Shown: in pieces, positions 1-64,000 of the stretch
How the letters are laid out: each line of letters begins with the position of its first letter
How positions within the stretch are numbered: position 1 is the first letter of the stretch
Source: Mycobacteroides chelonae
GTDB lineage: Bacteria > Actinomycetota > Actinomycetes > Mycobacteriales > Mycobacteriaceae
NCBI RefSeq assembly: GCF_016767715.1
Contig: NZ_CP050145.1
Location: forward strand, 1,240,001-1,304,000
Reading direction: 5' to 3'
DNA: 64,000 nucleotides
Made by a program: the position numbers and the translations under genes
Notes under the pieces: generated by a model
Databases searched by the model: none
Told to the model about the DNA's origin: nothing
Seen by the model: the letters and a program-made list of their open reading frames with translations, nothing else

Positions 1-732
1 TCCGAACTGCTCGGGGGTGAGCTGCTCACCGTCCACCGTCCCGGTCAGCAGGCGGGAAACCACATCGTTGCCCGGACAGTCCCGGCGTTGTTCGGCGAGC
101 TGATAGGAGTATCCGAGGATCTGGGCGGCGCCGACACGGGGATCGATCTCGACATCGGCCTCGTCGTACCCCGTCATCTGGTTGCTCCATTCGAAGAGCT
201 TGACGCGGTCTTCCTCTGGGACACCGATCAATTCGGCGATGGCCTGCATGGGCAGCTCACTGGCCACCTCCCGCACGAATTCGCCGTGCCCGCCCTCGAT
301 CGCGGCCCGTACGATGCGTTCTGCCCGCTCCTCCAGGGTGATGCGCAAGGCCGCGATCGAGCGTGGGGTGAACATGCGCGACACCAGCCCGCGGAGCTTG
401 GTGTGTTCGGGGGCATCCTTGTTGATGAGGACAGACAGCGTGGCCTGGAACTCTTCCGGGCTGATGTGGTCCTCGAGACGGGGGATGGCGCCCTTGCGGC
501 CCGACGAGAAGATGTCGGTGTGTAGTGAAACCTGACGCACGTCACGATGCTTGGAAATAACCCAATAGCCGTCGTCGGCGAATCCGCCCACCGTGCGTGG
601 CTGCGGGTTCCACCAGACGGGTGCCTCCCGGCGCAGGGTCGCGAACTCCGCGTGTGGCATCCGTTCTCCGTACAGCCCCGGATCGGTGAAATCGAATCCC
701 TCCGGAAGTCCCAGCTCCGCAGTACTTTTCAT
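1..732 (-). CDS. Cytochrome P450, CYP125-like (3' part outside window)
   Basis: The N-terminal 244 residues of a P450 are visible; the I-helix, ExxR and haem-cysteine regions lie beyond the left edge. The stretch PEGFDFTDPGLYGERMP, the APVWWN motif, a GGF..DGYW segment and the TDIFSSGR segment resemble the steroid C26/27-hydroxylase CYP125 family as I remember it. DAPEHTKLRGLVSRMFTPR is the usual P450 substrate-side block. The ATG at 732 is preferred over the one at 738 because a GGAGG lies nine bases ahead of it. The gene follows the CYP51 operon on the same strand. The exact CYP subfamily is not certain; CYP142 or another sterol P450 is possible. Confidence 0.85.
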   Translation of the reverse strand, partial: MKSTAELGLPEGFDFTDPGLYGERMPHAEFATLRREAPVWWNPQPRTVGGFADDGYWVISKHRDVRQVSLHTDIFSSGRKGAIPRLEDHISPEEFQATLSVLINKDAPEHTKLRGLVSRMFTPRSIAALRITLEERAERIVRAAIEGGHGEFVREVASELPMQAIAELIGVPEEDRVKLFEWSNQMTGYDEADVEIDPRVGAAQILGYSYQLAEQRRDCPGNDVVSRLLTGTVDGEQLTPEQFG

Positions 733-752
733 TGCCATACACCTCCGTATGT

Positions 753-814
753 GGCCGAATGTCGACTTTCTGTGCCCGCTGATCGCGGTTCTTCGCCGAA
801 ACTCGACACTCGGC
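753..814. repeat. Intergenic inverted repeat, GAGTGTCGA type, copy 1
   Basis: The arms at 753-767 and 800-814 pair at 13 of 15 positions (core ATGTCGA against TCGACACT). The element sits in the gap between the partial P450 and the Rv0762c-like gene. A related element with the same GAGTGTCGA and TCGACACTCG arms is at 22361-22430. It could be a terminator for the operon above or a member of a dispersed palindrome family. Confidence 0.5.
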
Positions 815-838
815 GCGGTGGGTGGGGAAGCCCGCCGT

Positions 839-1384
839 TCACCAGAGGGGGACCGGGGTCTTGCCAAGTGGGTAGTAGCCGGGCACCTTCTCGCCCGACA
901 GGCCGCGCTGAATGCGTTTCTGCATGCCCTCGCTGAGCTTGCCCGCCTTGATGAGGTCCATGTACAGGGCGGAAACGTGGCCGAAATCGAAGAAGTCGCG
1001 TTGCCAATTCCATTGGCCATTACCGGCATACCGGAACCAGCTGCCTCCGATGCCATAGATCTCGGACTCACTGCCGTCGGAGTCCGTGGCGATCTGCTTC
1101 CAGAATCCGATAACCTCGCCTTGCTTGTCGTCGACGATCACCTTCTGATACGGATACGTCCACCCGTCCAGGCCCTCCATCTCCTGGCCGAGGGCGATAT
1201 CCCGTATCTCGTCGATGCCGACGCACATCACGTCTTCCTTGGGGCCGATGTTCCAGCCGTAGGTGGCATCGTCGGTGTAGAAGCGAGCCAACGGTTTCCA
1301 GTCGCCGGCCTTCTCGGCATCCAGATTGGCCTGTAGCCAGTCCGCGACGACATCGTCGAGTTCTTGGCGGGGGAATTGCGGCAT
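839..1384 (-). CDS. Conserved hypothetical protein, Rv0762c-like (NTF2/SnoaL-like fold suspected)
   Basis: This is a 181-residue protein, the same length I recall for Rv0762c, and it occupies the same place after the ferredoxin and cyp51. It is rich in Trp, Tyr and Phe and has an acidic N-terminal helix (DVVADWLQANLDAEKAGDW) followed by FYTDDATYGW. That pattern resembles NTF2-like proteins in which a helix precedes a cone-shaped beta sheet. It is the last gene of the TetR-CYP123-SDR-CYP51-ferredoxin operon, 11 bases after the ferredoxin stop. The function is unknown; a small-molecule-binding or isomerase-like role in sterol metabolism is inferred from context only. Confidence 0.8.
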   Translation of the reverse strand: MPQFPRQELDDVVADWLQANLDAEKAGDWKPLARFYTDDATYGWNIGPKEDVMCVGIDEIRDIALGQEMEGLDGWTYPYQKVIVDDKQGEVIGFWKQIATDSDGSESEIYGIGGSWFRYAGNGQWNWQRDFFDFGHVSALYMDLIKAGKLSEGMQKRIQRGLSGEKVPGYYPLGKTPVPLW

Positions 1385-1395
1385 CGTTGACGCTC

Positions 1396-1599
<204 letters not shown>

Positions 1600-2952
1600 T
1601 CAGGCCCCTCGGCGCCGGTAACGAACCTTGGCGGGCTGTGCCAGCTGCACCACCATCTTGGAGTGATCGTTGTGGTATGAGTCGGCGGGCTGGGCCATCT
1701 CGAACTCATACTCGCGCAACAACACCGAGAAGATGGCTTTGATCTGCATGGTGGCGAACGCGGCGCCCACGCAGCGGTGCCGGCCCGCGCCGAACGGTAT
1801 CCAGGTCCAGCGGTTCACGATGTCTTCCTGGCGGGGCTTCTCGTATCGGTCGGGCACAAATCCGTCCGGGTCGGGGAAGTCCTCGGCGATCCGGTTCGAG
1901 ACAGCGGGAGAAGCCGCCACCATGTCACCGCTATGGATGGGAAAACCGCCCACCTCGAATTCGCCCTTGGCGACCCGCATCAGGACGATCAAAGGCGGGT
2001 GCAGCCGCAGGGTCTCCTTGAGTACATTCTCCAGCTTCGGGATCTGGCGCAGGGCATGGAAACTCACCTCGCTGCCATCGGCGTACAGCTCGTTCAGCTC
2101 GTCGATGACCTGCGTTTGGATAGCGGGGTGCCGGAGTAGTTCGATGAGAACCCAGGAGGCGGTTCCGGAGCTGGTGTGGTGCCCGGCGAACATCATGGAG
2201 ATGAACATGCCGGTGATCTCATCGGCGGTGAAGCGGGGATTGCCGTCCTCGTCTTTGATCATGATCAGCACGTCGAGCATGTCGCGCTGGCTCTTGTCGG
2301 TGGGCGGGTTGGCAATCCGGCTGTTCATGATCTCTTGGACCAGCGCCACCAAGCCCGCACGCGCGGCATCGCGTTGCCGGAAGCTCTCGATCTCCAGGTA
2401 CGGGTCCACGTAGCACAGCGGGTCGGTGCCCTGCTCAAGCTGGTGGTAGAGGTGCGCGAACCGGCCGTCGAGTTCATCGCGAAACTTCTTGCCGATCAGG
2501 CACGCCGACGAGGTGTAGATGGTCAGCTCGGCGAAAAACTCGAGAAGATCAATCTCACCGCTCTCACCCCACTGCGAGATCATCTGCCGGACTTCGTTTT
2601 CGATGGTTGCCGCGTGGCCTTTCATCTGTTCGCCGCGCAGCGCCGCGTTGTGCAGCATCTCCTTGCGGCGTTCGGGATCGGCATCGAAGACCACGCCCTT
2701 GCCGAAAATCGGCGTCATGAACGGGTACGCCTCGGCCTGATCCAAATCGTCGTCGCTGGAGCGGAAGAAGAATTCGTTGGCCTCGGCGCCGGAGAGAAAT
2801 ACGACCTGCTTGTCGGCAAGCTGGAAGGTGCCGACGTTCCCGCATTCCTCCCGGATGCGCCGCATCAGCGCGATGGGGTCGGTGCGGAATTCCTCGAGGT
2901 GGCCGTACTGGTCCTCACCGCCGGAGACCCGCGGAACGGTGGGAGTGGTCAT
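1600..2952 (-). CDS. cyp51: Sterol 14-alpha-demethylase, cytochrome P450 CYP51
   Basis: This 450-residue P450 is very close to M. tuberculosis CYP51 (Rv0764c). Shared blocks include HLEEFRTDP near the start, the I-helix FAGHHTSSGT, the ExxR segment KETLRLHPP and the haem-binding loop FGAGRHRCVG. Family knowledge: CYP51 removes the 14-alpha-methyl group of lanosterol-type sterols using ferredoxin-delivered electrons, and it is an azole-binding enzyme. The physiological substrate in mycobacteria is debated because they make little sterol. Its start overlaps the SDR stop by four bases (ATGA), and the ferredoxin follows directly, which indicates one operon under the TetR regulator at 4978-5565. 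Confidence 0.97.
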   Translation of the reverse strand: MTTPTVPRVSGGEDQYGHLEEFRTDPIALMRRIREECGNVGTFQLADKQVVFLSGAEANEFFFRSSDDDLDQAEAYPFMTPIFGKGVVFDADPERRKEMLHNAALRGEQMKGHAATIENEVRQMISQWGESGEIDLLEFFAELTIYTSSACLIGKKFRDELDGRFAHLYHQLEQGTDPLCYVDPYLEIESFRQRDAARAGLVALVQEIMNSRIANPPTDKSQRDMLDVLIMIKDEDGNPRFTADEITGMFISMMFAGHHTSSGTASWVLIELLRHPAIQTQVIDELNELYADGSEVSFHALRQIPKLENVLKETLRLHPPLIVLMRVAKGEFEVGGFPIHSGDMVAASPAVSNRIAEDFPDPDGFVPDRYEKPRQEDIVNRWTWIPFGAGRHRCVGAAFATMQIKAIFSVLLREYEFEMAQPADSYHNDHSKMVVQLAQPAKVRYRRRGA

Positions 2953-3776
2953 GAGGGCATTCCTTCCTCACCAAGCTCAAGTTTCTGTTTGTCGGCGGGT
3001 GCATCCGTCAGGGGCGCCTCCGGCTGCACCTCCATCTCCGCGATGTGTGCGCCCCTGGGTGTTTCGGCGACGAAGGTGACCGCACGTGCGATATCCGAGG
3101 GGCGCAGGAAGTAGGAGTGCCGCGCTTGTCCCCACGTCTTCCAGTCCTCCAGCATGGGGCCGACCTGCTCGGCCGAGAGCTGCCAGCCCATCGAGGTCAG
3201 GGTCGGCCCGGGGTGCACGATGGAGGCCCTGACGCCGGTGCCCTCCAACTCCATCCGCATGGTGTTCACCATGGCGAGCAGGGCCGCCTTGGCCGCCCCA
3301 TAGGCGCCCATGTGGGGGCGCTGGTGCAGTGCGACATCGGATCCGATGAACACCACGTCGCCGCGCCGCCTCGCCACCATGTCGGGCACGATCGCCGTGG
3401 CGAGCCGATTGGCGCCCAACAGGTGCACCTGAATCTGCGCGGCGAAGGTGTCGGCACTCATTTCATGGACCCGTCCCGGGTACATGTCGCCGGCTCCCGA
3501 TACCAGCAGGTCGATCTCGCCCAGTGCATCAATGCTCTGCGCAACAAAAGACTTCACCGAATCCGCGTCGGTGACATCCAGAGGGAAGGCGACTGCCTCT
3601 CCGCCGTCGGCCTGGATCTTCTCGACGAGTTCGGTCAGCTTGTCGACGCGGCGAGCGCCGAGCGCCACCGGGAATCCGCGGCCGGCGAGCTCGATTGCCG
3701 TCGCCGCGCCGATACCCGAGGACGCTCCGGCGATGATCGATGGACGCCGGTCTGGGTGCGGCTCAAAACGGGGCAT
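2949..3776 (-). CDS. Short-chain dehydrogenase/reductase (Rv0765c-like)
   Basis: This is a 275-residue classical SDR. The NAD(P)-binding glycine motif GASSGIGAA is near residue 18, the NNAG-equivalent is SGAGD, and the catalytic YGAAK is near residue 158. It shares one base with the CYP123 stop upstream and four with the cyp51 start downstream, so translation of the three is probably coupled. Family knowledge allows oxidation or reduction of a hydroxyl or keto group; a sterol or other terpenoid substrate is inferred from the P450 neighbours. The C-terminal tail, rich in Ala, Pro and Glu, is not part of the SDR core. Confidence 0.92.
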   Translation of the reverse strand: MPRFEPHPDRRPSIIAGASSGIGAATAIELAGRGFPVALGARRVDKLTELVEKIQADGGEAVAFPLDVTDADSVKSFVAQSIDALGEIDLLVSGAGDMYPGRVHEMSADTFAAQIQVHLLGANRLATAIVPDMVARRRGDVVFIGSDVALHQRPHMGAYGAAKAALLAMVNTMRMELEGTGVRASIVHPGPTLTSMGWQLSAEQVGPMLEDWKTWGQARHSYFLRPSDIARAVTFVAETPRGAHIAEMEVQPEAPLTDAPADKQKLELGEEGMPS

Positions 3777-4981
3777 TAACAGACCTCCACGGTGATGGGC
3801 AGAGAGGCGAACCCGCGAACATTGCTGGAATGCACACGCACGGAAGCACTTTCATCGATCTCGTAACGGCGAATCCGGGTGAATAGCTCGGTGAGTGCCA
3901 CCTTGGCCTCCATCCGTGCCAGATGCGCACCGAGGCAGAAATGCGCACCGCTGCCAAAGCTCACGAGCTTGGCGCCGATCTCTCGCCCGATGCGGTACTC
4001 ATCGGCGTTCTCGAACACCCGGTCATCGCGGTTCGCCGAGCCGGGCAGCAGCAGCAGGATGTCACCGGCGGCAACTGTGGTGTCGTAGAAGGTCATATCC
4101 TCTGCCACGGTGCGCGCGAGGATCTGACTTGAGGTGTCGTACCGCAGCGACTCCTCCACCCATAGCGGAATGAGTTCGTGATCGGCATGGACGGCGGCAA
4201 GCTGGTCAGGGTTGCGATGGCCCCAGTACACGGCGTTGGCCAGCAGCTTGGTGGTCGTCTCGTTGCCGGCGATCACCATGAGGAACAGGAAGGCCAGCAC
4301 CTCCTCGTCAGTGAGGCGGTCGCCGTCGATTTCCGCCTGCAGGAGAGCGGAAGTCAGATCCTCCGTTGGGCGCCGGCGACGTTCTTTGACCATGTCGATG
4401 TAGTAAGTCATCAGGTCAAAGGAGGCCTGGATGGCCTCGGGCGGCACGTCGGCGAGGCCATCCTCACGGTGCATGACTCCGTCGGCCAACTCCCGGATGC
4501 GGGTCCGGTCGGGCTCGGGCACGCCCATCAGCTCCGAGATGACATCCATGGGCAGCTTGCCTGCATAGTCGGCGACGAAATCGAAGCTTTCCGACTGCAG
4601 GGCGTTGTCCAGGTGCGTGCGTGCAAGCGCGACGACCCGTCCTTCAAGCTCCCGGATTCGCCTGGGGGTGAATCCCTTCGACACCAGCGTGCGAAGCCGA
4701 AGATGCTCGGGGTCGTCCATCGCCAGGAACGACATCACCAGTTTGGCGTGTGGCCCGAAGGAGGCCTTGTCCATCGAGACACCGTTGGAGTTGGACAGTG
4801 CCTCGCTGTTCCTGAAGCCCTGCAGCACATCCTGGTGACGCGAGAGCGCCCAGAAGTTCAGGTCGTCGTTGCGATACAGCGGTGCTTCGTCGCGTAGGCG
4901 CCGGTAGTACGGGTACGGGTCCTCGTGAAAGTTGTAGTCGTACGGATCGAAAACCACAGAGGACATCGAGGCAGCCGTCAT
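3776..4981 (-). CDS. Cytochrome P450, CYP123-like (Rv0766c-like)
   Basis: This 401-residue P450 has a complete set of motifs: the I-helix IAGNETTTKL, the ExxR helix VEESLRYD and the haem loop FGSGAHFCLGAHLARME. Its position between the TetR gene and the SDR matches cyp123 in M. tuberculosis. The start at 4981 (MTAASMSS) overlaps the regulator stop in an ATGA, which makes the much longer upstream reading frame unlikely. Family knowledge: bacterial class I P450 fed by a small ferredoxin; the CYP123 substrate is not known to me. Co-transcription with cyp51 suggests an action on the same or a related lipid. Confidence 0.93.
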   Translation of the reverse strand: MTAASMSSVVFDPYDYNFHEDPYPYYRRLRDEAPLYRNDDLNFWALSRHQDVLQGFRNSEALSNSNGVSMDKASFGPHAKLVMSFLAMDDPEHLRLRTLVSKGFTPRRIRELEGRVVALARTHLDNALQSESFDFVADYAGKLPMDVISELMGVPEPDRTRIRELADGVMHREDGLADVPPEAIQASFDLMTYYIDMVKERRRRPTEDLTSALLQAEIDGDRLTDEEVLAFLFLMVIAGNETTTKLLANAVYWGHRNPDQLAAVHADHELIPLWVEESLRYDTSSQILARTVAEDMTFYDTTVAAGDILLLLPGSANRDDRVFENADEYRIGREIGAKLVSFGSGAHFCLGAHLARMEAKVALTELFTRIRRYEIDESASVRVHSSNVRGFASLPITVEVC

Positions 4982-5565
4982 TCGTTGCCTCCCAGCATGA
5001 GATCCACCACGAAGGTCAGTTTGTCGGCGATCTCGTGATACGTGAAGGTGCCGCTGCCCGCGTGCATGAGGGCGCCGAAGAAGGTCATTTCGAGGGCCGA
5101 CACCACGCGCGGATCGGCGTCGGGTCCCATGGCCGAGCGGATCCTGCGATGGATTTCCAGCCCGATCTTGTCGCGGACGGCACGCACAGCTTCGTCGTTG
5201 TTGCTCAGCAGCGCGGTCGTGCACCCCGTGGCGATCTCGGGCTCGTCGGCAACCACCAATGCCAGGTTGCGCAGCGTCTTGGTGACCCGGGCGGTTTGGC
5301 CGTCGTTGACGTCGGTGAAGTAGGGCGCCTCATGGATGAGGTCGAGGTAGATCTCGGCCACCAGATGACTCTTGGAGGAGAAGTAGGTGTATGCGGTCGC
5401 GGGGGCCACCTTCGCGCGTGCGGCCACGCCGCGGATCGTCATATCCGCGTACGTCGTCTCGCCGAGCATCTCCCGGCCTGCGGTGACGATCTTGCGGATC
5501 GTCTCTTCCTGCCGCCGGTTTCGCGGCGAGTCGCTTGTCAGGGTCACCACAGCTTCACTGGACAC
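4978..5565 (-). CDS. TetR-family repressor of the CYP51/aldehyde dehydrogenase divergon (Rv0767c-like)
   Basis: This 195-residue protein has an N-terminal TetR helix-turn-helix (TIRGVAARAKVAPATAYTYF, about residues 43-62) and a ligand-binding helical C-terminal half. The GTG at 5565 follows the -10 box TAATCT by six bases with no Shine-Dalgarno sequence, so a leaderless transcript is likely. The palindrome at 5558-5573 covers this start and the -10 box, and a stronger one at 5703-5716 sits ahead of the aldehyde dehydrogenase. This arrangement predicts autorepression and control of both operons. The ligand is unknown; a sterol or aldehyde intermediate is a reasonable guess. Confidence 0.93.
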   Translation of the reverse strand: MSSEAVVTLTSDSPRNRRQEETIRKIVTAGREMLGETTYADMTIRGVAARAKVAPATAYTYFSSKSHLVAEIYLDLIHEAPYFTDVNDGQTARVTKTLRNLALVVADEPEIATGCTTALLSNNDEAVRAVRDKIGLEIHRRIRSAMGPDADPRVVSALEMTFFGALMHAGSGTFTYHEIADKLTFVVDLMLGGNE

Positions 5566-5573
5566 TTGTCCAG
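5558..5573. promoter_or_regulatory. Probable TetR operator 1, overlapping the regulator start
   Basis: CTGGACA-CT-TGTCCAG has two 7-base arms around a 2-base centre. It overlaps both the putative -10 TAATCT (5572-5577, minus strand) and the GTG start of the TetR gene. The same half-site TGGACA occurs in the palindrome at 5703-5716, so both are probably bound by the Rv0767c-like protein. Confidence 0.75.
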
Positions 5574-5658
5574 ATTAGCGTGCGTGCGGCAACCGAGCAA
5601 TACTGTTCATGAAAAATGCTGTCCAACACTAGTTTTTGAATAGTCACTGGATGCGCTC

Positions 5659-5688
5659 TTGCCATGGATTGATTCAGGTGGTTATGGT
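5659..5688 (+). promoter_or_regulatory. Predicted sigma-A promoter of the aldehyde dehydrogenase operon
   Basis: TTGCCA (5659-5664) and TATGGT (5683-5688) are separated by 18 bases and resemble -35 and -10 boxes. Transcription would begin near 5695, just ahead of the operator palindrome at 5703-5716 and about 40 bases before the ATG. Confidence 0.5.
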
Positions 5689-5702
5689 TCACCAGTAAGG
5701 AA

Positions 5703-5716
5703 TGGACACGTGTCCA
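5703..5716. promoter_or_regulatory. Probable TetR operator 2, perfect 14-base palindrome
   Basis: TGGACACGTGTCCA is identical on both strands. It lies 20 bases ahead of the aldehyde dehydrogenase ATG and shares its half-sites with the palindrome at 5558-5573. Binding here would block the plus-strand operon just after its predicted start of transcription. Confidence 0.8.
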
Positions 5717-5736
5717 GATTGTTGGAATGAGGTGAC

Positions 5737-7206
5737 ATGACGCTTCTGGCCGATGGCGACAGTGATCTGTTCATCGACGGAAAGTTGATTCCCGGCGGTG
5801 CCGGACGATTTCCTACGGTGAACCCGGCCACCGAGGAGGTGCTCGGGTCCGCGGCCGATGCCGATGCCGATGACATGAGCCATGCCATCGAGGCGGCGCG
5901 CCGTGCGTTCGACGACACCGATTGGTCACGCAATGTGGAGCTGCGAGTGCGGTGCCTGCGGCAGCTCCGGGATGGCATGCGGGCTCACATCGAGGAGCTG
6001 CGCGACCTGACCATCGCCGAGGTGGGGGCGCCTCGGATGCTGACCGCCGGTGCGCAGCTGGAGGGGCCGGTGGACGATCTGCGGTTCGCCGCCGACACCG
6101 CGGAATCCTTCGGCTGGAGTACTGATCTCGGTGTTGCCTCACCGATGGGCATCAAGACTCAGCGGACTCTCATGCGTGAGGCCGTTGGCGTGGTCGGCGC
6201 GGTCACGCCGTGGAACTTTCCGCATCAGATCAACCTCGCCAAGGTGGGGCCCGCGCTCGCCGCCGGTAATACCCTGATACTCAAGCCCGCTCCGGATACT
6301 CCCTGGTGCGCGGCGGTGCTAGGCCGAATCATTGCCGAGCACACCGATTTCCCACCGGGCGTCTTCAACATCGTGACTTCCAGCGACCACCGCATCGGTG
6401 CGCAGCTGTCGACGGATACCCGGGTGGACATGGTGTCGTTCACCGGTTCCACGGCGACCGGACGCGCGGTCATGACCGATGCCGCCGCCACCGTCAAGAA
6501 GGTGTTCTTGGAACTCGGCGGCAAGTCGGCGTTCATCGTGCTCGATGACGCCGACCTCGCCGCGGCCTGCTCGGTCTCCGCATTCACCGCGGCGATGCAT
6601 GCGGGCCAGGGCTGTGCCATCACCACCAGGCTGGTCGTACCGCGTGCACGCTACGAGGAGGCGGTGCAGGCGGCGGCCGCCACGATGGGCTCGCTCAAGC
6701 CGGGGGATCCCACCAAACCGGGCACGATCTGTGGCCCGGTGATCTCGGCGTGTCAGCGCGACCGGGTCCAGTCCTACCTGGATCTTGCTGTTGCCGAGGG
6801 TGGTTCATTCGCCTGCGGAGGCGGACGGCCAGAGGGTAGAGACCGCGGATTCTTCATCGAACCCACCGTCGTCACCGGACTGACCAACGATGCGCGCGTG
6901 GCGCGCGAGGAGATCTTCGGCCCGGTGCTGGTGGTCATCGCCCATGACGGCGACGACGACGCGGTGCGGATCGCCAACGATTCGCCGTACGGACTGTCCG
7001 GGACGGTGTTCAGCGGAGACGACGAGCGTGCGGCGCGAGTGGCATCACGGCTGCGGGTGGGAACGGTGAATGTCAACGGCGGTGTCTGGTATTCCGCCGA
7101 CGCACCCTTCGGCGGCTACAAGCAATCGGGTAACGGCAGAGAGATGGGCGTCGCCGGTTTCGAGGAATACCTGGAAACCAAAGTCATTGCAACGGCTGTG
7201 AAATAG
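5737..7206 (+). CDS. aldA: NAD(P)-dependent aldehyde dehydrogenase (Rv0768/AldA-like)
   Basis: This 489-residue protein covers the whole aldehyde dehydrogenase superfamily fold. Visible motifs are TPWNFP, the cofactor-loop FTGSTATG, the catalytic glutamate in LELGGK (about residue 259) and the catalytic cysteine in GQGC (about residue 293). The reaction is oxidation of an aldehyde to a carboxylic acid with NAD(P)+. A GAGGTG precedes the ATG. It leads a tightly packed operon with an SDR, a hydroxyacid-type dehydrogenase and two further genes, in the same order as Rv0768-Rv0771. It is divergent from the P450 operon and probably shares its TetR control. Confidence 0.95.
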   Translation: MTLLADGDSDLFIDGKLIPGGAGRFPTVNPATEEVLGSAADADADDMSHAIEAARRAFDDTDWSRNVELRVRCLRQLRDGMRAHIEELRDLTIAEVGAPRMLTAGAQLEGPVDDLRFAADTAESFGWSTDLGVASPMGIKTQRTLMREAVGVVGAVTPWNFPHQINLAKVGPALAAGNTLILKPAPDTPWCAAVLGRIIAEHTDFPPGVFNIVTSSDHRIGAQLSTDTRVDMVSFTGSTATGRAVMTDAAATVKKVFLELGGKSAFIVLDDADLAAACSVSAFTAAMHAGQGCAITTRLVVPRARYEEAVQAAAATMGSLKPGDPTKPGTICGPVISACQRDRVQSYLDLAVAEGGSFACGGGRPEGRDRGFFIEPTVVTGLTNDARVAREEIFGPVLVVIAHDGDDDAVRIANDSPYGLSGTVFSGDDERAARVASRLRVGTVNVNGGVWYSADAPFGGYKQSGNGREMGVAGFEEYLETKVIATAVK

Positions 7207-7216
7207 AGGAGATCTC

Positions 7217-7969
7217 ATGGGAGAGTTCGAGGGCAAGGTCGCCATCGTCACCGGAGCCGCACAGGGCATCGGCGAAGCATATGCGCACGCGCTGGCCGGC
7301 CAAGGTGCGGCCGTGGTGGTCGCCGATATCAACGCCGAGTTAGGGGAGGGTGTCGCCAAGCAGATCGTGGCCGACGGCGGCAAGGCCATCTTCGCAAGTG
7401 TCGACGTCTCCGACCCCGATTCGGCAATGGCCATGGCGGACAAGGCGGTCGCAGAGTTCGGCGGTATCGACTACCTGGTGAACAACGCCGCCATCTACGG
7501 CGGCATGAAGCTCGACCTGCTGCTGTCGGTGCCGTGGGACTACTACAAGAAGTTCATGAGCGTGAACCAGGATGGCGCGCTGGTGTGTACCCGGGCGGTG
7601 TACAAGCACATCGCCAAGCGTGGCGGCGGCGCCATTGTCAACCAATCATCCACGGCTGCCTGGCTGTACTCGGGGTTCTATGGGCTTGCCAAGGTAGGCA
7701 TCAATGGTCTGACGCAGCAGCTTTCGCGTGAACTGGGTGGCCAGAAGATCCGCATCAACGCCATCGCGCCGGGGCCCACCGACACCGAGGCCACCCGCGG
7801 CACGGTGCCCGAGCAGTTCCGCAGCGAGCTCGTCAAGAACATCCCGCTGAGCCGCATGGGCACCGTCGACGACATGGTGGGCATGTGTCTTTTCCTATTG
7901 TCGGACAAGGCGTCCTGGATCACCGGCCAGGTGTTCAACGTCGACGGCGGACAGATCATCCGGTCATGA
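7217..7969 (+). CDS. Short-chain dehydrogenase/reductase (Rv0769-like)
   Basis: This is a 250-residue classical SDR with TGAAQGIGEA near residue 12, LVNNAAI, the catalytic Ser in NQSSTA and YGLAK as the Tyr-Lys pair. The C-terminal FNVDGGQ is typical of the family. AGGAGA lies six bases before the ATG. It starts ten bases after aldA and overlaps the next gene by three bases. The substrate is unknown; with the aldehyde dehydrogenase it could form an alcohol-to-acid oxidation series. Confidence 0.94.
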   Translation: MGEFEGKVAIVTGAAQGIGEAYAHALAGQGAAVVVADINAELGEGVAKQIVADGGKAIFASVDVSDPDSAMAMADKAVAEFGGIDYLVNNAAIYGGMKLDLLLSVPWDYYKKFMSVNQDGALVCTRAVYKHIAKRGGGAIVNQSSTAAWLYSGFYGLAKVGINGLTQQLSRELGGQKIRINAIAPGPTDTEATRGTVPEQFRSELVKNIPLSRMGTVDDMVGMCLFLLSDKASWITGQVFNVDGGQIIRS

Positions 7970-8832
7970 CGCAGTCTGCCCTCTCACTCGGGTACATCGG
8001 TCTGGGCAACATGGGTGCGCCCATGGCCCAGCGGCTTGTCGACTGGCCCGGCGGCCTGACGGTCTTCGATCTGCGGGCCGAGACCATGGCGCCGCTTGTC
8101 GAGGCCGGCGCGCGTGCGGCGGACAACCTGGCCGATATCGCCGATGCCGACCTCATCAGCGTCACCGTGCTAGACGACGCACAGGTACGTGAGGTGGTCG
8201 GAGAACTCGCGCCCAGGGTCAAGCCGGGCACCATCATCGCCATCCACTCCACCATCAGTGACGCGACAGCGGTGCAGCTGGCCAACGAACTGGCACCACA
8301 ACGGATTCACGTCATCGACGCACCGGTGAGCGGTGGCGCCCCCGGCGCACACAAGGGCGAGTTGGCCACCATGGTCGGCGCCGACGACGAGACGTTCGCG
8401 CGGGTCAAGGAGCCCTTCTCGAAGTGGGCATCGCTGGTGATTCATGCCGGTTCCCCTGGTGCGGGTACCCGGATGAAGTTGGCGCGCAACCTCCTACATT
8501 TCGTTGCCTTCACCGCGGCCGGGGAGGCGCAGCGCCTGGCCGAAAGTTGTGGCCTGAACATCACCGACCTGGGCAAGGTGGTGCGTCATACGGACGCCAT
8601 CACCGGTGGGCCGGGCGCCATCATGTTGCGCGATACCACCGAACCGGTGACATCGGACAGCTTCTGGCTCCCGATCTTCACGCATGTGCGCGGTCTCGGT
8701 GAAAAGGACCTGAGCCTGGCCCTGGCGCTCGGCGAAGAGCAGTCCGTCGAGCTGCCGCTGGCCGCGTTGGCCCGTGAGCGACTGGCCGCGAGTCTTGGTG
8801 TGCCACACGAGGAAGGGGCAAGTAATGGATGA
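7966..8832 (+). CDS. NAD-binding 3-hydroxyisobutyrate dehydrogenase-like protein (Rv0770-like)
   Basis: This 288-residue protein of the beta-hydroxyacid dehydrogenase family has the N-terminal Rossmann motif GYIGLGNMGAPMA, the substrate-binding segment DAPVSGG and a catalytic lysine in the KLARN helix. The ATG at 7966 overlaps the previous stop in ATGA; a longer frame exists upstream but would run far into the SDR gene. Family members oxidise 3-hydroxyacids or reduce semialdehydes. The product likely works with the aldehyde dehydrogenase and SDR of the same operon, but its substrate is not known. Confidence 0.92.
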   Translation: MTQSALSLGYIGLGNMGAPMAQRLVDWPGGLTVFDLRAETMAPLVEAGARAADNLADIADADLISVTVLDDAQVREVVGELAPRVKPGTIIAIHSTISDATAVQLANELAPQRIHVIDAPVSGGAPGAHKGELATMVGADDETFARVKEPFSKWASLVIHAGSPGAGTRMKLARNLLHFVAFTAAGEAQRLAESCGLNITDLGKVVRHTDAITGGPGAIMLRDTTEPVTSDSFWLPIFTHVRGLGEKDLSLALALGEEQSVELPLAALARERLAASLGVPHEEGASNG

Positions 8833-9202
8833 GCTGCGCCGCAAGGGGCTGGACAAGATGAAAGAGGTCTATGGCTGGGACATGCCTGACCTGCCCGGCG
8901 ACTACTTCAAGTACACCGCCGAGCATCTCTTCGGCACCATTTGGGATCGCCCGGAGTTGTCGATGCGTGATCGCCGGCTGCTGCTCCTGGGCGCCGTAAG
9001 TGCCCTGGGACTGGACGAGATCCTGGAGATCCAGACAGGGGCCGCCCTGGCCAATGGTGAACTCACCGATGCCGAACTGCGCGAGGTCGCGCTGTTCATC
9101 ACCCACTACGTCGGGTGGCCGCTGGGGCAGCGTGTCAATAAGCATGTCGAGATGGCCATCGCCAAACGTGCCAAGAAAGACGCGGAATCCGCCGGTGACT
9201 AG
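8825..9202 (+). CDS. Carboxymuconolactone decarboxylase-family protein (Rv0771-like)
   Basis: This 125-residue all-helical protein has DRRLLLLGAVSALG, a central helix pair and the segment FITHYVGWPLGQ, as in carboxymuconolactone decarboxylase-like proteins. The CxxC of the AhpD peroxidase branch is absent, so a peroxidase role is unlikely. The start at 8825 overlaps the previous gene by eight bases. Synteny matches Rv0771. The true reaction in this pathway is unknown. Confidence 0.88.
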   Translation: MDELRRKGLDKMKEVYGWDMPDLPGDYFKYTAEHLFGTIWDRPELSMRDRRLLLLGAVSALGLDEILEIQTGAALANGELTDAELREVALFITHYVGWPLGQRVNKHVEMAIAKRAKKDAESAGD

Positions 9203-10418
9203 CCGATTCTCCGAGTTGTCCCGGGATCAGTTGGCGGTCCTGGTTCCCGAGCTGCTGCTCATCGGCCAGCTGATCGACCGCTCGGGAATGGCCTATTGCA
9301 TACAGCATTTCGGGAGGGAGGAGATGCTGCAGGTCGCCATTGAAGAGTGGGCGTCATCCAGTCCGATCTATACACGGCGCATGCAGAAGGCGCTGCGGTT
9401 CGAGGGCGACGACGTGATCACCATCTTCAAGGGCATGCAGCTCGACATCGGCGCGCCGCCCCAGTTCATGGACTTCCGGTACACCGTGCACGACAAGTGG
9501 CACGGGGAGTTTCATCTCGACCACTGCGGTGCGTTGCTCGACGTCGAACCGCTCGGACCCGATTACGTGACAGGTATGTGCCACGACATCGAAGACCCCA
9601 CCTTCGATGCGACGGCCTTCGCCACCAATCCGCATGCGCAGGTTCGCCCGATCCACCGGCCACCCCGCACACCCGCCGACAGGCATCCGCACTGTGCGTG
9701 GACGGTGACCATCGACGAGTCGTACCCGGCGGTCTCCGGAATCCCGGCCCTGGACGTCGTCGGCGCATCGGTCGCCGCTGGTTGGGAATTGGGCGGAATC
9801 GATTCCGGAGACGTGGGAGCCTCCGACTACGCCGGACCGCTGCTGTCAGACTTGGACTTCGGTGCGTTCTCACATTCGGCACTGGTGCGGATAGCCGACG
9901 AGATCTGCCTGCAGATGCATCTGCTGTTTCTGGGGTTCTCCATCGCGGTGCGTAAGCGGGCGGCCGATGCGGAGCTGGCCCGCACCGTATGCACCCAGCA
10001 GCTGATTGGGCTGGCGGGTGTCGCCGCGGCGCGGATCAAACATGCGTTGCAGGTTCCCGACGGGATCGAGGGTGTCCTGCGGGTACTTCAGGTACACCCG
10101 CTGTTGAGTCCGCTCGGCTATGTGAACGCCGAAATCTCCGGCGGTCAGCTCCACGTGTGGGAGTCACCCGCACACGAGGACCACGCCTGGATCTCGCTGT
10201 GCGGTCCCGCCGAGACGCGCCCGCTTCAGGCCATCGCGACGGCCGTCGATCCGCATATCGGCGTAGAGATTTCGGGAGACGCGCAAGACTGGATGGTCTC
10301 GTTCGTCGAGCATGAGGGCGAGGACAAGCAGCTGCCCGAGGTCATGATCGCCAATGTCAGTGGGGGATCGCGGTTCGTCTTCGAGCCGCGCAAGTCACTG
10401 CCGCTGACCGTGGTCTGA
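9195..10418 (+). CDS. Conserved hypothetical protein, last gene of the aldA operon
   Basis: This 407-residue protein has no family I recognise. The GTG at 9195 overlaps the previous stop by eight bases, and a longer reading frame that begins inside the preceding gene was not used. A His/Asp/Cys-rich block near residues 110-180 (EFHLDHCGALLDVEP, MCHDIEDP, HRPPRTPADRHPHC) could bind a metal or a haem-like cofactor. The N-terminal FSELSRDQLAVLVPELLL segment and the C-terminal part look like separate domains. No signal peptide or membrane helix is evident. Tight packing suggests a role in the same catabolic or sterol-related pathway. Confidence 0.8.
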   Translation: MTSRFSELSRDQLAVLVPELLLIGQLIDRSGMAYCIQHFGREEMLQVAIEEWASSSPIYTRRMQKALRFEGDDVITIFKGMQLDIGAPPQFMDFRYTVHDKWHGEFHLDHCGALLDVEPLGPDYVTGMCHDIEDPTFDATAFATNPHAQVRPIHRPPRTPADRHPHCAWTVTIDESYPAVSGIPALDVVGASVAAGWELGGIDSGDVGASDYAGPLLSDLDFGAFSHSALVRIADEICLQMHLLFLGFSIAVRKRAADAELARTVCTQQLIGLAGVAAARIKHALQVPDGIEGVLRVLQVHPLLSPLGYVNAEISGGQLHVWESPAHEDHAWISLCGPAETRPLQAIATAVDPHIGVEISGDAQDWMVSFVEHEGEDKQLPEVMIANVSGGSRFVFEPRKSLPLTVV

Positions 10419-10425
10419 GACGCCG

Positions 10426-11958
10426 ATGACAAAGTGCTCGAAATACGTTGTCCGGGAACTGGTGCGGGTGCAGACCGCCAATGGCGTGGTGGAGGGATTC
10501 CACGATCACGGTGTGCGCCGCTTTCGGGCCATACCGTACGCCGAGCCACCGGTGGGTGCGCTGCGTCTGCGCAGCCCGGCGCCCGCGAAGCCCTGGGCTG
10601 GGGTGTTGCCCTGCGACTCCTGGAAATCGGCGTCACCGCAGAAACGTATCTATGTTCCGCTCTCGCTCAACAGGTTCCAGGCGGTCAGCGAGGATTGTCT
10701 GACGGTGAACGTGACAATGCCGGATGAGCCCTCTTCGGAGGCTCTGCCGGTGATGTTCTACATTCACGGCGGCGCCTATGTTTTGGGGAGTTCCGCGCTG
10801 TCCTTGTACGACGGCGCCGACCTTGCGCGGCGCGGCTGTGTCTTCGTCTCGGTGAACTACCGGGTCGGCGCCTACGGCGCGATAGACCTGTCGTCCTTAT
10901 CGGATGATCGGCACACCATCGACAGCAATCTGTACTTACGTGATCTGGTACTGGCGCTGCGGTGGGTGCGCGACAACATAGCGGCCTTCGGCGGAGATCC
11001 GGGCAGTGTCACCATCTTCGGCGAAAGCGCGGGCGCGCATTGCGTCCAGATGTTGTTGGCTGTTCCGGCGGCGGCAGGGTTGTTTCAGCGCGCGATCTGC
11101 CAAAGCACGGCCAGCGGAATGATCCATACCCGGGATGAAGCGGCCGCCAATGCGCGCCGGCTCGTCGGTTATCTCGGTGTCGATATCCGTAACCCCGCCG
11201 AGGCGGTCATCAACGCCAGGCCGCGCGATCTTGTCAGAGCGACACACCGGCTGCTCGCCGCGAAAACCCGGGAATCGGCCTTCTCGCTAGGTGTGGGCCC
11301 CAGCATTGACGGTGACGTTGTGCCCGACGACCCGATCGCGATGATGGAACGGGGGGAGGCGCAACGGGTCCCGCTCATCATCGGATACAACGCGGAAGAG
11401 GTTCGGTTGTTCAACCGACTGCTGACCCGGGTGTTGTCGGTGTCCCGGTTGGATGCCCGTGCCGTCGCGGGCACGCTCGATGCGCTGAGCCCCGAGGCCG
11501 CGAAGCGGGTGATCGATTCCTACGAGGGCTATCCATCCAAGGCCGCGCTGGTGCGTCTGATGGGCGATGCGATGTTCGGCTCAGAGGCCTGGCGGGTGGC
11601 GCGGGCGTACAGCCAGCATGCGTCGGTTTACTTTTACCGGTACGACTACGCGCCGCGGCCGCTGCGGCGTTTCGGACCGGGAGCCGCACACGCGACGGAA
11701 CTGTTCGCGGTGTTTGGTCTTTTCAAGCGCTGGCCCGCATTGGCAGGGAAACGCGATATGGCTGAGGCGCTGGCGCTGACCGAGGACATTCAGAGCCGGT
11801 GGCTCGCGTTCGCACGCACGGGCATCCCGGGCCTCGATTGGCCGGGATACACAGAGCCGGAGCACGCCGTCATGGTGTTCGACCAGCATCGGCGTATCGA
11901 CATGGATCCGCATCGTGCGCAACGGGAGCTATGGCGCGATATCAGCCGTGCAGCCTGA
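10426..11958 (+). CDS. Type B carboxylesterase
   Basis: This 510-residue alpha/beta hydrolase has type-B carboxylesterase landmarks: RFRAIPYAEPPVG, the oxyanion HGGAY and the nucleophile elbow FGESAGA (about residues 199-205). An EEVRLFN segment and a late GAAHATE probably supply the remaining catalytic residues. It hydrolyses carboxylic esters; no signal peptide is obvious, so it is probably cytoplasmic. It begins eight bases after the previous gene. The first residues (MTKCSKYVV) are atypical, and a GTG a few codons later is an alternative start. Confidence 0.92.
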   Translation: MTKCSKYVVRELVRVQTANGVVEGFHDHGVRRFRAIPYAEPPVGALRLRSPAPAKPWAGVLPCDSWKSASPQKRIYVPLSLNRFQAVSEDCLTVNVTMPDEPSSEALPVMFYIHGGAYVLGSSALSLYDGADLARRGCVFVSVNYRVGAYGAIDLSSLSDDRHTIDSNLYLRDLVLALRWVRDNIAAFGGDPGSVTIFGESAGAHCVQMLLAVPAAAGLFQRAICQSTASGMIHTRDEAAANARRLVGYLGVDIRNPAEAVINARPRDLVRATHRLLAAKTRESAFSLGVGPSIDGDVVPDDPIAMMERGEAQRVPLIIGYNAEEVRLFNRLLTRVLSVSRLDARAVAGTLDALSPEAAKRVIDSYEGYPSKAALVRLMGDAMFGSEAWRVARAYSQHASVYFYRYDYAPRPLRRFGPGAAHATELFAVFGLFKRWPALAGKRDMAEALALTEDIQSRWLAFARTGIPGLDWPGYTEPEHAVMVFDQHRRIDMDPHRAQRELWRDISRAA

Positions 11959-12004
11959 TCGGCTTGCGCGGGAACTTGCCGGCCAAACGCTGCGTTGACG
12001 GTCA

Positions 12005-12592
12005 ATGCTCGCTGCTCAGGATGAATTCGACCGCCAGCTTTCCCGCCTGACCGAACTGGGGTACCCGGTCGGCGACCATGCCAGTCAGCTGGGAAATCGA
12101 GTCGCTGACCTTCCGCCGTCCGTGGTCGACCCCGGCGATCACATCCCGTTCATTCTCCTTGTCGCCGGGACCAGCTATGAGCAGACGGCGCCGTTGATGA
12201 GACTGGATGGGCGCAAGGGCTTTCATGTCATGGATGGCGGCGACGTGGACGTCTACCGACCGATTGTGGAGATTCCGGATCAGGCCTACCTGCTTACCGA
12301 CGTCGACACCGGCAGCGAGTTCTGCAACGTGACGCCGGAGGCAGCGTTACAGACGATCACCGCGCGAGGACGGACCCCGCTCACCATCGAGGAGGGCATT
12401 GCCTTGGTTCTGTTGCGGCCGGACATGTTGCGCAAGAACAAGTGTTTCTCGCTGGCGGCCTCGCGGGGAAAAGGACAGCGGGTGCCTGCGATCTGGATAT
12501 CCGATCGGCGCCCCAAACTCGGGTGGTGCTGGGACCGCAATCCGCACACCTGGCTGGGCACCGCCTCGTGCGGTGGCCGGGTGGCCCTATAG
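12005..12592 (+). CDS. Conserved hypothetical protein (DUF5701-like)
   Basis: This 195-residue soluble protein begins with FDRQLSRLTELGYP, resembling the DUF5701 family of actinobacteria. The C-terminal part has RRPKLGWCWDRNPHTWLGTASC, where the Trp, His and Cys residues are probably conserved. The function is unknown. It is 46 bases after the esterase and may be transcribed separately. No clear Shine-Dalgarno sequence precedes the ATG. Confidence 0.75.
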   Translation: MLAAQDEFDRQLSRLTELGYPVGDHASQLGNRVADLPPSVVDPGDHIPFILLVAGTSYEQTAPLMRLDGRKGFHVMDGGDVDVYRPIVEIPDQAYLLTDVDTGSEFCNVTPEAALQTITARGRTPLTIEEGIALVLLRPDMLRKNKCFSLAASRGKGQRVPAIWISDRRPKLGWCWDRNPHTWLGTASCGGRVAL

Positions 12593-12659
12593 GCCACGTC
12601 CTTCCTTGCCGGATAGACGGGCGTGACTCGTCGACCGGTCACCTGTCACACTGTTACCA

Positions 12660-14057
12660 ATGGTGGCGATGTCGGCACTGGTTTTCGGACTCAGCTGGTG
12701 GCTGGGTCTGTATCTGCTCGCGCGTAATCCCCGCAAGCCCGTCCTCGTTCTCGCGGCCATCGGGCTGATCGGTTACTCCGTAGTCGTCGCACTCGACGCC
12801 ATCCGCGTCACCCCGGGTTCGGATGCCGACCTCCTGGGCCGTATCGAAGTGTTCACCGCGATCATTCCGAGCGTCTCGTGGCTGCTGGTGCTGCTTGAAC
12901 TCACCAACACCGGTGACCGGTGGCGTGATCGCGCCGCGATGGCCGTGCCCGGTGCGGTCCTGGCCGTCGCGCTGCTCGTGGGCGCCTCATTGGCCGGCAC
13001 CATCGCCGGTCCGGCTCAGCTGGGGCACTGGATCATGTTCTGTGCCAATGGGACCGCCGCCATCGGTGCGGCCATCTTGTTGTTCCGCCGCCGTGCCTCG
13101 ATACCCGGTTCGGCGCGGGGTGTCGTCCTGGTCGCCACCATGTTCTTCACCCTTGGCGATGCGCAGCTGATCATTCCGCTCGGCATTCTTCCGAGCTGGC
13201 TGGCGCTGGCGTCGACCGGCTTCGACCTGGTGCTACTCGGTCTGGGTGTGGCGCTCTGGGATGCCTTCGACGAAGGACAAGCGTTGCGTGGCGACATGCT
13301 GCGTTCCTTCGTGGCCTCGATCCTTGTCGGAGCGTTGTTCGGCGCCCAAGCGATGATCGGCATCGCCGTTGTCGGGCAGTCGGTTGCACTGGTGGTCCTG
13401 CTGTTCACCAGCGTGGGCCTGGCCATCTGCATTCAGGTGCAATCGGGCCCCTTCGCCGACTTCCTTGACCGCCTGGCCTTCTCGCGTTCCCCGCAGCTGC
13501 GCCACGAGCGTTCCGAGTTGCGTAGTACCGAGGCGGCCTTGCCACTGAAATCGGCATCGCCCATCGACGGCGTCGATGACGAGACGTTCACCCGTCTGAC
13601 TCGCCGGGCCCTGAGCCACTACGGCGACCTGGCCAAACTCGTCGCCAGCCCGCTGACATCGCTGCCCGCGATCGACGAACGACTCACCGATCGTGGCGCT
13701 TCCGACCAGCCCGTCGAGCGTGCCAACGAACTCAGAGCCGTGCTGGCCGAATCCATCTCGCGGCTCAAGCCCCGGGACGACGGAGATTTCGGCACTACTG
13801 ACCAGTGGCGGTACTACAACGCGCTGTACTTCCCGTACGTCATGGGTGTGCGGGCGTATGCGCAGGGCGCGACGGCCGCGGGACTGGACCCGGTGTCGCG
13901 TCAGGCGTGGCAGTGGTTGGTCACCGAGGTGCCACAGCGTTCGTTGCACAACTGGCAGAACGCCGCGGCCAAACTCATCGCCGCGGATCTGCGCGCACAG
14001 ACCGTTCCGGTGCCCAATGATGTTCGCACCAATGGTTCGTCACCAGTTCCGCGGTAG
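12660..14057 (+). CDS. Multi-pass membrane protein with soluble C-terminal domain
   Basis: This 465-residue protein has about eight hydrophobic segments in its first 260 residues (the first is FGLSWWLGLYLLA). A hydrophilic C-terminal domain of about 200 residues follows (RSELRSTEAAL, then TDQWRYYNALYFPYVMGVRAYA and QAWQWLVTEVPQRSLHNWQNAA). The C-terminal part looks helical, but I do not recognise a named domain. It may be a membrane-anchored sensor or scaffold. Its end overlaps the convergent MpaB-like gene by 18 bases. Confidence 0.8.
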   Translation: MVAMSALVFGLSWWLGLYLLARNPRKPVLVLAAIGLIGYSVVVALDAIRVTPGSDADLLGRIEVFTAIIPSVSWLLVLLELTNTGDRWRDRAAMAVPGAVLAVALLVGASLAGTIAGPAQLGHWIMFCANGTAAIGAAILLFRRRASIPGSARGVVLVATMFFTLGDAQLIIPLGILPSWLALASTGFDLVLLGLGVALWDAFDEGQALRGDMLRSFVASILVGALFGAQAMIGIAVVGQSVALVVLLFTSVGLAICIQVQSGPFADFLDRLAFSRSPQLRHERSELRSTEAALPLKSASPIDGVDDETFTRLTRRALSHYGDLAKLVASPLTSLPAIDERLTDRGASDQPVERANELRAVLAESISRLKPRDDGDFGTTDQWRYYNALYFPYVMGVRAYAQGATAAGLDPVSRQAWQWLVTEVPQRSLHNWQNAAAKLIAADLRAQTVPVPNDVRTNGSSPVPR

Positions 14058-14948
14058 CCGTCCCCGTTCCCGGCGCCATCCGGCGTGGCTGCCCGGGTGC
14101 CACCGCCACGATGTCGGGATGAAGGGCCACGCCAGCGGCACGGCACGGCCCAGCGCGCGGTAGGCGGTCTCGTCGGCCAGGTTCCACCGAATCCCAAAAC
14201 GCTTGCGCACCTGGGGTGGCAAGCCGCCATAGATGGTCAGCCGCAGCGGAGGTGCCAACGCCATCCGCATCGGTGTGGTCGGCAGCGCGAGTCGTGCGGC
14301 TGGCTTCAAATACGACGCCACCGGTAGGTAAGGAGACTTGCTCATGTCGGGAACGGCGCGTCCCTCGATGACTTTCATCAGGTAATCAGCGGCGGGGTTG
14401 GGGGTGAGCACCTCGTCGCAGTATCGGTCCCATTCCTGTTGGAACGCGGCCCTATTCGGTGGCAGCGGTTGCTCGCTCATCGCGTACCGGCGATACCATT
14501 CGACACCCTCCTGGTAGAGCTGCTCACGCTCGGCGTCGGACAGCCGATGGCGGGAGTACCTGTCGATAGTTTGTTCGACCATCACCTGGAACGTGGCATG
14601 CGCCCACCAGAACGTTGTCGGGTTCAGCGCGTGATACCGGACGCCGTCGGGCTGAATTCCCTTGATGTCGCGGTGAAAGTCCCGCACCTTCACCCCGGTG
14701 CCGGCGGCGGGCTCGTCGTACACGGTGCCCAGGATCGGTGGCAGCGAGCGGAACACCCTGTCAACGGGGTCTGCGAAGAAATTCGAGTGCTCGATCAGTG
14801 CGTAGCCGATGGCGGGGTCCATCGTTTGCAGGAGGCCTGCAGTACCGCCGGTGAAGGCGATGCGCATATCGCCAGCCCAGCGCCATAAAAGTGAATGACG
14901 GCCGAGCTGTGCACCGGGCGCGGTAGAGATGACATCGACTGTTGTCAT
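14040..14948 (-). CDS. Oxygenase MpaB-like protein (DUF2236)
   Basis: This 302-residue protein matches the MpaB/DUF2236 family: a GGTAGLLQTMDPAIGYALIEHS segment, ALNPTTFWWAHATF and RFGIRWNLADETAYRALGR. Family members bind haem b and cleave prenyl or polyisoprene-like chains in known cases (MpaB, latex-clearing proteins); mycobacteria carry many paralogues of unknown role. The ATG at 14948 (MTTVDVIS) is preceded by a weak leaderless -10 (CATCAT, six bases). It is divergent from the small membrane protein at 15079. Confidence 0.85.
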   Translation of the reverse strand: MTTVDVISTAPGAQLGRHSLLWRWAGDMRIAFTGGTAGLLQTMDPAIGYALIEHSNFFADPVDRVFRSLPPILGTVYDEPAAGTGVKVRDFHRDIKGIQPDGVRYHALNPTTFWWAHATFQVMVEQTIDRYSRHRLSDAEREQLYQEGVEWYRRYAMSEQPLPPNRAAFQQEWDRYCDEVLTPNPAADYLMKVIEGRAVPDMSKSPYLPVASYLKPAARLALPTTPMRMALAPPLRLTIYGGLPPQVRKRFGIRWNLADETAYRALGRAVPLAWPFIPTSWRWHPGSHAGWRRERGRLPRNW

Positions 14949-15078
14949 CCTTAGATGATGGCATACCGCGCGGCGAATTGGCAGGGATTGGCAGTGCCGA
15001 ATGTCGAGATGGCAGTACATCCCGAGGAATGTCAGTGGTGTCAGCTTTCACCCGGAGCTTTCACACAAGGAGTCCCCA

Positions 15079-15513
15079 ATGTCCATAGCTTCAGAGAACG
15101 CCTCAGTGCTTCGCACACGATTCGCCCAACCCGATTCGCTCCTGCGATTCGGAATCGGCCTGGACGGCATCGCCACCGGTTCGGTTGCTGTCGTCCTGCT
15201 GGTCGCCGCGAAATGGCTTGTCGAGCCGCTTGGTCCCTCGTTGGGATTTCAGGTGGCGCATGCCGCCGCTCTCATCGGATACGGGGTACTGGCCTTCGTA
15301 CTGAGCCGGGCGGACAGGTCCAAGCTCGGAACCATCGGCGTCGCCTACATCGTCGGCAACCTGCTGGCCACCGTGCTCTATGTGGCTGCGGGTGTCATGA
15401 AATGGGTGCCGCTGACCACCGCCGGGGTGACGCTTTCCATCGCGTTCGGCATCTACACCGCCGTCATGGCGGACATCCAATTCCTCGGACTACGGCGCCT
15501 GCGCTCGGCGTAG
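15079..15513 (+). CDS. Small four-helix membrane protein, unknown function
   Basis: This 144-residue protein has four hydrophobic segments: GSVAVVLLVAAKWLV, VAHAAALIGYGVLAFVLS, GVAYIVGNLLATVLYVAAG and AGVTLSIAFGIYTAVMADIQFLG. A good Shine-Dalgarno (AAGGAG) lies seven bases before the ATG. The layout resembles SPW- or DoxX-like small integral membrane proteins. It stands alone between a divergent gene and a strong terminator. Confidence 0.8.
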   Translation: MSIASENASVLRTRFAQPDSLLRFGIGLDGIATGSVAVVLLVAAKWLVEPLGPSLGFQVAHAAALIGYGVLAFVLSRADRSKLGTIGVAYIVGNLLATVLYVAAGVMKWVPLTTAGVTLSIAFGIYTAVMADIQFLGLRRLRSA

Positions 15514-15548
15514 CCGCCCACATGCTCGCCTCGTTCTGAAGGCGAGCC

Positions 15549-15581
15549 GGTGCCGGGCCATCCACTGGATGGCCCGGCACC
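15549..15581. terminator. Strong bidirectional terminator hairpin
   Basis: Perfect 15-base arms (GGTGCCGGGCCATCC and its complement) enclose the loop ACT. T-rich sequence (TTCATGTTTT) follows on the plus strand. It separates the convergent membrane-protein gene and the GMC oxidoreductase gene, so it can serve both. Confidence 0.9.
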
Positions 15582-15589
15582 TTCATGTT

Positions 15590-17272
15590 TTAGACCGGGG
15601 TCAGCGGTAGGCGCAGCGCGCCGGGTGCGGACTCGGGAACCGTCGGATGGTTGGGCTGTACCGGGAAGACGCGCTTGTAGGGCGAGCCTAGGGCCGGCCG
15701 TGGATCGAGCTCACCCTTGTTGGGCCAGAACGCCATTGCGCGTTCGGCTTGGGCGGTGATGGTGAATGACGGATTCACGCCCAGGTTCGCCGAGATCGCC
15801 GAACCATCGGAGACATACAGCCCGGGATATCCGTAGACCCGTTGGTACGGATCGATCACCCCGGTCTCGGGAGAATCGCCGATGGGGCAGCCGCCGATGA
15901 AATGCGCCGTCAGCGGGATGTTCATCGAATCCAGGTGGGTGCTGCCCGCGTATCCGTCGACCTTGTCGGCCATCCGCCGTGCGACATCATGTGCGACCGG
16001 AATCCAATCCGGGTTCGGTTCTCCCGAGCCCTGTTTGGTGGTCATCTTCTTGCCGAACAGTCCGCGCTTGAGATAGGTGGTCAGCGAGTTGTCCAACGAC
16101 TGCATCACCAGCACGATGATCGAGTGCTGCGCGGCGCGGTAGGGGAACATCGATCGGAACACCATTGCGGGGTGCCGCACATTGGCCAGCCAGGTGCGCG
16201 CGAAACGCCACGGGCCGCCGTCAACCATGTTGGTGCCCAACATGCTCAGGAAGGTCGAGCCTTCCCCGTATCGGACCACCTCGACATGGGTATTGGGTTC
16301 GGGGTGGATCGAGGAGGTAATGGCGACGCCTTGCGAGAAGTCATCGCGGGTGGGGGAATAGACGATGGGCACCGATTCGGAGTTGGTGCGCGTCTGTTCG
16401 CCCAGGCGATCCGACAGGTTGGGTAGCGACCCTGAATCCTTGAACTTGTGTAGCAGCCGCTGGGTGCCCAGCGATGCCGCCGAGAACACCACATGCTGAG
16501 CGGTGAACGTGCGCTTCTTCTTACGGACCAGCCGCCCGGTCTGTTTGGTGCTGACCGCATAGCCCTCGCGATCCTGCAGGGGCCGCACGTCGAGCACCTC
16601 GGTAAGCGGATGTATTTGGGCGCCAGCGTGTTCGGCGAGATACAGGTAGTTGGTCTCGGTGGTGTTCTTGGCATTGTGCTTGCAGCCGGTCATACAGGCG
16701 GCGCAGCCGATGCAGCCGGACCGCTCGGGGCCGGCGCCGCCGAAGAACGGATCCGGCACGGTCTTGCCCGGCTCATCGCCGAAGAAGACACCGACATTGG
16801 TGGGGTGGTAGGTGTCTTCGACGCCCAGGTCCTTGGCGACGGCGAGCAGCACCTCATCGGGTGGGGTGGTGTGCGGAGTCTGCGCGACTCCGAGCATCCG
16901 GCTGGCCTGGTCGTAGTAGGGCGCCAGTTCGGACTTCCAGTCGGTGATATGCGCCCACTGCTTATCGGTGTAGAACTGCTCCAGCGGTTCATACAGCGTG
17001 TTGCCGTAGATCAGCGATCCACCGCCCACACCCACCGCGCTGGCGATGAAGGTCTTGCCCAGCACAGTCAGTCGCTGCGGTCCGAAGCACCCGAGCGCCG
17101 GTGCCCACATCGCCTTGCGCACGTGCCAGTTGTTCGGGGGAAAATCCTCGCGTTTCCAGCGTTTTCCCATATCTAGTATGCCGACTCGGTAGCCCTTTTC
17201 GGTGAGGCGGAGGGCCGCAACGCTCCCACCGAAACCGGACCCGATGACGACTACGTCGTAGTCATAGTCCAT
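15590..17272 (-). CDS. GMC-family FAD oxidoreductase, cholesterol-oxidase (ChoD)-like
   Basis: This 560-residue enzyme has the N-terminal FAD-binding motif VVVIGSGFGGSVAALRLTEKG, the GVGGGSLIYGNT loop and a C-terminal GMC block with HFIGGCPIG and NPSFTITAQAE. A cysteine cluster (CIGCAACMTGC, about residues 195-205) is present and resembles that of mycobacterial ChoD-type proteins; it may bind a metal or iron-sulfur centre. There is no signal peptide. TAGGTT six bases before the ATG suggests a leaderless transcript. A 3-beta-hydroxysterol substrate is plausible, but related enzymes act on other alcohols and the true substrate is open. Confidence 0.88.
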   Translation of the reverse strand: MDYDYDVVVIGSGFGGSVAALRLTEKGYRVGILDMGKRWKREDFPPNNWHVRKAMWAPALGCFGPQRLTVLGKTFIASAVGVGGGSLIYGNTLYEPLEQFYTDKQWAHITDWKSELAPYYDQASRMLGVAQTPHTTPPDEVLLAVAKDLGVEDTYHPTNVGVFFGDEPGKTVPDPFFGGAGPERSGCIGCAACMTGCKHNAKNTTETNYLYLAEHAGAQIHPLTEVLDVRPLQDREGYAVSTKQTGRLVRKKKRTFTAQHVVFSAASLGTQRLLHKFKDSGSLPNLSDRLGEQTRTNSESVPIVYSPTRDDFSQGVAITSSIHPEPNTHVEVVRYGEGSTFLSMLGTNMVDGGPWRFARTWLANVRHPAMVFRSMFPYRAAQHSIIVLVMQSLDNSLTTYLKRGLFGKKMTTKQGSGEPNPDWIPVAHDVARRMADKVDGYAGSTHLDSMNIPLTAHFIGGCPIGDSPETGVIDPYQRVYGYPGLYVSDGSAISANLGVNPSFTITAQAERAMAFWPNKGELDPRPALGSPYKRVFPVQPNHPTVPESAPGALRLPLTPV

Positions 17273-17313
17273 GCGGTCAACCTACTGGTTGGTTGCCGCT
17301 GACGCACTGTAAA

Positions 17314-17709
17314 TCAGGACGCGGTTTCTAACGCGGCGCGCATCTTCTCGTGCAGCAGATTGATGGCCTGCAACGGACGGATCATGACCTTGAACTCCAC
17401 GATCTTTCCGGCATCGTTGCAGGTGATGATGTCGATTCCGTTGATGTATTTGCCGTCCACGCTGGCCTCGAACTCGAGTGCCGCGGTGTTCCCGTCCAGG
17501 ATTTCCTTGGTGTAGTGGAAGTTGTTCTCGGGTCCGGCAAGGGTGGCGAAGGCGGCCAACAAGTACATGGCGGTGATCTGCTTGCCCTGCTGCGGGGTGA
17601 ACACCACGGGGGAGTAGAAGGCCGCGTCCTCGGCCAGCAGGTCGTTGAGCGCTTCCGGGTTCGCGCCGGAAATGATGCCGTGCCAGGTTTCAACCACGTC
17701 GTTGATCAT
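17314..17709 (-). CDS. NTF2-like / SnoaL-like domain protein
   Basis: This 131-residue single-domain protein has the SnoaL-like pattern: helix (VVETWHGIISGANPEALNDLLAEDAAFYSP), then beta strands ending in GKIVEFKVMIRPLQAI. Family members are small isomerases, hydrolases or binding proteins. A sharp -10 TATATT stands six bases before the ATG, which indicates leaderless transcription. It lies upstream of the GMC oxidoreductase on the same strand and could form a unit with it. The function is unknown. Confidence 0.85.
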   Translation of the reverse strand: MINDVVETWHGIISGANPEALNDLLAEDAAFYSPVVFTPQQGKQITAMYLLAAFATLAGPENNFHYTKEILDGNTAALEFEASVDGKYINGIDIITCNDAGKIVEFKVMIRPLQAINLLHEKMRAALETAS

Positions 17710-17749
17710 GCGCCGAATATACCATTCGGTCTACTTCATGCAAGCCGAT

Positions 17750-18682
17750 CTATAGCTTGCGCAGGCGCAGCCGGTTGATCGAGTGGTCGGCATCTTTGCG
17801 GAGCACCAGCGTCGCCCGTGGCCGCGTCGGCAGGATGTTCTCCAGCAGGTTCGGCAGGTTGATCGAGTGCCAAATCTCCTGTGCGGCAAGGGTTGCCTGC
17901 TTATCGGATAGCTTGGCGTAGTGATGGAAATGTGATGAGGGATTTGCGAATGACGTGGAGCGCATGGCCAGGAACCGGGAGATGTACCACTGTTCGATGT
18001 CTTCAATGCGGGCGTCCACATAGATCGAGAAATCGAACAGATCCGAGACCATCAGGGTGGGGCCGGTTTGTAGTACGTTCAAGCCCTCGAGAATCAGGAT
18101 ATCGGGTTGCTGCACAACGTGTTTCTCGTTTTTGATGATGTCGTACAGCAGGTGTGAGTACACCGGGGCGGTGACCTCATGGGCTCCCGATTTGACCTCG
18201 GTGACGAATCGCAGCAGCCCGCGCCTGTTGTAGCTCTCCGGAAATCCCTTGCGGTGCATGATATTCCGCCGGGAAAGTTCGGCATTGGGGTAGAGGAATC
18301 CGTCGGTGGTCACCAGGTCCACGCGGGGATGGTGGTCCCAGCGGGCGAGCAGTGCCTGCAGCACGCGCGCCGTTGTCGACTTGCCGACCGCGACGCTGCC
18401 CGCGACGCCGATGACGAAGGGGACAAGACGGTCCGGGTGTTGGTCCCCGAGGAAGGTGGCGGTGGCGGCGAAGAGCCGCTGGCGCGCGGCCACCTGAAGG
18501 TGAATGAGGCGAGCCAGCGGCAGGTAGACCTCGGCGACCTCGGTCAGATCGATCTGCTCGCCCAGGCCACGCAGGCCGAAGAGCTCTTCCTCGGTGAGGA
18601 CCAGCGGCGTGGACTTGCGCAGCGCGCGCCACTGTTTCCGGTCGAACTCCACATAGGGGCTCGGCTCGCTCAGCCGCGGCAT
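17750..18682 (-). CDS. coaA: Pantothenate kinase, type I
   Basis: This 310-residue protein is very close to M. tuberculosis CoaA (Rv1092c). The P-loop [12 protein letters not shown], the substrate region [25 protein letters not shown] and the end [24 protein letters not shown] are all present. It phosphorylates pantothenate, the first and regulated step of coenzyme A synthesis, in the cytoplasm. The start at [11 protein letters not shown] (18682) matches the known protein; AAGACT seven bases upstream may be a leaderless -10. It is divergent from the DUF885 gene, and glyA and desA2 follow, as in M. tuberculosis. Confidence 0.98.
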
Positions 18683-18735
18683 GGACGCAAGTCTTGCAGG
18701 AACCATTCGTGAACGCGGCACTAGGGTTGTGTGAC

Positions 18736-19944
18736 ATGGGCGATAACGGCCGGTCGGAGAACAGCCTCGTCAACGAATACCTGCTGCTCGGGCTGCGATT
18801 TGACCGTATTGAGAGTGGATACGTCGACTCCTTCACCGGTGATCCGGCGCTGCGGCAGCGTGTCGAGAACGAGCCCACCCCCGATCCGGCAGACCTGGCC
18901 CGCCAGGCCGCGGCCCTGCGGGCCGAGCTGACCGCAAGTGACCTCGATGCCGCGCGCAAGGCCTTCATCGATACGCACTTGAAGGCGTTGGCCTGTGCCG
19001 GCCGCAAGTTCGCCGGCGAGACCATCGGATTTGTCGACGAAGTGCATGACTACTTCGACGTGCGCATCGCGAAGGGCGACGAAGAGCGCTACCGGGAAGC
19101 CCATGAGGCACTGGAAAGTGTTCTGCCGGAGGGTGGTTCGCTGCTGGAACGGAAAACCGCCTATGACCGGTCCCAGGAAATTGACCCGAACCGCCTGCAG
19201 GAATGCGTCGACGCGTTCTCCAGTGCGCTGCGCGACCGGGTGCGCGCGGAGTTTCCGCTGCCCGACACCGAGACGATCACCTACGAGATCGTCAGTGACA
19301 AACCCTGGTCGGGGTTCAACTACTACGAGGGCAATTACCGCTCGACAGTCGCCATCAACTCCGATCTCAAGCAATATCTGACCAATGTGCCAGCTCTGAT
19401 CGCCCACGAGTCCTATCCCGGGCACCACACCGAGCACTGCCGCAAGGAGGCGGGTCTGGTGCACCTGGGGGACCAGCAGGAGCAGACCATCTTCCTGGTG
19501 AACACACCCCAGTGCCTGATGGCGGAGGGGCTCGCCGACCTCGCCCTGTACGCGGCCATCGGTGACGACTGGGGGCTGTGGGCACAGGAGATCTACGCCG
19601 ACCTCGGGCTGCGCTTCGACGGCGAACAGGCTCAGGCTGTCGGGCGGGCGCGGGCCGGACTGATCAACGTTCGCCAAGATGCGGCCCTGATGCTGCATGA
19701 CGAGCACCGTGACGTCGAGGACGTCATCGCATTCCTGAAACGCTGGCTGCTGGTCTCCGACGAGCGGGCCCGGCACATGCTCAAATTCCTGTCCTCGCCG
19801 TTGTGGCGGGCGTACATCTCCACCTACGTCGAGGGCTATCAATTGTTGAAGGGGTGGCTGGACCGTCGCCCCCCGGAACAGTCACTCACGACCCGCTTCG
19901 GGCGGCTGCTCGACGAGCCCCTGGTGGCGTCCACGCTGACATAG
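18736..19944 (+). CDS. DUF885-family putative metallopeptidase
   Basis: This 402-residue protein carries the DUF885 signature [11 protein letters not shown] near residue 224, an HExxxGHH zinc-site-like motif, followed by [18 protein letters not shown] with a likely glutamate ligand. The helical remainder is typical. It has no signal peptide. TAGGGT eight bases before the ATG suggests a leaderless mRNA. It is inserted between coaA and glyA, which are adjacent in M. tuberculosis. The family is usually annotated as a putative carboxypeptidase or dipeptidase; the substrate is unknown. Confidence 0.85.
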
Positions 19945-19965
19945 CCGCCGACTAGGCTGATGGCC

Positions 19966-21423
19966 ATGACGACCTCAGCATCCAGTGATATCGCGCAGGG
20001 CGCGCAGTACGCCGAGACCGCCAGCGCCGCCTACCGATCGGCCCTGGAAGTCATCGCGACCATCGAGCCGCGGATCGCGGATGCGACCCGTAAAGAGCTT
20101 GCTGACCAACGCGATTCGCTCAAGCTGATTGCCAGCGAGAACTACGCCTCGCCGGCCGTGCTGCTGACAATGGGTACCTGGCTGTCCGACAAGTACGCCG
20201 AGGGCACCATCGGCCACCGCTTCTATGCCGGTTGCCAGAACATCGACACCGTCGAGGCGCTGGCGGCCGAGCACGCCCGCGAGCTGTTCGGGGCGCCGTA
20301 CGCCTACGCGCAGCCGCACTCGGGTATCGATGCCAACCTCGTCGCCTACTGGGCGATCCTCGCGACACGCGTCGAGGCCCCCGCGCTGGCGGAAAAGGGG
20401 GTGCGCAACGTCAACGACCTCTCCGAGAGCGATTGGGAGGAGCTGCGCCACCAGTACGGCAATCAGCGCCTGATGGGTATGTCACTGGACACCGGAGGCC
20501 ACCTGACCCACGGTTTCCGCCCCAACATCTCGGGCAAGATGTTCCATCAGCGCAGCTACGGCACCGATCCCGAAACCGGCCTGCTGGACTATGACGCACT
20601 GGCCGCGGCGGCACGCGAGTTCAGGCCGCTGGTGCTGGTGGGTGGCTACTCCGCCTACCCGCGCCGGGTGAACTTCGCCAAGCTGCGTGAGATCGCCGAC
20701 GAGGTGGGCGCCACCCTGTTCGTCGATATGGCGCACTTCGCCGGCCTGGTCGCCGGAAAGGTGTTCACCGGCGACGAGGACCCGGTGCCGCACGCCCACA
20801 TCACCACGACCACCACCCACAAGTCGCTGCGCGGACCCCGCGGCGGCCTGGTGCTGGCCACCGCCGAGTACTCCGATGCCGTCGACAAGGGCTGCCCGAT
20901 GGTGCTGGGCGGACCGCTCTCGCACGTGATGGCCGCCAAGGCCGTCGCCCTGGCCGAGGCGCGCCAGCCCTCGTTCCAGGCGTACGCACAGCGCGTTGCC
21001 GACAACGCCAAGTCGCTGGCCGAGGGATTCCTGAAGCGGGGCGCACGCCTGGTCACCGGCGGAACCGACAACCATCTGGTGCTGCTCGACGTGCAGTCCT
21101 TCGGGCTTACCGGGCGGCAGGCCGAGTCGGCCCTGCTCGATGCCGGCGTGGTCACCAACCGCAACGCCATCCCGGCAGACCCCAATGGTGCCTGGTACAC
21201 CAGCGGCATTCGGTTCGGCACTCCGGCGCTCACCAGCCGCGGTTTCGACGCCGACGAGTTCGACAAGGTCGCCGAGCTTGTGGTCGACGTACTGTCCAAC
21301 ACCGAAGCCGATGGCACCTCGAAGGCGAAGTACACCCTTGCCGATGGTGTCGCGGATCGCGTGAAGGCCGCGTCGGCCGAACTGCTGGCCGCCAACCCCC
21401 TATATCCGGGCCTCACTCTCTAG
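19966..21423 (+). CDS. glyA: Serine hydroxymethyltransferase, long insert-bearing type
   Basis: This 485-residue PLP enzyme interconverts serine plus tetrahydrofolate with glycine plus methylene-tetrahydrofolate. The PLP lysine is in [14 protein letters not shown] (about K286), and [18 protein letters not shown] and [11 protein letters not shown] are family motifs. It is about 60 residues longer than usual: an N-terminal extension plus an extra segment of about 35 residues before GGHLTHG, covering [17 protein letters not shown]. Such a long form is shared by some actinobacteria and chlamydiae. The ATG at 19966 lies seven bases after TAGGCT, so it is preferred to the ATG six bases earlier. Its place beside coaA and desA2 equals glyA1 of M. 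tuberculosis. Confidence 0.95.
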
Positions 21424-21441
21424 GGTCTTTGGTCACCACGA

Positions 21442-21495
21442 GCGGACGCTTAGTACCCGCCCTTACTGGGGTTTTGCGGTACTAAGTGTCTCCGC
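21442..21495. terminator. Imperfect stem-loop after glyA, possible terminator or palindromic repeat
   Basis: CTTAGTACC and GGTACTAAG form a 9-base perfect core, extended by GCGGA and TCCGC around a small bulge. A run of four T follows GGGG in the loop. It lies between glyA and the desA2 promoter and could end glyA transcription, although no U-tract follows the stem. Confidence 0.45.
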
Positions 21496-21550
21496 GCGAA
21501 GGGCCGCGCGGCGATTTCCCATTTCTTATTCGTCCGGTTACCGTTACCGC

Positions 21551-22357
21551 ATGGCACAGAAACCTGTACCCAATGCGTTGACTCTTGAGCTGACGGATGT
21601 CGTCGCCGAGAACATCGATCGCCACCGCGACACCGCGGAGCTTTGGTACGCCCATGAGCACGTCCCCTACGACGAGGGCGAGAACTTCGCCTTCCTGGGC
21701 GGACGCGACTGGGAGCCCTCTGATGTCAAGTTGCCCAAGGCCGTCGTCGACGCCATCCAGATCCTGCTGATCACCAAGGACAACCTGGCGGGCTACCACC
21801 GCGAGATGGTCGAGCATTTCTCGCTGGAGATCATCCCGTGGGCCGACTTCATCGGTCGCTGGACCGCCGAGGAGAACCTGCACGCCATCGCGCTGCGCGA
21901 GTACCTCGTGGTGACCCGTAACGCCGACCCCAACGGCGACGAGGACACCCGACTGGCTCACGTCATGAAGGGCTACCGGGCCGACACGTACAACCAGATC
22001 GAGACACTGGTGTTCAACGCGTTCTTCGAGCAGATGCACGCGGTATTCGTGCAGAACCTGGCCGCGCAGACCGACGACGCCGTGCTCAAGGGCCTGCTCG
22101 CGAACATCGAGAAGGACGAGCGTCGCCACGAGCAGATCTACAGCAACATCGTGCTCGAATGCCTGCGTCTGCACCCCGAGGACACCATTGCCGCCATCAA
22201 GGCGCGCGCTGCGGAACTGAAGGTCATCGGTGCCGATATCGACGGTTACGAGGACAAGGTCGCCTCGGTGGCCGACGCCGGAATCATCGACGAGGTCACC
22301 GTGCAGGACGTGGTCCGCGAACTCACCGACAAGTGGGGCGTCACCGAGCGGCTCTGA
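21551..22357 (+). CDS. desA2: Acyl-ACP desaturase, DesA2-like
   Basis: This 268-residue di-iron protein has the ligand motifs EENLH (about residue 112) and DERRHE (about residue 193), in the acyl-ACP desaturase fold and in the place of Rv1094 (desA2). DesA2 is essential in mycobacteria and acts in mycolic-acid precursor desaturation. TACCGT six bases before the ATG suggests a leaderless mRNA. It ends 153 bases before the start of the phoAT-like ORF, and a palindromic repeat separates them. Confidence 0.95.
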   Translation: MAQKPVPNALTLELTDVVAENIDRHRDTAELWYAHEHVPYDEGENFAFLGGRDWEPSDVKLPKAVVDAIQILLITKDNLAGYHREMVEHFSLEIIPWADFIGRWTAEENLHAIALREYLVVTRNADPNGDEDTRLAHVMKGYRADTYNQIETLVFNAFFEQMHAVFVQNLAAQTDDAVLKGLLANIEKDERRHEQIYSNIVLECLRLHPEDTIAAIKARAAELKVIGADIDGYEDKVASVADAGIIDEVTVQDVVRELTDKWGVTERL

Positions 22358-22360
22358 TCT

Positions 22361-22430
22361 TTCGCCGAGTGTCGACCTGTCGCGGGGGACACTCGCGTTT
22401 TCTGTGTGACAACTCGACACTCGCGCGAAA
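22361..22430. repeat. Intergenic inverted repeat, GAGTGTCGA type, copy 2
   Basis: TTTCGCCGAGTGTCGA at the left and CGACACTCGCGCGAAA at the right are near-complementary, and a third GACACTCGCG lies inside at 22388-22397. It follows the desA2 stop. The arms match those of the element at 753-814. It may terminate desA2, but the shared sequence suggests a dispersed family. Confidence 0.55.
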
Positions 22431-22510
22431 TGTGCGTTAACCCGGAGTTAGTCAACACGCTCGATTCGGTGCGCGGCATCTGCGCGTAGGTGCGAGTAGC
22501 GTCAAAAGCG

Positions 22511-22678
22511 ATGGCTAGCGACATGCTTTGCTATCCGGGAGGTACTGATCGTGGCGAAAACGACAGGACCGGCCCCGGTCCTGATGTGGACGGTCTCACG
22601 AGGCGTCCACGCACGGTACCGACCGCGTCCACGACAGATCGCGTGTGGTGCCGCACGGATGTCAGGAGCGCTCGGTGA
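22511..22678 (+). CDS. phoAT: Small ORF overlapping phoH2, candidate antitoxin PhoAT
   Basis: This is a 55-codon frame whose TGA overlaps the phoH2 GTG by four bases (GTGA), the arrangement described for the phoAT-phoH2 toxin-antitoxin operon of mycobacteria. TAGCGT eight bases before the ATG at 22511 supports transcription from here. The product is Arg-rich with no recognisable domain. I cannot confirm its sequence similarity to known PhoAT. A GTG at 22490 would give a slightly longer version. Confidence 0.55.
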
Positions 22679-24000
22679 CTGCTTCAAAGAACCCTGGGAC
22701 AATCCGTACCTATGTGCTCGACACCTCGGTGTTGTTGTCCGACCCTTGGGCCACAAACCGATTCGCCGAACACGAGGTAGTGATCCCGTTGGTGGTGATC
22801 AGCGAGCTGGAAGGCAAGCGTCACCATCACGAGTTGGGTTGGTTCGCCCGTACTGCGTTGCGGATGCTGGATGATCTGCGGTTGGAGTATGGCCGCCTTG
22901 ATCAGTCCATTCCTGTAGGGACACAGGGTGGTTCGCTGCACGTCGAGCTGAACCACACCGACCCTTCGGTGCTGCCCGTGGGCTTCCGCACCGACTCCAA
23001 CGACTCTCGGATTCTGGCGTGCGCACTCAACCTCGCCGCCGAGGGCAAGCTGGTTACGTTGGTGAGCAAGGACATCCCGCTGCGTGTCAAGGCCGGTGCG
23101 GTGGGCTTGGCCGCCGACGAGTACCGGGCCCAGGACGTGGTGAATTCGGGCTGGACAGGCATGACCGAACTGGACACCACTGCCGAGGTCATCGACTCGC
23201 TCTTCGAGTCAGGCGAGGCTGATCTGGAGGCGGCGCGAGATCTTCCGTGCCACACCGGAGTTCGGTTACTCGGCGGTACCTCGAGCGCTCTTGGCCGAGT
23301 CAACGCGGAGAAGCGGGTGCAGTTGGTGCGCGGTGACCGCGAGGTCTTCGGACTGCGTGGGCGCTCCGCGGAACAGCGTGTGGCACTGGACATCCTGCTC
23401 GATGAGTCGGTAGGCATCGTTTCCCTGGGTGGCAAGGCAGGCACCGGTAAGTCGGCGCTGGCGTTGTGCGCCGGACTGGAAGCGGTGCTGGAGCGCCGCA
23501 GTCACCGCAAGGTCGTGGTGTTCCGGCCGCTGTATGCGGTAGGCGGTCAGGAACTGGGCTATCTGCCGGGCAGTGAGAGCGAGAAGATGGGCCCGTGGGC
23601 GCAGGCCGTCTTCGACACCCTCGAAGGTCTGGCGTCGCCAGCAGTCATCGAAGAAGTGCTGTCGCGCGGCATGCTCGAGGTGCTCCCACTCACGCACATC
23701 CGCGGGCGGTCCCTGCACGACTCCTTTGTGATCGTCGACGAGGCGCAGTCCCTGGAGCGCAACGTGCTGCTGACGGTGCTGTCGCGGCTGGGCACCGGCT
23801 CGCGGGTGGTGCTCACCCACGATGTCGCACAGCGCGACAACCTGCGTGTCGGTCGTCACGACGGTGTCGCTGCGGTGATCGAGAAGCTCAAGGGTCATCC
23901 GCTGTTCGCGCACGTCACGCTGGTGCGCAGCGAGCGTTCGCCCATCGCCGCGCTGGTCACGGAGATGCTGGAGGAGTTCGGCCCCGGGCTCTCTTCCTGA
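22675..24000 (+). CDS. phoH2: PhoH2: PIN-domain RNase fused to PhoH ATPase/RNA helicase
   Basis: This 441-residue protein has an N-terminal PIN domain ([12 protein letters not shown] from residue 12, then ISELEG and a DSRILACA acidic block) and a C-terminal PhoH P-loop domain with Walker [11 protein letters not shown] (about residue 254) and Walker B IVDEAQS (about residue 353). Established knowledge: mycobacterial PhoH2 couples RNA helicase and RNase activities and is a toxin restrained by PhoAT. An AGGAGCG precedes the GTG start, which overlaps the small upstream ORF. Position equals Rv1095. Confidence 0.95.
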
Positions 24001-24022
24001 ACTGACGGTTACGCTGTGGGGC

Positions 24023-24889
24023 GTGCTATCCAAGCGTGATGTCTTTCGGTGGACGATGGTCGCGGCCGCTGTGGGAAGTTTGATCGCGGCCGCGATCGTC
24101 GTCACCGACAAGCAGCGCGCTCTCGCCGAGCCGGTGGACTGCCAACGTGAGAAGTGCGTCGCGCTGACATTCGACGACGGGCCCAGCCCGTTCACCGACC
24201 GGCTGCTGGATATCCTGCGAGCCAACGGCGCGCACTCGACCTTCTTCGAAATCGGCAACAAGGTTCAGCGCGATCCGGCGGGCGCCAAACGAGTGGTCGA
24301 TGCCGGGATGGAACTCGGCAGCCACACCTGGGAACACCCGAACATGACGACGATCCCGCCGGAGGCGATCGCCAGCCAGCTGAGTAAGGCCAGCGATGCG
24401 ATCGAAGCGGCCACGGGCAAGCGCCCCAAGCTGTTCCGAACCGCTGGCGGCCTGATCAACGACCAGGTGCTGGCCGAGGCCAAGAAACAGGGGCTGGCCG
24501 ATATCAACTGGGATGTGATCCCGTTCGACTGGGCCAACGATTCGAACACCGACGCCACCCGAGCCATCCTGATGTCACAGATCAAGCCGGGATCTGTGGT
24601 GCTGTTCCACGACACTTACTCCAGCACAGTGGATCTGGTGGAGCAGTTCCTCCCGGTGCTCAGGGACAACGGATACCACGCGGTCACCGTCACGAAGCTG
24701 CTCGGTCCGCGTGAACCCGGTAGCAGTTACGGCAGCCGCGATAACGGGCCACCTGTGAACCTGCTGAAAGATATTCCGGAGTCGGAGATTCCGCCGCTGC
24801 CGAACACTCCGTCGCCGCTGCCCGCGACGAACATCCCCATCACCGACCTGCCCAATCAGGGTGCGGGTGGACCGGCCGTCGGGCAGTAG
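24023..24889 (+). CDS. Secreted polysaccharide deacetylase (NodB domain, Rv1096-like)
   Basis: This 288-residue protein has an N-terminal membrane or signal segment (WTMVAAAVGSLIAAAIVV) followed by a NodB domain: TFDDGPS with catalytic and metal Asp at about 51-52, SHTWEH with metal His at about 101 and 105, and the late RTAGG and LFHDTYS. It removes N-acetyl groups from peptidoglycan or similar glycans, outside the membrane. The C-terminus is Pro-rich. TACGCT seven bases before the GTG suggests a leaderless start. The stop overlaps the next gene by one base. Confidence 0.93.
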   Translation: MLSKRDVFRWTMVAAAVGSLIAAAIVVTDKQRALAEPVDCQREKCVALTFDDGPSPFTDRLLDILRANGAHSTFFEIGNKVQRDPAGAKRVVDAGMELGSHTWEHPNMTTIPPEAIASQLSKASDAIEAATGKRPKLFRTAGGLINDQVLAEAKKQGLADINWDVIPFDWANDSNTDATRAILMSQIKPGSVVLFHDTYSSTVDLVEQFLPVLRDNGYHAVTVTKLLGPREPGSSYGSRDNGPPVNLLKDIPESEIPPLPNTPSPLPATNIPITDLPNQGAGGPAVGQ

Positions 24890-27249
24890 TGGTGCGACTC
24901 GTCGCCTTGGTGTTGATCACGGCACTGCTTGTCGGGCCCGCCAGCGTCGTACTTCCCGCTCCTCAGCGCTACGTCGCGACGATCAGCCGAGACGAACGCG
25001 GTGTCCCGCATGTCAGCGCGGACGATTGGGGCTCATTGGGTTACGGCACCGGGTATGCGTTCGCAGAGGACCGTGCCTGCACTCTGATCGACCAGATCAT
25101 CAAGGTCCGCGGCGAGCGCAGCAAGTGGCTGGGGCCCGGCGCCGGCAATCGGAACATCGATATGGACTTCGGTTACCGCCACCTGAAACTGTGGGAGAAC
25201 GCCCCCAAACGCTGGGCCGATCAGCCGGTCAGAGTGCGTGAGCTCGTCGACGGGTACGTAGCCGGGTTCAACGAATCCCTGGCGCTCAACGGCGTGAACG
25301 GTGGCTGGTGCGACGGTGCCGGTTGGGTCGGCCCGATCACGTCGCAGGACTTGTACGCGCATTTCTCCGATGTCGTGATGACGGTGTCCAGCATCTCCAT
25401 GATCACCGAAATCGGTAGGGCACAGCCGCCTTCAGGCACATCGGCGCCGCACCCGGGTGCGCTGCCCGCCCGGCCGCAGATGGGAAGTAACGGCTGGGCG
25501 TTGGGATCGGAACGCTCCAGCACCGGCGGCGGCCTGTTATTGGCCAACCCGCATTACCCCTGGACGGGCGAGAACCGCCTCTGGGAGGCGCATCAGAGCA
25601 TTCCCGGACAGCTCAACGTCTACGGCGTCGGATTGTCCGGAATGCCTTTGGTGCAGCTCGGATTCACCGATGCGGTGGCGTGGACGGCCACCGTGGCAGC
25701 CGGGCGCCGCTTCGCGCTGTATCGCTACGACCTGGATGCGTCCGACCCCACCGCGTACTACGTGGACGGACGGCGCGAGGTGATGACGCCCGACCCCATC
25801 ACCATCGAAGTGGCGGGCGAACAGGGCATCTCGCCGATGAGCCGCACCCTCTACTCCACCAAGCACGGACCGGTGGCCGACGTGGACACCGTGGGCTGGA
25901 CACGGGCGCAGGCCATCGCGATGGCCGACGCCAACGCCGATACCAACACCACGCTGACCCAGTATCTGGGCATGGCCACCGCGAAATCAATGGATGATTT
26001 CCAGGATGTTTTCCGGGCCAATCGGGGTGTGCCATGGATGAACACCGTCTCGACGAGCGCCGACGGACGTGCCTGGATTGTCGACAGCTCCGCCACCCCC
26101 AATCTGTCCAGGGAGGCGCTCGCCGCGTGGGCGGTGGATCGCGAAAAGCCGGGCCTGATCAGGGATGCGTATCGCTCCGCGGGCATGGTGGTGCTCAATG
26201 GCTCCCGGTCGCTCTTCGACTGGGCCGATGATGACAACGCCGCGGCGCCCGGGCTCATCGGGTACGACCACATGCCCCAGCTCGAGCGGCGAGATTATGT
26301 CTTCAACGCCAATGACAGTATGTGGCTTGCTCATCCGGATCAGCTGCTCACCGGCCATCAGCCACAACAAGGTGGCGAGGGGTGGATGCTGACGCCCCGC
26401 ACCAAGACCAACGCGCGACTCCTCGCCGAGAACAGCGGTAAGTGGACGATCGACGATGTGGGTGCCGCGTTGTTCTCCGACCGCGCGATCCTCGCCGACC
26501 AGCTGCGTATACCGCTGGTGCGGGCATGCACGGCGACCAAGGTCGTCGACGGTGTGGACCTGGCCCCGGCATGCTCGGCGCTGGCCGCCTGGGACGGCAG
26601 ATTCACCAAGACCGCCCGCGGTGCCGCCGTGTTCCGCGAATGGCTCTCCCGCTTTACCCCCGAGGAGCGAAAGGACCGCGGCAGGCTTTTCGCCGACGGA
26701 TTCAGCCCTGCCAATCCTATTGGCTCGCCCTCGGTTCCGGCCGCCGACGTCGGGCCGTGGCTCACCGAACTGGCGGCCGCCGTGCGGCTGCTGCAGCGCG
26801 CCGGCATTCCGGTCGATGCGCCCTTGGGGGACCTGCAACGCGAGGTGCACACCGGACGGCTGCTGCCGATCGGCGGCGGAACCGATATCGAAGGCGCCGT
26901 CAACATCGTGGACTGCTGCTCCTGGGGCACCAGCTCCGAGCCGCAGCCCAGTCCCGGTGAACGCCTGGAACCCGGCACGGAGCTGCGCGCCATCCCGGGC
27001 CCATCGGGGGTGCTCAACGGGTACCCCATCCAGGAAGGCGACAGCTTCATCATGGCGTTGCAATACGGTCCCGACGGGCCGGATGCGAAAGGCCTTCTGG
27101 TCTACGGCAACCCGGACGATTCCAGGAATCCCGCCTACTACGCGGGCGCCCAGGCATTCAGTGCCGAACAGCTGCGCCCATTGGCCTTCAGCGCCGCCGA
27201 CGTCGCCAAGGAAGCGGTGTCCACGGTGACGATATCGAGGCCGCGCTAA
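24889..27249 (+). CDS. Penicillin-acylase-family (Ntn-hydrolase) secreted acylase
   Basis: This 786-residue protein has a signal peptide (VRLVALVLITALLVGPASVV) and the penicillin-acylase layout: an alpha-like part with DERGVPHVSADD and FAEDRACTLIDQI, then a spacer and MGSNGWALG, where the Ser (about residue 200) would be the autocatalytic nucleophile of the beta chain. PHYPW, VQLGFTDAVAW and SKHGP-like segments follow. Members cleave amides of penicillins, acyl-homoserine lactones or lipopeptides; the substrate here is unknown. It is translationally linked to the deacetylase, suggesting cell-wall work. A perfect-type terminator follows. Confidence 0.9.
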   Translation: MVRLVALVLITALLVGPASVVLPAPQRYVATISRDERGVPHVSADDWGSLGYGTGYAFAEDRACTLIDQIIKVRGERSKWLGPGAGNRNIDMDFGYRHLKLWENAPKRWADQPVRVRELVDGYVAGFNESLALNGVNGGWCDGAGWVGPITSQDLYAHFSDVVMTVSSISMITEIGRAQPPSGTSAPHPGALPARPQMGSNGWALGSERSSTGGGLLLANPHYPWTGENRLWEAHQSIPGQLNVYGVGLSGMPLVQLGFTDAVAWTATVAAGRRFALYRYDLDASDPTAYYVDGRREVMTPDPITIEVAGEQGISPMSRTLYSTKHGPVADVDTVGWTRAQAIAMADANADTNTTLTQYLGMATAKSMDDFQDVFRANRGVPWMNTVSTSADGRAWIVDSSATPNLSREALAAWAVDREKPGLIRDAYRSAGMVVLNGSRSLFDWADDDNAAAPGLIGYDHMPQLERRDYVFNANDSMWLAHPDQLLTGHQPQQGGEGWMLTPRTKTNARLLAENSGKWTIDDVGAALFSDRAILADQLRIPLVRACTATKVVDGVDLAPACSALAAWDGRFTKTARGAAVFREWLSRFTPEERKDRGRLFADGFSPANPIGSPSVPAADVGPWLTELAAAVRLLQRAGIPVDAPLGDLQREVHTGRLLPIGGGTDIEGAVNIVDCCSWGTSSEPQPSPGERLEPGTELRAIPGPSGVLNGYPIQEGDSFIMALQYGPDGPDAKGLLVYGNPDDSRNPAYYAGAQAFSAEQLRPLAFSAADVAKEAVSTVTISRPR

Positions 27250-27293
27250 CGGTGTCGGGACCGGCATGGTGCGCATGCCGGTCCTGACACCGT
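27249..27293. terminator. Long terminator hairpin after the acylase
   Basis: The arms 27249-27268 and 27274-27293 pair at 19 of 20 positions around the loop GTGCG. It lies between convergent genes, the acylase and the CsbD gene, and can end both. No U-run is evident on the plus side. Confidence 0.85.
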
Positions 27294-27300
27294 GGCGTGA

Positions 27301-27510
27301 TTACTTGCCGGTCAACTTATCTTTGACCGCTTCGACGCCTTCTTTCACTTTGTCTGCGGCATCAGAGATCGCCTGCTTGGCGGAGGCAATTCCCTGATCC
27401 GCTTGCCCCTCGGCCTTAAGGTCATCGTTATCGGTTGCGGCTCCAAAGGCCTCCTTCGCGCGACCCTTCAGATCCTCGGCCTTGTTCTTTGCGTCGTCGG
27501 TTATTCCCAT
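27301..27510 (-). CDS. CsbD-family stress protein
   Basis: This 69-residue hydrophilic protein, MGITDDAKNKAEDLKGRAKEAFG, is rich in Lys, Asp and Ala with repeated AKEA/ADK units, typical of CsbD. CsbD proteins accumulate in stress under alternative sigma factors; the mechanism is unknown. The ATG at 27510 has an AAGGG about ten bases ahead. A longer frame upstream lacks the family start. It is the last gene before the Asp23 cluster on this strand, with a 133-base gap that probably contains its own promoter. Confidence 0.9.
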   Translation of the reverse strand: MGITDDAKNKAEDLKGRAKEAFGAATDNDDLKAEGQADQGIASAKQAISDAADKVKEGVEAVKDKLTGK

Positions 27511-27643
27511 TCTGGAACCCTTTCCGTTTGGCGGTGTTCGATCGTTACCTACTCCTGGGGCATCCGTCCATTCACGTTTGCACCCAAGTCTTTTCATCTA
27601 CTTCAGGCCGCATCGATGGGTAAGTGCATCGGGCATCGCGTGC

Positions 27644-28198
27644 TCATACGACCTGAGGGAGAACCTTCTCCGGAGGTATGTCCTTGACCAAGAGCTGGAA
27701 GTCCAGGTCACTGTTGGCCGCACGCCGAACATCGGCGCCGCATTGTCGGGCCAAGTGGCGAATCTCGGAGGTTGAGGTGTGCGGTGAGACGCCGACGGTG
27801 ACCCTTACTACCGGTCGTCCCTTCTCGCGCAAGGTCACTGCGCGGGCAGTCTGCACGGAGGGGTGACGCGCCAGATCATCCGCGGCCGCGTCGGCCAACC
27901 GGGAGAGGTCGATCTTCCCTTCGGAGTCGCCGAGACTGCGGACTGACGTCGGGCGTACGTGGACGAGTAACAACCAGAGACCGACGAGGAACGCGGCCAC
28001 GCCGGCTCCGGCAAGGGCGCCGGTCAGCCACGGCCATTCGAGCGCGCGGGCCGGCGCTTGCGGGTCGATGGCTGCGGCGGCCCGCCGAGCCAGGCGGGAA
28101 TTGGTGCCGTAGCCGATCAGCCAGACCGCGCTTGTCAGCAAGACGACGCCCAGCAGAGCCGTTAGCAGCCTGTCGATGAATTGCGTTGTGCGTGTCAC
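27644..28198 (-). CDS. Asp23-associated membrane protein, AmaP-like
   Basis: This 184-residue protein has two N-terminal membrane helices (LLTALLGVVLLTSAVWLIGYG and WLTGALAGAGVAAFLVGLWLLLVHV) and a soluble domain with DLSRLADAAADDLARHP and VRVTVGVSPHTSTSEIRHLARQ. This resembles AmaP, the membrane anchor of Asp23 in Gram-positive bacteria. Its start overlaps the previous gene by four bases. It probably anchors the Asp23-like proteins of this cluster to the membrane. Confidence 0.78.
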   Translation of the reverse strand: MTRTTQFIDRLLTALLGVVLLTSAVWLIGYGTNSRLARRAAAAIDPQAPARALEWPWLTGALAGAGVAAFLVGLWLLLVHVRPTSVRSLGDSEGKIDLSRLADAAADDLARHPSVQTARAVTLREKGRPVVRVTVGVSPHTSTSEIRHLARQCGADVRRAANSDLDFQLLVKDIPPEKVLPQVV

Positions 28199-28971
28199 TG
28201 ATTGGTCCCCTCCTTGTTCTCCTCAAGTGGGCCGCGATACTCGTCGCGCCATCGGTGAGCTGACGCATGAGGTACCAAGATTCCATCGCCCACCGCGATA
28301 TGAGTGCGGCGTCGTGGCTTCACCGTGAGGACGAGCAGAGCCAATCCCACGATCCCCGCCACCACAGCTGCGGGCCAGGTCCACCACATCCAATGCGCGT
28401 GCTGCGCCCACCGGGTGGTTGCGGCTGTCCACGTCGAACCGCTTGCCCACCCGATGTTTATCGCTGCGTCGCGCAGCACGATCACGCCTGCGGTAACCAG
28501 TCCCAGGGCGATGAGGATGCCGGTGATAGTGGACCCGGCTATACGGTGCGGTCCTCGGTATTTACTGCTTACCTCTGACGTCGTATCGGTCTCTTCCGGG
28601 GTACTGGCTCCCGCGGTGTAAGCGTCGGCCACTTCGGCCGGTGTGCGATTGCTTTCGATCCGCGCAATGTCCACGTTGATGCCTGCTGGTTCTTCGCCGA
28701 GCGATTTGTGCAGTTCTTGGGTCACCGCTGCCCGGACTGCATCGACAACGCGCGCACCGTTAGTGGGCCAGGTAGCTGCGATCTTGACGTTTACCGTTGG
28801 GCGGGCGCCGTCGACGATGGCGATCGACGGCAACGCTCGACCGGGAGCGATGCTCCCGTGGCGAACCACCCCCGGCACCGACAGCACGGCATGCTCGATC
28901 AAACGATGGCGCACTCGTTCGTGAACGCGCGTGGCACCGCGCACCGGCACCAACCCAGTCGTGGTCACCAC
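28195..28971 (-). CDS. Asp23-like domain plus DUF6286-type membrane segment
   Basis: This 258-residue protein has an N-terminal Asp23-like part (HAVLSVPGVVRHGS, TVNVKIAATWPTNG) that ends near residue 100. A linker and two membrane helices (GSTITGILIALGLVTAGVIVL and WWTWPAAVVAGIVGLALLVLTV) follow. The GTG at 28971 is two bases after the DUF2273 stop and has a GGAG ahead. It overlaps the AmaP-like gene by four bases. It likely tethers an Asp23-type domain to the membrane; the exact function is unknown. Confidence 0.75.
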   Translation of the reverse strand: MVTTTGLVPVRGATRVHERVRHRLIEHAVLSVPGVVRHGSIAPGRALPSIAIVDGARPTVNVKIAATWPTNGARVVDAVRAAVTQELHKSLGEEPAGINVDIARIESNRTPAEVADAYTAGASTPEETDTTSEVSSKYRGPHRIAGSTITGILIALGLVTAGVIVLRDAAINIGWASGSTWTAATTRWAQHAHWMWWTWPAAVVAGIVGLALLVLTVKPRRRTHIAVGDGILVPHASAHRWRDEYRGPLEENKEGTNQ

Positions 28972-28973
28972 CG

Positions 28974-29156
28974 TCAGCTCCGGTCGCGGCGACCGAGCGC
29001 GGTGAGATCGATCCTGCCGTCGAGATGTGCGCCGAGTGCGCCCCCGGCCCCCGCCAAAACCACGGCAAGGAGGAATCCGACAAGCCCACCAGTAACGACC
29101 GCAATTGCCAGCAGCAGACCCGCGAACAGGCCGATTACTGTGTAATTTCCATTCAT
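28974..29156 (-). CDS. Small two-helix membrane protein, DUF2273-like
   Basis: This is a 60-residue protein: MNGNYTVIGLFAGLLLAIAVV begins the first helix and a second helix (GFLLAVVLAGAGGALGAHLDG) ends at a basic tail. DUF2273 proteins are the small membrane partners in Asp23/Gls24 operons. AGGAGC precedes the ATG. It lies between a J-like protein and a membrane Asp23-like protein in one operon. Confidence 0.85.
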   Translation of the reverse strand: MNGNYTVIGLFAGLLLAIAVVTGGLVGFLLAVVLAGAGGALGAHLDGRIDLTALGRRDRS

Positions 29157-29161
29157 TCTCG

Positions 29162-29407
29162 TCAGCTCCTATCGAGATGTTTAATGCGTTGTCGCCGGAT
29201 GCGCCGACGCCGTGCGGTGCTCGCAAGCGTCGTAAACCGGCCGCGCCAGGTCCGCTGTACTCGAACCGTGGCACGGCGCGGCCCCCGGTCATCGGCCAGA
29301 GTCTGCAGCGCTTCGATGAGCTCCTCCGCCGATCCCCCCGCATCCGGGTGATGCCTTCTTATGGCCTCGCGGCGTGCCTGCCGATCAACATTGAGCACGG
29401 CGTTCAC
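29162..29407 (-). CDS. Small basic protein with HPD motif, J-domain-like
   Basis: This 81-residue product starts at the GTG that overlaps the previous stop (GTGA). The segment REAIRRHHPDAGGSAEELIEAL has the HPD tripeptide after a basic helix and an acidic helix behind it, as in the loop and helix III of DnaJ J-domains. The rest is Arg-rich (RRRRIRRQRIKHLDR). A full J-domain (about 70 residues) would be truncated here, so the resemblance may be partial. It has no known function. Confidence 0.6.
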   Translation of the reverse strand: MNAVLNVDRQARREAIRRHHPDAGGSAEELIEALQTLADDRGPRRATVRVQRTWRGRFTTLASTARRRRIRRQRIKHLDRS

Positions 29408-29697
29408 GCCTGCGCTTCGGCCACTGCCACGTCGTCGACCACCACGACAACCGGGACGCCCGCTGCCGCGCTGGCGGCCCGGCGCACCCGAGCCGCCACG
29501 TCGAGTAGACCCGTCCGCAGGTCGAGCACCACGTGAACCTCGCCGCCGTCGGCCCCCAACCGCACACCGCGCACCGTCCGACCGGGCAGGTGTGTGGCGG
29601 GGACTCCTATCCCTCCGGAGTACAGGCCGATGACGCCGTCGACGGCAGTCACCGCCGCGACCACACGATCGACCCGCTCGCCGGTCGCGTCCGTCAC
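29404..29697 (-). CDS. Asp23/Gls24-family small protein
   Basis: This is a 97-residue protein with the Asp23 pattern of alternating Val/Ala strands: VVAAVTAVDGVIGLYSGG, GEVHVVLDLRTG and VARVRRAASAAAGVPVVVVV. It shares four bases with each of its neighbours. It is probably a cytoplasmic partner in an Asp23 complex at the membrane. The strand order ends early compared with full Asp23. Confidence 0.78.
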   Translation of the reverse strand: MTDATGERVDRVVAAVTAVDGVIGLYSGGIGVPATHLPGRTVRGVRLGADGGEVHVVLDLRTGLLDVAARVRRAASAAAGVPVVVVVDDVAVAEAQA

Positions 29698-30161
29698 TGG
29701 ACTCGGGGCTCTCCGGCGTCGGACGCATCGTCGTCACTGTCGGCGAAATGCACGTCGTGCACCGTCACGTTGACCTCGGTGACCTCGAGCCCGGTCATGT
29801 TCTCGACAGAGGAGATGACGTTGCTGCGAATTCCCTCGGCCAGGTCGTGGATGGCGATCCCGTAGTCAGCGACGATCCCGATGTCGATGGCCGCCTGACG
29901 TTCGCCAACCTCGACGCTCACGCCCTGGGTCAGGCTGGGTGAACCCGGCAGCGTCTCGCGCAACTTGCCCACGACACGGGCAGCTTGGCCTCCCAGGTCG
30001 TAGACGCCATCGACCTCGCGCGTCGCGATGCCAGCGATCTTGGAGACCACCACGTCGGCGATGGTGGTGACGCCGTGGTTCGCGACTTTCTCGACGGCAT
30101 TACTGGACTTGTCTACCTGCTTCGACGAACGCACTTCGGGGGTTTGGGTTGCCGTGGTCAT
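29694..30161 (-). CDS. Asp23/Gls24 family envelope stress response protein
   Basis: This 155-residue protein matches Asp23: ANHGVTTIADVVVSKIAG, ATREVDGVYDLGG, QGVSVEVGERQAAIDIGIVADYG, IHDLAEGIRSNVISSVENMTGLEV and TEVNVTVHDVHF. The tail is acidic. In Gram-positive bacteria Asp23 is an abundant membrane-associated protein involved in envelope stress and pH response. It heads a minus-strand operon of six genes; AAGGAGA lies five bases before the ATG. It is divergent from an ECF sigma factor, which may control it. Confidence 0.9.
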   Translation of the reverse strand: MTTATQTPEVRSSKQVDKSSNAVEKVANHGVTTIADVVVSKIAGIATREVDGVYDLGGQAARVVGKLRETLPGSPSLTQGVSVEVGERQAAIDIGIVADYGIAIHDLAEGIRSNVISSVENMTGLEVTEVNVTVHDVHFADSDDDASDAGEPRVQ

Positions 30162-30189
30162 CAGCTTCTCCTTCGACTTGTCTCAGCTT

Positions 30190-30275
30190 CCGGACACTTC
30201 CGTCCGGCACAATGAGTTCGTCGGGCAACGGTGGGTATTGCGCACGCCGATGAGATCCAACGCACATTTTTGTGC
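30190..30275. promoter_or_regulatory. Divergent regulatory region, Asp23 operon and sigma gene, with two inverted repeats
   Basis: CCGGAC-N6-GTCCGG (30190-30207) and GCACA-N4-TGTGC (30262-30275) lie between the Asp23 and sigma-factor starts. Either may be an operator. The second overlaps a GTG at 30272 that could be mistaken for the sigma start; the GTG at 30296 has a better AGGGG. No sigma-type recognition motif was assigned. Confidence 0.4.
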
Positions 30276-30295
30276 TCACGACGACAGGGGACACA

Positions 30296-30871
30296 GTGGT
30301 GCTGCCGCTCTTGGCGCGGGGCGAACTGCTGGCGTCGCTGTCGGACGAGATGCTTGCCCGCCGCGCTCAGCAAGGAGATTCTGAGGCATTCGATGTTCTG
30401 GTGGTCCGACATGGTCCGGCACTGCTGAGATTCGTTGCCCGCACGTATCCGGAGCAGGCCGAGTATGACGACATCGTCCAGGAGACCTTCATCGCCGCCT
30501 GGAAAGCGCTGCCGTCGTTTGCTTTCCGGTCACAGTTCCGCACCTGGTTGTACTCACTCGCGTCCCGGAAGACCGTTGACGCAATGCGGCGGCGCCGTCG
30601 CGATTTCGATATCGACGACGTGCCCGAAGTCGCAGATATCAGCGCTGGGCCCAGTGAACGAGCACTGGATGGCGATTTCCTTGCGGCCTTGAGCCGTGAG
30701 CTATCGCAGTTGCCCTATGCGGCGCGTACGGCCTGGTGGCTTCGTGAGGTCTATGACTTACCGCTGGCCGAGATAGCGACTGTTCTTCGGACCACCGAGG
30801 GATCAGTCCGCGGCAACTTGCAGCGCACTCGCAAGCGGCTAGCGGAAACGCTGAATGGCTTCCGCCCATGA
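30296..30871 (+). CDS. ECF-type RNA polymerase sigma factor
   Basis: This 191-residue sigma-70-family protein has region 2 (DSEAFDVLVVRHGPALLRFV, then YDDIVQETFIAAWKALPSF, RTWLYSLASRKTVDAMR) and region 4 (ELSQLPYAARTAWWLREVYDLPLAEIATVLRTTEGSVRGNLQRTRKRL). No zinc-binding anti-sigma gene follows; the next gene is an Asp23-like protein whose ATG overlaps the stop. The GTG at 30296 is preferred because AGGGGACA precedes it. Divergence from the Asp23 operon suggests that it transcribes that operon or itself. Confidence 0.9.
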   Translation: MVLPLLARGELLASLSDEMLARRAQQGDSEAFDVLVVRHGPALLRFVARTYPEQAEYDDIVQETFIAAWKALPSFAFRSQFRTWLYSLASRKTVDAMRRRRRDFDIDDVPEVADISAGPSERALDGDFLAALSRELSQLPYAARTAWWLREVYDLPLAEIATVLRTTEGSVRGNLQRTRKRLAETLNGFRP

Positions 30872-31461
30872 GTGAACGCGGAAACCATATTCCGTCCGCC
30901 AGCTGTACAGCTCCGGGCATATGGCGTAACACTGGAGAACTGATGGATGCGAGAACCGGGGACAACCATGATGCCGTCGTTGACGCCACGGCGTGGATCG
31001 CCGATGCCACCCGCCGATTGGCCGAACTCGACGGCGGCGCCGATGATCGTGTATCGCCCGCATCGTGGAATGAGGGTGAAACCACCCTGGAGCAGCTGCG
31101 CGCCGCCGTCGCACACCGGATCGCCGCACTGCCACGCAGGGGCAAGCCGATCAGGACGGCCATCCCGGGGATCACCGTCAGTCATCTGGCGTTGACGAAA
31201 GCGCTGACATCAAGCCTGGCCGAGTTCGCCGCCGAGGCCTCAGCGGCGATTGCTGCCGTGGACGTGAACGTAGACGGGCAGGCGGTGACGGCATTACGCA
31301 TCAACCTGGTGGCCATCGGTACTGCCGATCGTGACCGTACCTACCTCGACTACGGTGACGCACTGAGGAAGCGAGCTGCCTCAGTGGTCAACGACATCAT
31401 CGGTATCGAGCCCACGAACATAACCGTCACCTGGGAGGACATCGTCCTGCCGTCGCACTAG
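30868..31461 (+). CDS. Asp23-like C-terminal domain protein after the sigma factor
   Basis: This 197-residue protein overlaps the sigma stop by four bases (ATGA). Its C-terminal 70 residues alternate hydrophobic strands (VNVDGQAVTALRINLVAIGTA, then RAASVVNDIIGIEPTNITVTWEDI), like the Asp23 fold of the divergent operon. The middle is helical (ATAWIADATRRLAELDGG). The N-terminal 25 residues are odd, and an ATG at 30943 may be the real start. Placement where anti-sigma factors usually sit raises the idea that it governs the sigma factor; no direct evidence. Confidence 0.7.
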   Translation: MSERGNHIPSASCTAPGIWRNTGELMDARTGDNHDAVVDATAWIADATRRLAELDGGADDRVSPASWNEGETTLEQLRAAVAHRIAALPRRGKPIRTAIPGITVSHLALTKALTSSLAEFAAEASAAIAAVDVNVDGQAVTALRINLVAIGTADRDRTYLDYGDALRKRAASVVNDIIGIEPTNITVTWEDIVLPSH

Positions 31462-31477
31462 GCACCCACGGCGACGG
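31450..31477. terminator. Possible hairpin between convergent genes
   Basis: CCGTCGC (31450-31456) and GCGACGG (31471-31477) pair with a 14-base loop across the stop of the Asp23-like gene, just before the end of fumC. The stem is short for a terminator, and there is no T run. Confidence 0.35.
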
Positions 31478-31480
31478 GTC

Positions 31481-32875
<1,395 letters not shown>

Positions 32876-32905
32876 TGGTCTTCCTTCTCGTCGTCGATGA
32901 TGGAA

Positions 32906-33952
32906 TTAGGGGAGGGGGTGCGTGGCGTCGTCGTCGCCGGTGAAGTCGACCGCGGAGTACTCGCGGAGCTTGGTGAGGCGGTGGTACGCCTCGATCATCC
33001 GGACGGTGCCGGACTTGGAGCGCATCACGATGGACTGCGTGGTGCAGCCGCCGCCGAAGTACCGGACACCCTGCAGCAGATCACCGTCGGTGACACCGGT
33101 CGCGCAGAAGAAGACGTTCTCGCCGGACACCAAGTCCTCGGTGGTGAGGATCCGGTCCAGGTCGTACCCGGCGTCGATGGCCTTCTGGCGCTCCTCGTCG
33201 TCGCGCGGGGCGAGCTTGCCGTGGATGGCGCCGCCCATGCACCGCATGGCAGCCGCGGCGATGATGCCCTCGGGAGTACCGCCGATGCCCAGCAGCATGT
33301 CGGTGCCCGAGTTCGGACGGGCCGTCGAGATGGCGCCGGCCACGTCGCCGTCGGAAATCAGACGGATGCGGGCACCCGTGTCTCGCACGTTCTGGATCAG
33401 CTCGCCGTGGCGGGGCCGGTCCAGGATGCACACGGTGATATCGGACACCGAACAGTTACGCACCTTGGCGACGCGCTTGATGTTCTCCGAGACGGGTGCA
33501 GTGACGTCGATGACATCGGCGGCGTCCGGGCCGACAGCGATCTTCTCCATGTAGAAGACGGCTGAGGGGTCGAACATGGTGCCGCGCTCGGAGACCGCGA
33601 GCACCGAGATCGCGTTGGGCATGCCCTTGCTCATCAGGGTGGTTCCGTCTACCGGGTCCACGGCGAAATCGCAGTCCGGGCCGTCGCCGTTGCCGACTTC
33701 CTCGCCGTTGTAGAGCATCGGGGCGTTGTCCTTCTCGCCTTCTCCGATGACGACCACACCGCGCATGGAAACGGAGTTGACCAGCTCGCGCATGGCGTCG
33801 ACGGCGGCGCCGTCGCCCTTCTCCTTTTCACCGCGGCCGACCCATCGACCTGCGGCCATGGCACCCGCCTCGGTCACTCTGACCAGCTCTAACGCCAGGT
33901 TGCGGTCCGGGGCTTCTCTGCGCGACGGGCTCATGGGTTGTGATTGTTTCAT
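32906..33952 (-). CDS. glpX: Fructose-1,6-bisphosphatase, class II (GlpX)
   Basis: This 348-residue enzyme is close to M. tuberculosis GlpX (Rv1099c): [52 protein letters not shown] (metal and substrate site) and [18 protein letters not shown]. It hydrolyses fructose-1,6-bisphosphate in gluconeogenesis. The ATG at 33952 (MKQSQPMS) is used; an ATG at 33934 is also possible. It is divergent from the DUF4245 gene. Confidence 0.95.
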
Positions 33953-33974
33953 GCGCGCCTGCAAGGATGGGGGC

Positions 33975-34601
33975 GTGGGAGGCGCACCTGATCCGGACCA
34001 AGATTCCGGACCCGACGATCGCATCGCCGTGCCCGCACCCCGTCCGGCCAAGCCGCGGTTGTTTCAGGACGGCCGGGACATGTTCTGGTCGATGGCTCCG
34101 CTGGTAGTCGCGTGCATCGTGCTGGCCGGATTGCTGGGGATGTGTTCCTTCACGCCGAATGGGCCGACGGTCGGTGAGCCGCCCTCGTATGACGCGCACG
34201 CCGCGCTGCAGGCCGATGCCCGGCAGTTCTCGTTTCCGGTCCGGGAGCCGTCGCTGCCCGCGGGCTGGCGGGCCAACTCCGGCGGGCGCGACAGCGTCGA
34301 GGGGATGCCGCTGTCCAAGGTGGGCTACCTGAGCCCGACCGGTACGTACATGGCGGTGGTGCAGAGCGGTGCCCCCGAGGAGAAGTTGGTCCCGAAGCTC
34401 AACAGTGGGCTGGTGCCCCGCGGGCCGGAGAATGTCGACGGCGTGAGCTGGGTGGCGTACGAGGGTGGTGAGGGTGCGGAGCCGCTGTGGGCCACGCGGC
34501 TGGACAACTCGGTGACCGTCGCGCTCACCGGGTCCGGAAACACCGAAGACTTCCGGACCGTCGCGCGGGCGGTACAAACCGCTAAGCCGCTGCCGCGCTA
34601 G
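33975..34601 (+). CDS. DUF4245 membrane-anchored protein (Rv1100-like)
   Basis: This 208-residue protein has one membrane helix ([22 protein letters not shown]) near residues 35-56 and an extracytoplasmic domain with [18 protein letters not shown] and a [12 protein letters not shown] block typical of DUF4245. The GTG at 33975 may be leaderless (AAGGAT six bases ahead). It is divergent from glpX, as Rv1100 is. Its function is unknown. Confidence 0.87.
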
Positions 34602-34612
34602 GAGGCGCGCAT

Positions 34613-35695
34613 CTAGGTGTTGGCGCCCCGTGCGGCCACCGCCCAGCGGCGCGGGCCGCCCGAGGCATCCACCACCAGCGTGTCGACCAGGTTCACGGCA
34701 TTGCAGAGATGGTTCGGCGCGATCCGCAGACGGGTGCCGGCATCCGGTGCCGCCCCGGGAAACTCGATGGTTGCGTGATGCTCGGACAGCGCGACGATGC
34801 GCGCATCCGGTTCGCTGATTACCCGTCCGAAACCGGTGGCCCAGCCCGGCCGGTCGGCGCCCAGGATCTTGCTGCCCGCGTCCACGACGGCGGTCCGGTC
34901 GCGGGTGTGCACCACGGTGGTGACGGCACTGAGAGCGATGTCGTCGAGCGTGCAGACCTCCAACTCGAACTGCTGGGCATCGTTGAACGGGTAGACACCG
35001 GGTCGCACCTCGGTCAGCACCGTGTTGTCGGCGGCATCGACGGTGGGGGTGGAGCCGCCGCTGATCACCGACGGCTCGATCCCCTGTGCGCGCAGGCTTT
35101 CTGCGGCCGCTCCAAGCGCGTGCGATTCCTGGGCGGCGACCTCTGCGCGGTGGCCCGGTGTGTAGCCGTGGCCCGGAAATGTGAAGACACCCACGACATT
35201 CAGTCCGGCGGCGCGCGCTGCTGCCGCAACGTCACCGGCCTCGGCGGGATCGACCCCGGTGCGGTGATGGCCGGAGTCGACCTCGATGACGACGGTGATG
35301 GGTAGATCGGCGAGATACTCGGCCAACTGCCGGGCACCCGCGATGGAATCGACCCCGACCCGCAGTTGCGCGCGGGCGGTCACCTTCCGTATCCGGTCGG
35401 CCTTCTGCGGAGTCAGCCACAGCGGGTAGGCGATGAAAAGGTCGGTGAATCCTGCGTCGGCGAACACCTCGGCCTCGCCGATGGTGGCGACGGTGAGGCC
35501 AATGGCTCCGCTGTCGATCTGGCGTTGTGCTATCTCAACGCACTTGTGGCTCTTGGCATGTGGCCGCAGCTGGACCCCGGTGCCGCGTAGGCGCCCGGCC
35601 AGCCGTTCGATGTTGCGGTCCATCACCGCCAGATCGATGGCCAGGAAAGGGGTGTCGATATCGTCCAGACCACAAGGTTGCGTCGTGTCAGACAT
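34613..35695 (-). CDS. DSD1/D-threonine-aldolase-like PLP enzyme
   Basis: This 360-residue alanine-racemase-fold protein has the PLP lysine in RPHAKSHK (about K50), ISGGSTPT and the late PNHLCNAVNL, which holds the His and Cys metal ligands of the DSD1 (eukaryotic-type D-serine dehydratase) and D-threonine aldolase branch. It probably acts on D-amino acids by dehydration or retro-aldol cleavage. TAGTGT six bases before the ATG suggests a leaderless start. It sits between the DUF4245 gene and xseB, and is absent at this place in the M. tuberculosis order I recall. Confidence 0.88.
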   Translation of the reverse strand: MSDTTQPCGLDDIDTPFLAIDLAVMDRNIERLAGRLRGTGVQLRPHAKSHKCVEIAQRQIDSGAIGLTVATIGEAEVFADAGFTDLFIAYPLWLTPQKADRIRKVTARAQLRVGVDSIAGARQLAEYLADLPITVVIEVDSGHHRTGVDPAEAGDVAAAARAAGLNVVGVFTFPGHGYTPGHRAEVAAQESHALGAAAESLRAQGIEPSVISGGSTPTVDAADNTVLTEVRPGVYPFNDAQQFELEVCTLDDIALSAVTTVVHTRDRTAVVDAGSKILGADRPGWATGFGRVISEPDARIVALSEHHATIEFPGAAPDAGTRLRIAPNHLCNAVNLVDTLVVDASGGPRRWAVAARGANT

Positions 35696-35704
35696 GTCTT
35701 GACA

Positions 35705-35902
35705 CTATTCGGAGTCCAGCACGTCCTCGATGCGCTTGCGTGCGCCCGCCAGGTGCTCCTCGCAGCGTTTGGCCAGTGCCTCACCGCGTTCCCAGAGCGC
35801 CAGCGAGGTGTCCAGATCCAGGCCGCCCTGTTCGAGCTGCTGCACGACCTCGATGAGCTCGGCGCGCGCCTGCTCGTAACCGAGTTCGGCGGGATTGGTC
35901 AT
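35705..35902 (-). CDS. xseB: Exodeoxyribonuclease VII small subunit
   Basis: This 65-residue protein, [20 protein letters not shown] onward, has the XseB pattern [21 protein letters not shown] and a helix-turn-helix-like two-helix structure. It joins the XseA large subunit in a nuclease that degrades single-stranded DNA. Its ATG overlaps the xseA stop by four bases. It equals Rv1107c. Confidence 0.95.
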
Positions 35903-37131
35903 GACGATTCTCCTGTCACGGTTGCAGTCACGGCACCATCGGAAACGCGCACCCGCAGCGATGCCCCTGCGGGTGCATCGGTCACCGTCCGCAGCACCTC
36001 CACCGTGCCATCGTCGCGCACCCGCTGCACCACCGAGTAGCCGCGGGCCAGGGTAGCGGCCGGTCCCAGCGTGGCCAGCTGTGCCGATAAGTGGCCCACC
36101 CGTTGCGATTCGGATTCCACCAGCCGCTTCATGTCGCGGCGCAATGCCGTTCGCGCGACGGCGATTTCATCCTGGCGCACGGTAACCATCCGGAGCGGAT
36201 CGGCCAGCACCGGCCGGCTGCGTACCTGATCCAGCCCGCGCTGCTCGCGCTGCACCCAGTTGCGCAATGCCTGAGCCGAACGGCGCCGCAGGTCCAGAAT
36301 CAACGCCTGTTCGGCCGCGGCGTCGGGTACCAGTTTCTTGGCCGCATCCGTGGGCGTCGCCGCGCGCAGGTCCGCCACCAGATCGGAGAGCGGGTTGTCC
36401 GGCTCATGCCCGACGGCGCTGACCACCGGGGTGCGGCACGCCGAAATCGCGCGGCACAGGGTCTCGTCGGAGAACGGCAGCAGATCCTCCACGCTGCCAC
36501 CGCCGCGGGCCAGCACGATCACGTCCACCGCGGGGTCGGCGTCCAGTGCCTGTAGCGCGGCCACGATCTCGGCCACCGCGTGTGGGCCCTGCACAGGGGT
36601 GTTGCGTACCGCGAATTGCACTGCGGGCCAACGTGACAAGGCCACCGAGGTCACATCGTGCTCGGCGGCGCTGGCCCGGCCCGTGATTAGGCCGATGCGG
36701 GACGGCAGGAACGGGACCGGGCGCTTGAGTCGCGCGTCGAACAGTCCCTCGGCGGCCAGCAGCTGACGCAGCCGCTCGATCCGGGCCAGCAGCTCACCGA
36801 TACCTACCGCACGGATCTCGCTGAGCCGCAAAGAAAACGAGCCGCGCACCGTGTAGAAGGTGGGTTTACCGCACACCACCACCTGGGTGCCTTCGGTCAG
36901 CTTCACCGGGGCGTTGCGCACCATGTCGGGAGGGCAGGTCACGGTCAGCGACATGTCGGCGGCCGGGTCGCGCAGCACCATGAACACGGTCTTGCTGCCG
37001 GGCCGCACATCGATCTGCGTCAGCTGACCTTCCACCCACACCTGGCCCAGGCGGTCGATCCACTTGGCCACCCGGGTGGCAACGGCCCGGACCGGCCACG
37101 GGTTCTCGGGGCTTGTCCCCGGATCAGCCAC
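35899..37131 (-). CDS. xseA: Exodeoxyribonuclease VII large subunit
   Basis: This 410-residue protein has the N-terminal OB-fold ([25 protein letters not shown] at about 32-56) and the catalytic core with [41 protein letters not shown] and [18 protein letters not shown]. The C-terminal coiled coil ends in GYSVVQR. It cleaves single-stranded DNA from both ends. It overlaps the Rv1109c-like gene by eight bases upstream and xseB by four. Confidence 0.97.
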
Positions 37132-37831
37132 GGGCAGCGGCGCGGGTGATCCTGTTCGCGAGCAAGGTCTGATACGGCGCGCGTGCCTTGTGAGCGTCTT
37201 CGTAGGTCAGCAGTTCTTCGAGCTCGCTCACGGACAGCGACTGCAACCGCGCCCGCAGCTGCGCCAGCGTCAGGTCGTGATAGCCGAGCTCGACGACGAC
37301 ATCGGGAGCATTCGGGTCCGCCGCCTCGGACGGTGCCGCCGGGGCTGCCTTTTTGGCCGGGGCCTTCTTGGCGGCAGCCTTCTTCGCAGGCGCCTTACGC
37401 GGTGCGGCCTTCGCGGCTACCGGCGCGGCCTCGGGGGCCGGTGCGGTTACCTCGGGTTCGGAATCCGACGGCGCTGCGGGTTCGGAGGAGTACAGCGCAA
37501 ACCGGCCCTGGGTCATCCGCTCGGCCGCGTCCTCGTAGACGGCGTTGGCTTGCGTCTCGTCGGGTTCGGGTGCATCGAGCTCGTCGATGTCCTCGTCGAA
37601 GGTCGCCCACTCCGGCTGCTCCTCGGTGGGTGGGAAGATGTTTTCCCAGGTCTCGTCGCCCTTGATGGCCAATTCCGTGACGGTCTGCTGGAACCGCATG
37701 AAGTTCTGCACGGTCTGGCTGGCAGCCGTCATGGGATAGGTCAGCACCGCCTGCGGCAGCTTGCGGGTCTCTTCAAGAACGGTGGCGGCGACCCCAAGAA
37801 GCAACCGGACGCCGAACGGAGGACGAATCAT
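37124..37831 (-). CDS. Lipid-droplet-associated-like protein (Rv1109c-like)
   Basis: This 235-residue protein has a conserved N-terminus ([21 protein letters not shown], then [30 protein letters not shown]). A low-complexity middle with [22 protein letters not shown], like histone H1 tails, follows, and then a C-terminal helical hairpin ([38 protein letters not shown]) found in mycobacterial proteins of this position. It may bind membranes or lipid droplets. The lysine-rich tract is longer than I recall for Rv1109c. Confidence 0.82.
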
Positions 37832-37891
37832 AGGTCCAAGCTTGCCTTACGTCGGTCGTGCAGCGAAAGGCTGGGCCGTAAGCTGGTGACT

Positions 37892-38890
37892 ATGGCTGCA
37901 GTCGATATGGGCACTCCGGGGATGGTGAGCACCGTCGTCGGCCCGGCGACGAGCAAGCGCGTGCTGCTGGCTGAGCCGCGCGGCTACTGCGCTGGGGTCG
38001 ATCGTGCGGTGGAGACCGTCGAGCGGGCGCTGGAGAAGCATGGCGCCCCCGTCTACGTGCGGCACGAGATCGTGCACAACCGATATGTGGTGGACACGCT
38101 GGCCGAGGCGGGTGCGATCTTCGTCGATGAGACCGACGAGGTGCCCGAGGGCGCGATCGTCGTGTTCTCTGCGCACGGCGTCGCGCCGACCGTGCACCAG
38201 GACGCCGCCGCGCGCAATCTGAAGACCATCGATGCCACCTGCCCGCTGGTCACCAAGGTGCATCAGGAGGCCAAGCGGTTCGCCCGCGACGACTTCGACA
38301 TCCTGCTGATCGGTCACGAGGGCCATGAGGAAGTCATCGGCACCGCCGGTGAGGCCCCTGATCACGTGCAGTTGGTCGACGGCCCCAGCTCGGTGGATAA
38401 CGTCACCGTGCGTGACGAGAACAAGGTCATCTGGCTGTCTCAGACGACGCTGAGCGTCGACGAGACCATGGAGACGGTCCAGCGCCTGCGCGAGCGTTTC
38501 CCGACGCTGCAGGACCCGCCCAGCGATGACATCTGCTACGCCACGCAGAACCGCCAGGTGGCGGTGAAGGCGATGGCTCCCGAATGTGAACTGGTGATTG
38601 TCGTCGGCTCGCGCAACTCGTCGAACTCGGTGCGGTTGGTTGAGGTCGCGCTCGGCGCGGGCTCCAACGCGTCCTACCTGGTCGATTACGCCGAGGACAT
38701 CGACCCGGCCTGGCTTGAGGGCGTGACGACGGTTGGCGTCACCTCGGGTGCTTCGGTGCCGGAGGTGCTGGTGCGCGGGGTCTTGGAACGGCTCGCGGAG
38801 CACGGATACGGCCAGGTGCAGCCGGTCACCACCGCGAACGAGACGCTGGTGTTCGCGCTGCCGCGCGAGCTGCGGGCCTCGCGGCGCTAG
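37892..38890 (+). CDS. ispH: 4-hydroxy-3-methylbut-2-enyl diphosphate reductase
   Basis: This 332-residue iron-sulfur enzyme has the three cluster cysteines in [21 protein letters not shown] and the late CYATQNRQ, plus the substrate loop SRNSSNS. It is the last step of the MEP isoprenoid pathway, giving IPP and DMAPP. The ATG at 37892 follows TAAGCT by seven bases (leaderless). The position equals lytB2 (Rv1110). A longer open frame upstream of it is antisense to xseA and is not credited. Confidence 0.97.
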
Positions 38891-38896
38891 GTCCCG

Positions 38897-39832
38897 CTAG
38901 CGGTCGTAGTCCCAGGCGTCGTCGTATCGCTCTGGACGGCGCCGTGGGGCCGGTGGACGCTCATCTCTGTACCTGACCGCGGGGCGGTGCGGCTCACGCG
39001 TGGGTTCTGCGCGGGGCTCCCGGTAGCGGGGCCGCGGTTCATACCCGTAGTCGTCGTATTCGTCGCGGGCCCGACGCGCGGGACGGCGTTCGGTCCGCAT
39101 CGGGCGCTCGTCTTCCCAAGGAGTGCCGACCGCCGATGCCCGCCGCGAGACGGGTTCGGAATCGGGGGCGGGACGGCGCCGCGTGCCGGACTCGTGCCGT
39201 CCGTGGCGTGTCCGCGCGGCGGCCTCATCGGGGCGGGGGCGGCGGGTCCGCGTGGTTGTTCCCGCGTTCCTGCCCGTGGTGTCGGCCTCGGCATCCACCA
39301 GCGCCTGTACCCGGGTCCGTGACGACGTCCTCGGCTTGGCGGCCTTGGTGGTCTTCGCGGCCTTGGGCTTGGCCGTCTTTTCTTTGGCGGGCTTACTGGT
39401 GAACATTCCCCAGTACCAGCGCACCACTCCGATGATCAGCACGCCCAACGCGGTGCTGATCATCAGCGGGAAGCGTTCGATCAGCGGGTACCCGGTGGTG
39501 ATGGCCATGTTCCTGATGCCATCGGCCGGTCCCTTCGACATGATCATGTAGGCCATCGGGATGCTCGCGAACAGGATCAGCGGCGGCTGCACGATGGCGG
39601 TGAAGATCGATGAATACCGCACCGCGAAAACCGCCAGGACGCATCCCGCCGCGTAGCAGCCGGCGAACGCGCCGGTCAGCTTCTCACCATTGGCCATCGC
39701 GTCAATTGCGAAACCGAGCGCGGTGCCAGCGACCGCGATCAGGATTGCGCCCCACCATGGCACACCCGGGATATCGGGGTGCGCCGACCGGTGATCGGCT
39801 TCCACCGATGAGCGGGCGCGTTGACCTGTCAC
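38897..39832 (-). CDS. Membrane protein with disordered Arg-rich tail (Rv1111c-like)
   Basis: This 311-residue protein has four to five membrane helices in residues 25-155 (GVPWWGAILIAVAGTALGFAI, GCYAAGCVLAVFAV and others), as in DUF6542. A long basic, Arg/Pro/Asp/Tyr-rich disordered tail follows (TRTRRPRPDEAAARTRHGRH and YDDYGYEPRPRYREPR). The GTG at 39832 has TACCTT seven bases ahead, so it is probably leaderless. The tail may recruit partners or bind nucleic acid; no function is known. Confidence 0.83.
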   Translation of the reverse strand: MTGQRARSSVEADHRSAHPDIPGVPWWGAILIAVAGTALGFAIDAMANGEKLTGAFAGCYAAGCVLAVFAVRYSSIFTAIVQPPLILFASIPMAYMIMSKGPADGIRNMAITTGYPLIERFPLMISTALGVLIIGVVRWYWGMFTSKPAKEKTAKPKAAKTTKAAKPRTSSRTRVQALVDAEADTTGRNAGTTTRTRRPRPDEAAARTRHGRHESGTRRRPAPDSEPVSRRASAVGTPWEDERPMRTERRPARRARDEYDDYGYEPRPRYREPRAEPTREPHRPAVRYRDERPPAPRRRPERYDDAWDYDR

Positions 39833-39894
39833 ATGTTGAAAGGTACCGGTGCCGAGCCGGATATTCGGTAACGGTGCCCGTCAGCGTGCTTGTG

Positions 39895-40074
39895 TCAGCA
39901 GCATCGCGCCGACGGATTCGCGTCCGCATCGGCGTACCGCGCGCGCCAAAATTCGGCCTCGGTGGGCACCGGAGCGCCCGGATGGCGGCGCCGTAGGTGC
40001 TCGACATACCGCTGGTAGTCGTGGTCGCCCATGACGGAGGTGAACCACCACACCAGCCCCTTGATCAGCTTCAT
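39895..40074 (-). CDS. YbdD/YjiX-family small protein, CstA partner
   Basis: A 59-residue ORF overlaps the cstA stop by four bases (ATGA). The deduced product has LIKGLVWWFTSVMGDHDYQR, then YVEHLRRRHPGAPVPTEAEFW and RARYADADANPSARCC, matching YbdD/YjiX proteins, which typically sit next to CstA-type peptide/pyruvate carriers. It was deduced by hand from the sequence. It may modulate the transporter; the function is not known. Confidence 0.85.
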   Translation of the reverse strand: MKLIKGLVWWFTSVMGDHDYQRYVEHLRRRHPGAPVPTEAEFWRARYADADANPSARCC

Positions 40075-42338
40075 GTCCGGGTCCCGGCGAGTTCACGTGC
40101 TGCCCATTGCTTCTCGACTTCCTTCTCCACATCGGTGGGCAGGAAGCCGCTGGGTGCGAAAAGCCGGGACGGAACATCGTCGTCCTCGGTGGTTGGCAGA
40201 CCTCCGGCCCGCACCGCGCGCAGACACGTCCAGGCGGCGGCCGCCACGACCACCAACACCAACGAGGCGAAGACAATCGACAGCGTTCCCTGCACAAACG
40301 TGTTTCGGATCACGGCGTCGATGGCCTCGGGCGTCTTGGCGGTCTTGAACGTCGTCAAACCCGCGTCGCGGGCGTCCGCGTACAGCTGGTGCTGCTTCCA
40401 GTAGCCCACCGCGGGATCCGACGAGAAGATCTTCTGCCAGGACGCGGTCATGGTGACAATCAGGTCCCAAGCCAGTGGGACAGCGGGAATCCAGGCCCAC
40501 TTGTAGAGCCGCTGTTTGACGACGACCGTCAGCACCACCGTCAAAGCGATCGCAGCCAACAGCTGGTTGGCGATGCCGAACAATGGGAACAGGGTGTTGA
40601 TACCGCCCAGGGGGTCGGTGACGCCCATGAGCAGGATCGAGCCCCAGCCGCCGACGACGACCGCCGAGCAGATCCACGCCCCAGGCCGCCAGGAGGCGTC
40701 CTTGAAGCGGCGCAGCGGGCCGCCCAGGTTCCCCAGGGAATCCGACAGCATGAACCGGGCAACTCGGGTGCCGGCGTCGACGGTGGTGAGGATGAACAGC
40801 GCCTCGAACATGATCGCGAAGTGGTACCAGAACGCCTTGAACCCGCTGCCACCGAATACATCCGACATGACGTGCGAGATCCCGATGGCCAGAGTGGGGG
40901 CGCCGCCGGTGCGCGAGACGATCGAGGTCTCGCCGATGTCCTTGGCGGTTTGGGTCAGCTGCGCACCGGTGATGTCGGGCCCGCCGATCGGCAATGCGTT
41001 GACGTAGGCGGCCGCGGTTTCGGCGGTGCCGCCTGTGGCTGCGGTGGGTGCGTTGATCGCAAAGTACAAGTGCTGGTTGAGGATCGCCGCGGTGACCAGC
41101 GCCATGACGGCCACGAAGGACTCGGTGAGCATGCCGCCGTATCCGATGAAGCGGGCCTGGCTCTCCTTCTCCAGCAGTTTGGGTGTGGTCCCCGAGGCGA
41201 TCAGCGAATGAAAGCCCGAGAGTGCCCCGCAGGCGATGGTGATGAACAGGAACGGGAACAGCGATCCGGCGAAGGCCGGGCCCGAGGTATTGAAGGCGAA
41301 CTCGCTGACCGCCGGCAGCTGCGCCACTGGCCGGGCGATCAGGATGCCCAGGGCCAGCATCGCGATGGTCCCGACCTTCATGAAGGTCGACAGGTAGTCG
41401 CGGGGCGCGAGCAGCAGCCATACCGGCAGCACCGAGGCGGCGAACCCGTAGAACATCATCAGCCAGGCGATGGTGGTTTTGTCGAGGCTGAACAGTGTTT
41501 CACCCCAGCCTGATTTGGCAACCCAGCGGCCAGAGATGATCGCGGCGAGCAGCAGTGCGACACCGATGACGGTCACCTCACTGACCTTGCCCGGCCGCAG
41601 GTAACGCAGATACACGCCCATGAACAGCGCGATGGGGATGGTCATCGCGATGGAGAACACGCCCCAGGGGCTTTCGCCGAGGGCGTTGACGACGACCAAG
41701 CCCAGCACCGCGATCAGGATGATCATGATGACGAAGATGGCCACCATCGCGGCGACACCGCCGACGGTGCCCATCTCGTCGCGGGCCATCTGGCCCAGAC
41801 TGCGGCCACCGCGCCGGGTTGATATCACCAGCACCAGGTAGTCCTGGACGGCCCCGGCCAGTACGACGCCGACGACAATCCAGATGATTCCGGGCAGGTA
41901 CCCCATTTGCGCGGCCAGTACCGGGCCGACAAGCGGGCCCGCTCCGGCGATGGCGGCGAAGTGGTGACCGAACAGCACCCGCCGGTCGGTGGGGACGAAG
42001 TCCTTGCCGTTGTCGAGCGTCTCGGCCGGGGTGGCGCGGTCATCACGCGGTCTGACGAGCTTGCGTTCAATCAGCTTGGCGTAGAACCGGTAGGCGATGA
42101 GGTAGGTGCAGATCGCGGCGACGACGAACCAGACCGCGTTGACGTGTTCCCCGCGCAGCAGCGCGATCATCGTCCAGGCGAAGGCTCCCAGTAATGCCAC
42201 CAACACCAGCACCACGCGCGACGTGGGTGAGGGTGCCCGGTTGTCGATGACGCCGACGGGTGGAAGGTCGGGGTCGGTCCGCAGCAGTTCGACGCCGGGT
42301 GGGGGAGTCAGGTCCTGGGGCTCTGCGGCGGTGGCCAT
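40071..42338 (-). CDS. cstA: Carbon starvation protein A, peptide/pyruvate transporter
   Basis: This 755-residue membrane protein of the CstA family has about 16 to 18 hydrophobic segments, the conserved FGHHFAAIAGAGPLVGPVLAAQMG block near residue 122, the SGFHSLIASGTTPK segment and WYHFAIMFEALFILTTVDAGTRVARF. It takes up peptides or pyruvate during carbon limitation. The ATG at 42338 lies seven bases after TAAGGT, so it is leaderless. The YbdD gene is coupled behind it. M. tuberculosis has cstA elsewhere (Rv3063), so this locus has moved relative to it. Confidence 0.95.
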   Translation of the reverse strand: MATAAEPQDLTPPPGVELLRTDPDLPPVGVIDNRAPSPTSRVVLVLVALLGAFAWTMIALLRGEHVNAVWFVVAAICTYLIAYRFYAKLIERKLVRPRDDRATPAETLDNGKDFVPTDRRVLFGHHFAAIAGAGPLVGPVLAAQMGYLPGIIWIVVGVVLAGAVQDYLVLVISTRRGGRSLGQMARDEMGTVGGVAAMVAIFVIMIILIAVLGLVVVNALGESPWGVFSIAMTIPIALFMGVYLRYLRPGKVSEVTVIGVALLLAAIISGRWVAKSGWGETLFSLDKTTIAWLMMFYGFAASVLPVWLLLAPRDYLSTFMKVGTIAMLALGILIARPVAQLPAVSEFAFNTSGPAFAGSLFPFLFITIACGALSGFHSLIASGTTPKLLEKESQARFIGYGGMLTESFVAVMALVTAAILNQHLYFAINAPTAATGGTAETAAAYVNALPIGGPDITGAQLTQTAKDIGETSIVSRTGGAPTLAIGISHVMSDVFGGSGFKAFWYHFAIMFEALFILTTVDAGTRVARFMLSDSLGNLGGPLRRFKDASWRPGAWICSAVVVGGWGSILLMGVTDPLGGINTLFPLFGIANQLLAAIALTVVLTVVVKQRLYKWAWIPAVPLAWDLIVTMTASWQKIFSSDPAVGYWKQHQLYADARDAGLTTFKTAKTPEAIDAVIRNTFVQGTLSIVFASLVLVVVAAAAWTCLRAVRAGGLPTTEDDDVPSRLFAPSGFLPTDVEKEVEKQWAARELAGTRT

Positions 42339-42398
42339 GCGCGTTACCTTAGGTCCCCGCTGTGGCGCCCTGTCGTACATCGAGTGTCTGCTCAAGTT

Positions 42399-42423
42399 CA
42401 GGGAAAGATCGGGGCCATCCCTG
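42399..42423. promoter_or_regulatory. CAGGGA...TCCCTG palindrome, copy 1 (candidate operator)
   Basis: CAGGGA and TCCCTG arms (42399-42404 and 42418-42423) surround 13 bases. A second copy at 42787-42811 agrees at 22 of 25 positions and lies at nearly the same distance from its gene's start. It is 34 bases ahead of the ATG at 42458 and just above a TAGCGT -10 box (42447-42452). Confidence 0.7.
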
Positions 42424-42457
42424 ATGTGGCTCGTGATCTTGGTTCATAGCGTTGGGT

Positions 42458-42775
42458 ATGACCAAAACAGAGTGGTTTACAAGGTCTTTGGGTGCCGTCA
42501 TGGTGTTGCCGATTGCGGCGGTGGCACTGGCGGCCGTCGCGCAGGCGCGCCCGCAGGACTATGGCGACCCCGAGACCGTGATCAGTTCCCTTGAAGAACA
42601 AGGAAATTACGTCATGCTGAATCGAACGGGTACGTGGCCATTGGAGGACTGCGTGGTAACTGGGGTGCGGCAGGGCACCTCGGTGTACCGAGAAGAGCAT
42701 CCTGTCGGCGCCCACCGCAAGTCGGTTCAGAAGGTGCTGGACCACGGAACCTACTACGTGGACCTGGCATGCTGA
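42458..42775 (+). CDS. Small secreted protein of a two-cysteine paralogue family, member 1
   Basis: This 105-residue protein has a signal peptide (SLGAVMVLPIAAVALAAVAQA) and a mature part with VISSLEEQGNYVMLNR, LEDCVVTGVRQG and a final YYVDLAC. Two paralogues are at 43548 and 51461, with the same pattern: VI..L...G..VV[IL]NR.G, [DE]C..T.VR.G and a C-terminal Cys. The two Cys could pair in a disulfide. The TAGCGT -10 box ends five bases before the ATG. The function is unknown. Confidence 0.85.
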   Translation: MTKTEWFTRSLGAVMVLPIAAVALAAVAQARPQDYGDPETVISSLEEQGNYVMLNRTGTWPLEDCVVTGVRQGTSVYREEHPVGAHRKSVQKVLDHGTYYVDLAC

Positions 42776-42786
42776 GCCGCGAAGAC

Positions 42787-42811
42787 CAGGGAAAGATCAG
42801 GGGCTTCCCTG
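42787..42811. promoter_or_regulatory. CAGGGA...TCCCTG palindrome, copy 2 (candidate operator)
   Basis: This 25-base element matches the one at 42399-42423 at 22 of 25 positions, with identical arms CAGGGA and TCCCTG. It lies 36 bases ahead of the PspC ATG at 42848 and 24 bases above the TACGGT box (42836-42841). Confidence 0.7.
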
Positions 42812-42847
42812 ATGCGCCTGGACGTTTCGGCCGTCTACGGTGAATTT

Positions 42848-43033
42848 ATGACTACTGCACTGCGACGGCCCCGCGCGGGGAAGATGATCGGCGGGGTGTG
42901 CGCGGCAATCGCGCAGCGCTTCGGATGGGACGTGACGATCGTCCGGGTGCTCACGGTCGCGTCGATCCTGCTTCCCGGGCCGCAGGTGCTGGCCTACCTG
43001 GTGTTGTGGGCTCTTATTCCGCGGGAGCAATAG
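42848..43033 (+). CDS. PspC-domain small membrane protein
   Basis: This 61-residue protein has the PspC signature: basic N-terminus, GKMIGGVCAAIAQRFGWDVTIVRVLTV, then the helix LLPGPQVLAYLVLWALIP. PspC proteins are in phage-shock/envelope-stress signalling and often sit with LiaR-type regulators. The TACGGT box six bases before the ATG suggests a leaderless mRNA. No pspA, kinase or regulator gene is next to it. It shares an upstream palindrome with the secreted peptide gene before it. Confidence 0.9.
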   Translation: MTTALRRPRAGKMIGGVCAAIAQRFGWDVTIVRVLTVASILLPGPQVLAYLVLWALIPREQ

Positions 43034-43121
43034 CCCGACGGCGGGCGTTAAGTTAATTTCTCGTAACCACCGGGTGTATAGATCTCGGCACGGGGGCAAA
43101 TCATGAGCTAGTGTGCGGGGC

Positions 43122-43481
43122 ATGCGGTCATACGATTACCCCCTAAGGGTTATCGCATTAGCCGTTGTCTTGGGTGTGGTGTGCTTCGTCGGAGTGAATC
43201 CCGGAAGTGTCATGGGCCAGGCAACGGCGATGACGCACGCCGTCGACCCGGACGGTGCGAGTGCGGCGCCGGCGGATGCACCTCAGGTCGATGCCTTCGC
43301 GCAGGTGGTGCAGATCGCCAAGATGTGCCGCGGGGTTCTCGCAGGGGCGATGCTGCTGGTGCTCGGGTTCGTGGTGCGCTACGTGCTGCTCACCGCGACA
43401 CGGGGATCGCCTGTGCTGCAAAGAATTACCGGCCAATCAGGCCGGATGGTGCTGCTCAAAGGCTGTGTGAATCGGTGCTGA
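43122..43481 (+). CDS. LpqS-like small membrane or secreted protein, member 1
   Basis: This 119-residue protein has an N-terminal hydrophobic segment (VIALAVVLGVVCFVGV) and a second one (GVLAGAMLLVLGFVVRYVLL), then a C-terminal GCVNRC. This layout matches the two LpqS-like proteins at 50965 and 51858, which end CVSRR and CVIRR. A TAGTGT box seven bases before the ATG marks a leaderless start, and a copper-type box (TTACCC, GGGTTA) lies inside codons 6-10. A secreted two-cysteine peptide gene follows, as in the copper block. Confidence 0.7.
   Translation: MRSYDYPLRVIALAVVLGVVCFVGVNPGSVMGQATAMTHAVDPDGASAAPADAPQVDAFAQVVQIAKMCRGVLAGAMLLVLGFVVRYVLLTATRGSPVLQRITGQSGRMVLLKGCVNRC
43137..43151. promoter_or_regulatory. 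RicR-type box, degenerate, inside the first codons
   Basis: TACCC-CCTAA-GGGTT, nine of ten bases of the TACCC-N5-GGGTA copper-responsive RicR motif. It lies 15 to 29 bases after the predicted leaderless start at 43122. Such a place could still repress transcription. Confidence 0.5.
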
Positions 43482-43547
43482 TGGGGTCGGTTAACCCGAC
43501 CCCATATCAGTCATGCCGCGATAACGCGGTTCTACACAGGAGCATCC

Positions 43548-43847
43548 ATGATTTCTCGTTTTGCGGTATCCACGCTGGCGGTAGCAGCGACACTTCTCAC
43601 TGCGCCGACGGCGCAGGCCGGTCCCGATGGCGATCCTGCTGCCGACGTCATCGCCGACTTGGAGGCGCGCGGGAACGTCGTCGTGATCAACCGTGTGGGC
43701 AGTGGGCCCATGGCGGACTGCAAGGCGACCGCCGTGCGGCCCGGCAGGTTATTGGCGCCGGGGGCGTCGATCAATGCGCCGGGGACTAGCTGGGGTGGAT
43801 CGATCCTGTCGACTCATCGCGTGATGCACGTCGACATCAAGTGCTGA
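43548..43847 (+). CDS. Small secreted protein, two-cysteine family, member 2
   Basis: This 99-residue protein has a signal peptide (FAVSTLAVAATLLTAPTAQA) and the mature pattern DVIADLEARGNVVVINRVGSG, MADCKATAVRPG and MHVDIKC. A Shine-Dalgarno AGGAGC precedes the ATG. It follows the LpqS-like gene at 43122, the same pairing as at 50965 and 51461. Its stop overlaps the convergent DUF488 gene by 11 bases. The function is unknown. Confidence 0.85.
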   Translation: MISRFAVSTLAVAATLLTAPTAQAGPDGDPAADVIADLEARGNVVVINRVGSGPMADCKATAVRPGRLLAPGASINAPGTSWGGSILSTHRVMHVDIKC

Positions 43848-44184
43848 GGAAATCCCGCAGCACGATCGCGTGATTGTGCTCCGGGTCCTTGGCGGCGTAG
43901 AGCAGTGTGACGGTGCCGTGTTCGCGTTCAAGCTCGTGAGCGGTGTCCACCGCCGGATTGGTGGCCAGCTCGGCGCGGTACTCGTCGGCGTAGGTGGCCC
44001 ACTCCTCAGCAGGGGCGTGATGCCAGCGGACCCGCAGGTCGGGGCTCGGTGCGATGTCCTTGAACCAGAGGTCGACCTGCGCGGCAGCCTTGCTCACGCC
44101 GCGCGGCCACAGCCGGTCGACCAGCACGCGATAACCGTCCGAGGGGTCGGGAGTCTCGTAGATCCGCTTGGTGGAAAAGGTCAC
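43837..44184 (-). CDS. DUF488-family protein
   Basis: This 115-residue protein is a typical DUF488 member: YETPDPSDGYRVLVDRLWPRG, then WHHAPAEEWATYADEYRAEL and GTVTLLYAAKDPEHNHA. Family members are small cytoplasmic proteins of unknown role. The GTG at 44184 is used because the family usually begins near VTFSTKRIYETPD and AAGAAT precedes it by six bases; an ATG at 44223 is possible. Confidence 0.88.
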   Translation of the reverse strand: MTFSTKRIYETPDPSDGYRVLVDRLWPRGVSKAAAQVDLWFKDIAPSPDLRVRWHHAPAEEWATYADEYRAELATNPAVDTAHELEREHGTVTLLYAAKDPEHNHAIVLRDFLST

Positions 44185-44226
44185 CTGAGCATTCTTATCT
44201 GCCGGGGTCCGTAGACTCACCATCTC

Positions 44227-45300
44227 GTGAGCCTGAACTTGGGAATCGTTGGTCTGCCGAACGTCGGAAAGTCGACGCTGTTCAACGCGCTAACGCGCAA
44301 CAACGTGCTGGCGGCCAACTACCCGTTTGCGACCATCGAACCGAACGAGGGCGTGGTGCCGCTGCCGGACCCGCGCCTGGACAAGCTGGCGGAGGTATTC
44401 GGCTCGGCGCGGACCCTGCCCGCGACCGTGACGTTCGTGGACATCGCCGGAATCGTCAAGGGTGCCTCCGAGGGGGCCGGGCTGGGGAACAAGTTCCTGG
44501 CCAACATCCGTGAATGCGATGCCATCTGTCAGGTGGTGCGGGTGTTCGCCGATGACGACGTCGTGCACGTGGACGGCCGCGTCGATCCGGCCGCCGATAT
44601 CGAGGTGATCGAGACCGAGCTGATTCTCGCCGATATGCAGACGCTGGAGAAGGCGGTGCCGCGGCTGGAGAAGGAAGCCAAGACCAAGAAGGACCGTCAG
44701 CCGCTCGCTGACGCTGCCAAGGCCGCTCAGGAGGTCCTCGACAGCGGCAAGACGCTGTTCTCGACGGGGCAGGACTGGTCGGTGGTGCGGGAGCTGAACC
44801 TGATGACCACCAAGCCCTTCCTGTACGTGTTCAACGCCGATGAATCGGTGCTCGGTGACGAGGCGCGGGTCGCTCAGCTGCGGGAGCTGGTGGCCCCCGC
44901 CGATGCGGTGTTCCTGGACGCGAAGATCGAGTCCGAGCTGCAGGAGCTCGACGAGGAGTCCGCTGCGGAGCTGCTGGAGTCGATCGGGCAGAGCGAACGG
45001 GGCCTGGATGCGTTGGCGCATGCGGGATTCCACACGCTCAAGCTGCAGACCTACCTGACCGCCGGGCCAAAAGAGGCGCGGGCGTGGACGATTCACCAAG
45101 GAGACACCGCGCCCAAGGCGGCCGGGGTCATCCACACCGACTTCGAGAAGGGCTTCATCAAGGCCGAGGTGGTGTCCTACGAGGATCTCGTCGAAGCCGG
45201 TTCGATGGCCGCGGCGAAGGCGGCCGGGAAGGTCCGGATGGAAGGCAAGGAGTACGTCATGGTCGACGGCGACGTGGTCGAATTCCGTTTCAACGTCTGA
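44227..45300 (+). CDS. ychF: GTPase/ATPase YchF (OLA1-like)
   Basis: This 357-residue protein has the P-loop GLPNVGKST (from residue 7), the switch DIAGIVKGASEGAGLG and a C-terminal TGS-like domain ending in YVMVDGDVVEFRFNV. YchF is an ATPase of the Obg family that acts in stress and translation quality control. The start is GTG. The position after ispH and the Rv1111c-like gene equals Rv1112. Confidence 0.97.
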   Translation: MSLNLGIVGLPNVGKSTLFNALTRNNVLAANYPFATIEPNEGVVPLPDPRLDKLAEVFGSARTLPATVTFVDIAGIVKGASEGAGLGNKFLANIRECDAICQVVRVFADDDVVHVDGRVDPAADIEVIETELILADMQTLEKAVPRLEKEAKTKKDRQPLADAAKAAQEVLDSGKTLFSTGQDWSVVRELNLMTTKPFLYVFNADESVLGDEARVAQLRELVAPADAVFLDAKIESELQELDEESAAELLESIGQSERGLDALAHAGFHTLKLQTYLTAGPKEARAWTIHQGDTAPKAAGVIHTDFEKGFIKAEVVSYEDLVEAGSMAAAKAAGKVRMEGKEYVMVDGDVVEFRFNV

Positions 45301-45391
45301 TCACCTGGTGACTGACGTGTCGCAGATGCGTGCACCCGCTTGATCGTGACGCGTAAGGTCGCAGGATCTAGCCGAGCGATAGGCTCCGTTC

Positions 45392-46141
45392 ATGGCATCC
45401 CTCGCTCCTCACAGAAAGTTCGTGACTGAGTTCGAGGCGTATGCAGGGCGTGGCCAGCGGTTCCAGCCGACCATAGAGCGTGAACTGGATGCCGATCTTC
45501 GGTCGTTGGCGGAGCGTTTGCCAGGTGCCGATGACGGACTCATGGCTGTGGTCGAGTTTCCGGGACCGCGTGGCGTGCCCGATCTGCTCGTCGTTTCACG
45601 CGGGTTTGAGGCGTTGGGGCAGCGCTTGTCCGCAGACGTTCCGTACATCGACAGCCCGGCCGATTGTGCGGTCGTGGCAGAACTTAGCTTGAACCGTACT
45701 CGGACTGCGGCGAGTGTGGCCGCAGCATCCGGCATGAGTATCGGCCAGGTCGAGCGGAGGCTTCGAGCCCTCGCACTGACCGGTGCCACCGTTCCGCAGG
45801 GGGCAGGGTACCGGCGGCATCCAAGTGTCGAGCCAATTGGCCGAACGTATGCCTTCGAGGCGAAAGTCTCAGACTGGCGCCGTGGGTTGAGTCAGGCGCT
45901 GACCTACTCTTCGTGGGCTGATGCGTCCGTGTTAGTGCTGCTTCGGGCGCCGCGTGATACTGACGAGCTAGAGCGTCGGTGCGAGGCGTTGAATGTTGGT
46001 TTGGCTATTCGCGACACCTGGGTACGGAGGCCCCGCATAGGGAGGCCACATCGTTCGTTGAGGCTGGAGGCATCAGAACGTTTGGCTTCGGAGGTTAGCC
46101 GGTTGAACTCAGAAGCCTTCCCCAGCGGCATACGCCTCTAG
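45392..46141 (+). CDS. Winged-helix plus PD-(D/E)XK-nuclease-like protein
   Basis: This 249-residue protein has an N-terminal region, then a helix-turn-helix-like part ([27 protein letters not shown], about residues 101-128) and a nuclease-like segment YAFEAKVSDWRRGLSQALTYSSWADASVLVLL near residue 152. The E-x-K with the Q helix behind it recalls PD-(D/E)XK enzymes. It lies alone ahead of a convergent kinase operon and overlaps the end of its partner by 33 bases. GC at third positions looks lower than in housekeeping genes. The function is unknown; defence is possible. Confidence 0.65.
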   Translation: MASLAPHRKFVTEFEAYAGRGQRFQPTIERELDADLRSLAERLPGADDGLMAVVEFPGPRGVPDLLVVSRGFEALGQRLSADVPYIDSPADCAVVAELSLNRTRTAASVAAASGMSIGQVERRLRALALTGATVPQGAGYRRHPSVEPIGRTYAFEAKVSDWRRGLSQALTYSSWADASVLVLLRAPRDTDELERRCEALNVGLAIRDTWVRRPRIGRPHRSLRLEASERLASEVSRLNSEAFPSGIRL

Positions 46142-47275
46142 TACGTCCGACATGGCATCGCGCCACACCTCCTTGTCGTGTCTCCTCACTGCTGGCACGC
46201 CTGAGATCAACGCATTGAAATGTGTGTCGGCGACGGCGTACCGATCGCGAAGTGCGACGTAGCGATCTCGTCCGGGGTTGCAAGCATTGATATCGTGGAC
46301 GACTTTTTGCAGCTGGTTTAGGTGATGCATTCGTTCGAGATTTGCAGATGGGGGGAGCGGGCCGCCGCGAATCACATCGGCCTGCGCGCTGTTCCATTTG
46401 ACGATCTGGTCGGCGGTGTCGCGGCGAAGAATCGCATGGATATTTCCCTGGGTGACGTACTCGGCTTGGCGTCGGATGCCCGGATCAGAGTCGATGTGAA
46501 ACGAGCTCGCTTTCGGGTCGAAGGTCTTTTGGGCGCGGTGCCACCCAGTGCCGACGGTATCGGCGCCTGCTGCGACCGCCGGAAGCCCGGCATAGTCGGA
46601 GTAGCCGACGATTACTCGAGATCGCCGAGACAGGGAGCGCACAGTGCGGCAAAGCCCAACGAAGGCCGCGACATCCGTGAGGTCGGGCTCGGAGTCAATG
46701 ACGACTTCATTGGCGACGGTGACCACCCATACTTTGGCACGCAGGGTTGCGAGGCTGCCAACGTATCCATCGAGATCGGGGCCGGACGCCCAAAACTGTC
46801 TCGTACCGACCAGCGACTGCCACGTGCCTGGCGCGAGGCCACTAGCAATTCGCCCTATGTCGAGAGCGATGGTGGCCTCGGACGACACAGGAGTTGAAAG
46901 CTGAACGGTCGGGGCTAACGACGGCGCTTGCAGGCTTGCCTGAACCTGAAACACGCGCTCGACGTGGGCTGTGCGCGTGCTCACCTTCGAAAGGTCCATG
47001 TCGCCAGTTGGCCACAGGTCCCACTGGTCGTAGAACTCTAGTTTGTTCGTGCTCGGTAACAGCCTTGCGTGTGTCATGGGGTCGAACACGAAAGTGCTAC
47101 TGAGGTCTTGCATGTCGTCAGCAAGCGTGGCGGCGTTCGGGTGTCGATCTTCTGCGATGCGCGGCGTTGAGAACGGGGTAGCGATGATGCCATCGGCGAA
47201 GCCCGACGACACCGCCGTCGTTGCCCATTTTCTGTGTCCGACTACCCGACTGTCATGGATAAGTACGCCGCTCAT
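46109..47275 (-). CDS. Unknown protein, partner of the kinase at 47272
   Basis: This 388-residue protein has no family I recognise. The middle has a beta-alpha pattern (KVWVVTVANEVV, FVGLCRTVRSLSRRSRVIVGYSDYAGLPAVAAGADTVGTGWHRA), as in a TIM-type barrel with a sugar-, phosphate- or nucleotide-binding end. The C-terminal part is helical (LERMHHLNQLQKVVHDINA and VWRDAMSDVLEAYAAGEGF). Its start overlaps the kinase stop (ATGA), so the two are coupled. It may be a kinase substrate or effector. The region has lower GC than the flanking genes. Confidence 0.75.
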   Translation of the reverse strand: MSGVLIHDSRVVGHRKWATTAVSSGFADGIIATPFSTPRIAEDRHPNAATLADDMQDLSSTFVFDPMTHARLLPSTNKLEFYDQWDLWPTGDMDLSKVSTRTAHVERVFQVQASLQAPSLAPTVQLSTPVSSEATIALDIGRIASGLAPGTWQSLVGTRQFWASGPDLDGYVGSLATLRAKVWVVTVANEVVIDSEPDLTDVAAFVGLCRTVRSLSRRSRVIVGYSDYAGLPAVAAGADTVGTGWHRAQKTFDPKASSFHIDSDPGIRRQAEYVTQGNIHAILRRDTADQIVKWNSAQADVIRGGPLPPSANLERMHHLNQLQKVVHDINACNPGRDRYVALRDRYAVADTHFNALISGVPAVRRHDKEVWRDAMSDVLEAYAAGEGF

Positions 47276-48129
47276 GAGTTGTCCCCCCGAATCCTGCGAA
47301 TTTCTCCGAACAGCTCCGTGCCATCAAGGTATCGCCTGGCAGGCTGCTTGTTGAGGCACTCATTGACGACTCGTCGGAGGTCGTTTGACAGGTCGGCCCG
47401 GTGGTCGTGAAGATCAGGGCAGGACTGGTCGCGCAACCGGTTGAAGTACTCGTCGCCACTCGCACCGACCTGGATTGGTAGGACGCCCGTGAGGGCTCTG
47501 AATGTCAACACGCCAAGCACGAAAACATCACTCGCAGGGAGGGGTTTTCCTCCTGGTACGTGCTCGGGTGACATGAACCCCGCAGTGCCCGGTTGGAAGA
47601 CACCCGTTAGTGCGGTCTTCTCGAGATGCCGCGCCAGACCAGGGTCCATGAGTACGAAACGGTCTTCATCGGTCAGCCGGACGTTACCCGGAGAAAGGTC
47701 TCGGTGTACGACCGACAGTTCGTGGCAGGCGCTCAGGCCGAGTGCGCCATCGGTGAGGAGCTGCCACGCTCGGTCCTCAGTCCAGGGTGGGTCGAGATTA
47801 GCCGACAGGTCACTTCCAGACAGCCGTTCTTCTGCCCAGCAGATGGCATCTGGCTTGTTACCAACTTCAACGGCGTCGGTAAGTACTCGTACAACGTGAG
47901 GTGAGTCAACCGCGCCCAACAGGTCAACTTCGCGAACAGCACGTCTGATCACTTCGAGGCCGCTAGGACCGTCGGGCACGATCACAATCTTCGCGACAGC
48001 GGGGGCGCCTGCGAGTGTGCCGCTCAAAACGATCTTCTGGCCGCCTGTAGTCAGCGGTTTTACGTCCTCCAGTCCGAGGCGGTCAGCAGCATCGGTGATG
48101 AGTTCGCGTGCCGACATGATCTCCCCCAT
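47272..48129 (-). CDS. Serine/threonine protein kinase
   Basis: This 285-residue Hanks-type kinase has the catalytic lysine in AVAKIV (about K47), the alpha-C Glu in REVDLLG (about E67), HRDLSPGN (142-149), DPG in place of DFG (162-164), SPEH in place of APE, and the F-helix Asp about D201. The glycine loop is short (TTGGQK). There is no membrane helix or PASTA domain, so it is soluble. A GGAGGG precedes the ATG at 48129; an ATG at 48183 would overlap an upstream ORF. It is coupled to the next gene. Confidence 0.88.
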   Translation of the reverse strand: MGEIMSARELITDAADRLGLEDVKPLTTGGQKIVLSGTLAGAPAVAKIVIVPDGPSGLEVIRRAVREVDLLGAVDSPHVVRVLTDAVEVGNKPDAICWAEERLSGSDLSANLDPPWTEDRAWQLLTDGALGLSACHELSVVHRDLSPGNVRLTDEDRFVLMDPGLARHLEKTALTGVFQPGTAGFMSPEHVPGGKPLPASDVFVLGVLTFRALTGVLPIQVGASGDEYFNRLRDQSCPDLHDHRADLSNDLRRVVNECLNKQPARRYLDGTELFGEIRRIRGDNS

Positions 48130-48179
48130 ATACCCTCCCGCCCGGGCAATGTGAACCCGGCAAAGTATCGACCAGCGAA

Positions 48180-48290
48180 TCATATCGGGCGCGGATCACC
48201 GTAGGGGGGAACCTGCGTGATGCGTCGGCCTGACGGTTCGCCAGCGGCCCGGCTGTCGTCCAGGAGGCGCCGGTGCAAGTGCTCGTCCAT
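48180..48290 (-). CDS. Small ORF upstream of the kinase (36 residues)
   Basis: MDEHLHRRLLDDSRAAGEPS and a Pro-rich end (VPPYGDPRPI). Its third-position GC is high, as in real genes here, and its TGA overlaps an ATG at 48183 that is in the kinase frame. It was read by hand. It may be a leader gene, or random. Confidence 0.35.
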   Translation of the reverse strand: MDEHLHRRLLDDSRAAGEPSGRRITQVPPYGDPRPI

Positions 48291-48295
48291 CGCTG

Positions 48296-48457
48296 TCACC
48301 CGTGTTGGTGAACTGCGTTCACCTCGCGAGCCACGTGGATGAAAGCGGCTCGACTCTCATTTCGATTGTCCCCGATAGCACTGATGTCAACATGTAGTGA
48401 TTCATGGTCACCGTAGAGATTTGTGACAACCGAGGCGGAATCTAGTGCCGACAGCAT
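48296..48457 (-). CDS. Small ORF upstream of the kinase (53 residues)
   Basis: The product begins MLSALDSASVVTNLYGDHES and continues with HVDISAIGDNRNESRAAFIHV and a short tail. It lies on the same strand as, and five bases ahead of, the 36-residue ORF. Third-position GC is near 50 percent, like the kinase region. It may be a remnant of a longer gene or a short accessory gene. No homologue is known to me. Confidence 0.3.
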   Translation of the reverse strand: MLSALDSASVVTNLYGDHESLHVDISAIGDNRNESRAAFIHVAREVNAVHQHG

Positions 48458-48461
48458 CTGA

Positions 48462-48842
48462 TCACCCGATGGGTTCGATCCACTGAGTGCGGGATGGTCC
48501 GGCTTCGAAGGGTTCGCCGAAGTACTGCGTTTCGCGGATCACCTCGCCGTCTTCGAACTCCATGATGCTCACAACATGAAAGGGCTGTGCGTCGTACGTC
48601 GCGACTAGCTCGCTGACCCACAGATCGCCACCACCGGTTATCCGTCGCACAGTGAACCGTTTCCTGTTCGGTTGAGCTTCACGCGAGGCTTGAATGTTGG
48701 CGCGGCCACGAATTCGCTCACCAGACTGCGGGTACTCGAGAACCGCATCATCTCGATAGACACGATGCTCCGCGTCGAAGTCGTTCGCGTCGGAGGCTGC
48801 CCAGTGGGCTTCCAGCGCACCTCGCGGATCCGTGTCAGTCAT
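48462..48842 (-). CDS. NTF2-like / SnoaL-like protein
   Basis: This 126-residue SnoaL-type domain shows LEAHWAASDANDFDAEHRVYRDDAVLEYPQSGERIRG, then FTVRRITGGGDLWVSELVATYDAQPFHVVSIMEFEDG. The ATG at 48842 overlaps the VOC gene by eight bases and has a GGAGG-type sequence ahead. Its role is unknown; family members bind or isomerise small molecules. Confidence 0.85.
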   Translation of the reverse strand: MTDTDPRGALEAHWAASDANDFDAEHRVYRDDAVLEYPQSGERIRGRANIQASREAQPNRKRFTVRRITGGGDLWVSELVATYDAQPFHVVSIMEFEDGEVIRETQYFGEPFEAGPSRTQWIEPIG

Positions 48843-49221
48843 GGAGGCCCTTCTCTGAATCGTAGAACTGGACGAGGCAGAACTCATTTCCTTCGGGATC
48901 GAGCATCATGAGCGTCACGCCCTCGTCATAGTCATGACGCTCGCCGGACCACGCCCCGCCGAGGCGCTCGACTTGAGTGCGCGCAGCATCGATGTCGTCG
49001 ACTTCAACGTCGAGATGAAGCCGCACCTTCGAGGTCTTCGCCTCCGGTACACGCTGAAAGGTGAGTCGCGGTTGATTGCCGGTGCGTGTGCCCAGCGTGG
49101 CCCATCCCGGATCGTCACCGTGCTCGGCGGTGGGTGCGAGGGCCAGGAGTGCACCCCAGAACGACGAGAGCCGCGCAGGGTCCGCACAGTCGATCGTGAG
49201 CCCCATCCAACGATTCGTCAC
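48835..49221 (-). CDS. VOC-superfamily (glyoxalase-like) protein
   Basis: This 128-residue VOC protein has WMGLTIDCADPARLSSFWGALL, then VRLHLDVEVDDIDAARTQVERLGG and MMLDPEGNEFCLVQF. The motif set is that of glyoxalase/bleomycin-resistance-like proteins, with few metal residues clear. The GTG at 49221 starts it. It is translationally tied to the NTF2-like gene. Confidence 0.87.
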   Translation of the reverse strand: MTNRWMGLTIDCADPARLSSFWGALLALAPTAEHGDDPGWATLGTRTGNQPRLTFQRVPEAKTSKVRLHLDVEVDDIDAARTQVERLGGAWSGERHDYDEGVTLMMLDPEGNEFCLVQFYDSEKGLHD

Positions 49222-49300
49222 CAGCCCATTGTTGACCGACCAACCGGAGTTGTCGCATAAACCCGGGCACTTCGTGGTGTGTCGGACAATCTGCCGCGCG

Positions 49301-50824
49301 TTAGTCCTGCACGTAGGACACGACCGCCATCATTCCGGCTTCGCCGTGATAGATGTTGTGGCAGTGGGTAAGCCACTGCCCGGGATTGTCGGCATCGAAG
49401 TCCACCTCGACGGTCTTCATGGGGGCGACGAGGACCGTGTCTTTGCGGGCGCGGTACGTCCCCTTCGCATCTCGGACCGAGAAGGTGTGCCCGTGGAGAT
49501 GCATGGGGTGGAACATCATCGAGTCATTGACGAAACGTAGCCGTGCCCGTTGGCCCTCACGTACGGGCAGCCCGTCGCGTGGATCGTAGGTCTTGCCGTT
49601 GATGGTCCAGGTGTACTTGCCGACGGGACCGGCCAACCGCACATCGTGAACGATGTCCGTGTTGCGCTGGCTCAGTTGAACCTCGGGGGCAGCGCTGAGT
49701 GTCGCGGTGTCCAGTGGCACCTGGGACTTCATCAGCATCGCGGCATCTTCGGCGCGCCCGCGCACCGCGGTATCTCCGGAACGCAGAATCAGTTGGGCGA
49801 AGCCATCTTTCCCTTCCGGCACTGCCACGAGCGGCACCGACGAACCCGGGATGGTGACGACGGCATCGACTCGCTCGCCCATGGTCACCAGGATGGTGTC
49901 GGCCTGGAAGGGCTGCACCGGGAAGCCGTCGGTGTGGGTAACCGTCATCGGCACGCCGGGAATGCTGACCCGGAACGCCGTATCGCCGCCGGCGTTGACG
50001 ATGCGCAACCGCACCCGCTGTCCGGCGGGATACGTAGTGGCCTGCGGATCGGCAGCCACCCGCCCATTGATCAGATAGTGGGGGTACTTCACATCGCCGG
50101 CGTCCATCCCCAGCGGCGCGGTCGGGTCAGATCCCATGCCTCCCATCATCGAATGATCCATCGGGGGCATGCCCTTGGCGCGTAGCCCTTCGAGCACCTG
50201 GTCGGGATCGGTACCGGTGCCGTCGATCCAGTCATCGAGCGCCACCACCAACTCCTCGTCGTACTCGGTGCGCTCATCGGGGTCCTCGATGATCAGCGGC
50301 GCGTACAGTCCGCGATCGATCTGTGTACCGACATGGGGGTGGAACCAGTACGTCCCCGCGTGAGGCACCGCGAACTCATAATCGAACACTCCGGTGGGCG
50401 GTATTTCCGGCTGGGTGAGGCCGGGCACGCCGTCCATATCGTTGCGCAGGGCGAGCCCGTGCCAGTGCACGGTGGTGGGCGCCGGGAGATTGTTGACAGT
50501 TTGCACCCGCAGGATTTCACCCTTTCGAACACGGATCTCCTGGCCGGGTACCCGCCCTCCGTATGCCCACGTCTGCACCTGGGTGCCGGCGAGGTCGAGC
50601 TGAGTGGGCCCGGCGTTCAGAGCGAACTGTCTGATCGCGGCCCCTTGGGGTCGCCGGGCCGCTTCTACTGCGGCGACTCGGGCTGAATCAGGTGTAACGC
50701 GTTGTGGTGTCGCGGTTCCGGAGGGGCTCCTGGTGCAGGACGCGAGAAACCCGGCTGCGGCCACGGTCATGCCCAGACGGAGGAGCTCGCGGCGGCCAAG
50801 CAGTGGTGAATTGCCCGTTGTCAT
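49301..50824 (-). CDS. mmcO: Multicopper oxidase MmcO-like, lipoprotein exported by Tat
   Basis: This 507-residue oxidase has a twin-arginine signal (RRELLRLG) and a lipobox (FLASC), then copper-binding motifs HWHGL, WFHPHVG, HPMHLHGHTF and HCHNIYHGEAGMM. M. tuberculosis MmcO (Rv0846c) oxidises Cu(I) and protects from copper outside the membrane. A copper-type RicR box lies 12 bases ahead of the ATG. It is divergent from LpqS-like genes, as in M. tuberculosis. Confidence 0.95.
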   Translation of the reverse strand: MTTGNSPLLGRRELLRLGMTVAAAGFLASCTRSPSGTATPQRVTPDSARVAAVEAARRPQGAAIRQFALNAGPTQLDLAGTQVQTWAYGGRVPGQEIRVRKGEILRVQTVNNLPAPTTVHWHGLALRNDMDGVPGLTQPEIPPTGVFDYEFAVPHAGTYWFHPHVGTQIDRGLYAPLIIEDPDERTEYDEELVVALDDWIDGTGTDPDQVLEGLRAKGMPPMDHSMMGGMGSDPTAPLGMDAGDVKYPHYLINGRVAADPQATTYPAGQRVRLRIVNAGGDTAFRVSIPGVPMTVTHTDGFPVQPFQADTILVTMGERVDAVVTIPGSSVPLVAVPEGKDGFAQLILRSGDTAVRGRAEDAAMLMKSQVPLDTATLSAAPEVQLSQRNTDIVHDVRLAGPVGKYTWTINGKTYDPRDGLPVREGQRARLRFVNDSMMFHPMHLHGHTFSVRDAKGTYRARKDTVLVAPMKTVEVDFDADNPGQWLTHCHNIYHGEAGMMAVVSYVQD

Positions 50825-50835
50825 GATGCTATGTA

Positions 50836-50850
50836 TACCCCGTAGGGGTA
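50836..50850. promoter_or_regulatory. RicR-type copper box between mmcO and the LpqS-like genes
   Basis: TACCC-CGTAG-GGGTA fits the RicR consensus exactly, and the extended palindrome ATACCCC-GTA-GGGGTAT (50835-50851) is perfect. It serves the mmcO gene and the divergent plus-strand operon. RicR is a Cu(I)-responsive repressor of this kind of locus. Confidence 0.88.
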
Positions 50851-50881
50851 TTTAAAGCGAATCGCGTGCTACGGTCGGGGT

Positions 50882-50968
50882 GTGTTGCCGTCCAGTGGTG
50901 AACTGCAACCGGTGTGGCGGGTCCGCGTCGTGTCGGGTGCCCGTGTCCTGGCCGAGGCGACGTGGTGA
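50882..50968 (+). CDS. Candidate 28-residue leader peptide ahead of the LpqS-like gene
   Basis: A GTG at 50882 lies six bases after TACGGT (50870-50875), in the leaderless position. The frame runs 28 codons and its TGA overlaps the next gene's GTG by four bases (GTGA at 50965-50968). This suggests translational coupling. The peptide has no Cys or His run, so it is not an obvious copper sensor. It may be an attenuation leader or chance. Confidence 0.4.
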   Translation: MLPSSGELQPVWRVRVVSGARVLAEATW

Positions 50969-51369
50969 AAATCAGGGGTTCGTCGGGATCTCGATGGATA
51001 GCCGTGTTTGTCGCAGGCGTGATCGCCGCACTGCCGGTACTGCATTGCACGGTGATGGCCGATGCGGCGCTCCCGGTCGCTTCGCACCAGCTCGCTGCGT
51101 CCGCGTCTGACGCGGTTGAGGGTGTGGGCCAGCACATCGGCCGGGCCTCCCAGGACTTCACCAGCCAGATCTTCGATGTGATCGCCGGAAAAGTCCGATC
51201 CGGTAACGCATTCCGAATGCTATGGGCGGCGGCGCTGGTCGTGACCCTGGCTGTTTCGCTGCTCCCTTTGCGGGTGGTGGTCACACGCGCGCCGCCGCGT
51301 CGTCCTGCGTGTGTCACGGTCGTTGGCGGCAGGGCCCGTCTGCATCAGATCTGCGTGAGTCGGCGCTGA
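50965..51369 (+). CDS. LpqS-like small membrane or secreted protein, member 2
   Basis: This 134-residue protein has an N-terminal hydrophobic segment with VIAALPVLHC, then a hydrophilic helix, a second helix (MLWAAALVVTLAVSLLPLRVVV) and a C-terminal end LHQICVSRR. That end matches the end of LpqS (FCLARR in Rv0847). LpqS is a copper-induced lipoprotein of unknown role. The GTG at 50965 overlaps a possible leader ORF. It is in the mmcO divergon. Confidence 0.78.
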   Translation: MKIRGSSGSRWIAVFVAGVIAALPVLHCTVMADAALPVASHQLAASASDAVEGVGQHIGRASQDFTSQIFDVIAGKVRSGNAFRMLWAAALVVTLAVSLLPLRVVVTRAPPRRPACVTVVGGRARLHQICVSRR

Positions 51370-51460
51370 TGAATCCCTTGCGGCGGATATGTCCTGCTGC
51401 CGCATACGGCTGTCAGTGAAGACTCGCCACACCGAAGTGGCGCAGACGTTGGGAATCGTT

Positions 51461-51838
51461 ATGTACGGACGCCTCATCTTCCACCGCCTCGGCGGCCTCT
51501 GTGTGGCCGCGGCCGCTGCTGGTGCACTCATGGCTGTTGGCACGCCGCGTGCCGACGCCGGTCCCAAGAACCATGGGAACGCCGACGTTGTCATCACGTC
51601 CCTGAAGGCCCGGGGAGACAAGGTCGTCATCAATCGGCGCGGCAGCGCACCGCTGAGCGAGTGCGTTGCGACCTCCGTGCGCGAGGGGCGGTCGGAGTAC
51701 CGCTGGCAGCGCATCCGTGTGGCCGATCCCACCAGTCCGCTGGTCCAGGTGCTGGACTACCGGGTCATGCATGTCAGCGTTGAGTGCTGGCCACAGTTAG
51801 ATAGCGATCAGGTCACATACCCCATGAGGGTATGTTAA
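51461..51838 (+). CDS. Small secreted protein, two-cysteine family, member 3
   Basis: This 125-residue protein has a signal peptide (LGGLCVAAAAAGALMAVGTPRADA) and the mature pattern VVITSLKARGDKVVINRRGSA, LSECVATSVREG and VMHVSVEC. The C-terminal 20 residues after VEC are extra relative to the two paralogues. A RicR box is inside its last codons. Its function is unknown; placement in the copper block suggests a role with copper. Confidence 0.83.
   Translation: MYGRLIFHRLGGLCVAAAAAGALMAVGTPRADAGPKNHGNADVVITSLKARGDKVVINRRGSAPLSECVATSVREGRSEYRWQRIRVADPTSPLVQVLDYRVMHVSVECWPQLDSDQVTYPMRVC
51818..51832. promoter_or_regulatory. RicR-type copper box ahead of lpqS
   Basis: TACCC-CATGA-GGGTA, with extended arms CATACCC and GGGTATG. 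It lies 25 bases ahead of the lpqS ATG and just above its TAACCT -10 box (51846-51851). It overlaps the 3' end of the secreted peptide gene. Confidence 0.88.
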
Positions 51839-51857
51839 ATCGTGCTAACCTCGCGTC

Positions 51858-52280
51858 ATGCTGACCGGAGCGCGCCGCACGAGTCGCCGTGGGCGGCTGT
51901 GGCTGGTCGCGGTCCTCGTCGCAACGGTCGCGACCCTGCCGGTCTTGCACTGTGTCTCCGTCGGTCATGGTGGCGGCGAGGCGCCGCACCATAAGGCGAC
52001 GCACGCCGCACTCCAGGGGCACGGGCCATCGGCTACCCATGCGCACCTCGACAACGCGGTCCACGAGATGGCATGTCAGACCGCGGACGGGCTGGTCGCA
52101 CTGGCCCGGGGTTTCAATCCACTGCGGATTCTCTTCGTGCTGGCCGCGTTTGCTCTCGCCATGTTGGTGTTCCAGCCCGTGGCTGCCCAACTCTCGCGCG
52201 GTCCACCACGTGCTATCGGTTATCACGGGGCCCGAACGGGCCGCGACATTCTCACCAAACTCTGCGTCATTCGGCGCTGA
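51858..52280 (+). CDS. lpqS: LpqS (Rv0847-like), copper-responsive small protein
   Basis: This 140-residue protein has a hydrophobic N-terminus with TLPVLHC, a His-rich linker ([20 protein letters not shown]) able to bind copper, a second membrane segment and the end [15 protein letters not shown], much like LpqS of M. tuberculosis. A TAACCT box six bases before the ATG marks a leaderless mRNA under the RicR box. The genes cysK2 and an MFS carrier follow, as in Rv0847-Rv0849. Confidence 0.87.
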
Positions 52281-52372
52281 TCGGCCCCTCGGGCAAAGCG
52301 GAGTTCCGCCATGCCCGCACGCCGTCATCAGCTTCCCGGCCGCGCCGTGCGGCCCCCACGCAGGGATTCTCA

Positions 52373-53473
52373 ATGAACAACAGCATTGCTCTGTCATCTC
52401 GTCGTAGCTGCACACACCTAGGGCCTAAGTTCCACGACCCCAACACGCTGGTGGGCAACACCCCGGTGCTGTGGGTATCGGAGCCGTTCGCGACGCCGGG
52501 CACCGGCTTCTGGGCCAAGCTCGAAGGTCATAACCCCAACGGCATGAAAGACCGGCCCGCGCTGCACATGATCGAACAGGCCAGGGCGCGCGGAGAACTC
52601 AAGCCCGGTGCCATGATCGTCGAATCAACCAGCGGGACGCTGGGGCTGGGACTGGCGCTGGCCGGAATCATCTACCGGCACCCGGTCACCCTCGTCACCG
52701 ATCCGGGCCTGGAGCCCATCGTGCGCAGCATGTTGACCGCCTACGGCGCTCGGGTCGAGATCGTCACAGAACCACATCCGATCGGAGGATGGCAGCAGGC
52801 GCGTAAGGATCGTGTCGCAGAAATACTTGCCGCCGAAACGGATTCGTGGTGCCCCGATCAGTATCAGAACCCCGACAATGTCGATGCCTACCGCGGGCTC
52901 GCGGAAGAACTGATCGACCAGCTCGGAACAGTGGATACCCTGGTCTGCTCGGTGGGAACCGGCGGACATTCCTCGGGTGTGGGACGTGTACTGCGGGAAC
53001 ATAATCCGGACCTGCGACTGGTAGGGGTCGACACCATCGGCTCCACGATTTTCGGGCAGCCCGCCAGCTCACGCCTGATGCGCGGTCTCGGGTCGAGCAT
53101 CTATCCGGGCAATGTCGACTACGCCGCATTCGACGAAGCGCATTGGGTGGCACCGAATGAGGCCGTCTGGGCGGCCCGGACGCTGGCCGCTGCGTACCAC
53201 GCCAGCGGCGGGTGGAGCGTCGGGGCAGTGGCATTGGTCGCGGGGTGGGTGGCACGGACATCGGCTCCCGGATCCCGTGTCGCGGCGATCTTCCCCGACG
53301 GTCCGATGCGCTACCACGGCACCATCTACGATGACGATTACTGCCGCAGCCACGATCTGTTGGACCGTCCACCGGCGCAGGATCCTGACGTGATCGACGA
53401 TCCGTCGGATCGGGTAGTGGACCGATGGACCAGGCTGACCCGCGTGATCGACCCAATCGGGAGAATGGCGTGA
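52373..53473 (+). CDS. cysK2: S-sulfocysteine synthase-like CysK2 (Rv0848-like)
   Basis: This 366-residue PLP enzyme of the cysteine synthase family has GNTPVLWV, the PLP lysine in [10 protein letters not shown] (about K59), [12 protein letters not shown] and [10 protein letters not shown]. The protein lacks the ASNG-type sequence of O-acetylserine sulfhydrylases, in line with CysK2, which makes S-sulfocysteine. The ATG at 52373 was chosen. Its GTGA overlap with the MFS gene shows one operon under the copper box. Confidence 0.93.
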
Positions 53474-54738
53474 TCGAAACCTTCCGTCAGTTCCGGTCTT
53501 TCGATCGGCCCAGCCAGATTCTGATGGTGAATCAGTTCGCCATCAACGTCGGCTTCTACATGCTGATGCCCTACCTCGCCGGATACCTGGCCGGGCCGTT
53601 GGGCTTGGCCGCATGGATGGTGGGGCTGGTGCTGGGTGTCCGGAACTTCTCTCAGCAGGGCATGTTTCTGGTCGGCGGCACGCTGGCCGACAGGTTCGGA
53701 TACAAACCACTGATTGTGGCGGGATGTCTGTTGCGTACCGGCGGATTCCTGATGTTGGCCTTCGTCGGCTCCCTGCCGGCGATACTGATCGCCTCGGCGG
53801 CAACGGGTTTCGCGGGTGCTCTGTTCAACCCCGCGGTGCGCGCCTACCTGGCAGCAGATTCCGGGGAACGTCGGGTGGAGGCCTTCGCCGTCTTCAACGT
53901 CTTCTACCAGGCGGGAATCCTTTTCGGGCCGATTGTTGGACTCGCATTGACGGCATGGGACTTCCGGATCACCTGCGCCGTCGCCGCAGCGGTCTTCGCG
54001 GTCCTGACGGTGATCCAGTTGATGGCGCTGCCGCCGAACCGCGCAGAGCAGGAAGCGGAACGCCAGCCGGTGCTCGCCGACTGGCGTTCGGTGGTGTCCA
54101 ACAGGGCCTTCCTGTTGTTCTCCGGCGCCATGATCGGGTCCTACGTGCTGACGTTCCAGGTCTACCTCGCGCTGCCGTTCCAGGCGGCTCTGCTGACCGG
54201 CGACAAGAAGTCTGAAACGGTATTGGTGACAAGCATCTTCGTGGTGTCCGGATTGGTCGCTATCGCCGGGCAGGTGCGACTCACCGGGTGGCTTTCCGCG
54301 CGATTCGGCCCCAGCCGCAGCCTGGTGTTCGGAATGCTGGTCATCGCGGCAGCCTTTGTGCCGCTGATGCTGCTACCGACAGCGGCGTCGGCAGGGCAAC
54401 TCGCTGCCGTCGGTGCGCTGCTGCTGGCGGCGGCCCTGCTGGCCGTGGGCACCATCGCGACGTTCCCCTTCGAGATGGACACCGTGGTCAGGTTGGCGCG
54501 CAACAGGTTGGTGGCCACCCACTATGGGCTGTACAACACGATTGTCGGCGTCGGCATCTTGGCCGGGAACCTGCTGACCGGCTCGATATTCGGCTACACC
54601 CAGCAGCACGGTAAGCCGGCCTTGTTATGGGTGTCGCTGACCGGGATCGGGCTGGTGTGTGCCGCGGCGCTGTTCGCGTTGCGGCGGGCAGGTCTGCTGG
54701 ACCAGGGCAGGGAAGTGGCGCGGGCTGCCAATGCCTGA
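53470..54738 (+). CDS. MFS transporter (Rv0849-like)
   Basis: This 422-residue protein has 12 predicted membrane helices and MFS features, with [13 protein letters not shown] between helices 2 and 3. The GTG at 53470 overlaps the cysK2 stop (GTGA). The position equals Rv0849, in the copper block. The substrate is unknown; a sulfur or metal complex exporter is inferred from the neighbours only. Confidence 0.92.
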
Positions 54739-54754
54739 GTAGTTTGTGGAGGCC

Positions 54755-56527
54755 ATGACCAGCCCCGCTAAACCCATCAACCTCGTCAACCTCGAGAGTG
54801 TTTCGAAGTCATACGGCGTCAAGCCGCTGCTCTCGAACGTCAGCCTGGGGGTGCAAGCGGGAGACCGCATCGGGGTGGTGGGCCTCAACGGTGGCGGCAA
54901 GACCACGCTGCTGGAGGTGCTCGCCGGTGTCGAACCGGCGGATCAGGGCAGAGTGAGCCGGACCGGTGACCTGCGCCAAGCCGTCGTCACCCAGCGCGAC
55001 GATCTTGAAGGCGAGACGGTATTCGACGTCGTGATCGCGCCCCTGGGCGTCGCCGAACACGAATGGGCCGGGGATGCGCGCATCCGTTCGATCCTCGAAG
55101 GGCTTGGAGTGGCGGCCCTCGGCCTCGACCGGCGCGTGGATGAGCTGTCCGGAGGTCAGCGGCGGCGCGTGGGGCTCGCCGCCGCACTTGTTCGCGATCT
55201 GGACCTGCTCATTCTCGACGAGCCGACGAACCACCTGGATGTCGAAGGCGTTCAGTGGCTGGCCGAGCATCTGCTGGCGCGGCGCACCGCGCTGGTCGTC
55301 GTGACCCACGATCGGTGGTTCCTGGACACCGTGGCCACCCGCACCTGGGAGGTCGTCGACGGCAGCGTCGAATCGTATGAAGGCGGTTATGCCGACTGGA
55401 CGTTCGCCTGTGCCGAACGAGGGCGGCAGGCCGATGCCGCGGAGGCGCGCCGCCGCAATCTCGCACGCAAGGAGCTGGCCTGGTTGCGGCGCGGTCCACC
55501 CGCGCGCACGTCCAAACCGCGATACCGGATCGAGGCGGCCGAGGCCCTGATCGCCGATGTGCCGCCGCCGCGAGACTCGGTGGCGCTGAGCGCATTTGCG
55601 CGTCGCCGCCTGGGCCGTATCGTCATCGAGCTTGAAGACGCGACGGTGACGACACCCGCCGGTGAGGAACTGGTGCGCGATCTGACCTGGCGCCTGGCTC
55701 CGGGCGAGCGCATTGGCCTGGTTGGCGTCAACGGATCCGGAAAGACGACCCTGCTGCGCGTGCTTGCCGGTGCGGTGCCGTTGGCGGCCGGACACCGCAA
55801 GGAAGGCAAGACGGTCAGCATCGGCTGGCTGCGCCAGGAACTCGACGACCTGCCCGGTGACATCCGGGTGCTCGATGCGATCGAGTCGATCGCATTGCGG
55901 ATCACGCTGGGCGACAAAGAGCTTTCTGCCTCACAGGTTGCCGAGATGCTGGGGTTCAGCCCGGCACGTCAACGCACGCCGGTCGCCGACCTCTCCGGTG
56001 GAGAGCGTCGCCGGCTGCAGCTGACCCGGGTGCTGATGGCCGAGCCGAACGTGCTTCTTCTCGACGAGCCCACCAACGACCTGGACATCGAAACCCTGCA
56101 GCAGGTCGAGGATCTGCTGGACGGCTGGGCGGGCACCCTGGTTGTGGTCAGCCACGACCGGTATCTCATCGAGCGGGTGTGCGATTCGACGTGGGCGCTG
56201 TTCGGTGACGGCAAGCTGACCAATCTGCCCGGTGGCATCGAGGAGTATCTGCGCCGGCACGTCCAACCCACCGCGGCCCCCACCAAACCGGCACCCGATC
56301 GTGGCCGCGATGGTGCGGCATTGCGCGCCGCGCACAAAGAGCTCGGACGACTCGAACGGTCCGTTGCCAAGCTGGGGGAGCGAGAGGCCGTGTTGCATGA
56401 ACGGCTCGCCGAACATGCCACCGACCCGGACCGGGTGGTGACGCTGACCGCCGAACTCAATGCCGTCGTCGCCGAGAAGGACGCGGCCGAGGTGCAGTGG
56501 ATGGAACTCGCCGAAGAGCTTGAGTAG
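54755..56527 (+). CDS. ABC-F family ATPase (Uup-like)
   Basis: This 590-residue protein has two ABC domains: Walker A GLNGGGKTT and GVNGSGKTT, signature motifs LSGGQRRR and LSGGERRR, and Walker B LLILDEPTNHLD and LLLDEPTNDLD. The interdomain linker is Arg-rich and there is a C-terminal coiled coil with RSVAKLGEREAVLHERL. It has no membrane helices. ABC-F proteins act on the ribosome, some giving antibiotic resistance. It follows the MFS gene by 16 bases; a GTG at 54746 is an alternative start. Confidence 0.95.
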   Translation: MTSPAKPINLVNLESVSKSYGVKPLLSNVSLGVQAGDRIGVVGLNGGGKTTLLEVLAGVEPADQGRVSRTGDLRQAVVTQRDDLEGETVFDVVIAPLGVAEHEWAGDARIRSILEGLGVAALGLDRRVDELSGGQRRRVGLAAALVRDLDLLILDEPTNHLDVEGVQWLAEHLLARRTALVVVTHDRWFLDTVATRTWEVVDGSVESYEGGYADWTFACAERGRQADAAEARRRNLARKELAWLRRGPPARTSKPRYRIEAAEALIADVPPPRDSVALSAFARRRLGRIVIELEDATVTTPAGEELVRDLTWRLAPGERIGLVGVNGSGKTTLLRVLAGAVPLAAGHRKEGKTVSIGWLRQELDDLPGDIRVLDAIESIALRITLGDKELSASQVAEMLGFSPARQRTPVADLSGGERRRLQLTRVLMAEPNVLLLDEPTNDLDIETLQQVEDLLDGWAGTLVVVSHDRYLIERVCDSTWALFGDGKLTNLPGGIEEYLRRHVQPTAAPTKPAPDRGRDGAALRAAHKELGRLERSVAKLGEREAVLHERLAEHATDPDRVVTLTAELNAVVAEKDAAEVQWMELAEELE

Positions 56528-56555
56528 CCCACGCGGGCGTGATCCTCAATAAAAA

Positions 56556-56586
56556 AGCGAGGGCAGTCGGTGTGACTGCCCTCGCT
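56556..56586. terminator. Terminator hairpin, with A-run before and complement T-run on the minus side
   Basis: AGCGAGGGCAGTC and GACTGCCCTCGCT arms (13 base pairs) enclose GGTGT. A run of six A at 56551-56556 reaches the first base of the left arm and gives a U-run after the hairpin on the minus strand, so it would end the 41-residue gene at 56692. On the plus strand it ends the ABC-F gene. Confidence 0.85.
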
Positions 56587-56691
56587 CTAGAACTGAATGG
56601 GTGAGTGAGAAACATCCGGGACTTGGCCCGGCATGCGATGCGCTACGCGCCTCGCCGATGCGTCCCCCCTATGGGGTTCGCCTACCTGCCG

Positions 56692-56817
56692 TTATACGGC
56701 TAGCGGGAACCACTCATCGGTCTGCTCCGAGTTGTCGCCCTCAACCAGCATCTCGCCGCTGTAGATGGCTTCGAAGTCGATCTCGATGACCGTGGCACCG
56801 AATTCCTCGTTCGTCAT
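56692..56817 (-). CDS. Acidic 41-residue microprotein with leaderless start
   Basis: The deduced protein reads MTNEEFGATVIEIDFEAIYS, GEMLVEGDNSEQ and TDEWFPLAV. Acidic residues make up roughly a quarter of it, and it has no Lys or Arg. The TACTGT box (minus strand, 56825-56830) stands seven bases from the ATG, the leaderless spacing seen in many genes here. It was found by hand. The aromatic end EWFPLAV looks like a motif. It may be a peptide precursor or a regulator; no family is known to me. Confidence 0.6.
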   Translation of the reverse strand: MTNEEFGATVIEIDFEAIYSGEMLVEGDNSEQTDEWFPLAV

Positions 56818-56935
56818 GTACTGAACAGTAGGGGTCACTATTAAGAAATCATTGAGTTACGAATCGGAAAAGTCTGGCAATTTTCGCTAGACGCATCGGC
56901 GCAGGTCATAGACCATGAGCGACCTTGCTGAACTC

Positions 56936-57457
56936 TTAAGAAAACGGGTTCGTGCCCTTAATGAGCACCCACGCGGCGATCGCGCCCCCGATTCCGGCGA
57001 TGAGCAGCACCGATGAGACCGCGGAAGGCCACTCGTCGCGGCCAAATCGCCCGTCCACAGAGATGCGTCCCGGACCCAACAGCAGCAGCGCCATGGCTGC
57101 GGCGCCGAGCACAAGGGGGAACTGCACGGCCGGGCCCGATTGCAGCAGGTCGTTTCGCGCCACATAGGTCTGGGTTGCGACGTAAAGCATCGAACCCAGC
57201 ACGGCACTGGCGCCAAAGGGAGTGAGAAGTCCGGCGACCAGCATGGCGCCCCCGATGCTGTAGACACCCGCGAGCACACGAGCCGCCGTATCGGGATGCG
57301 CCAGGATCGGCGAGGAGCCCAGGTGTGCGAACTGCTCGGAGGCGAACACGATGTTCAGCCCACTCCAGCACAGCGTCACTCCCACCGCGACACGCAGGAC
57401 CAAGAGTCCAATATCGTTGCGGGTCAACGGATCGCTGTACTGCTTGGTGCTCGGCAC
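56936..57457 (-). CDS. DoxX-family membrane protein
   Basis: This 173-residue protein has four membrane helices and DoxX features: LLVLRVAVGVTLCWSGLNIV, then GVYSIGGAMLVAGLLTPFGA, LQSGPAVQFPLVLGAAAMALLLLGPGRISVDG. Related proteins act in redox or sulfur balance at the membrane. It is divergent from the glycosyltransferase gene. No redox partner is next to it. Confidence 0.9.
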   Translation of the reverse strand: MPSTKQYSDPLTRNDIGLLVLRVAVGVTLCWSGLNIVFASEQFAHLGSSPILAHPDTAARVLAGVYSIGGAMLVAGLLTPFGASAVLGSMLYVATQTYVARNDLLQSGPAVQFPLVLGAAAMALLLLGPGRISVDGRFGRDEWPSAVSSVLLIAGIGGAIAAWVLIKGTNPFS

Positions 57458-57496
57458 GCCGGAAGTCTATGGCATGAGGGCTATGGTGAATTCGCT

Positions 57497-59041
57497 ATGG
57501 CGGCGGTCCATTCCCGGTATGACGACGGCAACGACATCCCCGGCATACCGTCAGTGCGGGTGGCGCGCGCCGAACTGACAGCGATCACCGCGATCACCGC
57601 TCTCGTATTCGGGTGGGCCAGCAGGGGGTACGGGTACTTCTTCGACGAGGCCTACTTCGTTGTCGCGGGCCGCGACCATTTGTCGTGGGGATACTTTGAC
57701 CAGCCCCCGTTGGTGCCCTTCATTGCGGGCCTCGCCGACAACATCGCGCCCGGCTCCCTCTGGGTGCTGCGCCTGGCGGCGACCGCTGCGGTGGTAATTG
57801 GCACGTTGATGTGCGGGCTGATCGCCGCTGAGTTCGGCGGCGGCCGCCTTACGCAATCCCTCGCGGCCATCGCGTACGCCACCGCGATGTTCCAGATCCT
57901 GGCCCACTGGCTGCAGACACCGGCCATCGATCCGGCGCTGTGGTCGGTGGTGTGCTGGCTGTTGGTGCGCTGGACTCGCAGTCTCCGGGAACGACTGCCC
58001 GACGATCGGCTGCTGCTGTGGGCGGGAGTCGTCACCGCGATCAGCATGCAGACCAAATTCCTGATCCCGGCGCTGTGGCTTGCGGTACTGGTGAGTGCGG
58101 CGGTCCTCGGCCCGCGGGTGTTGCTGCGCCGCCGGCAATTGTGGATCGGGGCGGGTTTCACCCTCGTGGCCACCATCCCGACCCTCCTCTGGCAGGGCAC
58201 CCGCGGCTGGCCATACCTGCGGATGGCCGGGATCGTGGCCGCGGAGTCCGAACGCGGGGCGGCGTTGTTGGCGGGCATGCTCATCGGTTCGGTGTTCATC
58301 GGACTGGTGCTGCTGCTGGCCGGGGTTGTGGCGCTGCTGGCAGCGCCGTCACTGCGCGCCTACCGATACCTGGGCGTGGCCGCGGTGCTGGTGGGAGCGT
58401 TCATGTTCGCCTCTCATGGACGTGCCTATTACGCCATGGGGTTGTACGCCTTGCTGATCGCCGCGGGCGCGGTGGGACTTTCCTGGTGGCGCCCTTCCCG
58501 GGCCGCGGTACGGGGCGTGGTCTACGGGCTCATAGGGGTGGTGACGGCCGCATCGGTGATCATGGCGATCGTCAGGCTGCCCATCGTGTCCGAAACAGCT
58601 GCCGCACGCTGGTTTTCCTGGGCGGGCGAGATGGGGCCCACCATGCTTGCCGGTGGCGATCACTCCACGGAGGGCCTGCGCCAGGTTGCGCGCGACACCT
58701 ACGATTCGATGCCGCCCGAGGTACGTGCCCGTACGGCTCTGGTGCTGCAGATCTATCCCATGGCCGCCGCCTATGACGTCGAGGCCGGGCGCGAGGGCGT
58801 TTCCCGTGCCTACAGCTTCCACCGCGGCTACTACTACTTCGGGGCGCCGCCGGAATCGATGACGGACATGATGTACATCGGCGTCGATGCTCCGGATTCC
58901 GCACTTGCCCAAGGGTTTCGCGGGGTGCAGCGAATCGAGCTGCTGCACGCCTCCGGCGAGGACGAGACACAGGTCTACCGCTACTACGGCAGAATTGCGC
59001 CGTGGCAACAGCTATGGGACCAGTGGCGCACCTACAAGTAG
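57497..59041 (+). CDS. GT39/ArnT-like membrane glycosyltransferase
   Basis: This 514-residue protein starts with FFDEAYFVVAGRDHLSWGYFDQPPLVPF, the GT39/ArnT pattern with the acidic DE of the catalytic loop, followed by around ten membrane helices (RLAATAAVVIGTLMCGLIAAEFGGG and others) and a soluble C-terminal part. It would transfer a sugar from a polyprenyl donor outside the membrane. The ATG at 57497 is preferred because the frame upstream reads across the divergent DoxX promoter. TATGGT lies nine bases ahead. Confidence 0.88.
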   Translation: MAAVHSRYDDGNDIPGIPSVRVARAELTAITAITALVFGWASRGYGYFFDEAYFVVAGRDHLSWGYFDQPPLVPFIAGLADNIAPGSLWVLRLAATAAVVIGTLMCGLIAAEFGGGRLTQSLAAIAYATAMFQILAHWLQTPAIDPALWSVVCWLLVRWTRSLRERLPDDRLLLWAGVVTAISMQTKFLIPALWLAVLVSAAVLGPRVLLRRRQLWIGAGFTLVATIPTLLWQGTRGWPYLRMAGIVAAESERGAALLAGMLIGSVFIGLVLLLAGVVALLAAPSLRAYRYLGVAAVLVGAFMFASHGRAYYAMGLYALLIAAGAVGLSWWRPSRAAVRGVVYGLIGVVTAASVIMAIVRLPIVSETAAARWFSWAGEMGPTMLAGGDHSTEGLRQVARDTYDSMPPEVRARTALVLQIYPMAAAYDVEAGREGVSRAYSFHRGYYYFGAPPESMTDMMYIGVDAPDSALAQGFRGVQRIELLHASGEDETQVYRYYGRIAPWQQLWDQWRTYK

Positions 59042-59061
59042 GCGGCTCATCCGTCGAACAG

Positions 59062-60381
59062 ATGGCACCCCGCGACGCCCAGATGTACTGGATGTCGACC
59101 AGAATCCCGAACGATCAGTTCCTGCTGTTCTGCTTCGATTCGCCGACGCAGGATGTCGCCACCCTGCGGAACACGCTCGCCGCGCGCGCGTCGCGCATCG
59201 CGGATCTGCGGGTGCGGGCCGTCGACGTCGCCGGACACCTCGATTACCCGTACTGGGCGCCGCGTGACGAATCCCGGGTGCCCCTGACGGTGCACTCGCT
59301 GCCGGATTCCGGCTGGATGCAGTGCCGATCCGCGATCGCCGCACTGCTCACGAGCACCGTCGACATCCGCGAAAGCCCTTGGCATCTTCACCTTTTCCCG
59401 GGAGTGCACGGCGCACCGAGGTCATCGGGTCCGGCGCTTGTCGCGGTATTGCAGGTATCGCACGCATTGGCTGATGGTCAGCGGGCCACCGCGGCCGCGC
59501 GGGCATTGTTCGGCGATGCGGCGGGGGAGGCCGGGCCGCTGCCGGAGGTACCCGGTTATGCCGCACTGCGGGGGCTGGCAGGCTTTCCGGTGAAGCTGGG
59601 TCGGCTGCTGAGTGCGAGCCGCGATGGCTATCGGGCCTACCGTCAGCAGCAGGAGCTTGTCGCGGCGGGTGAGCTGGAGCCGGAACCGCAGGGATTCCCA
59701 CTGATTTCACTGAATGCGCGGCCCGATGAGCATCGGGAGATCCGGATGATCGTGCGGCCACGCGATGAGCTTCGCGCCGACGACGTCAGCGTGACCGTCG
59801 CGGTCCTCACCGCGATCGGCATCGCGCTGCCGCAGTATCTGCGCGACCACGGACAGTGGGTTCCCGAACGTCTGGGCGCGGAGTTAACCGTCGCATCCGC
59901 CGGTGAATCATTGGCGCGCAATAATTTCCGGAATGTTGGCGTCGACCTGTGCTGGGGTGAGACGGATCTACGCGCCCGGGCGCGGAAGATCGCGGACGGT
60001 ATCGAGAGCAGGCGCCGTCGCGCCGTGCACCCGGTGCTGGTCGCGCAACGTGCTGGAGGCGCGGCGCTGCCCGCGCCGATGATGTGGGCGGGTGTCAACG
60101 CCTTCAACACCGATCTGATGCCGCCCACCGTCGCGGGTAACACCGTGGTGTCGAGCGTGGTGCGCGGTGCTGCCGATCTGATGTTGGGCGGTGGACGGGT
60201 GGTGTTCACGGCCGGGTTCCCCGCGCTGTCGCCGGTGATGGGCCTGACCCATGGGGTGCACGGGATCGGTGACACCGTGACGGTGAGCGTGCACACCAGC
60301 GCGGCAGTGATGCCCGATGCCGATCACTACGAAGACCTGCTGGCCGACGCGCTTACCGAGGTATCTGCCCGGCTGCGATGA
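59062..60381 (+). CDS. WS/DGAT-like acyltransferase (wax ester synthase family)
   Basis: This 439-residue protein has the condensation-type active motif VSHALADG (HxxxDG, about residues 134-141) and NVGVDLCWGETDLRARARKIADGIESRRR with a DUF1298-like C-terminal half. Such enzymes make wax esters or triacylglycerol; the first His of the usual HHxxxDG is replaced by Ser here, which may lower activity. The start at MAPRDAQMYWM is chosen because the family begins with a similar block. It follows the glycosyltransferase directly. Confidence 0.83.
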   Translation: MAPRDAQMYWMSTRIPNDQFLLFCFDSPTQDVATLRNTLAARASRIADLRVRAVDVAGHLDYPYWAPRDESRVPLTVHSLPDSGWMQCRSAIAALLTSTVDIRESPWHLHLFPGVHGAPRSSGPALVAVLQVSHALADGQRATAAARALFGDAAGEAGPLPEVPGYAALRGLAGFPVKLGRLLSASRDGYRAYRQQQELVAAGELEPEPQGFPLISLNARPDEHREIRMIVRPRDELRADDVSVTVAVLTAIGIALPQYLRDHGQWVPERLGAELTVASAGESLARNNFRNVGVDLCWGETDLRARARKIADGIESRRRRAVHPVLVAQRAGGAALPAPMMWAGVNAFNTDLMPPTVAGNTVVSSVVRGAADLMLGGGRVVFTAGFPALSPVMGLTHGVHGIGDTVTVSVHTSAAVMPDADHYEDLLADALTEVSARLR

Positions 60382-60411
60382 GTTTTCTGATCGGCGCGGG
60401 TCGATACAGGT

Positions 60412-60900
60412 ATGCCGACGATTACTCCATGCCTCTGGTTCGATACTCGCGCCGAAGAGGCCGCCAACTTCTATGTGTCCGTGTTTCCGAACTCCCGGAT
60501 TCTCGAGGTCACCCACTACGGACCGAACACTCCCATGCCGGAGGGCACGGTGCTCACCGTCGAATTCGAGCTCGACGGGCAGCGGTACACCGCGCTTAAC
60601 GGTGGACCCCAGTTCACGTTCGATGAGTCGATCTCATTTCAGATCGACTGCGGGTCTCAAGACGAGGTCGATCGCTACTGGGAGGCGCTCACGGCTAACG
60701 GGGGAGAAGAGTCCCAATGCGGTTGGCTCAAGGACAAATTCGGGGTGTCCTGGCAGGTGGTCTCGCGCGAGCTGATCGACCTGATTTTCCACTCCGATCC
60801 GGTGACCGGTAACGCGGCGATGCAGGCCATGATGACCATGCGCAAGCTCGATGTGGCCGTCGCCAAGGAGGCGGTGGCCGCAGCGCAGTCCGGGTCTTAG
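60412..60900 (+). CDS. VOC-superfamily, PhnB-like protein
   Basis: This 162-residue protein has ITPCLWFDTRAEEAANFYVSVFPNSRILEVTHYG, the PhnB/3-dmu-9_3-mt pattern, then FTFDESISFQIDC and CGWLKDKFGVSWQVV. Members of this group are often annotated as methyltransferases in error; the function is unknown. It ends on the start of a convergent gene (four-base overlap). Confidence 0.9.
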   Translation: MPTITPCLWFDTRAEEAANFYVSVFPNSRILEVTHYGPNTPMPEGTVLTVEFELDGQRYTALNGGPQFTFDESISFQIDCGSQDEVDRYWEALTANGGEESQCGWLKDKFGVSWQVVSRELIDLIFHSDPVTGNAAMQAMMTMRKLDVAVAKEAVAAAQSGS

Positions 60901-62180
60901 TCGTCGTCTCCGAAGTCGACGTTCCAGCCCATGGACTTGTAGCGGCGTTTTTCCGACTCGCGGCGCTGCTTCTCGGCACGTTCGTGCTCGGACCAGTCGC
61001 CGATGACGCCGGGGGATGCTTTTGGTAGATCGCCGAACAGCTCGTTGCCGTTGTCCCAGTTGATGAGGAACTCCGGGGTCTGGTGTTCGTCGTCGTCTTC
61101 GCCCTTGCCGCCGCGGCCGTGGGCGCCGCCCATGGGGGCCATGCCCATGCCACCCATGCCCATTGCGCCACCACGGACCCCGGCACCGCCGATGCCGGCA
61201 GCGTTGGTTCCGGCGCCGCCTGGTCCGGGAACGCCCGCGCCACCGCGCAATGCTCCTGGGCCGCCGAGGGTTCCGGTGCCCGAGCCTGAGCCGGAGCCCG
61301 AGGGAGAGCCGAAGCCTGCTGCGGTCGTGTTGCCCGGTGCCAGGCCGGCGCCGTCCTTGCCTAGGCCGCCCGCGAGGCCACTGAGTGCATTGCCCAGGCC
61401 GCTACCCGAACCGCCGGAGCCGCTTTGGGGGCTGCCACCGCCCGCGCCACTGCCGCCGCCTGAACCCGCGCCCTGGCCTTGTCCGCTCTGGCTACCCGAG
61501 CCGTCGCTGAAGGCAGGCTTGGTGTTCTTATCGGCGAGGCTGTTGGCCAGATTGTTTGAGGAGCTTGGGTTTTGGCTGCCACCGCCGCCGTTCTGACCAC
61601 CGCCACCGCCGGTACCGGTTTCGGTTCCGTTGGTGGGCTGCTGAAGCGTGATGTTGCCGGGGTTGTTGCCTTTCGGTGGCTGGACGTCGGTGACGTTGTC
61701 GCCCTCGCGAACCACGGGCTCGCTGAACAGTCCGACCATCTGAAGGCGCGCGAAGAACTGTTCTTGGTTCTTCAGCTGCTGTATCTCGGCATCCGACGAT
61801 CCAGACTTCTTCTTCTGTGCGACCTCGGCATCGGACATCGGCGGCTCGATACTCGACTTGGCGGCGCTCATCGCGTCGGCAAGTGGTGGCATCCTGTCCG
61901 CGACGTGCCGAATGCTGATGATGCCTCGTTCTGAGGCCCGGAAATACTCGGACATGTTGGTCTGCAAGGATTTCGCGGCCGCGCCGCGCCAATCCTCGAC
62001 CAGCATGCCCTGCACCTTGCCGCCGAGCGTGTGCATGATATCGCCCAGCTGCTCCGCGATGCTATTGATCGATTCCTGGGCTGCCTGCGGGCTACCGGTC
62101 TGGAAGGCCTGGGCAGCGTTGTAGATCGACTGGTGATCGTGGCCTTCCCAGTGTTCTTTCTGGATCTGCTTCTTCCCCAT
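60897..62180 (-). CDS. WXG100/PPE-like type VII secretion substrate with Gly-rich body
   Basis: This 427-residue protein has an N-terminal helical hairpin of the ESX type (SIYNAAQAFQTGS, IAEQLGDIMHTLGG, VEDWRGAAAKSLQTNMSEYF with the WxG-like WRG turn). A Gly/Ser/Asn-rich middle (GTGGGGGQNGGGG, GSGGGSGAGGGSPQ) and a conserved acidic C-terminus (PEFLINWDNGNELFGDLP, VDFGDDD) follow. It resembles EspB- or PPE-type partners. An AGGAGGAG lies before the ATG. DUF3558-like and EspC-like genes precede it on the same strand. Confidence 0.85.
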   Translation of the reverse strand: MGKKQIQKEHWEGHDHQSIYNAAQAFQTGSPQAAQESINSIAEQLGDIMHTLGGKVQGMLVEDWRGAAAKSLQTNMSEYFRASERGIISIRHVADRMPPLADAMSAAKSSIEPPMSDAEVAQKKKSGSSDAEIQQLKNQEQFFARLQMVGLFSEPVVREGDNVTDVQPPKGNNPGNITLQQPTNGTETGTGGGGGQNGGGGSQNPSSSNNLANSLADKNTKPAFSDGSGSQSGQGQGAGSGGGSGAGGGSPQSGSGGSGSGLGNALSGLAGGLGKDGAGLAPGNTTAAGFGSPSGSGSGSGTGTLGGPGALRGGAGVPGPGGAGTNAAGIGGAGVRGGAMGMGGMGMAPMGGAHGRGGKGEDDDEHQTPEFLINWDNGNELFGDLPKASPGVIGDWSEHERAEKQRRESEKRRYKSMGWNVDFGDDD

Positions 62181-62207
62181 GTCTTCTCCTCCTGAAAACT
62201 ATTGGCT

Positions 62208-62783
62208 CTAAGGTATTTTCGGCTCGATCTGCTTCATGATCTGCAGGGCCAAGGGGCATTGGTCGTAGCGTTGCTCGGTGAGATCGGTCTTCAAGTCCAC
62301 TTGCACGGACGCGACACCTTGCTGAGAAGGGATGGCGATCGAACAACTTATGGCGCTAGTAGTGTGAACCAGCCAACCCGACCGCGAACCAATCTGTACT
62401 CGCTCTTGCCGATCGAATCGCTTTTGCGGTTGCCCAAGCTGATCCAAGTTGGCATCGACCGCGTAGATCTTGATGCCCCACTTTGGGCCAACCCACATAC
62501 AACCGCGAACATTTTGACCAAAAGCGATAGTGTGAGCATCCTGCTTGCTGGCAGGATCGACTTCCCAGCTGTTTAGCTCGTCACTTGTCACTGCGGCACA
62601 GCCATCGAAAGTGGTCCCCTTGACCGGATCACCGCTTGTCTGCGTGGTTGTGGCAGCGGCGGAGGAGCTGGCGGAGGACATCGGAGACGAAGTCGATCCG
62701 GAGGTCGGTGGCCCCTGGATGCTGTCATGCGTACATCCCGCAATAAGTGCAGTCGAAGCGGTAACCACGGCGATCCATCTCAT
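62208..62783 (-). CDS. DUF3558-like lipoprotein
   Basis: This 191-residue lipoprotein has a signal with lipobox LIAGC, a Ser/Thr-rich linker and a domain with FDGCAAVTSDELNSWEVDP and GCMWVGPKWGIKIYAVD. This is the pattern of DUF3558 lipoproteins, which are common in mycobacteria. It lies between two type VII secretion-like genes, 27 bases ahead of the WXG100-like gene. Its function is unknown. Confidence 0.88.
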   Translation of the reverse strand: MRWIAVVTASTALIAGCTHDSIQGPPTSGSTSSPMSSASSSAAATTTQTSGDPVKGTTFDGCAAVTSDELNSWEVDPASKQDAHTIAFGQNVRGCMWVGPKWGIKIYAVDANLDQLGQPQKRFDRQERVQIGSRSGWLVHTTSAISCSIAIPSQQGVASVQVDLKTDLTEQRYDQCPLALQIMKQIEPKIP

Positions 62784-62805
62784 GCGCTTGAGTCTTCCTG
62801 ACTCG

Positions 62806-63201
62806 TCAGCTCGTGGTGGGCGGCGGGTAGACGCCCAGGCCGTTGTTGTCGATGGTGTCGCCCCTGAGCTGCTCGAATGATTCGGCGTTTCGATGCTCCA
62901 TGTTGTCGTACTCGTTTTGAGCGACCTTGGCCCACTCTGCCCAGGTCTTCACTGTTTTGATATGCGCTTCAATGACCGAGACGACCGATTCGGAGGGGCC
63001 GGTTACCAACTCAGTTAGAGCATCGTTCCACGACGTGCCCTCTGCGCAACTACCCATACCTACATCCGCGTTGAACGCTGCCGCAGTCAGTCGAAGACTC
63101 TCCAGCTTGTCCACGGCGCCGCTGAACTCCTGCGACACCTTCGTCGCGGCGCCGGGAGCCAGGTGCAGTTCGTTCATATCGAGCCCTGATTCTCCGGGCA
63201 T
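62806..63201 (-). CDS. EspC/DUF2580-like type VII secretion-associated protein
   Basis: This 131-residue helical protein has LAPGAATKVSQEFSGAVDKLESLRLTAAAF and a second helix (LVTGPSESVVSVIEAHIKTVKTWAEWAKVAQNEYDNME), as in the ESX-type EspC/DUF2580 family. The ATG at 63177 (MNELHLAP) is an equally likely start. It stands upstream of the lipoprotein gene. It may be a secreted partner of the WXG100-like protein. Confidence 0.78.
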   Translation of the reverse strand: MPGESGLDMNELHLAPGAATKVSQEFSGAVDKLESLRLTAAAFNADVGMGSCAEGTSWNDALTELVTGPSESVVSVIEAHIKTVKTWAEWAKVAQNEYDNMEHRNAESFEQLRGDTIDNNGLGVYPPPTTS

Positions 63202-63309
63202 GGACGCTCCCCTCGCTGGTCAAGCAGACATGTTTGTCCTACATATACCTCTGACGTCAGCTGGCCCGATTTGGTTCCATGTTTTTCGGATGACGAGGAA
63301 CTCGGGTGG

Positions 63310-64000
63310 TCAGGTGCCTGCCGTTGGCCAGCCGGGGTCGGCAGGCAGAGTCGGGTAGTCGGATCTGGGATGTTCGCCGGTGAGGTAGACCTTGCGCTTT
63401 TCGTAGGAGTCTGGGGCTTTGTCACGGCAGGCGAGCTGATCACGGCCGTACTGTGCTTTCGGCCAGTCGTTGGGCTCGTCTGGGTAGAACTCCGTTGGTA
63501 GGTGAATCGCGCTGCGAATCTTCCACCCGCCGAAAACGTCCGCCGCAGGACTAGGAGCGTCGCCGCGTTGGCGTATAGCTGTGTGACCTGCTTCCGCCGA
63601 TGGAGGCGGTGTGAGGGTGATTCGTACGGGCAGAGTGCCTGTTACTGGTGTAGCAGTATCGAACGGTTCGGGGGGCAGCCGGTGTGGATAGCGATACTGG
63701 TTGTCGGGTTGTTGAACTGCGGTGGCGTAGCTCCAATCGCAGACGATTGCGGTGTAGCCGGACGAAGGATCGCCAGTCAGAGCCAGTAGATGTTGTCTCC
63801 AGGTGCCAACGATGGGTGCCGTGGTCTGGAACCCACTGCTCGCTAGCTCTGCATCGCCAGCAATCAGTGGGCGAACCGCCATATTGGAGTCGGGAGTGTT
63901 TGGGGGGACGGCACGTTCGAAGCCCGGGTAATAATAGCTGGGGCTGGCCATCAGTCCGCCAAGTATGTACGACTCGCGGTAGGCGCGAATGATGACGGCG
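63310..64000 (-). CDS. Unknown protein, 5' end outside the window
   Basis: The frame stays open to the right edge, so the start lies beyond 64000. At least 229 residues are seen. The visible part begins AVIIRAYRESYILGG then MASPSYYYPGFERAVPP and has TWRQHLLALTGDPSSGYTAIVCDWSYA and a Pro-rich middle. The frame from an ATG at 63951 would be possible. The DPSSGYTAIVCDW pattern is often next to DUF3558-type genes in mycobacteria; function unknown. Confidence 0.75.
   Translation of the reverse strand, partial: AVIIRAYRESYILGGLMASPSYYYPGFERAVPPNTPDSNMAVRPLIAGDAELASSGFQTTAPIVGTWRQHLLALTGDPSSGYTAIVCDWSYATAVQQPDNQYRYPHRLPPEPFDTATPVTGTLPVRITLTPPPSAEAGHTAIRQRGDAPSPAADVFGGWKIRSAIHLPTEFYPDEPNDWPKAQYGRDQLACRDKAPDSYEKRKVYLTGEHPRSDYPTLPADPGWPTAGT

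Follow-up and report, generated by a model that had tools for sequence, protein, structure and literature searches.

We propose that the LpqS-like proteins, a family of small mycobacterial membrane proteins, are copper-sensing leader proteins, which would act during their own synthesis to control the next gene (probability roughly 0.6). An arrest-type sequence lies near the end of these proteins and their genes are positioned upstream of copper-linked genes, so LpqS is possibly a translation-time copper sensor. LpqS is copper-induced in mycobacteria and, to our knowledge, lacks a settled function.

LpqS-like proteins and secreted peptides in Mycobacteroides chelonae

The window analyzed here is a 64,000 nt stretch of Mycobacteroides chelonae (GCF_016767715.1, NZ_CP050145.1, 1,240,001-1,304,000, forward strand). 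All feature coordinates follow window numbering, and the region under study spans 42,458-52,280 (Table 1).

Table 1 Features of the LpqS/peptide region, in window coordinates.
Feature	Position	Strand	Basis
Secreted two-cysteine peptide 1 (Cys65, Cys105)	42458..42775	+	alignment; peptide profile E 5e-52
PspC-domain protein, neighbour between peptide 1 and LpqS-like A	42812..43033	+	PF04024, E 5e-23
LpqS-like A, diverged (RGSP replaces RGPP)	43122..43481	+	NCBIfam score, alignment, own-genome profile
Diverged copper-operator-like palindrome TACCCCCTAAGGGTT, within first codons of LpqS-like A	43137..43151	.	core kept in relatives
R-G-S-P codons of LpqS-like A	43401..43412	+	sequence, alignment
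Hairpin starting in LpqS-like A stop codon (CTGATGGGGTCGG...CCGACCCCATATCAG)	43478..43510	+	predicted fold
Peptide 2 ribosome-binding region (ACACAGGAGCA)	43533..43546	+	predicted pairing with LpqS-like A tail codons ~43461-43469
Secreted two-cysteine peptide 2	43548..43847	+	alignment; peptide profile E 1.5e-41
Multicopper oxidase (MmcO-like), divergent from LpqS-like B	49301..50824	-	PF07731, PF07732, PF00394
Copper-operator-type palindrome TACCCCGTAGGGGTA, oxidase/LpqS-like B intergenic	50836..50850	.	pattern search
LpqS-like B	50965..51369	+	NF052429, 38.7 bits
R-A-P-P arrest-type motif codons of LpqS-like B	51286..51297	+	sequence, alignment
Secreted two-cysteine peptide 3 (shared end Cys at 51785-51787)	51461..51838	+	alignment; peptide profile E 1.6e-54
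Copper-operator-type palindrome TACCCCATGAGGGTA	51818..51832	.	pattern search; present in three relatives examined
LpqS-like C, His-rich loop, nearest of the three copies to the NCBIfam LpqS model	51858..52280	+	NF052429, 56.9 bits
R-G-P-P arrest-type motif codons of LpqS-like C	52197..52208	+	sequence, alignment
L-C-V tail codons of LpqS-like C (CTCTGCGTC)	52260..52268	+	predicted pairing with cysK2 ribosome-binding region
cysK2 ribosome-binding region ACGCAGGG, partner of LpqS-like C tail	52358..52365	+	predicted fold, duplex
cysK2-like PLP enzyme	52373..53473	+	PF00291

The initial annotation had described three LpqS-like proteins (43122, 50965, 51858) with a common Cys-containing C-terminus and three secreted proteins (42458, 43548, 51461) with common motifs and a C-terminal Cys. 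Each of the six starts has an open frame, and alignment confirmed both families. The LpqS-like proteins share R94, P97, G107-R108, L111, C115-V116 and R118 in their C-terminal third (numbering of the 43122 copy), while in the peptides 25 columns are invariant, among them V-I, N-R-x-G, C65, T68, V-R-x-G and C105. The copies at 51858 and 50965 exceed the curated cut-off of the NCBIfam LpqS model NF052429 (35 bits), and the 43122 copy falls below it (14.3 bits, E 0.038). With an own-genome profile of six members, including the three window copies, we recovered exactly six LpqS-like genes and nothing else at E<=5. The LpqS-then-peptide order described at 43122/43548 and 50965/51461 was confirmed and occurs twice more at 2.12 Mb; both loci are real, with the count rising to four genome-wide, and another of the six LpqS-like genes precedes a carbonic anhydrase gene. 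A lipobox requires a small residue immediately before its Cys. By eye, the LPVLHC of 50965 and 51858 has His in this place, and 43122 has no Cys there.

Copper-operator-type palindromes (TACCC-N5-GGGTA) flank the LpqS/peptide loci. Putative sites lie at 50836 and 51818, where 0 are expected in the window, as operator palindromes at promoters of the RicR/CsoR regulon type; the diverged site at 43137 keeps the core ACCC-N5-GGGT in 3/3 relatives. Genome-wide, the N5-spacer pattern was found 16 times vs 5 for the reversed pattern, while a looser N3-7 spacer gave no enrichment (23 vs 23). Five of the six LpqS genes of this genome lie in loci with such sites and the sixth has the diverged one. Other neighbours of such operators in this genome are genes for a multicopper oxidase and an HMA chaperone, together with two for P-type ATPases and two for carbonic anhydrases. 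Two CsoR-family repressor genes are present. Across the genus, the searched stretch held an operator with at most one mismatch for only 47 of 110 LpqS genes.

An arrest-type motif at a set distance from conserved histidines

In an alignment of 72 LpqS members with 209 columns, R112 (70/72), P114 (70/72), P115 (71/72) and the invariant tail cysteine C132 (72/72) belong to the six columns with the strongest conservation. R and PP are separated by G in 61, A in 5, S in 5 and D in 1, all of them arrest-permitting or partly permitting in the mutants that PMC12992588 describes. Among 110 LpqS ORFs, 102 carry R[GAS]PP (RGPP 86, with RGPPP in 4; RAPP 9; RSPP 7), tetrapeptides that the same paper describes as strongly avoided in bacterial proteomes. 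R[GA]PP, found in 95/110, lies about 21 residues before the C-terminus (exactly 21 after PP in 53/72). By sequence, LpqS thus looks like an RAPP-type arrest peptide, a small protein with R-A/G-P-P near its C-terminus, and this likeness to a copper-leader arrest motif may be what is new relative to known LpqS. As background, R[GA]PP occurs twice in 47,684 residues from 147 further mechanical ORFs of the genome, located 341 and 761 residues from their C-termini. The RGSP of LpqS-like A, which is not a proven arrest motif, also occurs at two relatives' loci, with RGSS at one.

The motif is preceded by conserved histidines (His 44, 65/71; His 60, 66/72; His 62, 65/72), and the last His lies 50 residues before R in 46/64. 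It is followed by a tail, G-x3-L-x3-C-x2-RR, which is kept as protein with mostly free wobble positions. This counts against a pure leader, which would not need such a tail. The conserved tail residues, at -1/-2, -5, -9 and -13 relative to the stop, might act as another arrest element when translation terminates. The last codon is CGC in 89 of 91 Arg rows, and the preceding Arg codon is free.

A covarying hairpin after the stop codon and predicted masking by the tail

The post-stop hairpin covaries. Two-sided changes amounted to 70 cells vs 28.4 (sd 4.1) in shuffles, with 0/500 reaching this value and slid versions giving 5-24 cells (covariation 0.246 vs 0.163); related sequences by themselves can exceed shuffles in this test. 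Ten pairs showed two-sided change, a number equalled by two slid versions (10 and 11). The end region of LpqS-like A (43450-43552) has a fold z of -4.14, and its hairpin was re-predicted in three relatives with changed stems, where z was only 0 to -1.6.

Base pairing between the tail mRNA and the ribosome-binding site of the following gene is also predicted, with moderate support from the data. At LpqS-like C and cysK2 the fold z is -4.29 and the duplex -19.2 kcal/mol (p 0.045 with the tail shuffled and 0.015 with the site shuffled); at LpqS-like A and peptide 2 the duplex is -22.1 kcal/mol (p 0.19 and 0.05, respectively). Eighteen Mycobacteroides-type and G147 pairs averaged -17.3 kcal/mol, compared with -14.1 when shuffled (p 4e-4) and -14.5 in the coding control (p 0.045), and 66 genus loci averaged -17.0, compared with -15.3 (p 0.005) and -12.6 (p 5e-7). 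Only 14/66 and 7/18 single loci reached p<=0.05, and in this genome the signal was absent at 50965, 2118914 and 1977735 (p 0.75, 0.28 and 0.55). Own and swapped tails did not differ (p 0.13). Predicted site accessibility with own tails (0.386) did not fall below that with shuffled tails (0.411, p 0.11), but it did fall below the value for a ribosome located at the stop codon (0.456, p 2e-4).

Possibly, though this is unlikely, the hairpin serves mRNA stability or processing alone, and the pairing of the tail arises by chance in GC-rich RNA. Single-sequence folds are indeed not always unusual (z -0.8 to -4.3 in one set, 0 to -2.3 in the other), and covariation of the tail pairing was not found on the genus alignment. 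The position of the hairpin argues otherwise, since in several LpqS subfamilies it starts inside the stop codon or a few bases past it, where a terminating ribosome would cover it.

The conserved histidines and the protein-level conservation of the tail would also suit an ordinary two-segment membrane copper protein working after its synthesis, which would hold or hand over copper through the histidines and the tail cysteine, with R-G-P-P capping the second membrane helix and the gene order being that of a common operon. A review's entry for lpqS as a RicR-regulated putative lipoprotein is in line with this. We consider such a role rather improbable: the motif is kept in nearly all members despite its avoidance, such a protein accounts neither for CGC as the nearly constant last codon nor for the covariation of the hairpin, and, as that review summarizes, disrupting single RicR-regulated genes other than mymT gave no copper sensitisation of M. 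tuberculosis. The suggestion in the initial annotation of a copper-binding or envelope device likewise fits the histidines, but it offers no explanation for R-[GAS]-P-P, for a last codon that hardly varies or for the hairpin that covaries past the stop. These three features speak for a cis effect of LpqS on the gene that follows.

The peptides are one of several downstream partners

A survey of 57 genomes of the genus, with loci collected by the NCBIfam model and an ORF-collecting HMM seeded with R[AG]PP proteins, yielded the 110 LpqS ORFs, with up to 11 matches per genome. LpqS is followed by cysK2 in 80/110 cases and by a peptide in 12/110; LpqS-then-peptide occurs in 5/57 genomes (G000, G115, G074, G170, G147). 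The peptide is not a general partner of LpqS. A peptide profile search located 18 paralogs in this genome at E<=1e-3, 11 of them away from LpqS and operators. No Pfam or NCBIfam family matched peptide 1 at E<=1. In peptide 3, TGC is followed by TGG, where 3/3 relatives examined have TGC TGA; the frame therefore continues 16 codons past the shared Cys, into the operator.

Of the two-part module with copper-type control first proposed, the repeated, co-occurring pair beside copper-type operators stands, and the obligate device is not supported, given the prevalence of cysK2 and the 11 scattered peptides. That LpqS and the peptide form a copper device of their own (for instance, LpqS passing copper to the peptide), which Mycobacteroides duplicated as a unit, is very improbable: four of six LpqS genes here directly precede one of only 18 peptide genes and four other genomes have the same order, but, besides the cysK2 majority and the 11 separate peptides, one LpqS lies before carbonic anhydrase and the peptides have no evident metal-ligand pattern beyond two Cys.

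A model for copper-gated expression of the next gene

In the leader-protein model, nascent LpqS would emerge with its membrane segment first, then the histidine loop, then R-[GAS]-P-P. The 50-residue spacing would place the histidines just outside the ribosome when both prolines are at the active site. The ribosome would pause here, some 21 codons ahead of the stop, leaving the tail mRNA free to block the ribosome-binding site of the downstream gene (peptide, cysK2 or other) and the post-stop hairpin free to form. Copper on the histidines, or the loop being pulled through the membrane, would release the pause; the ribosome would then reach the stop, where it would sit over the tail and the hairpin's 5' arm and leave the next gene exposed. 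Copper would thus lead to release and switch expression on. In this scheme the peptides would represent one output class, made as small secreted proteins during copper stress and probably containing a single disulfide.

We tentatively extend this, at somewhat less than even odds, to a joint reading in which LpqS is not mainly an effector: an RGPP arrest tuned by the His-loop would gate the next gene through the stop-codon hairpin and masking tail, and the module would have been copied to put cysK2, disulfide peptides and others under translation-level copper control.

Comparison with known systems

A close parallel is CruR (Bp2923, DUF2946) of Bordetella pertussis, in which a CXXC is separated by 45 residues from RAPP, and both motif and spacing are needed for copper control (PMC9426467); its arrest was demonstrated in vitro (PMC12992588). 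Like CruR, LpqS is small, of the exported type and encoded directly ahead of its putative target, with a putative Cu-ligand motif at a set distance before an arrest-type motif and a copper context. Unlike CruR, it has histidines and is followed by structured, covarying RNA, whereas CruR control involves Rho in an unstructured region (PMC9426467). The motif lies about 21 residues from the end, compared with 3 in CruR, which speaks against the leader reading. The LpqS at 51858 does not reach the Pfam gathering score of DUF2946 (PF11162, the CruR/CutF family; 8.6 bits, E 4, vs 23.7). Among 29 mainly Mycobacteroides members, 6 matched at E<=10 (best E 4.7e-4); DUF2946 was not among the families listed (25 of 49) for the 72 genus members at E<=1, and it had 0 hits in 119 actinobacterial genomes at E<=0.001.

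CutF of Rhodobacter capsulatus (CutFOG) is likewise a small exported Cu-motif protein with a C-terminal proline motif and a stem-loop, which there lies over the next ribosome-binding site (PMC9973294). CutF is encoded upstream of a multicopper oxidase gene and its C-terminal motif gave no stall in the LepB fusion test described there (PMC9973294); the oxidase in our window is divergent from LpqS, not downstream. The RAPP/RGPP peptides of Streptomyces lividans (e.g. the metal-linked SLIV_16130), with arrest shown in vitro, are small membrane or secreted actinomycete proteins with the motif near the C-terminus, conserved Cys/His and a metal-related downstream gene (PMC12992588). The main text of that paper does not name LpqS or mycobacteria. 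ApdA arrest peptides, also reported from Mycobacteriales, share the RAPP-like motif in a small exported protein, but precede the protein-export gene secDF, with no copper link in the account of PMC10987492.

Within mycobacteria, two of three window copies pass the NF052429 model of LpqS, a RicR regulon member in M. tuberculosis, and here the family comprises six diverged copies, four before secreted peptides. We take the neighbourhood of multicopper oxidase, LpqS, cysK2 and MFS to be the same as Rv0846c-Rv0849. LpqS is annotated as a (lipo)protein, and no regulatory role was found in the literature searched. If our model is true, the RicR transcriptional repressor and a ribosome-based sensor would operate in series in mycobacteria, and lpqS mutant phenotypes, or their absence, would need re-reading as lost control of the next gene. 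The CruR/CutF principle, so far worked out in Gram-negative bacteria, would then extend to a His-based mycobacterial sensor.

LpqS genes precede several kinds of gene

The M. chelonae genome, a single contig of 5.06 Mb in which the window spans 1240001-1304000, was searched with a profile of its six LpqS-like proteins, which match at exactly six places, three of them in the window. At four of these six genes, a gene for a secreted two-cysteine peptide, from a family with 18 members in this genome, lies directly 3'. Locus B has the arrangement of Rv0846c-Rv0849 of M. tuberculosis, with extra copies.

Features of the window and of related loci. Plain positions are those of the window; L codes are stretches read from the genomes, G147 is another genome of the genus.
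Feature	Position	Strand	Content
ASdes small RNA	21872-21939	minus	RF01781 match, 59.7 bits
Locus A	42.4-43.9 kb		peptide 1, PspC-domain protein, LpqS-like A, peptide 2
Upstream block	43053-43079		TTAATTT-TCGTAACCA-CGGGTGTAT, about 43-69 nt upstream of LpqS-like A
Tail/site fold, LpqS-like A	43450-43552		LpqS tail and ribosome-binding region of peptide 2
Locus B	49.3-54.7 kb		multicopper oxidase (minus strand), operator, LpqS-like B, peptide 3, second operator, LpqS-like C, cysK2, MFS transporter
Peptide 3 run-on	51785-51838		16 extra codons, through the operator at 51818
Tail/site fold, LpqS-like C	52255-52375		LpqS tail and ribosome-binding region of cysK2
1.98 Mb locus	1.98 Mb of the genome		operator, LpqS, beta-carbonic anhydrase, operator, peptide
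2.12 Mb locus	2.12 Mb of the genome		operator, LpqS, peptide, peptide, LpqS, peptide, operator, His-rich P-type ATPase
G147 locus (6.3 Mb genome)	L138:4407-5810		LpqS (RAPP), peptide, LpqS (RSPP), cysK2; locus B order
Beta-carbonic anhydrases	L061:2307-2924, L047:3991-4584		both adjoin operator palindromes; one directly 3' of an LpqS-like gene
Secreted protein, 254 aa	L053:8283-9080		MspA-porin-like by eye; operator palindrome 33 nt upstream

The initial annotation had proposed that the LpqS-like protein and the peptide form a two-part module, duplicated together with copper-type control. Across the genus, NF052429 matched 92 of 148 genomes at E<=0.01 (67 above the cut-off), reaching 11 matches per genome among the matches listed. 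The survey took in 30 loci and 55 further stretches (20 + 20 + 15), together with four stretches from three Mycobacteroides genomes, one partial match, the window and two other stretches of the M. chelonae genome; most of its LpqS loci rank high among the NF052429 matches listed. Of 117 LpqS ORFs, seven were dropped because they lack a Cys 3-4 residues from the end, which left 110 ORFs from 57 genomes. Among the matches listed, the next gene is cysK2 for 80 of these ORFs, a peptide gene for 12 and something else for 18. Thus, the pairing is real, repeated and present in other genomes too (among the matches listed, LpqS is followed by a peptide in G000, the M. chelonae genome itself, and in G115, G074, G170 and G147), but LpqS has several pairings, of which this is one. 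The peptide family was present in 23 of the 61 genomes searched, all 23 within the genus, and the named matches of both families are mostly from Mycobacteroides (M. salmoniphilum, M. chelonae, M. abscessus, M. saopaulense and others). Some species have LpqS expanded to 7-11 matches per genome (G030, G143, G114, G070 and G098), and there a few LpqS genes precede PPE-like (by eye) or other genes, not cysK2.

LpqS carries an arrest-type motif at a conserved distance from its histidines

The six M. chelonae proteins carry RGPP (three), RAPP, HGPP or RGSP (one each) after the second hydrophobic stretch, and their tails end in C-[VI]-x-R-R/C. Among the matches listed, the 110 genus ORFs have RGPP in 86 cases (four as RGPPP), RAPP in nine, RSPP in seven, RGSP in three and HGPP in two, with RGSS, WGPP and no such motif in one each. 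As background, R[GA]PP occurs twice in 47,684 residues of other mechanically called ORFs of the M. chelonae genome, neither time near the C-terminus. RGPP and RAPP are described as the most versatile ribosome-arrest cores, RGPP being the strongest, while RSPP and RDPP permit arrest in part. Across ten bacterial groups, no tetrapeptide is more under-represented than RGPP (PMC12992588).

In an alignment of 72 rows with a mean column identity of 31%, conservation is highest at C132, R135, P115, R112, P114 and G124, with L128, H60, R136, H62 and H44 next. In 46 of 64 rows, 50 residues separate the last conserved His from the Arg of the motif (range 47-53), and in 53 of 72 rows the chain continues for 21 residues after the PP. 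Motif conservation, spacing and gene order are observed, as are the operator motif and the hairpin described below. In our model, the nascent LpqS chain would in addition adopt a particular membrane topology and arrest the ribosome at R-[GAS]-P-P, and copper binding would release the arrest and turn on the next gene.

Beyond the motif, the tail is conserved at the protein level at G -13, L -9, C -5, R -2 and R/C -1, counted from the end, and these positions are also kept in copies without RGPP (LpqS C-termini, alignment A9). This conservation is the main feature that a simple leader leaves unexplained. It may reflect a second arrest element that acts at the termination stage, with these five residues as possible tunnel contacts, or a reason to retain the finished protein. 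In TnaC, changes at residues 12 and 16 are described as abolishing stalling at the end of the ORF.

A hairpin follows the LpqS stop codon

The 80 cysK2 stretches supplied two alignments, A4 with 54 and A5 with 62. One or both of them leave out Mycobacteroides, a divergent subgroup, near-duplicates and loci whose start is doubtful. At 62 aligned cysK2 loci, a hairpin lies 3' of the LpqS stop codon, and its 5' arm (GGTCAGCG) starts about 3 nt past the stop, within the footprint of a terminating ribosome. Its cells are 85.3% paired, with two-sided changes in 70 cells against 28.4 (sd 4.1) in shuffles, none of 500 reaching this count, which related rows inflate. Slid versions of the hairpin had at most 53.9% paired and at most 24 such cells, and two of them equalled its 10 pairs with two-sided change.

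Of 91 rows in which the ORF ends with Arg, 89 have CGC as the final sense codon, whereas the preceding Arg codon uses all four CGN forms. A helix over the stop codon (P0, CGCTGA/TCAGCG) is 88% paired, with covariation not above shuffles (58/500). The hairpin of LpqS-like A, of the Mycobacteroides type, starts inside the stop codon and is predicted in three relatives with changed stem letters; its fold energy is not unusual there. Intrinsic terminators near LpqS were at chance level in scans of L048 3200-5700 and window 42300-43900.

The LpqS tail may mask the next ribosome-binding site

In the predicted fold after LpqS-like C, CTCTGCGT (codons L-C-V) pairs with ACGCAGGG in the ribosome-binding region of cysK2 (z -4.29), and the equivalent pairing is predicted after LpqS-like A (z -4.14). 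Own and swapped LpqS tails scored alike against the downstream sequence (20.36 vs 20.02, p 0.13; the own tail scored higher at 59 of 110 genes), so we turned to shuffled tails and a coding control. For 18 pairs of the Mycobacteroides type and from G147, the value for the tail/site duplex was -17.3 kcal/mol, compared with -14.1 for shuffled tails (p 4e-4) and -14.5 for the coding control (p 0.045). At 66 genus loci the values were -17.0, -15.3 (p 0.005) and -12.6 kcal/mol (p 5e-7), respectively. Taken one by one, 7 of the 18 pairs and 14 of the 66 loci reached p<=0.05; half of the M. chelonae LpqS genes (three of six) gave no signal. Strong duplexes occur at both LpqS genes of the G147 locus.

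Neither of two registers of the tail/site helix covaried (38/500 and 500/500 shuffles had at least as many cells with two-sided change). Folding with the ribosome in place had a small effect that did not reach significance when compared with shuffled tails, over 86 start codons of which some are doubtful. We consider the hairpin demonstrated, and masking of the next ribosome-binding site by the tail plausible.

Operators outline a putative copper regulon

TACCC-N5-GGGTA, a palindrome of the copper-operator type, occurs at 16 sites in the M. chelonae genome versus five for the reversed pattern. A looser TACCC-N3-7-GGGTA was rejected as the operator, as it is not enriched genome-wide (23 versus 23 reversed); the enrichment is at N5 only. 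Six of the 16 sites lie at LpqS/peptide loci, two adjoin an HMA copper chaperone, one precedes a CopA-type ATPase, one a second carbonic anhydrase, and for two more a CsoR-family repressor gene is about 0.7 kb away; at the other four no copper gene was recognised. We take the operator-linked genes as the putative copper regulon of this genome. The TTAATTT block is largely retained in four genomes (window, L158, L160 and L161). It may be a promoter, with the operator lying further 3', inside the start of the LpqS-like A gene. In its available text, a study of metals in M. abscessus mentions neither LpqS nor CsoR (PMC11442307).

The peptides form a wider secreted family

By eye, the peptides have a signal-type N-terminus. 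They share two conserved Cys with a spacing of about 40 residues, and the second of these is the last residue or close to it. Neither Pfam nor NCBIfam gave a convincing match, and a profile search of solved structures found no relative (best E 0.41). In M. chelonae, 7 of the 18 paralogs lie with LpqS or an operator and 11 elsewhere. Judged from sequence, the peptides are most likely small secreted proteins with a disulfide, and some members of this family were probably drawn into the copper regulon. Peptide 3 has TGC TGG where its relatives have TGC TGA (3/3), and thus its frame runs on.

Comparison with known systems

Our literature search found no paper joining LpqS with ribosome stalling or arrest peptides. 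Copper-related RAPP/RGPP uORFs have been reported from several lineages (EMBO J 2025, PMC12992588), in a paper whose main text names neither LpqS nor mycobacteria and whose supplementary tables may hold LpqS as an unnamed entry, and ApdA-type RAPP uORFs before secDF are known from Mycobacteriales (PMC10987492). In Rhodobacter, CutF, like CruR a DUF2946-type protein, senses copper while it is being exported and controls a multicopper oxidase gene by way of an mRNA stem-loop (PMC9973294). We rejected LpqS as a member of DUF2946 on its profile result, and therefore say that it would work like CutF and CruR rather than that it is one of them. In CruR of Bordetella pertussis, a CXXC is followed after 45 residues by RAPP, and copper control needs both motifs and their spacing (PMC9426467); arrest was later demonstrated in vitro (PMC12992588). 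LpqS has a similar geometry, with 50 residues from His to Arg in place of CXXC-45-RAPP, whereas the ligands differ.
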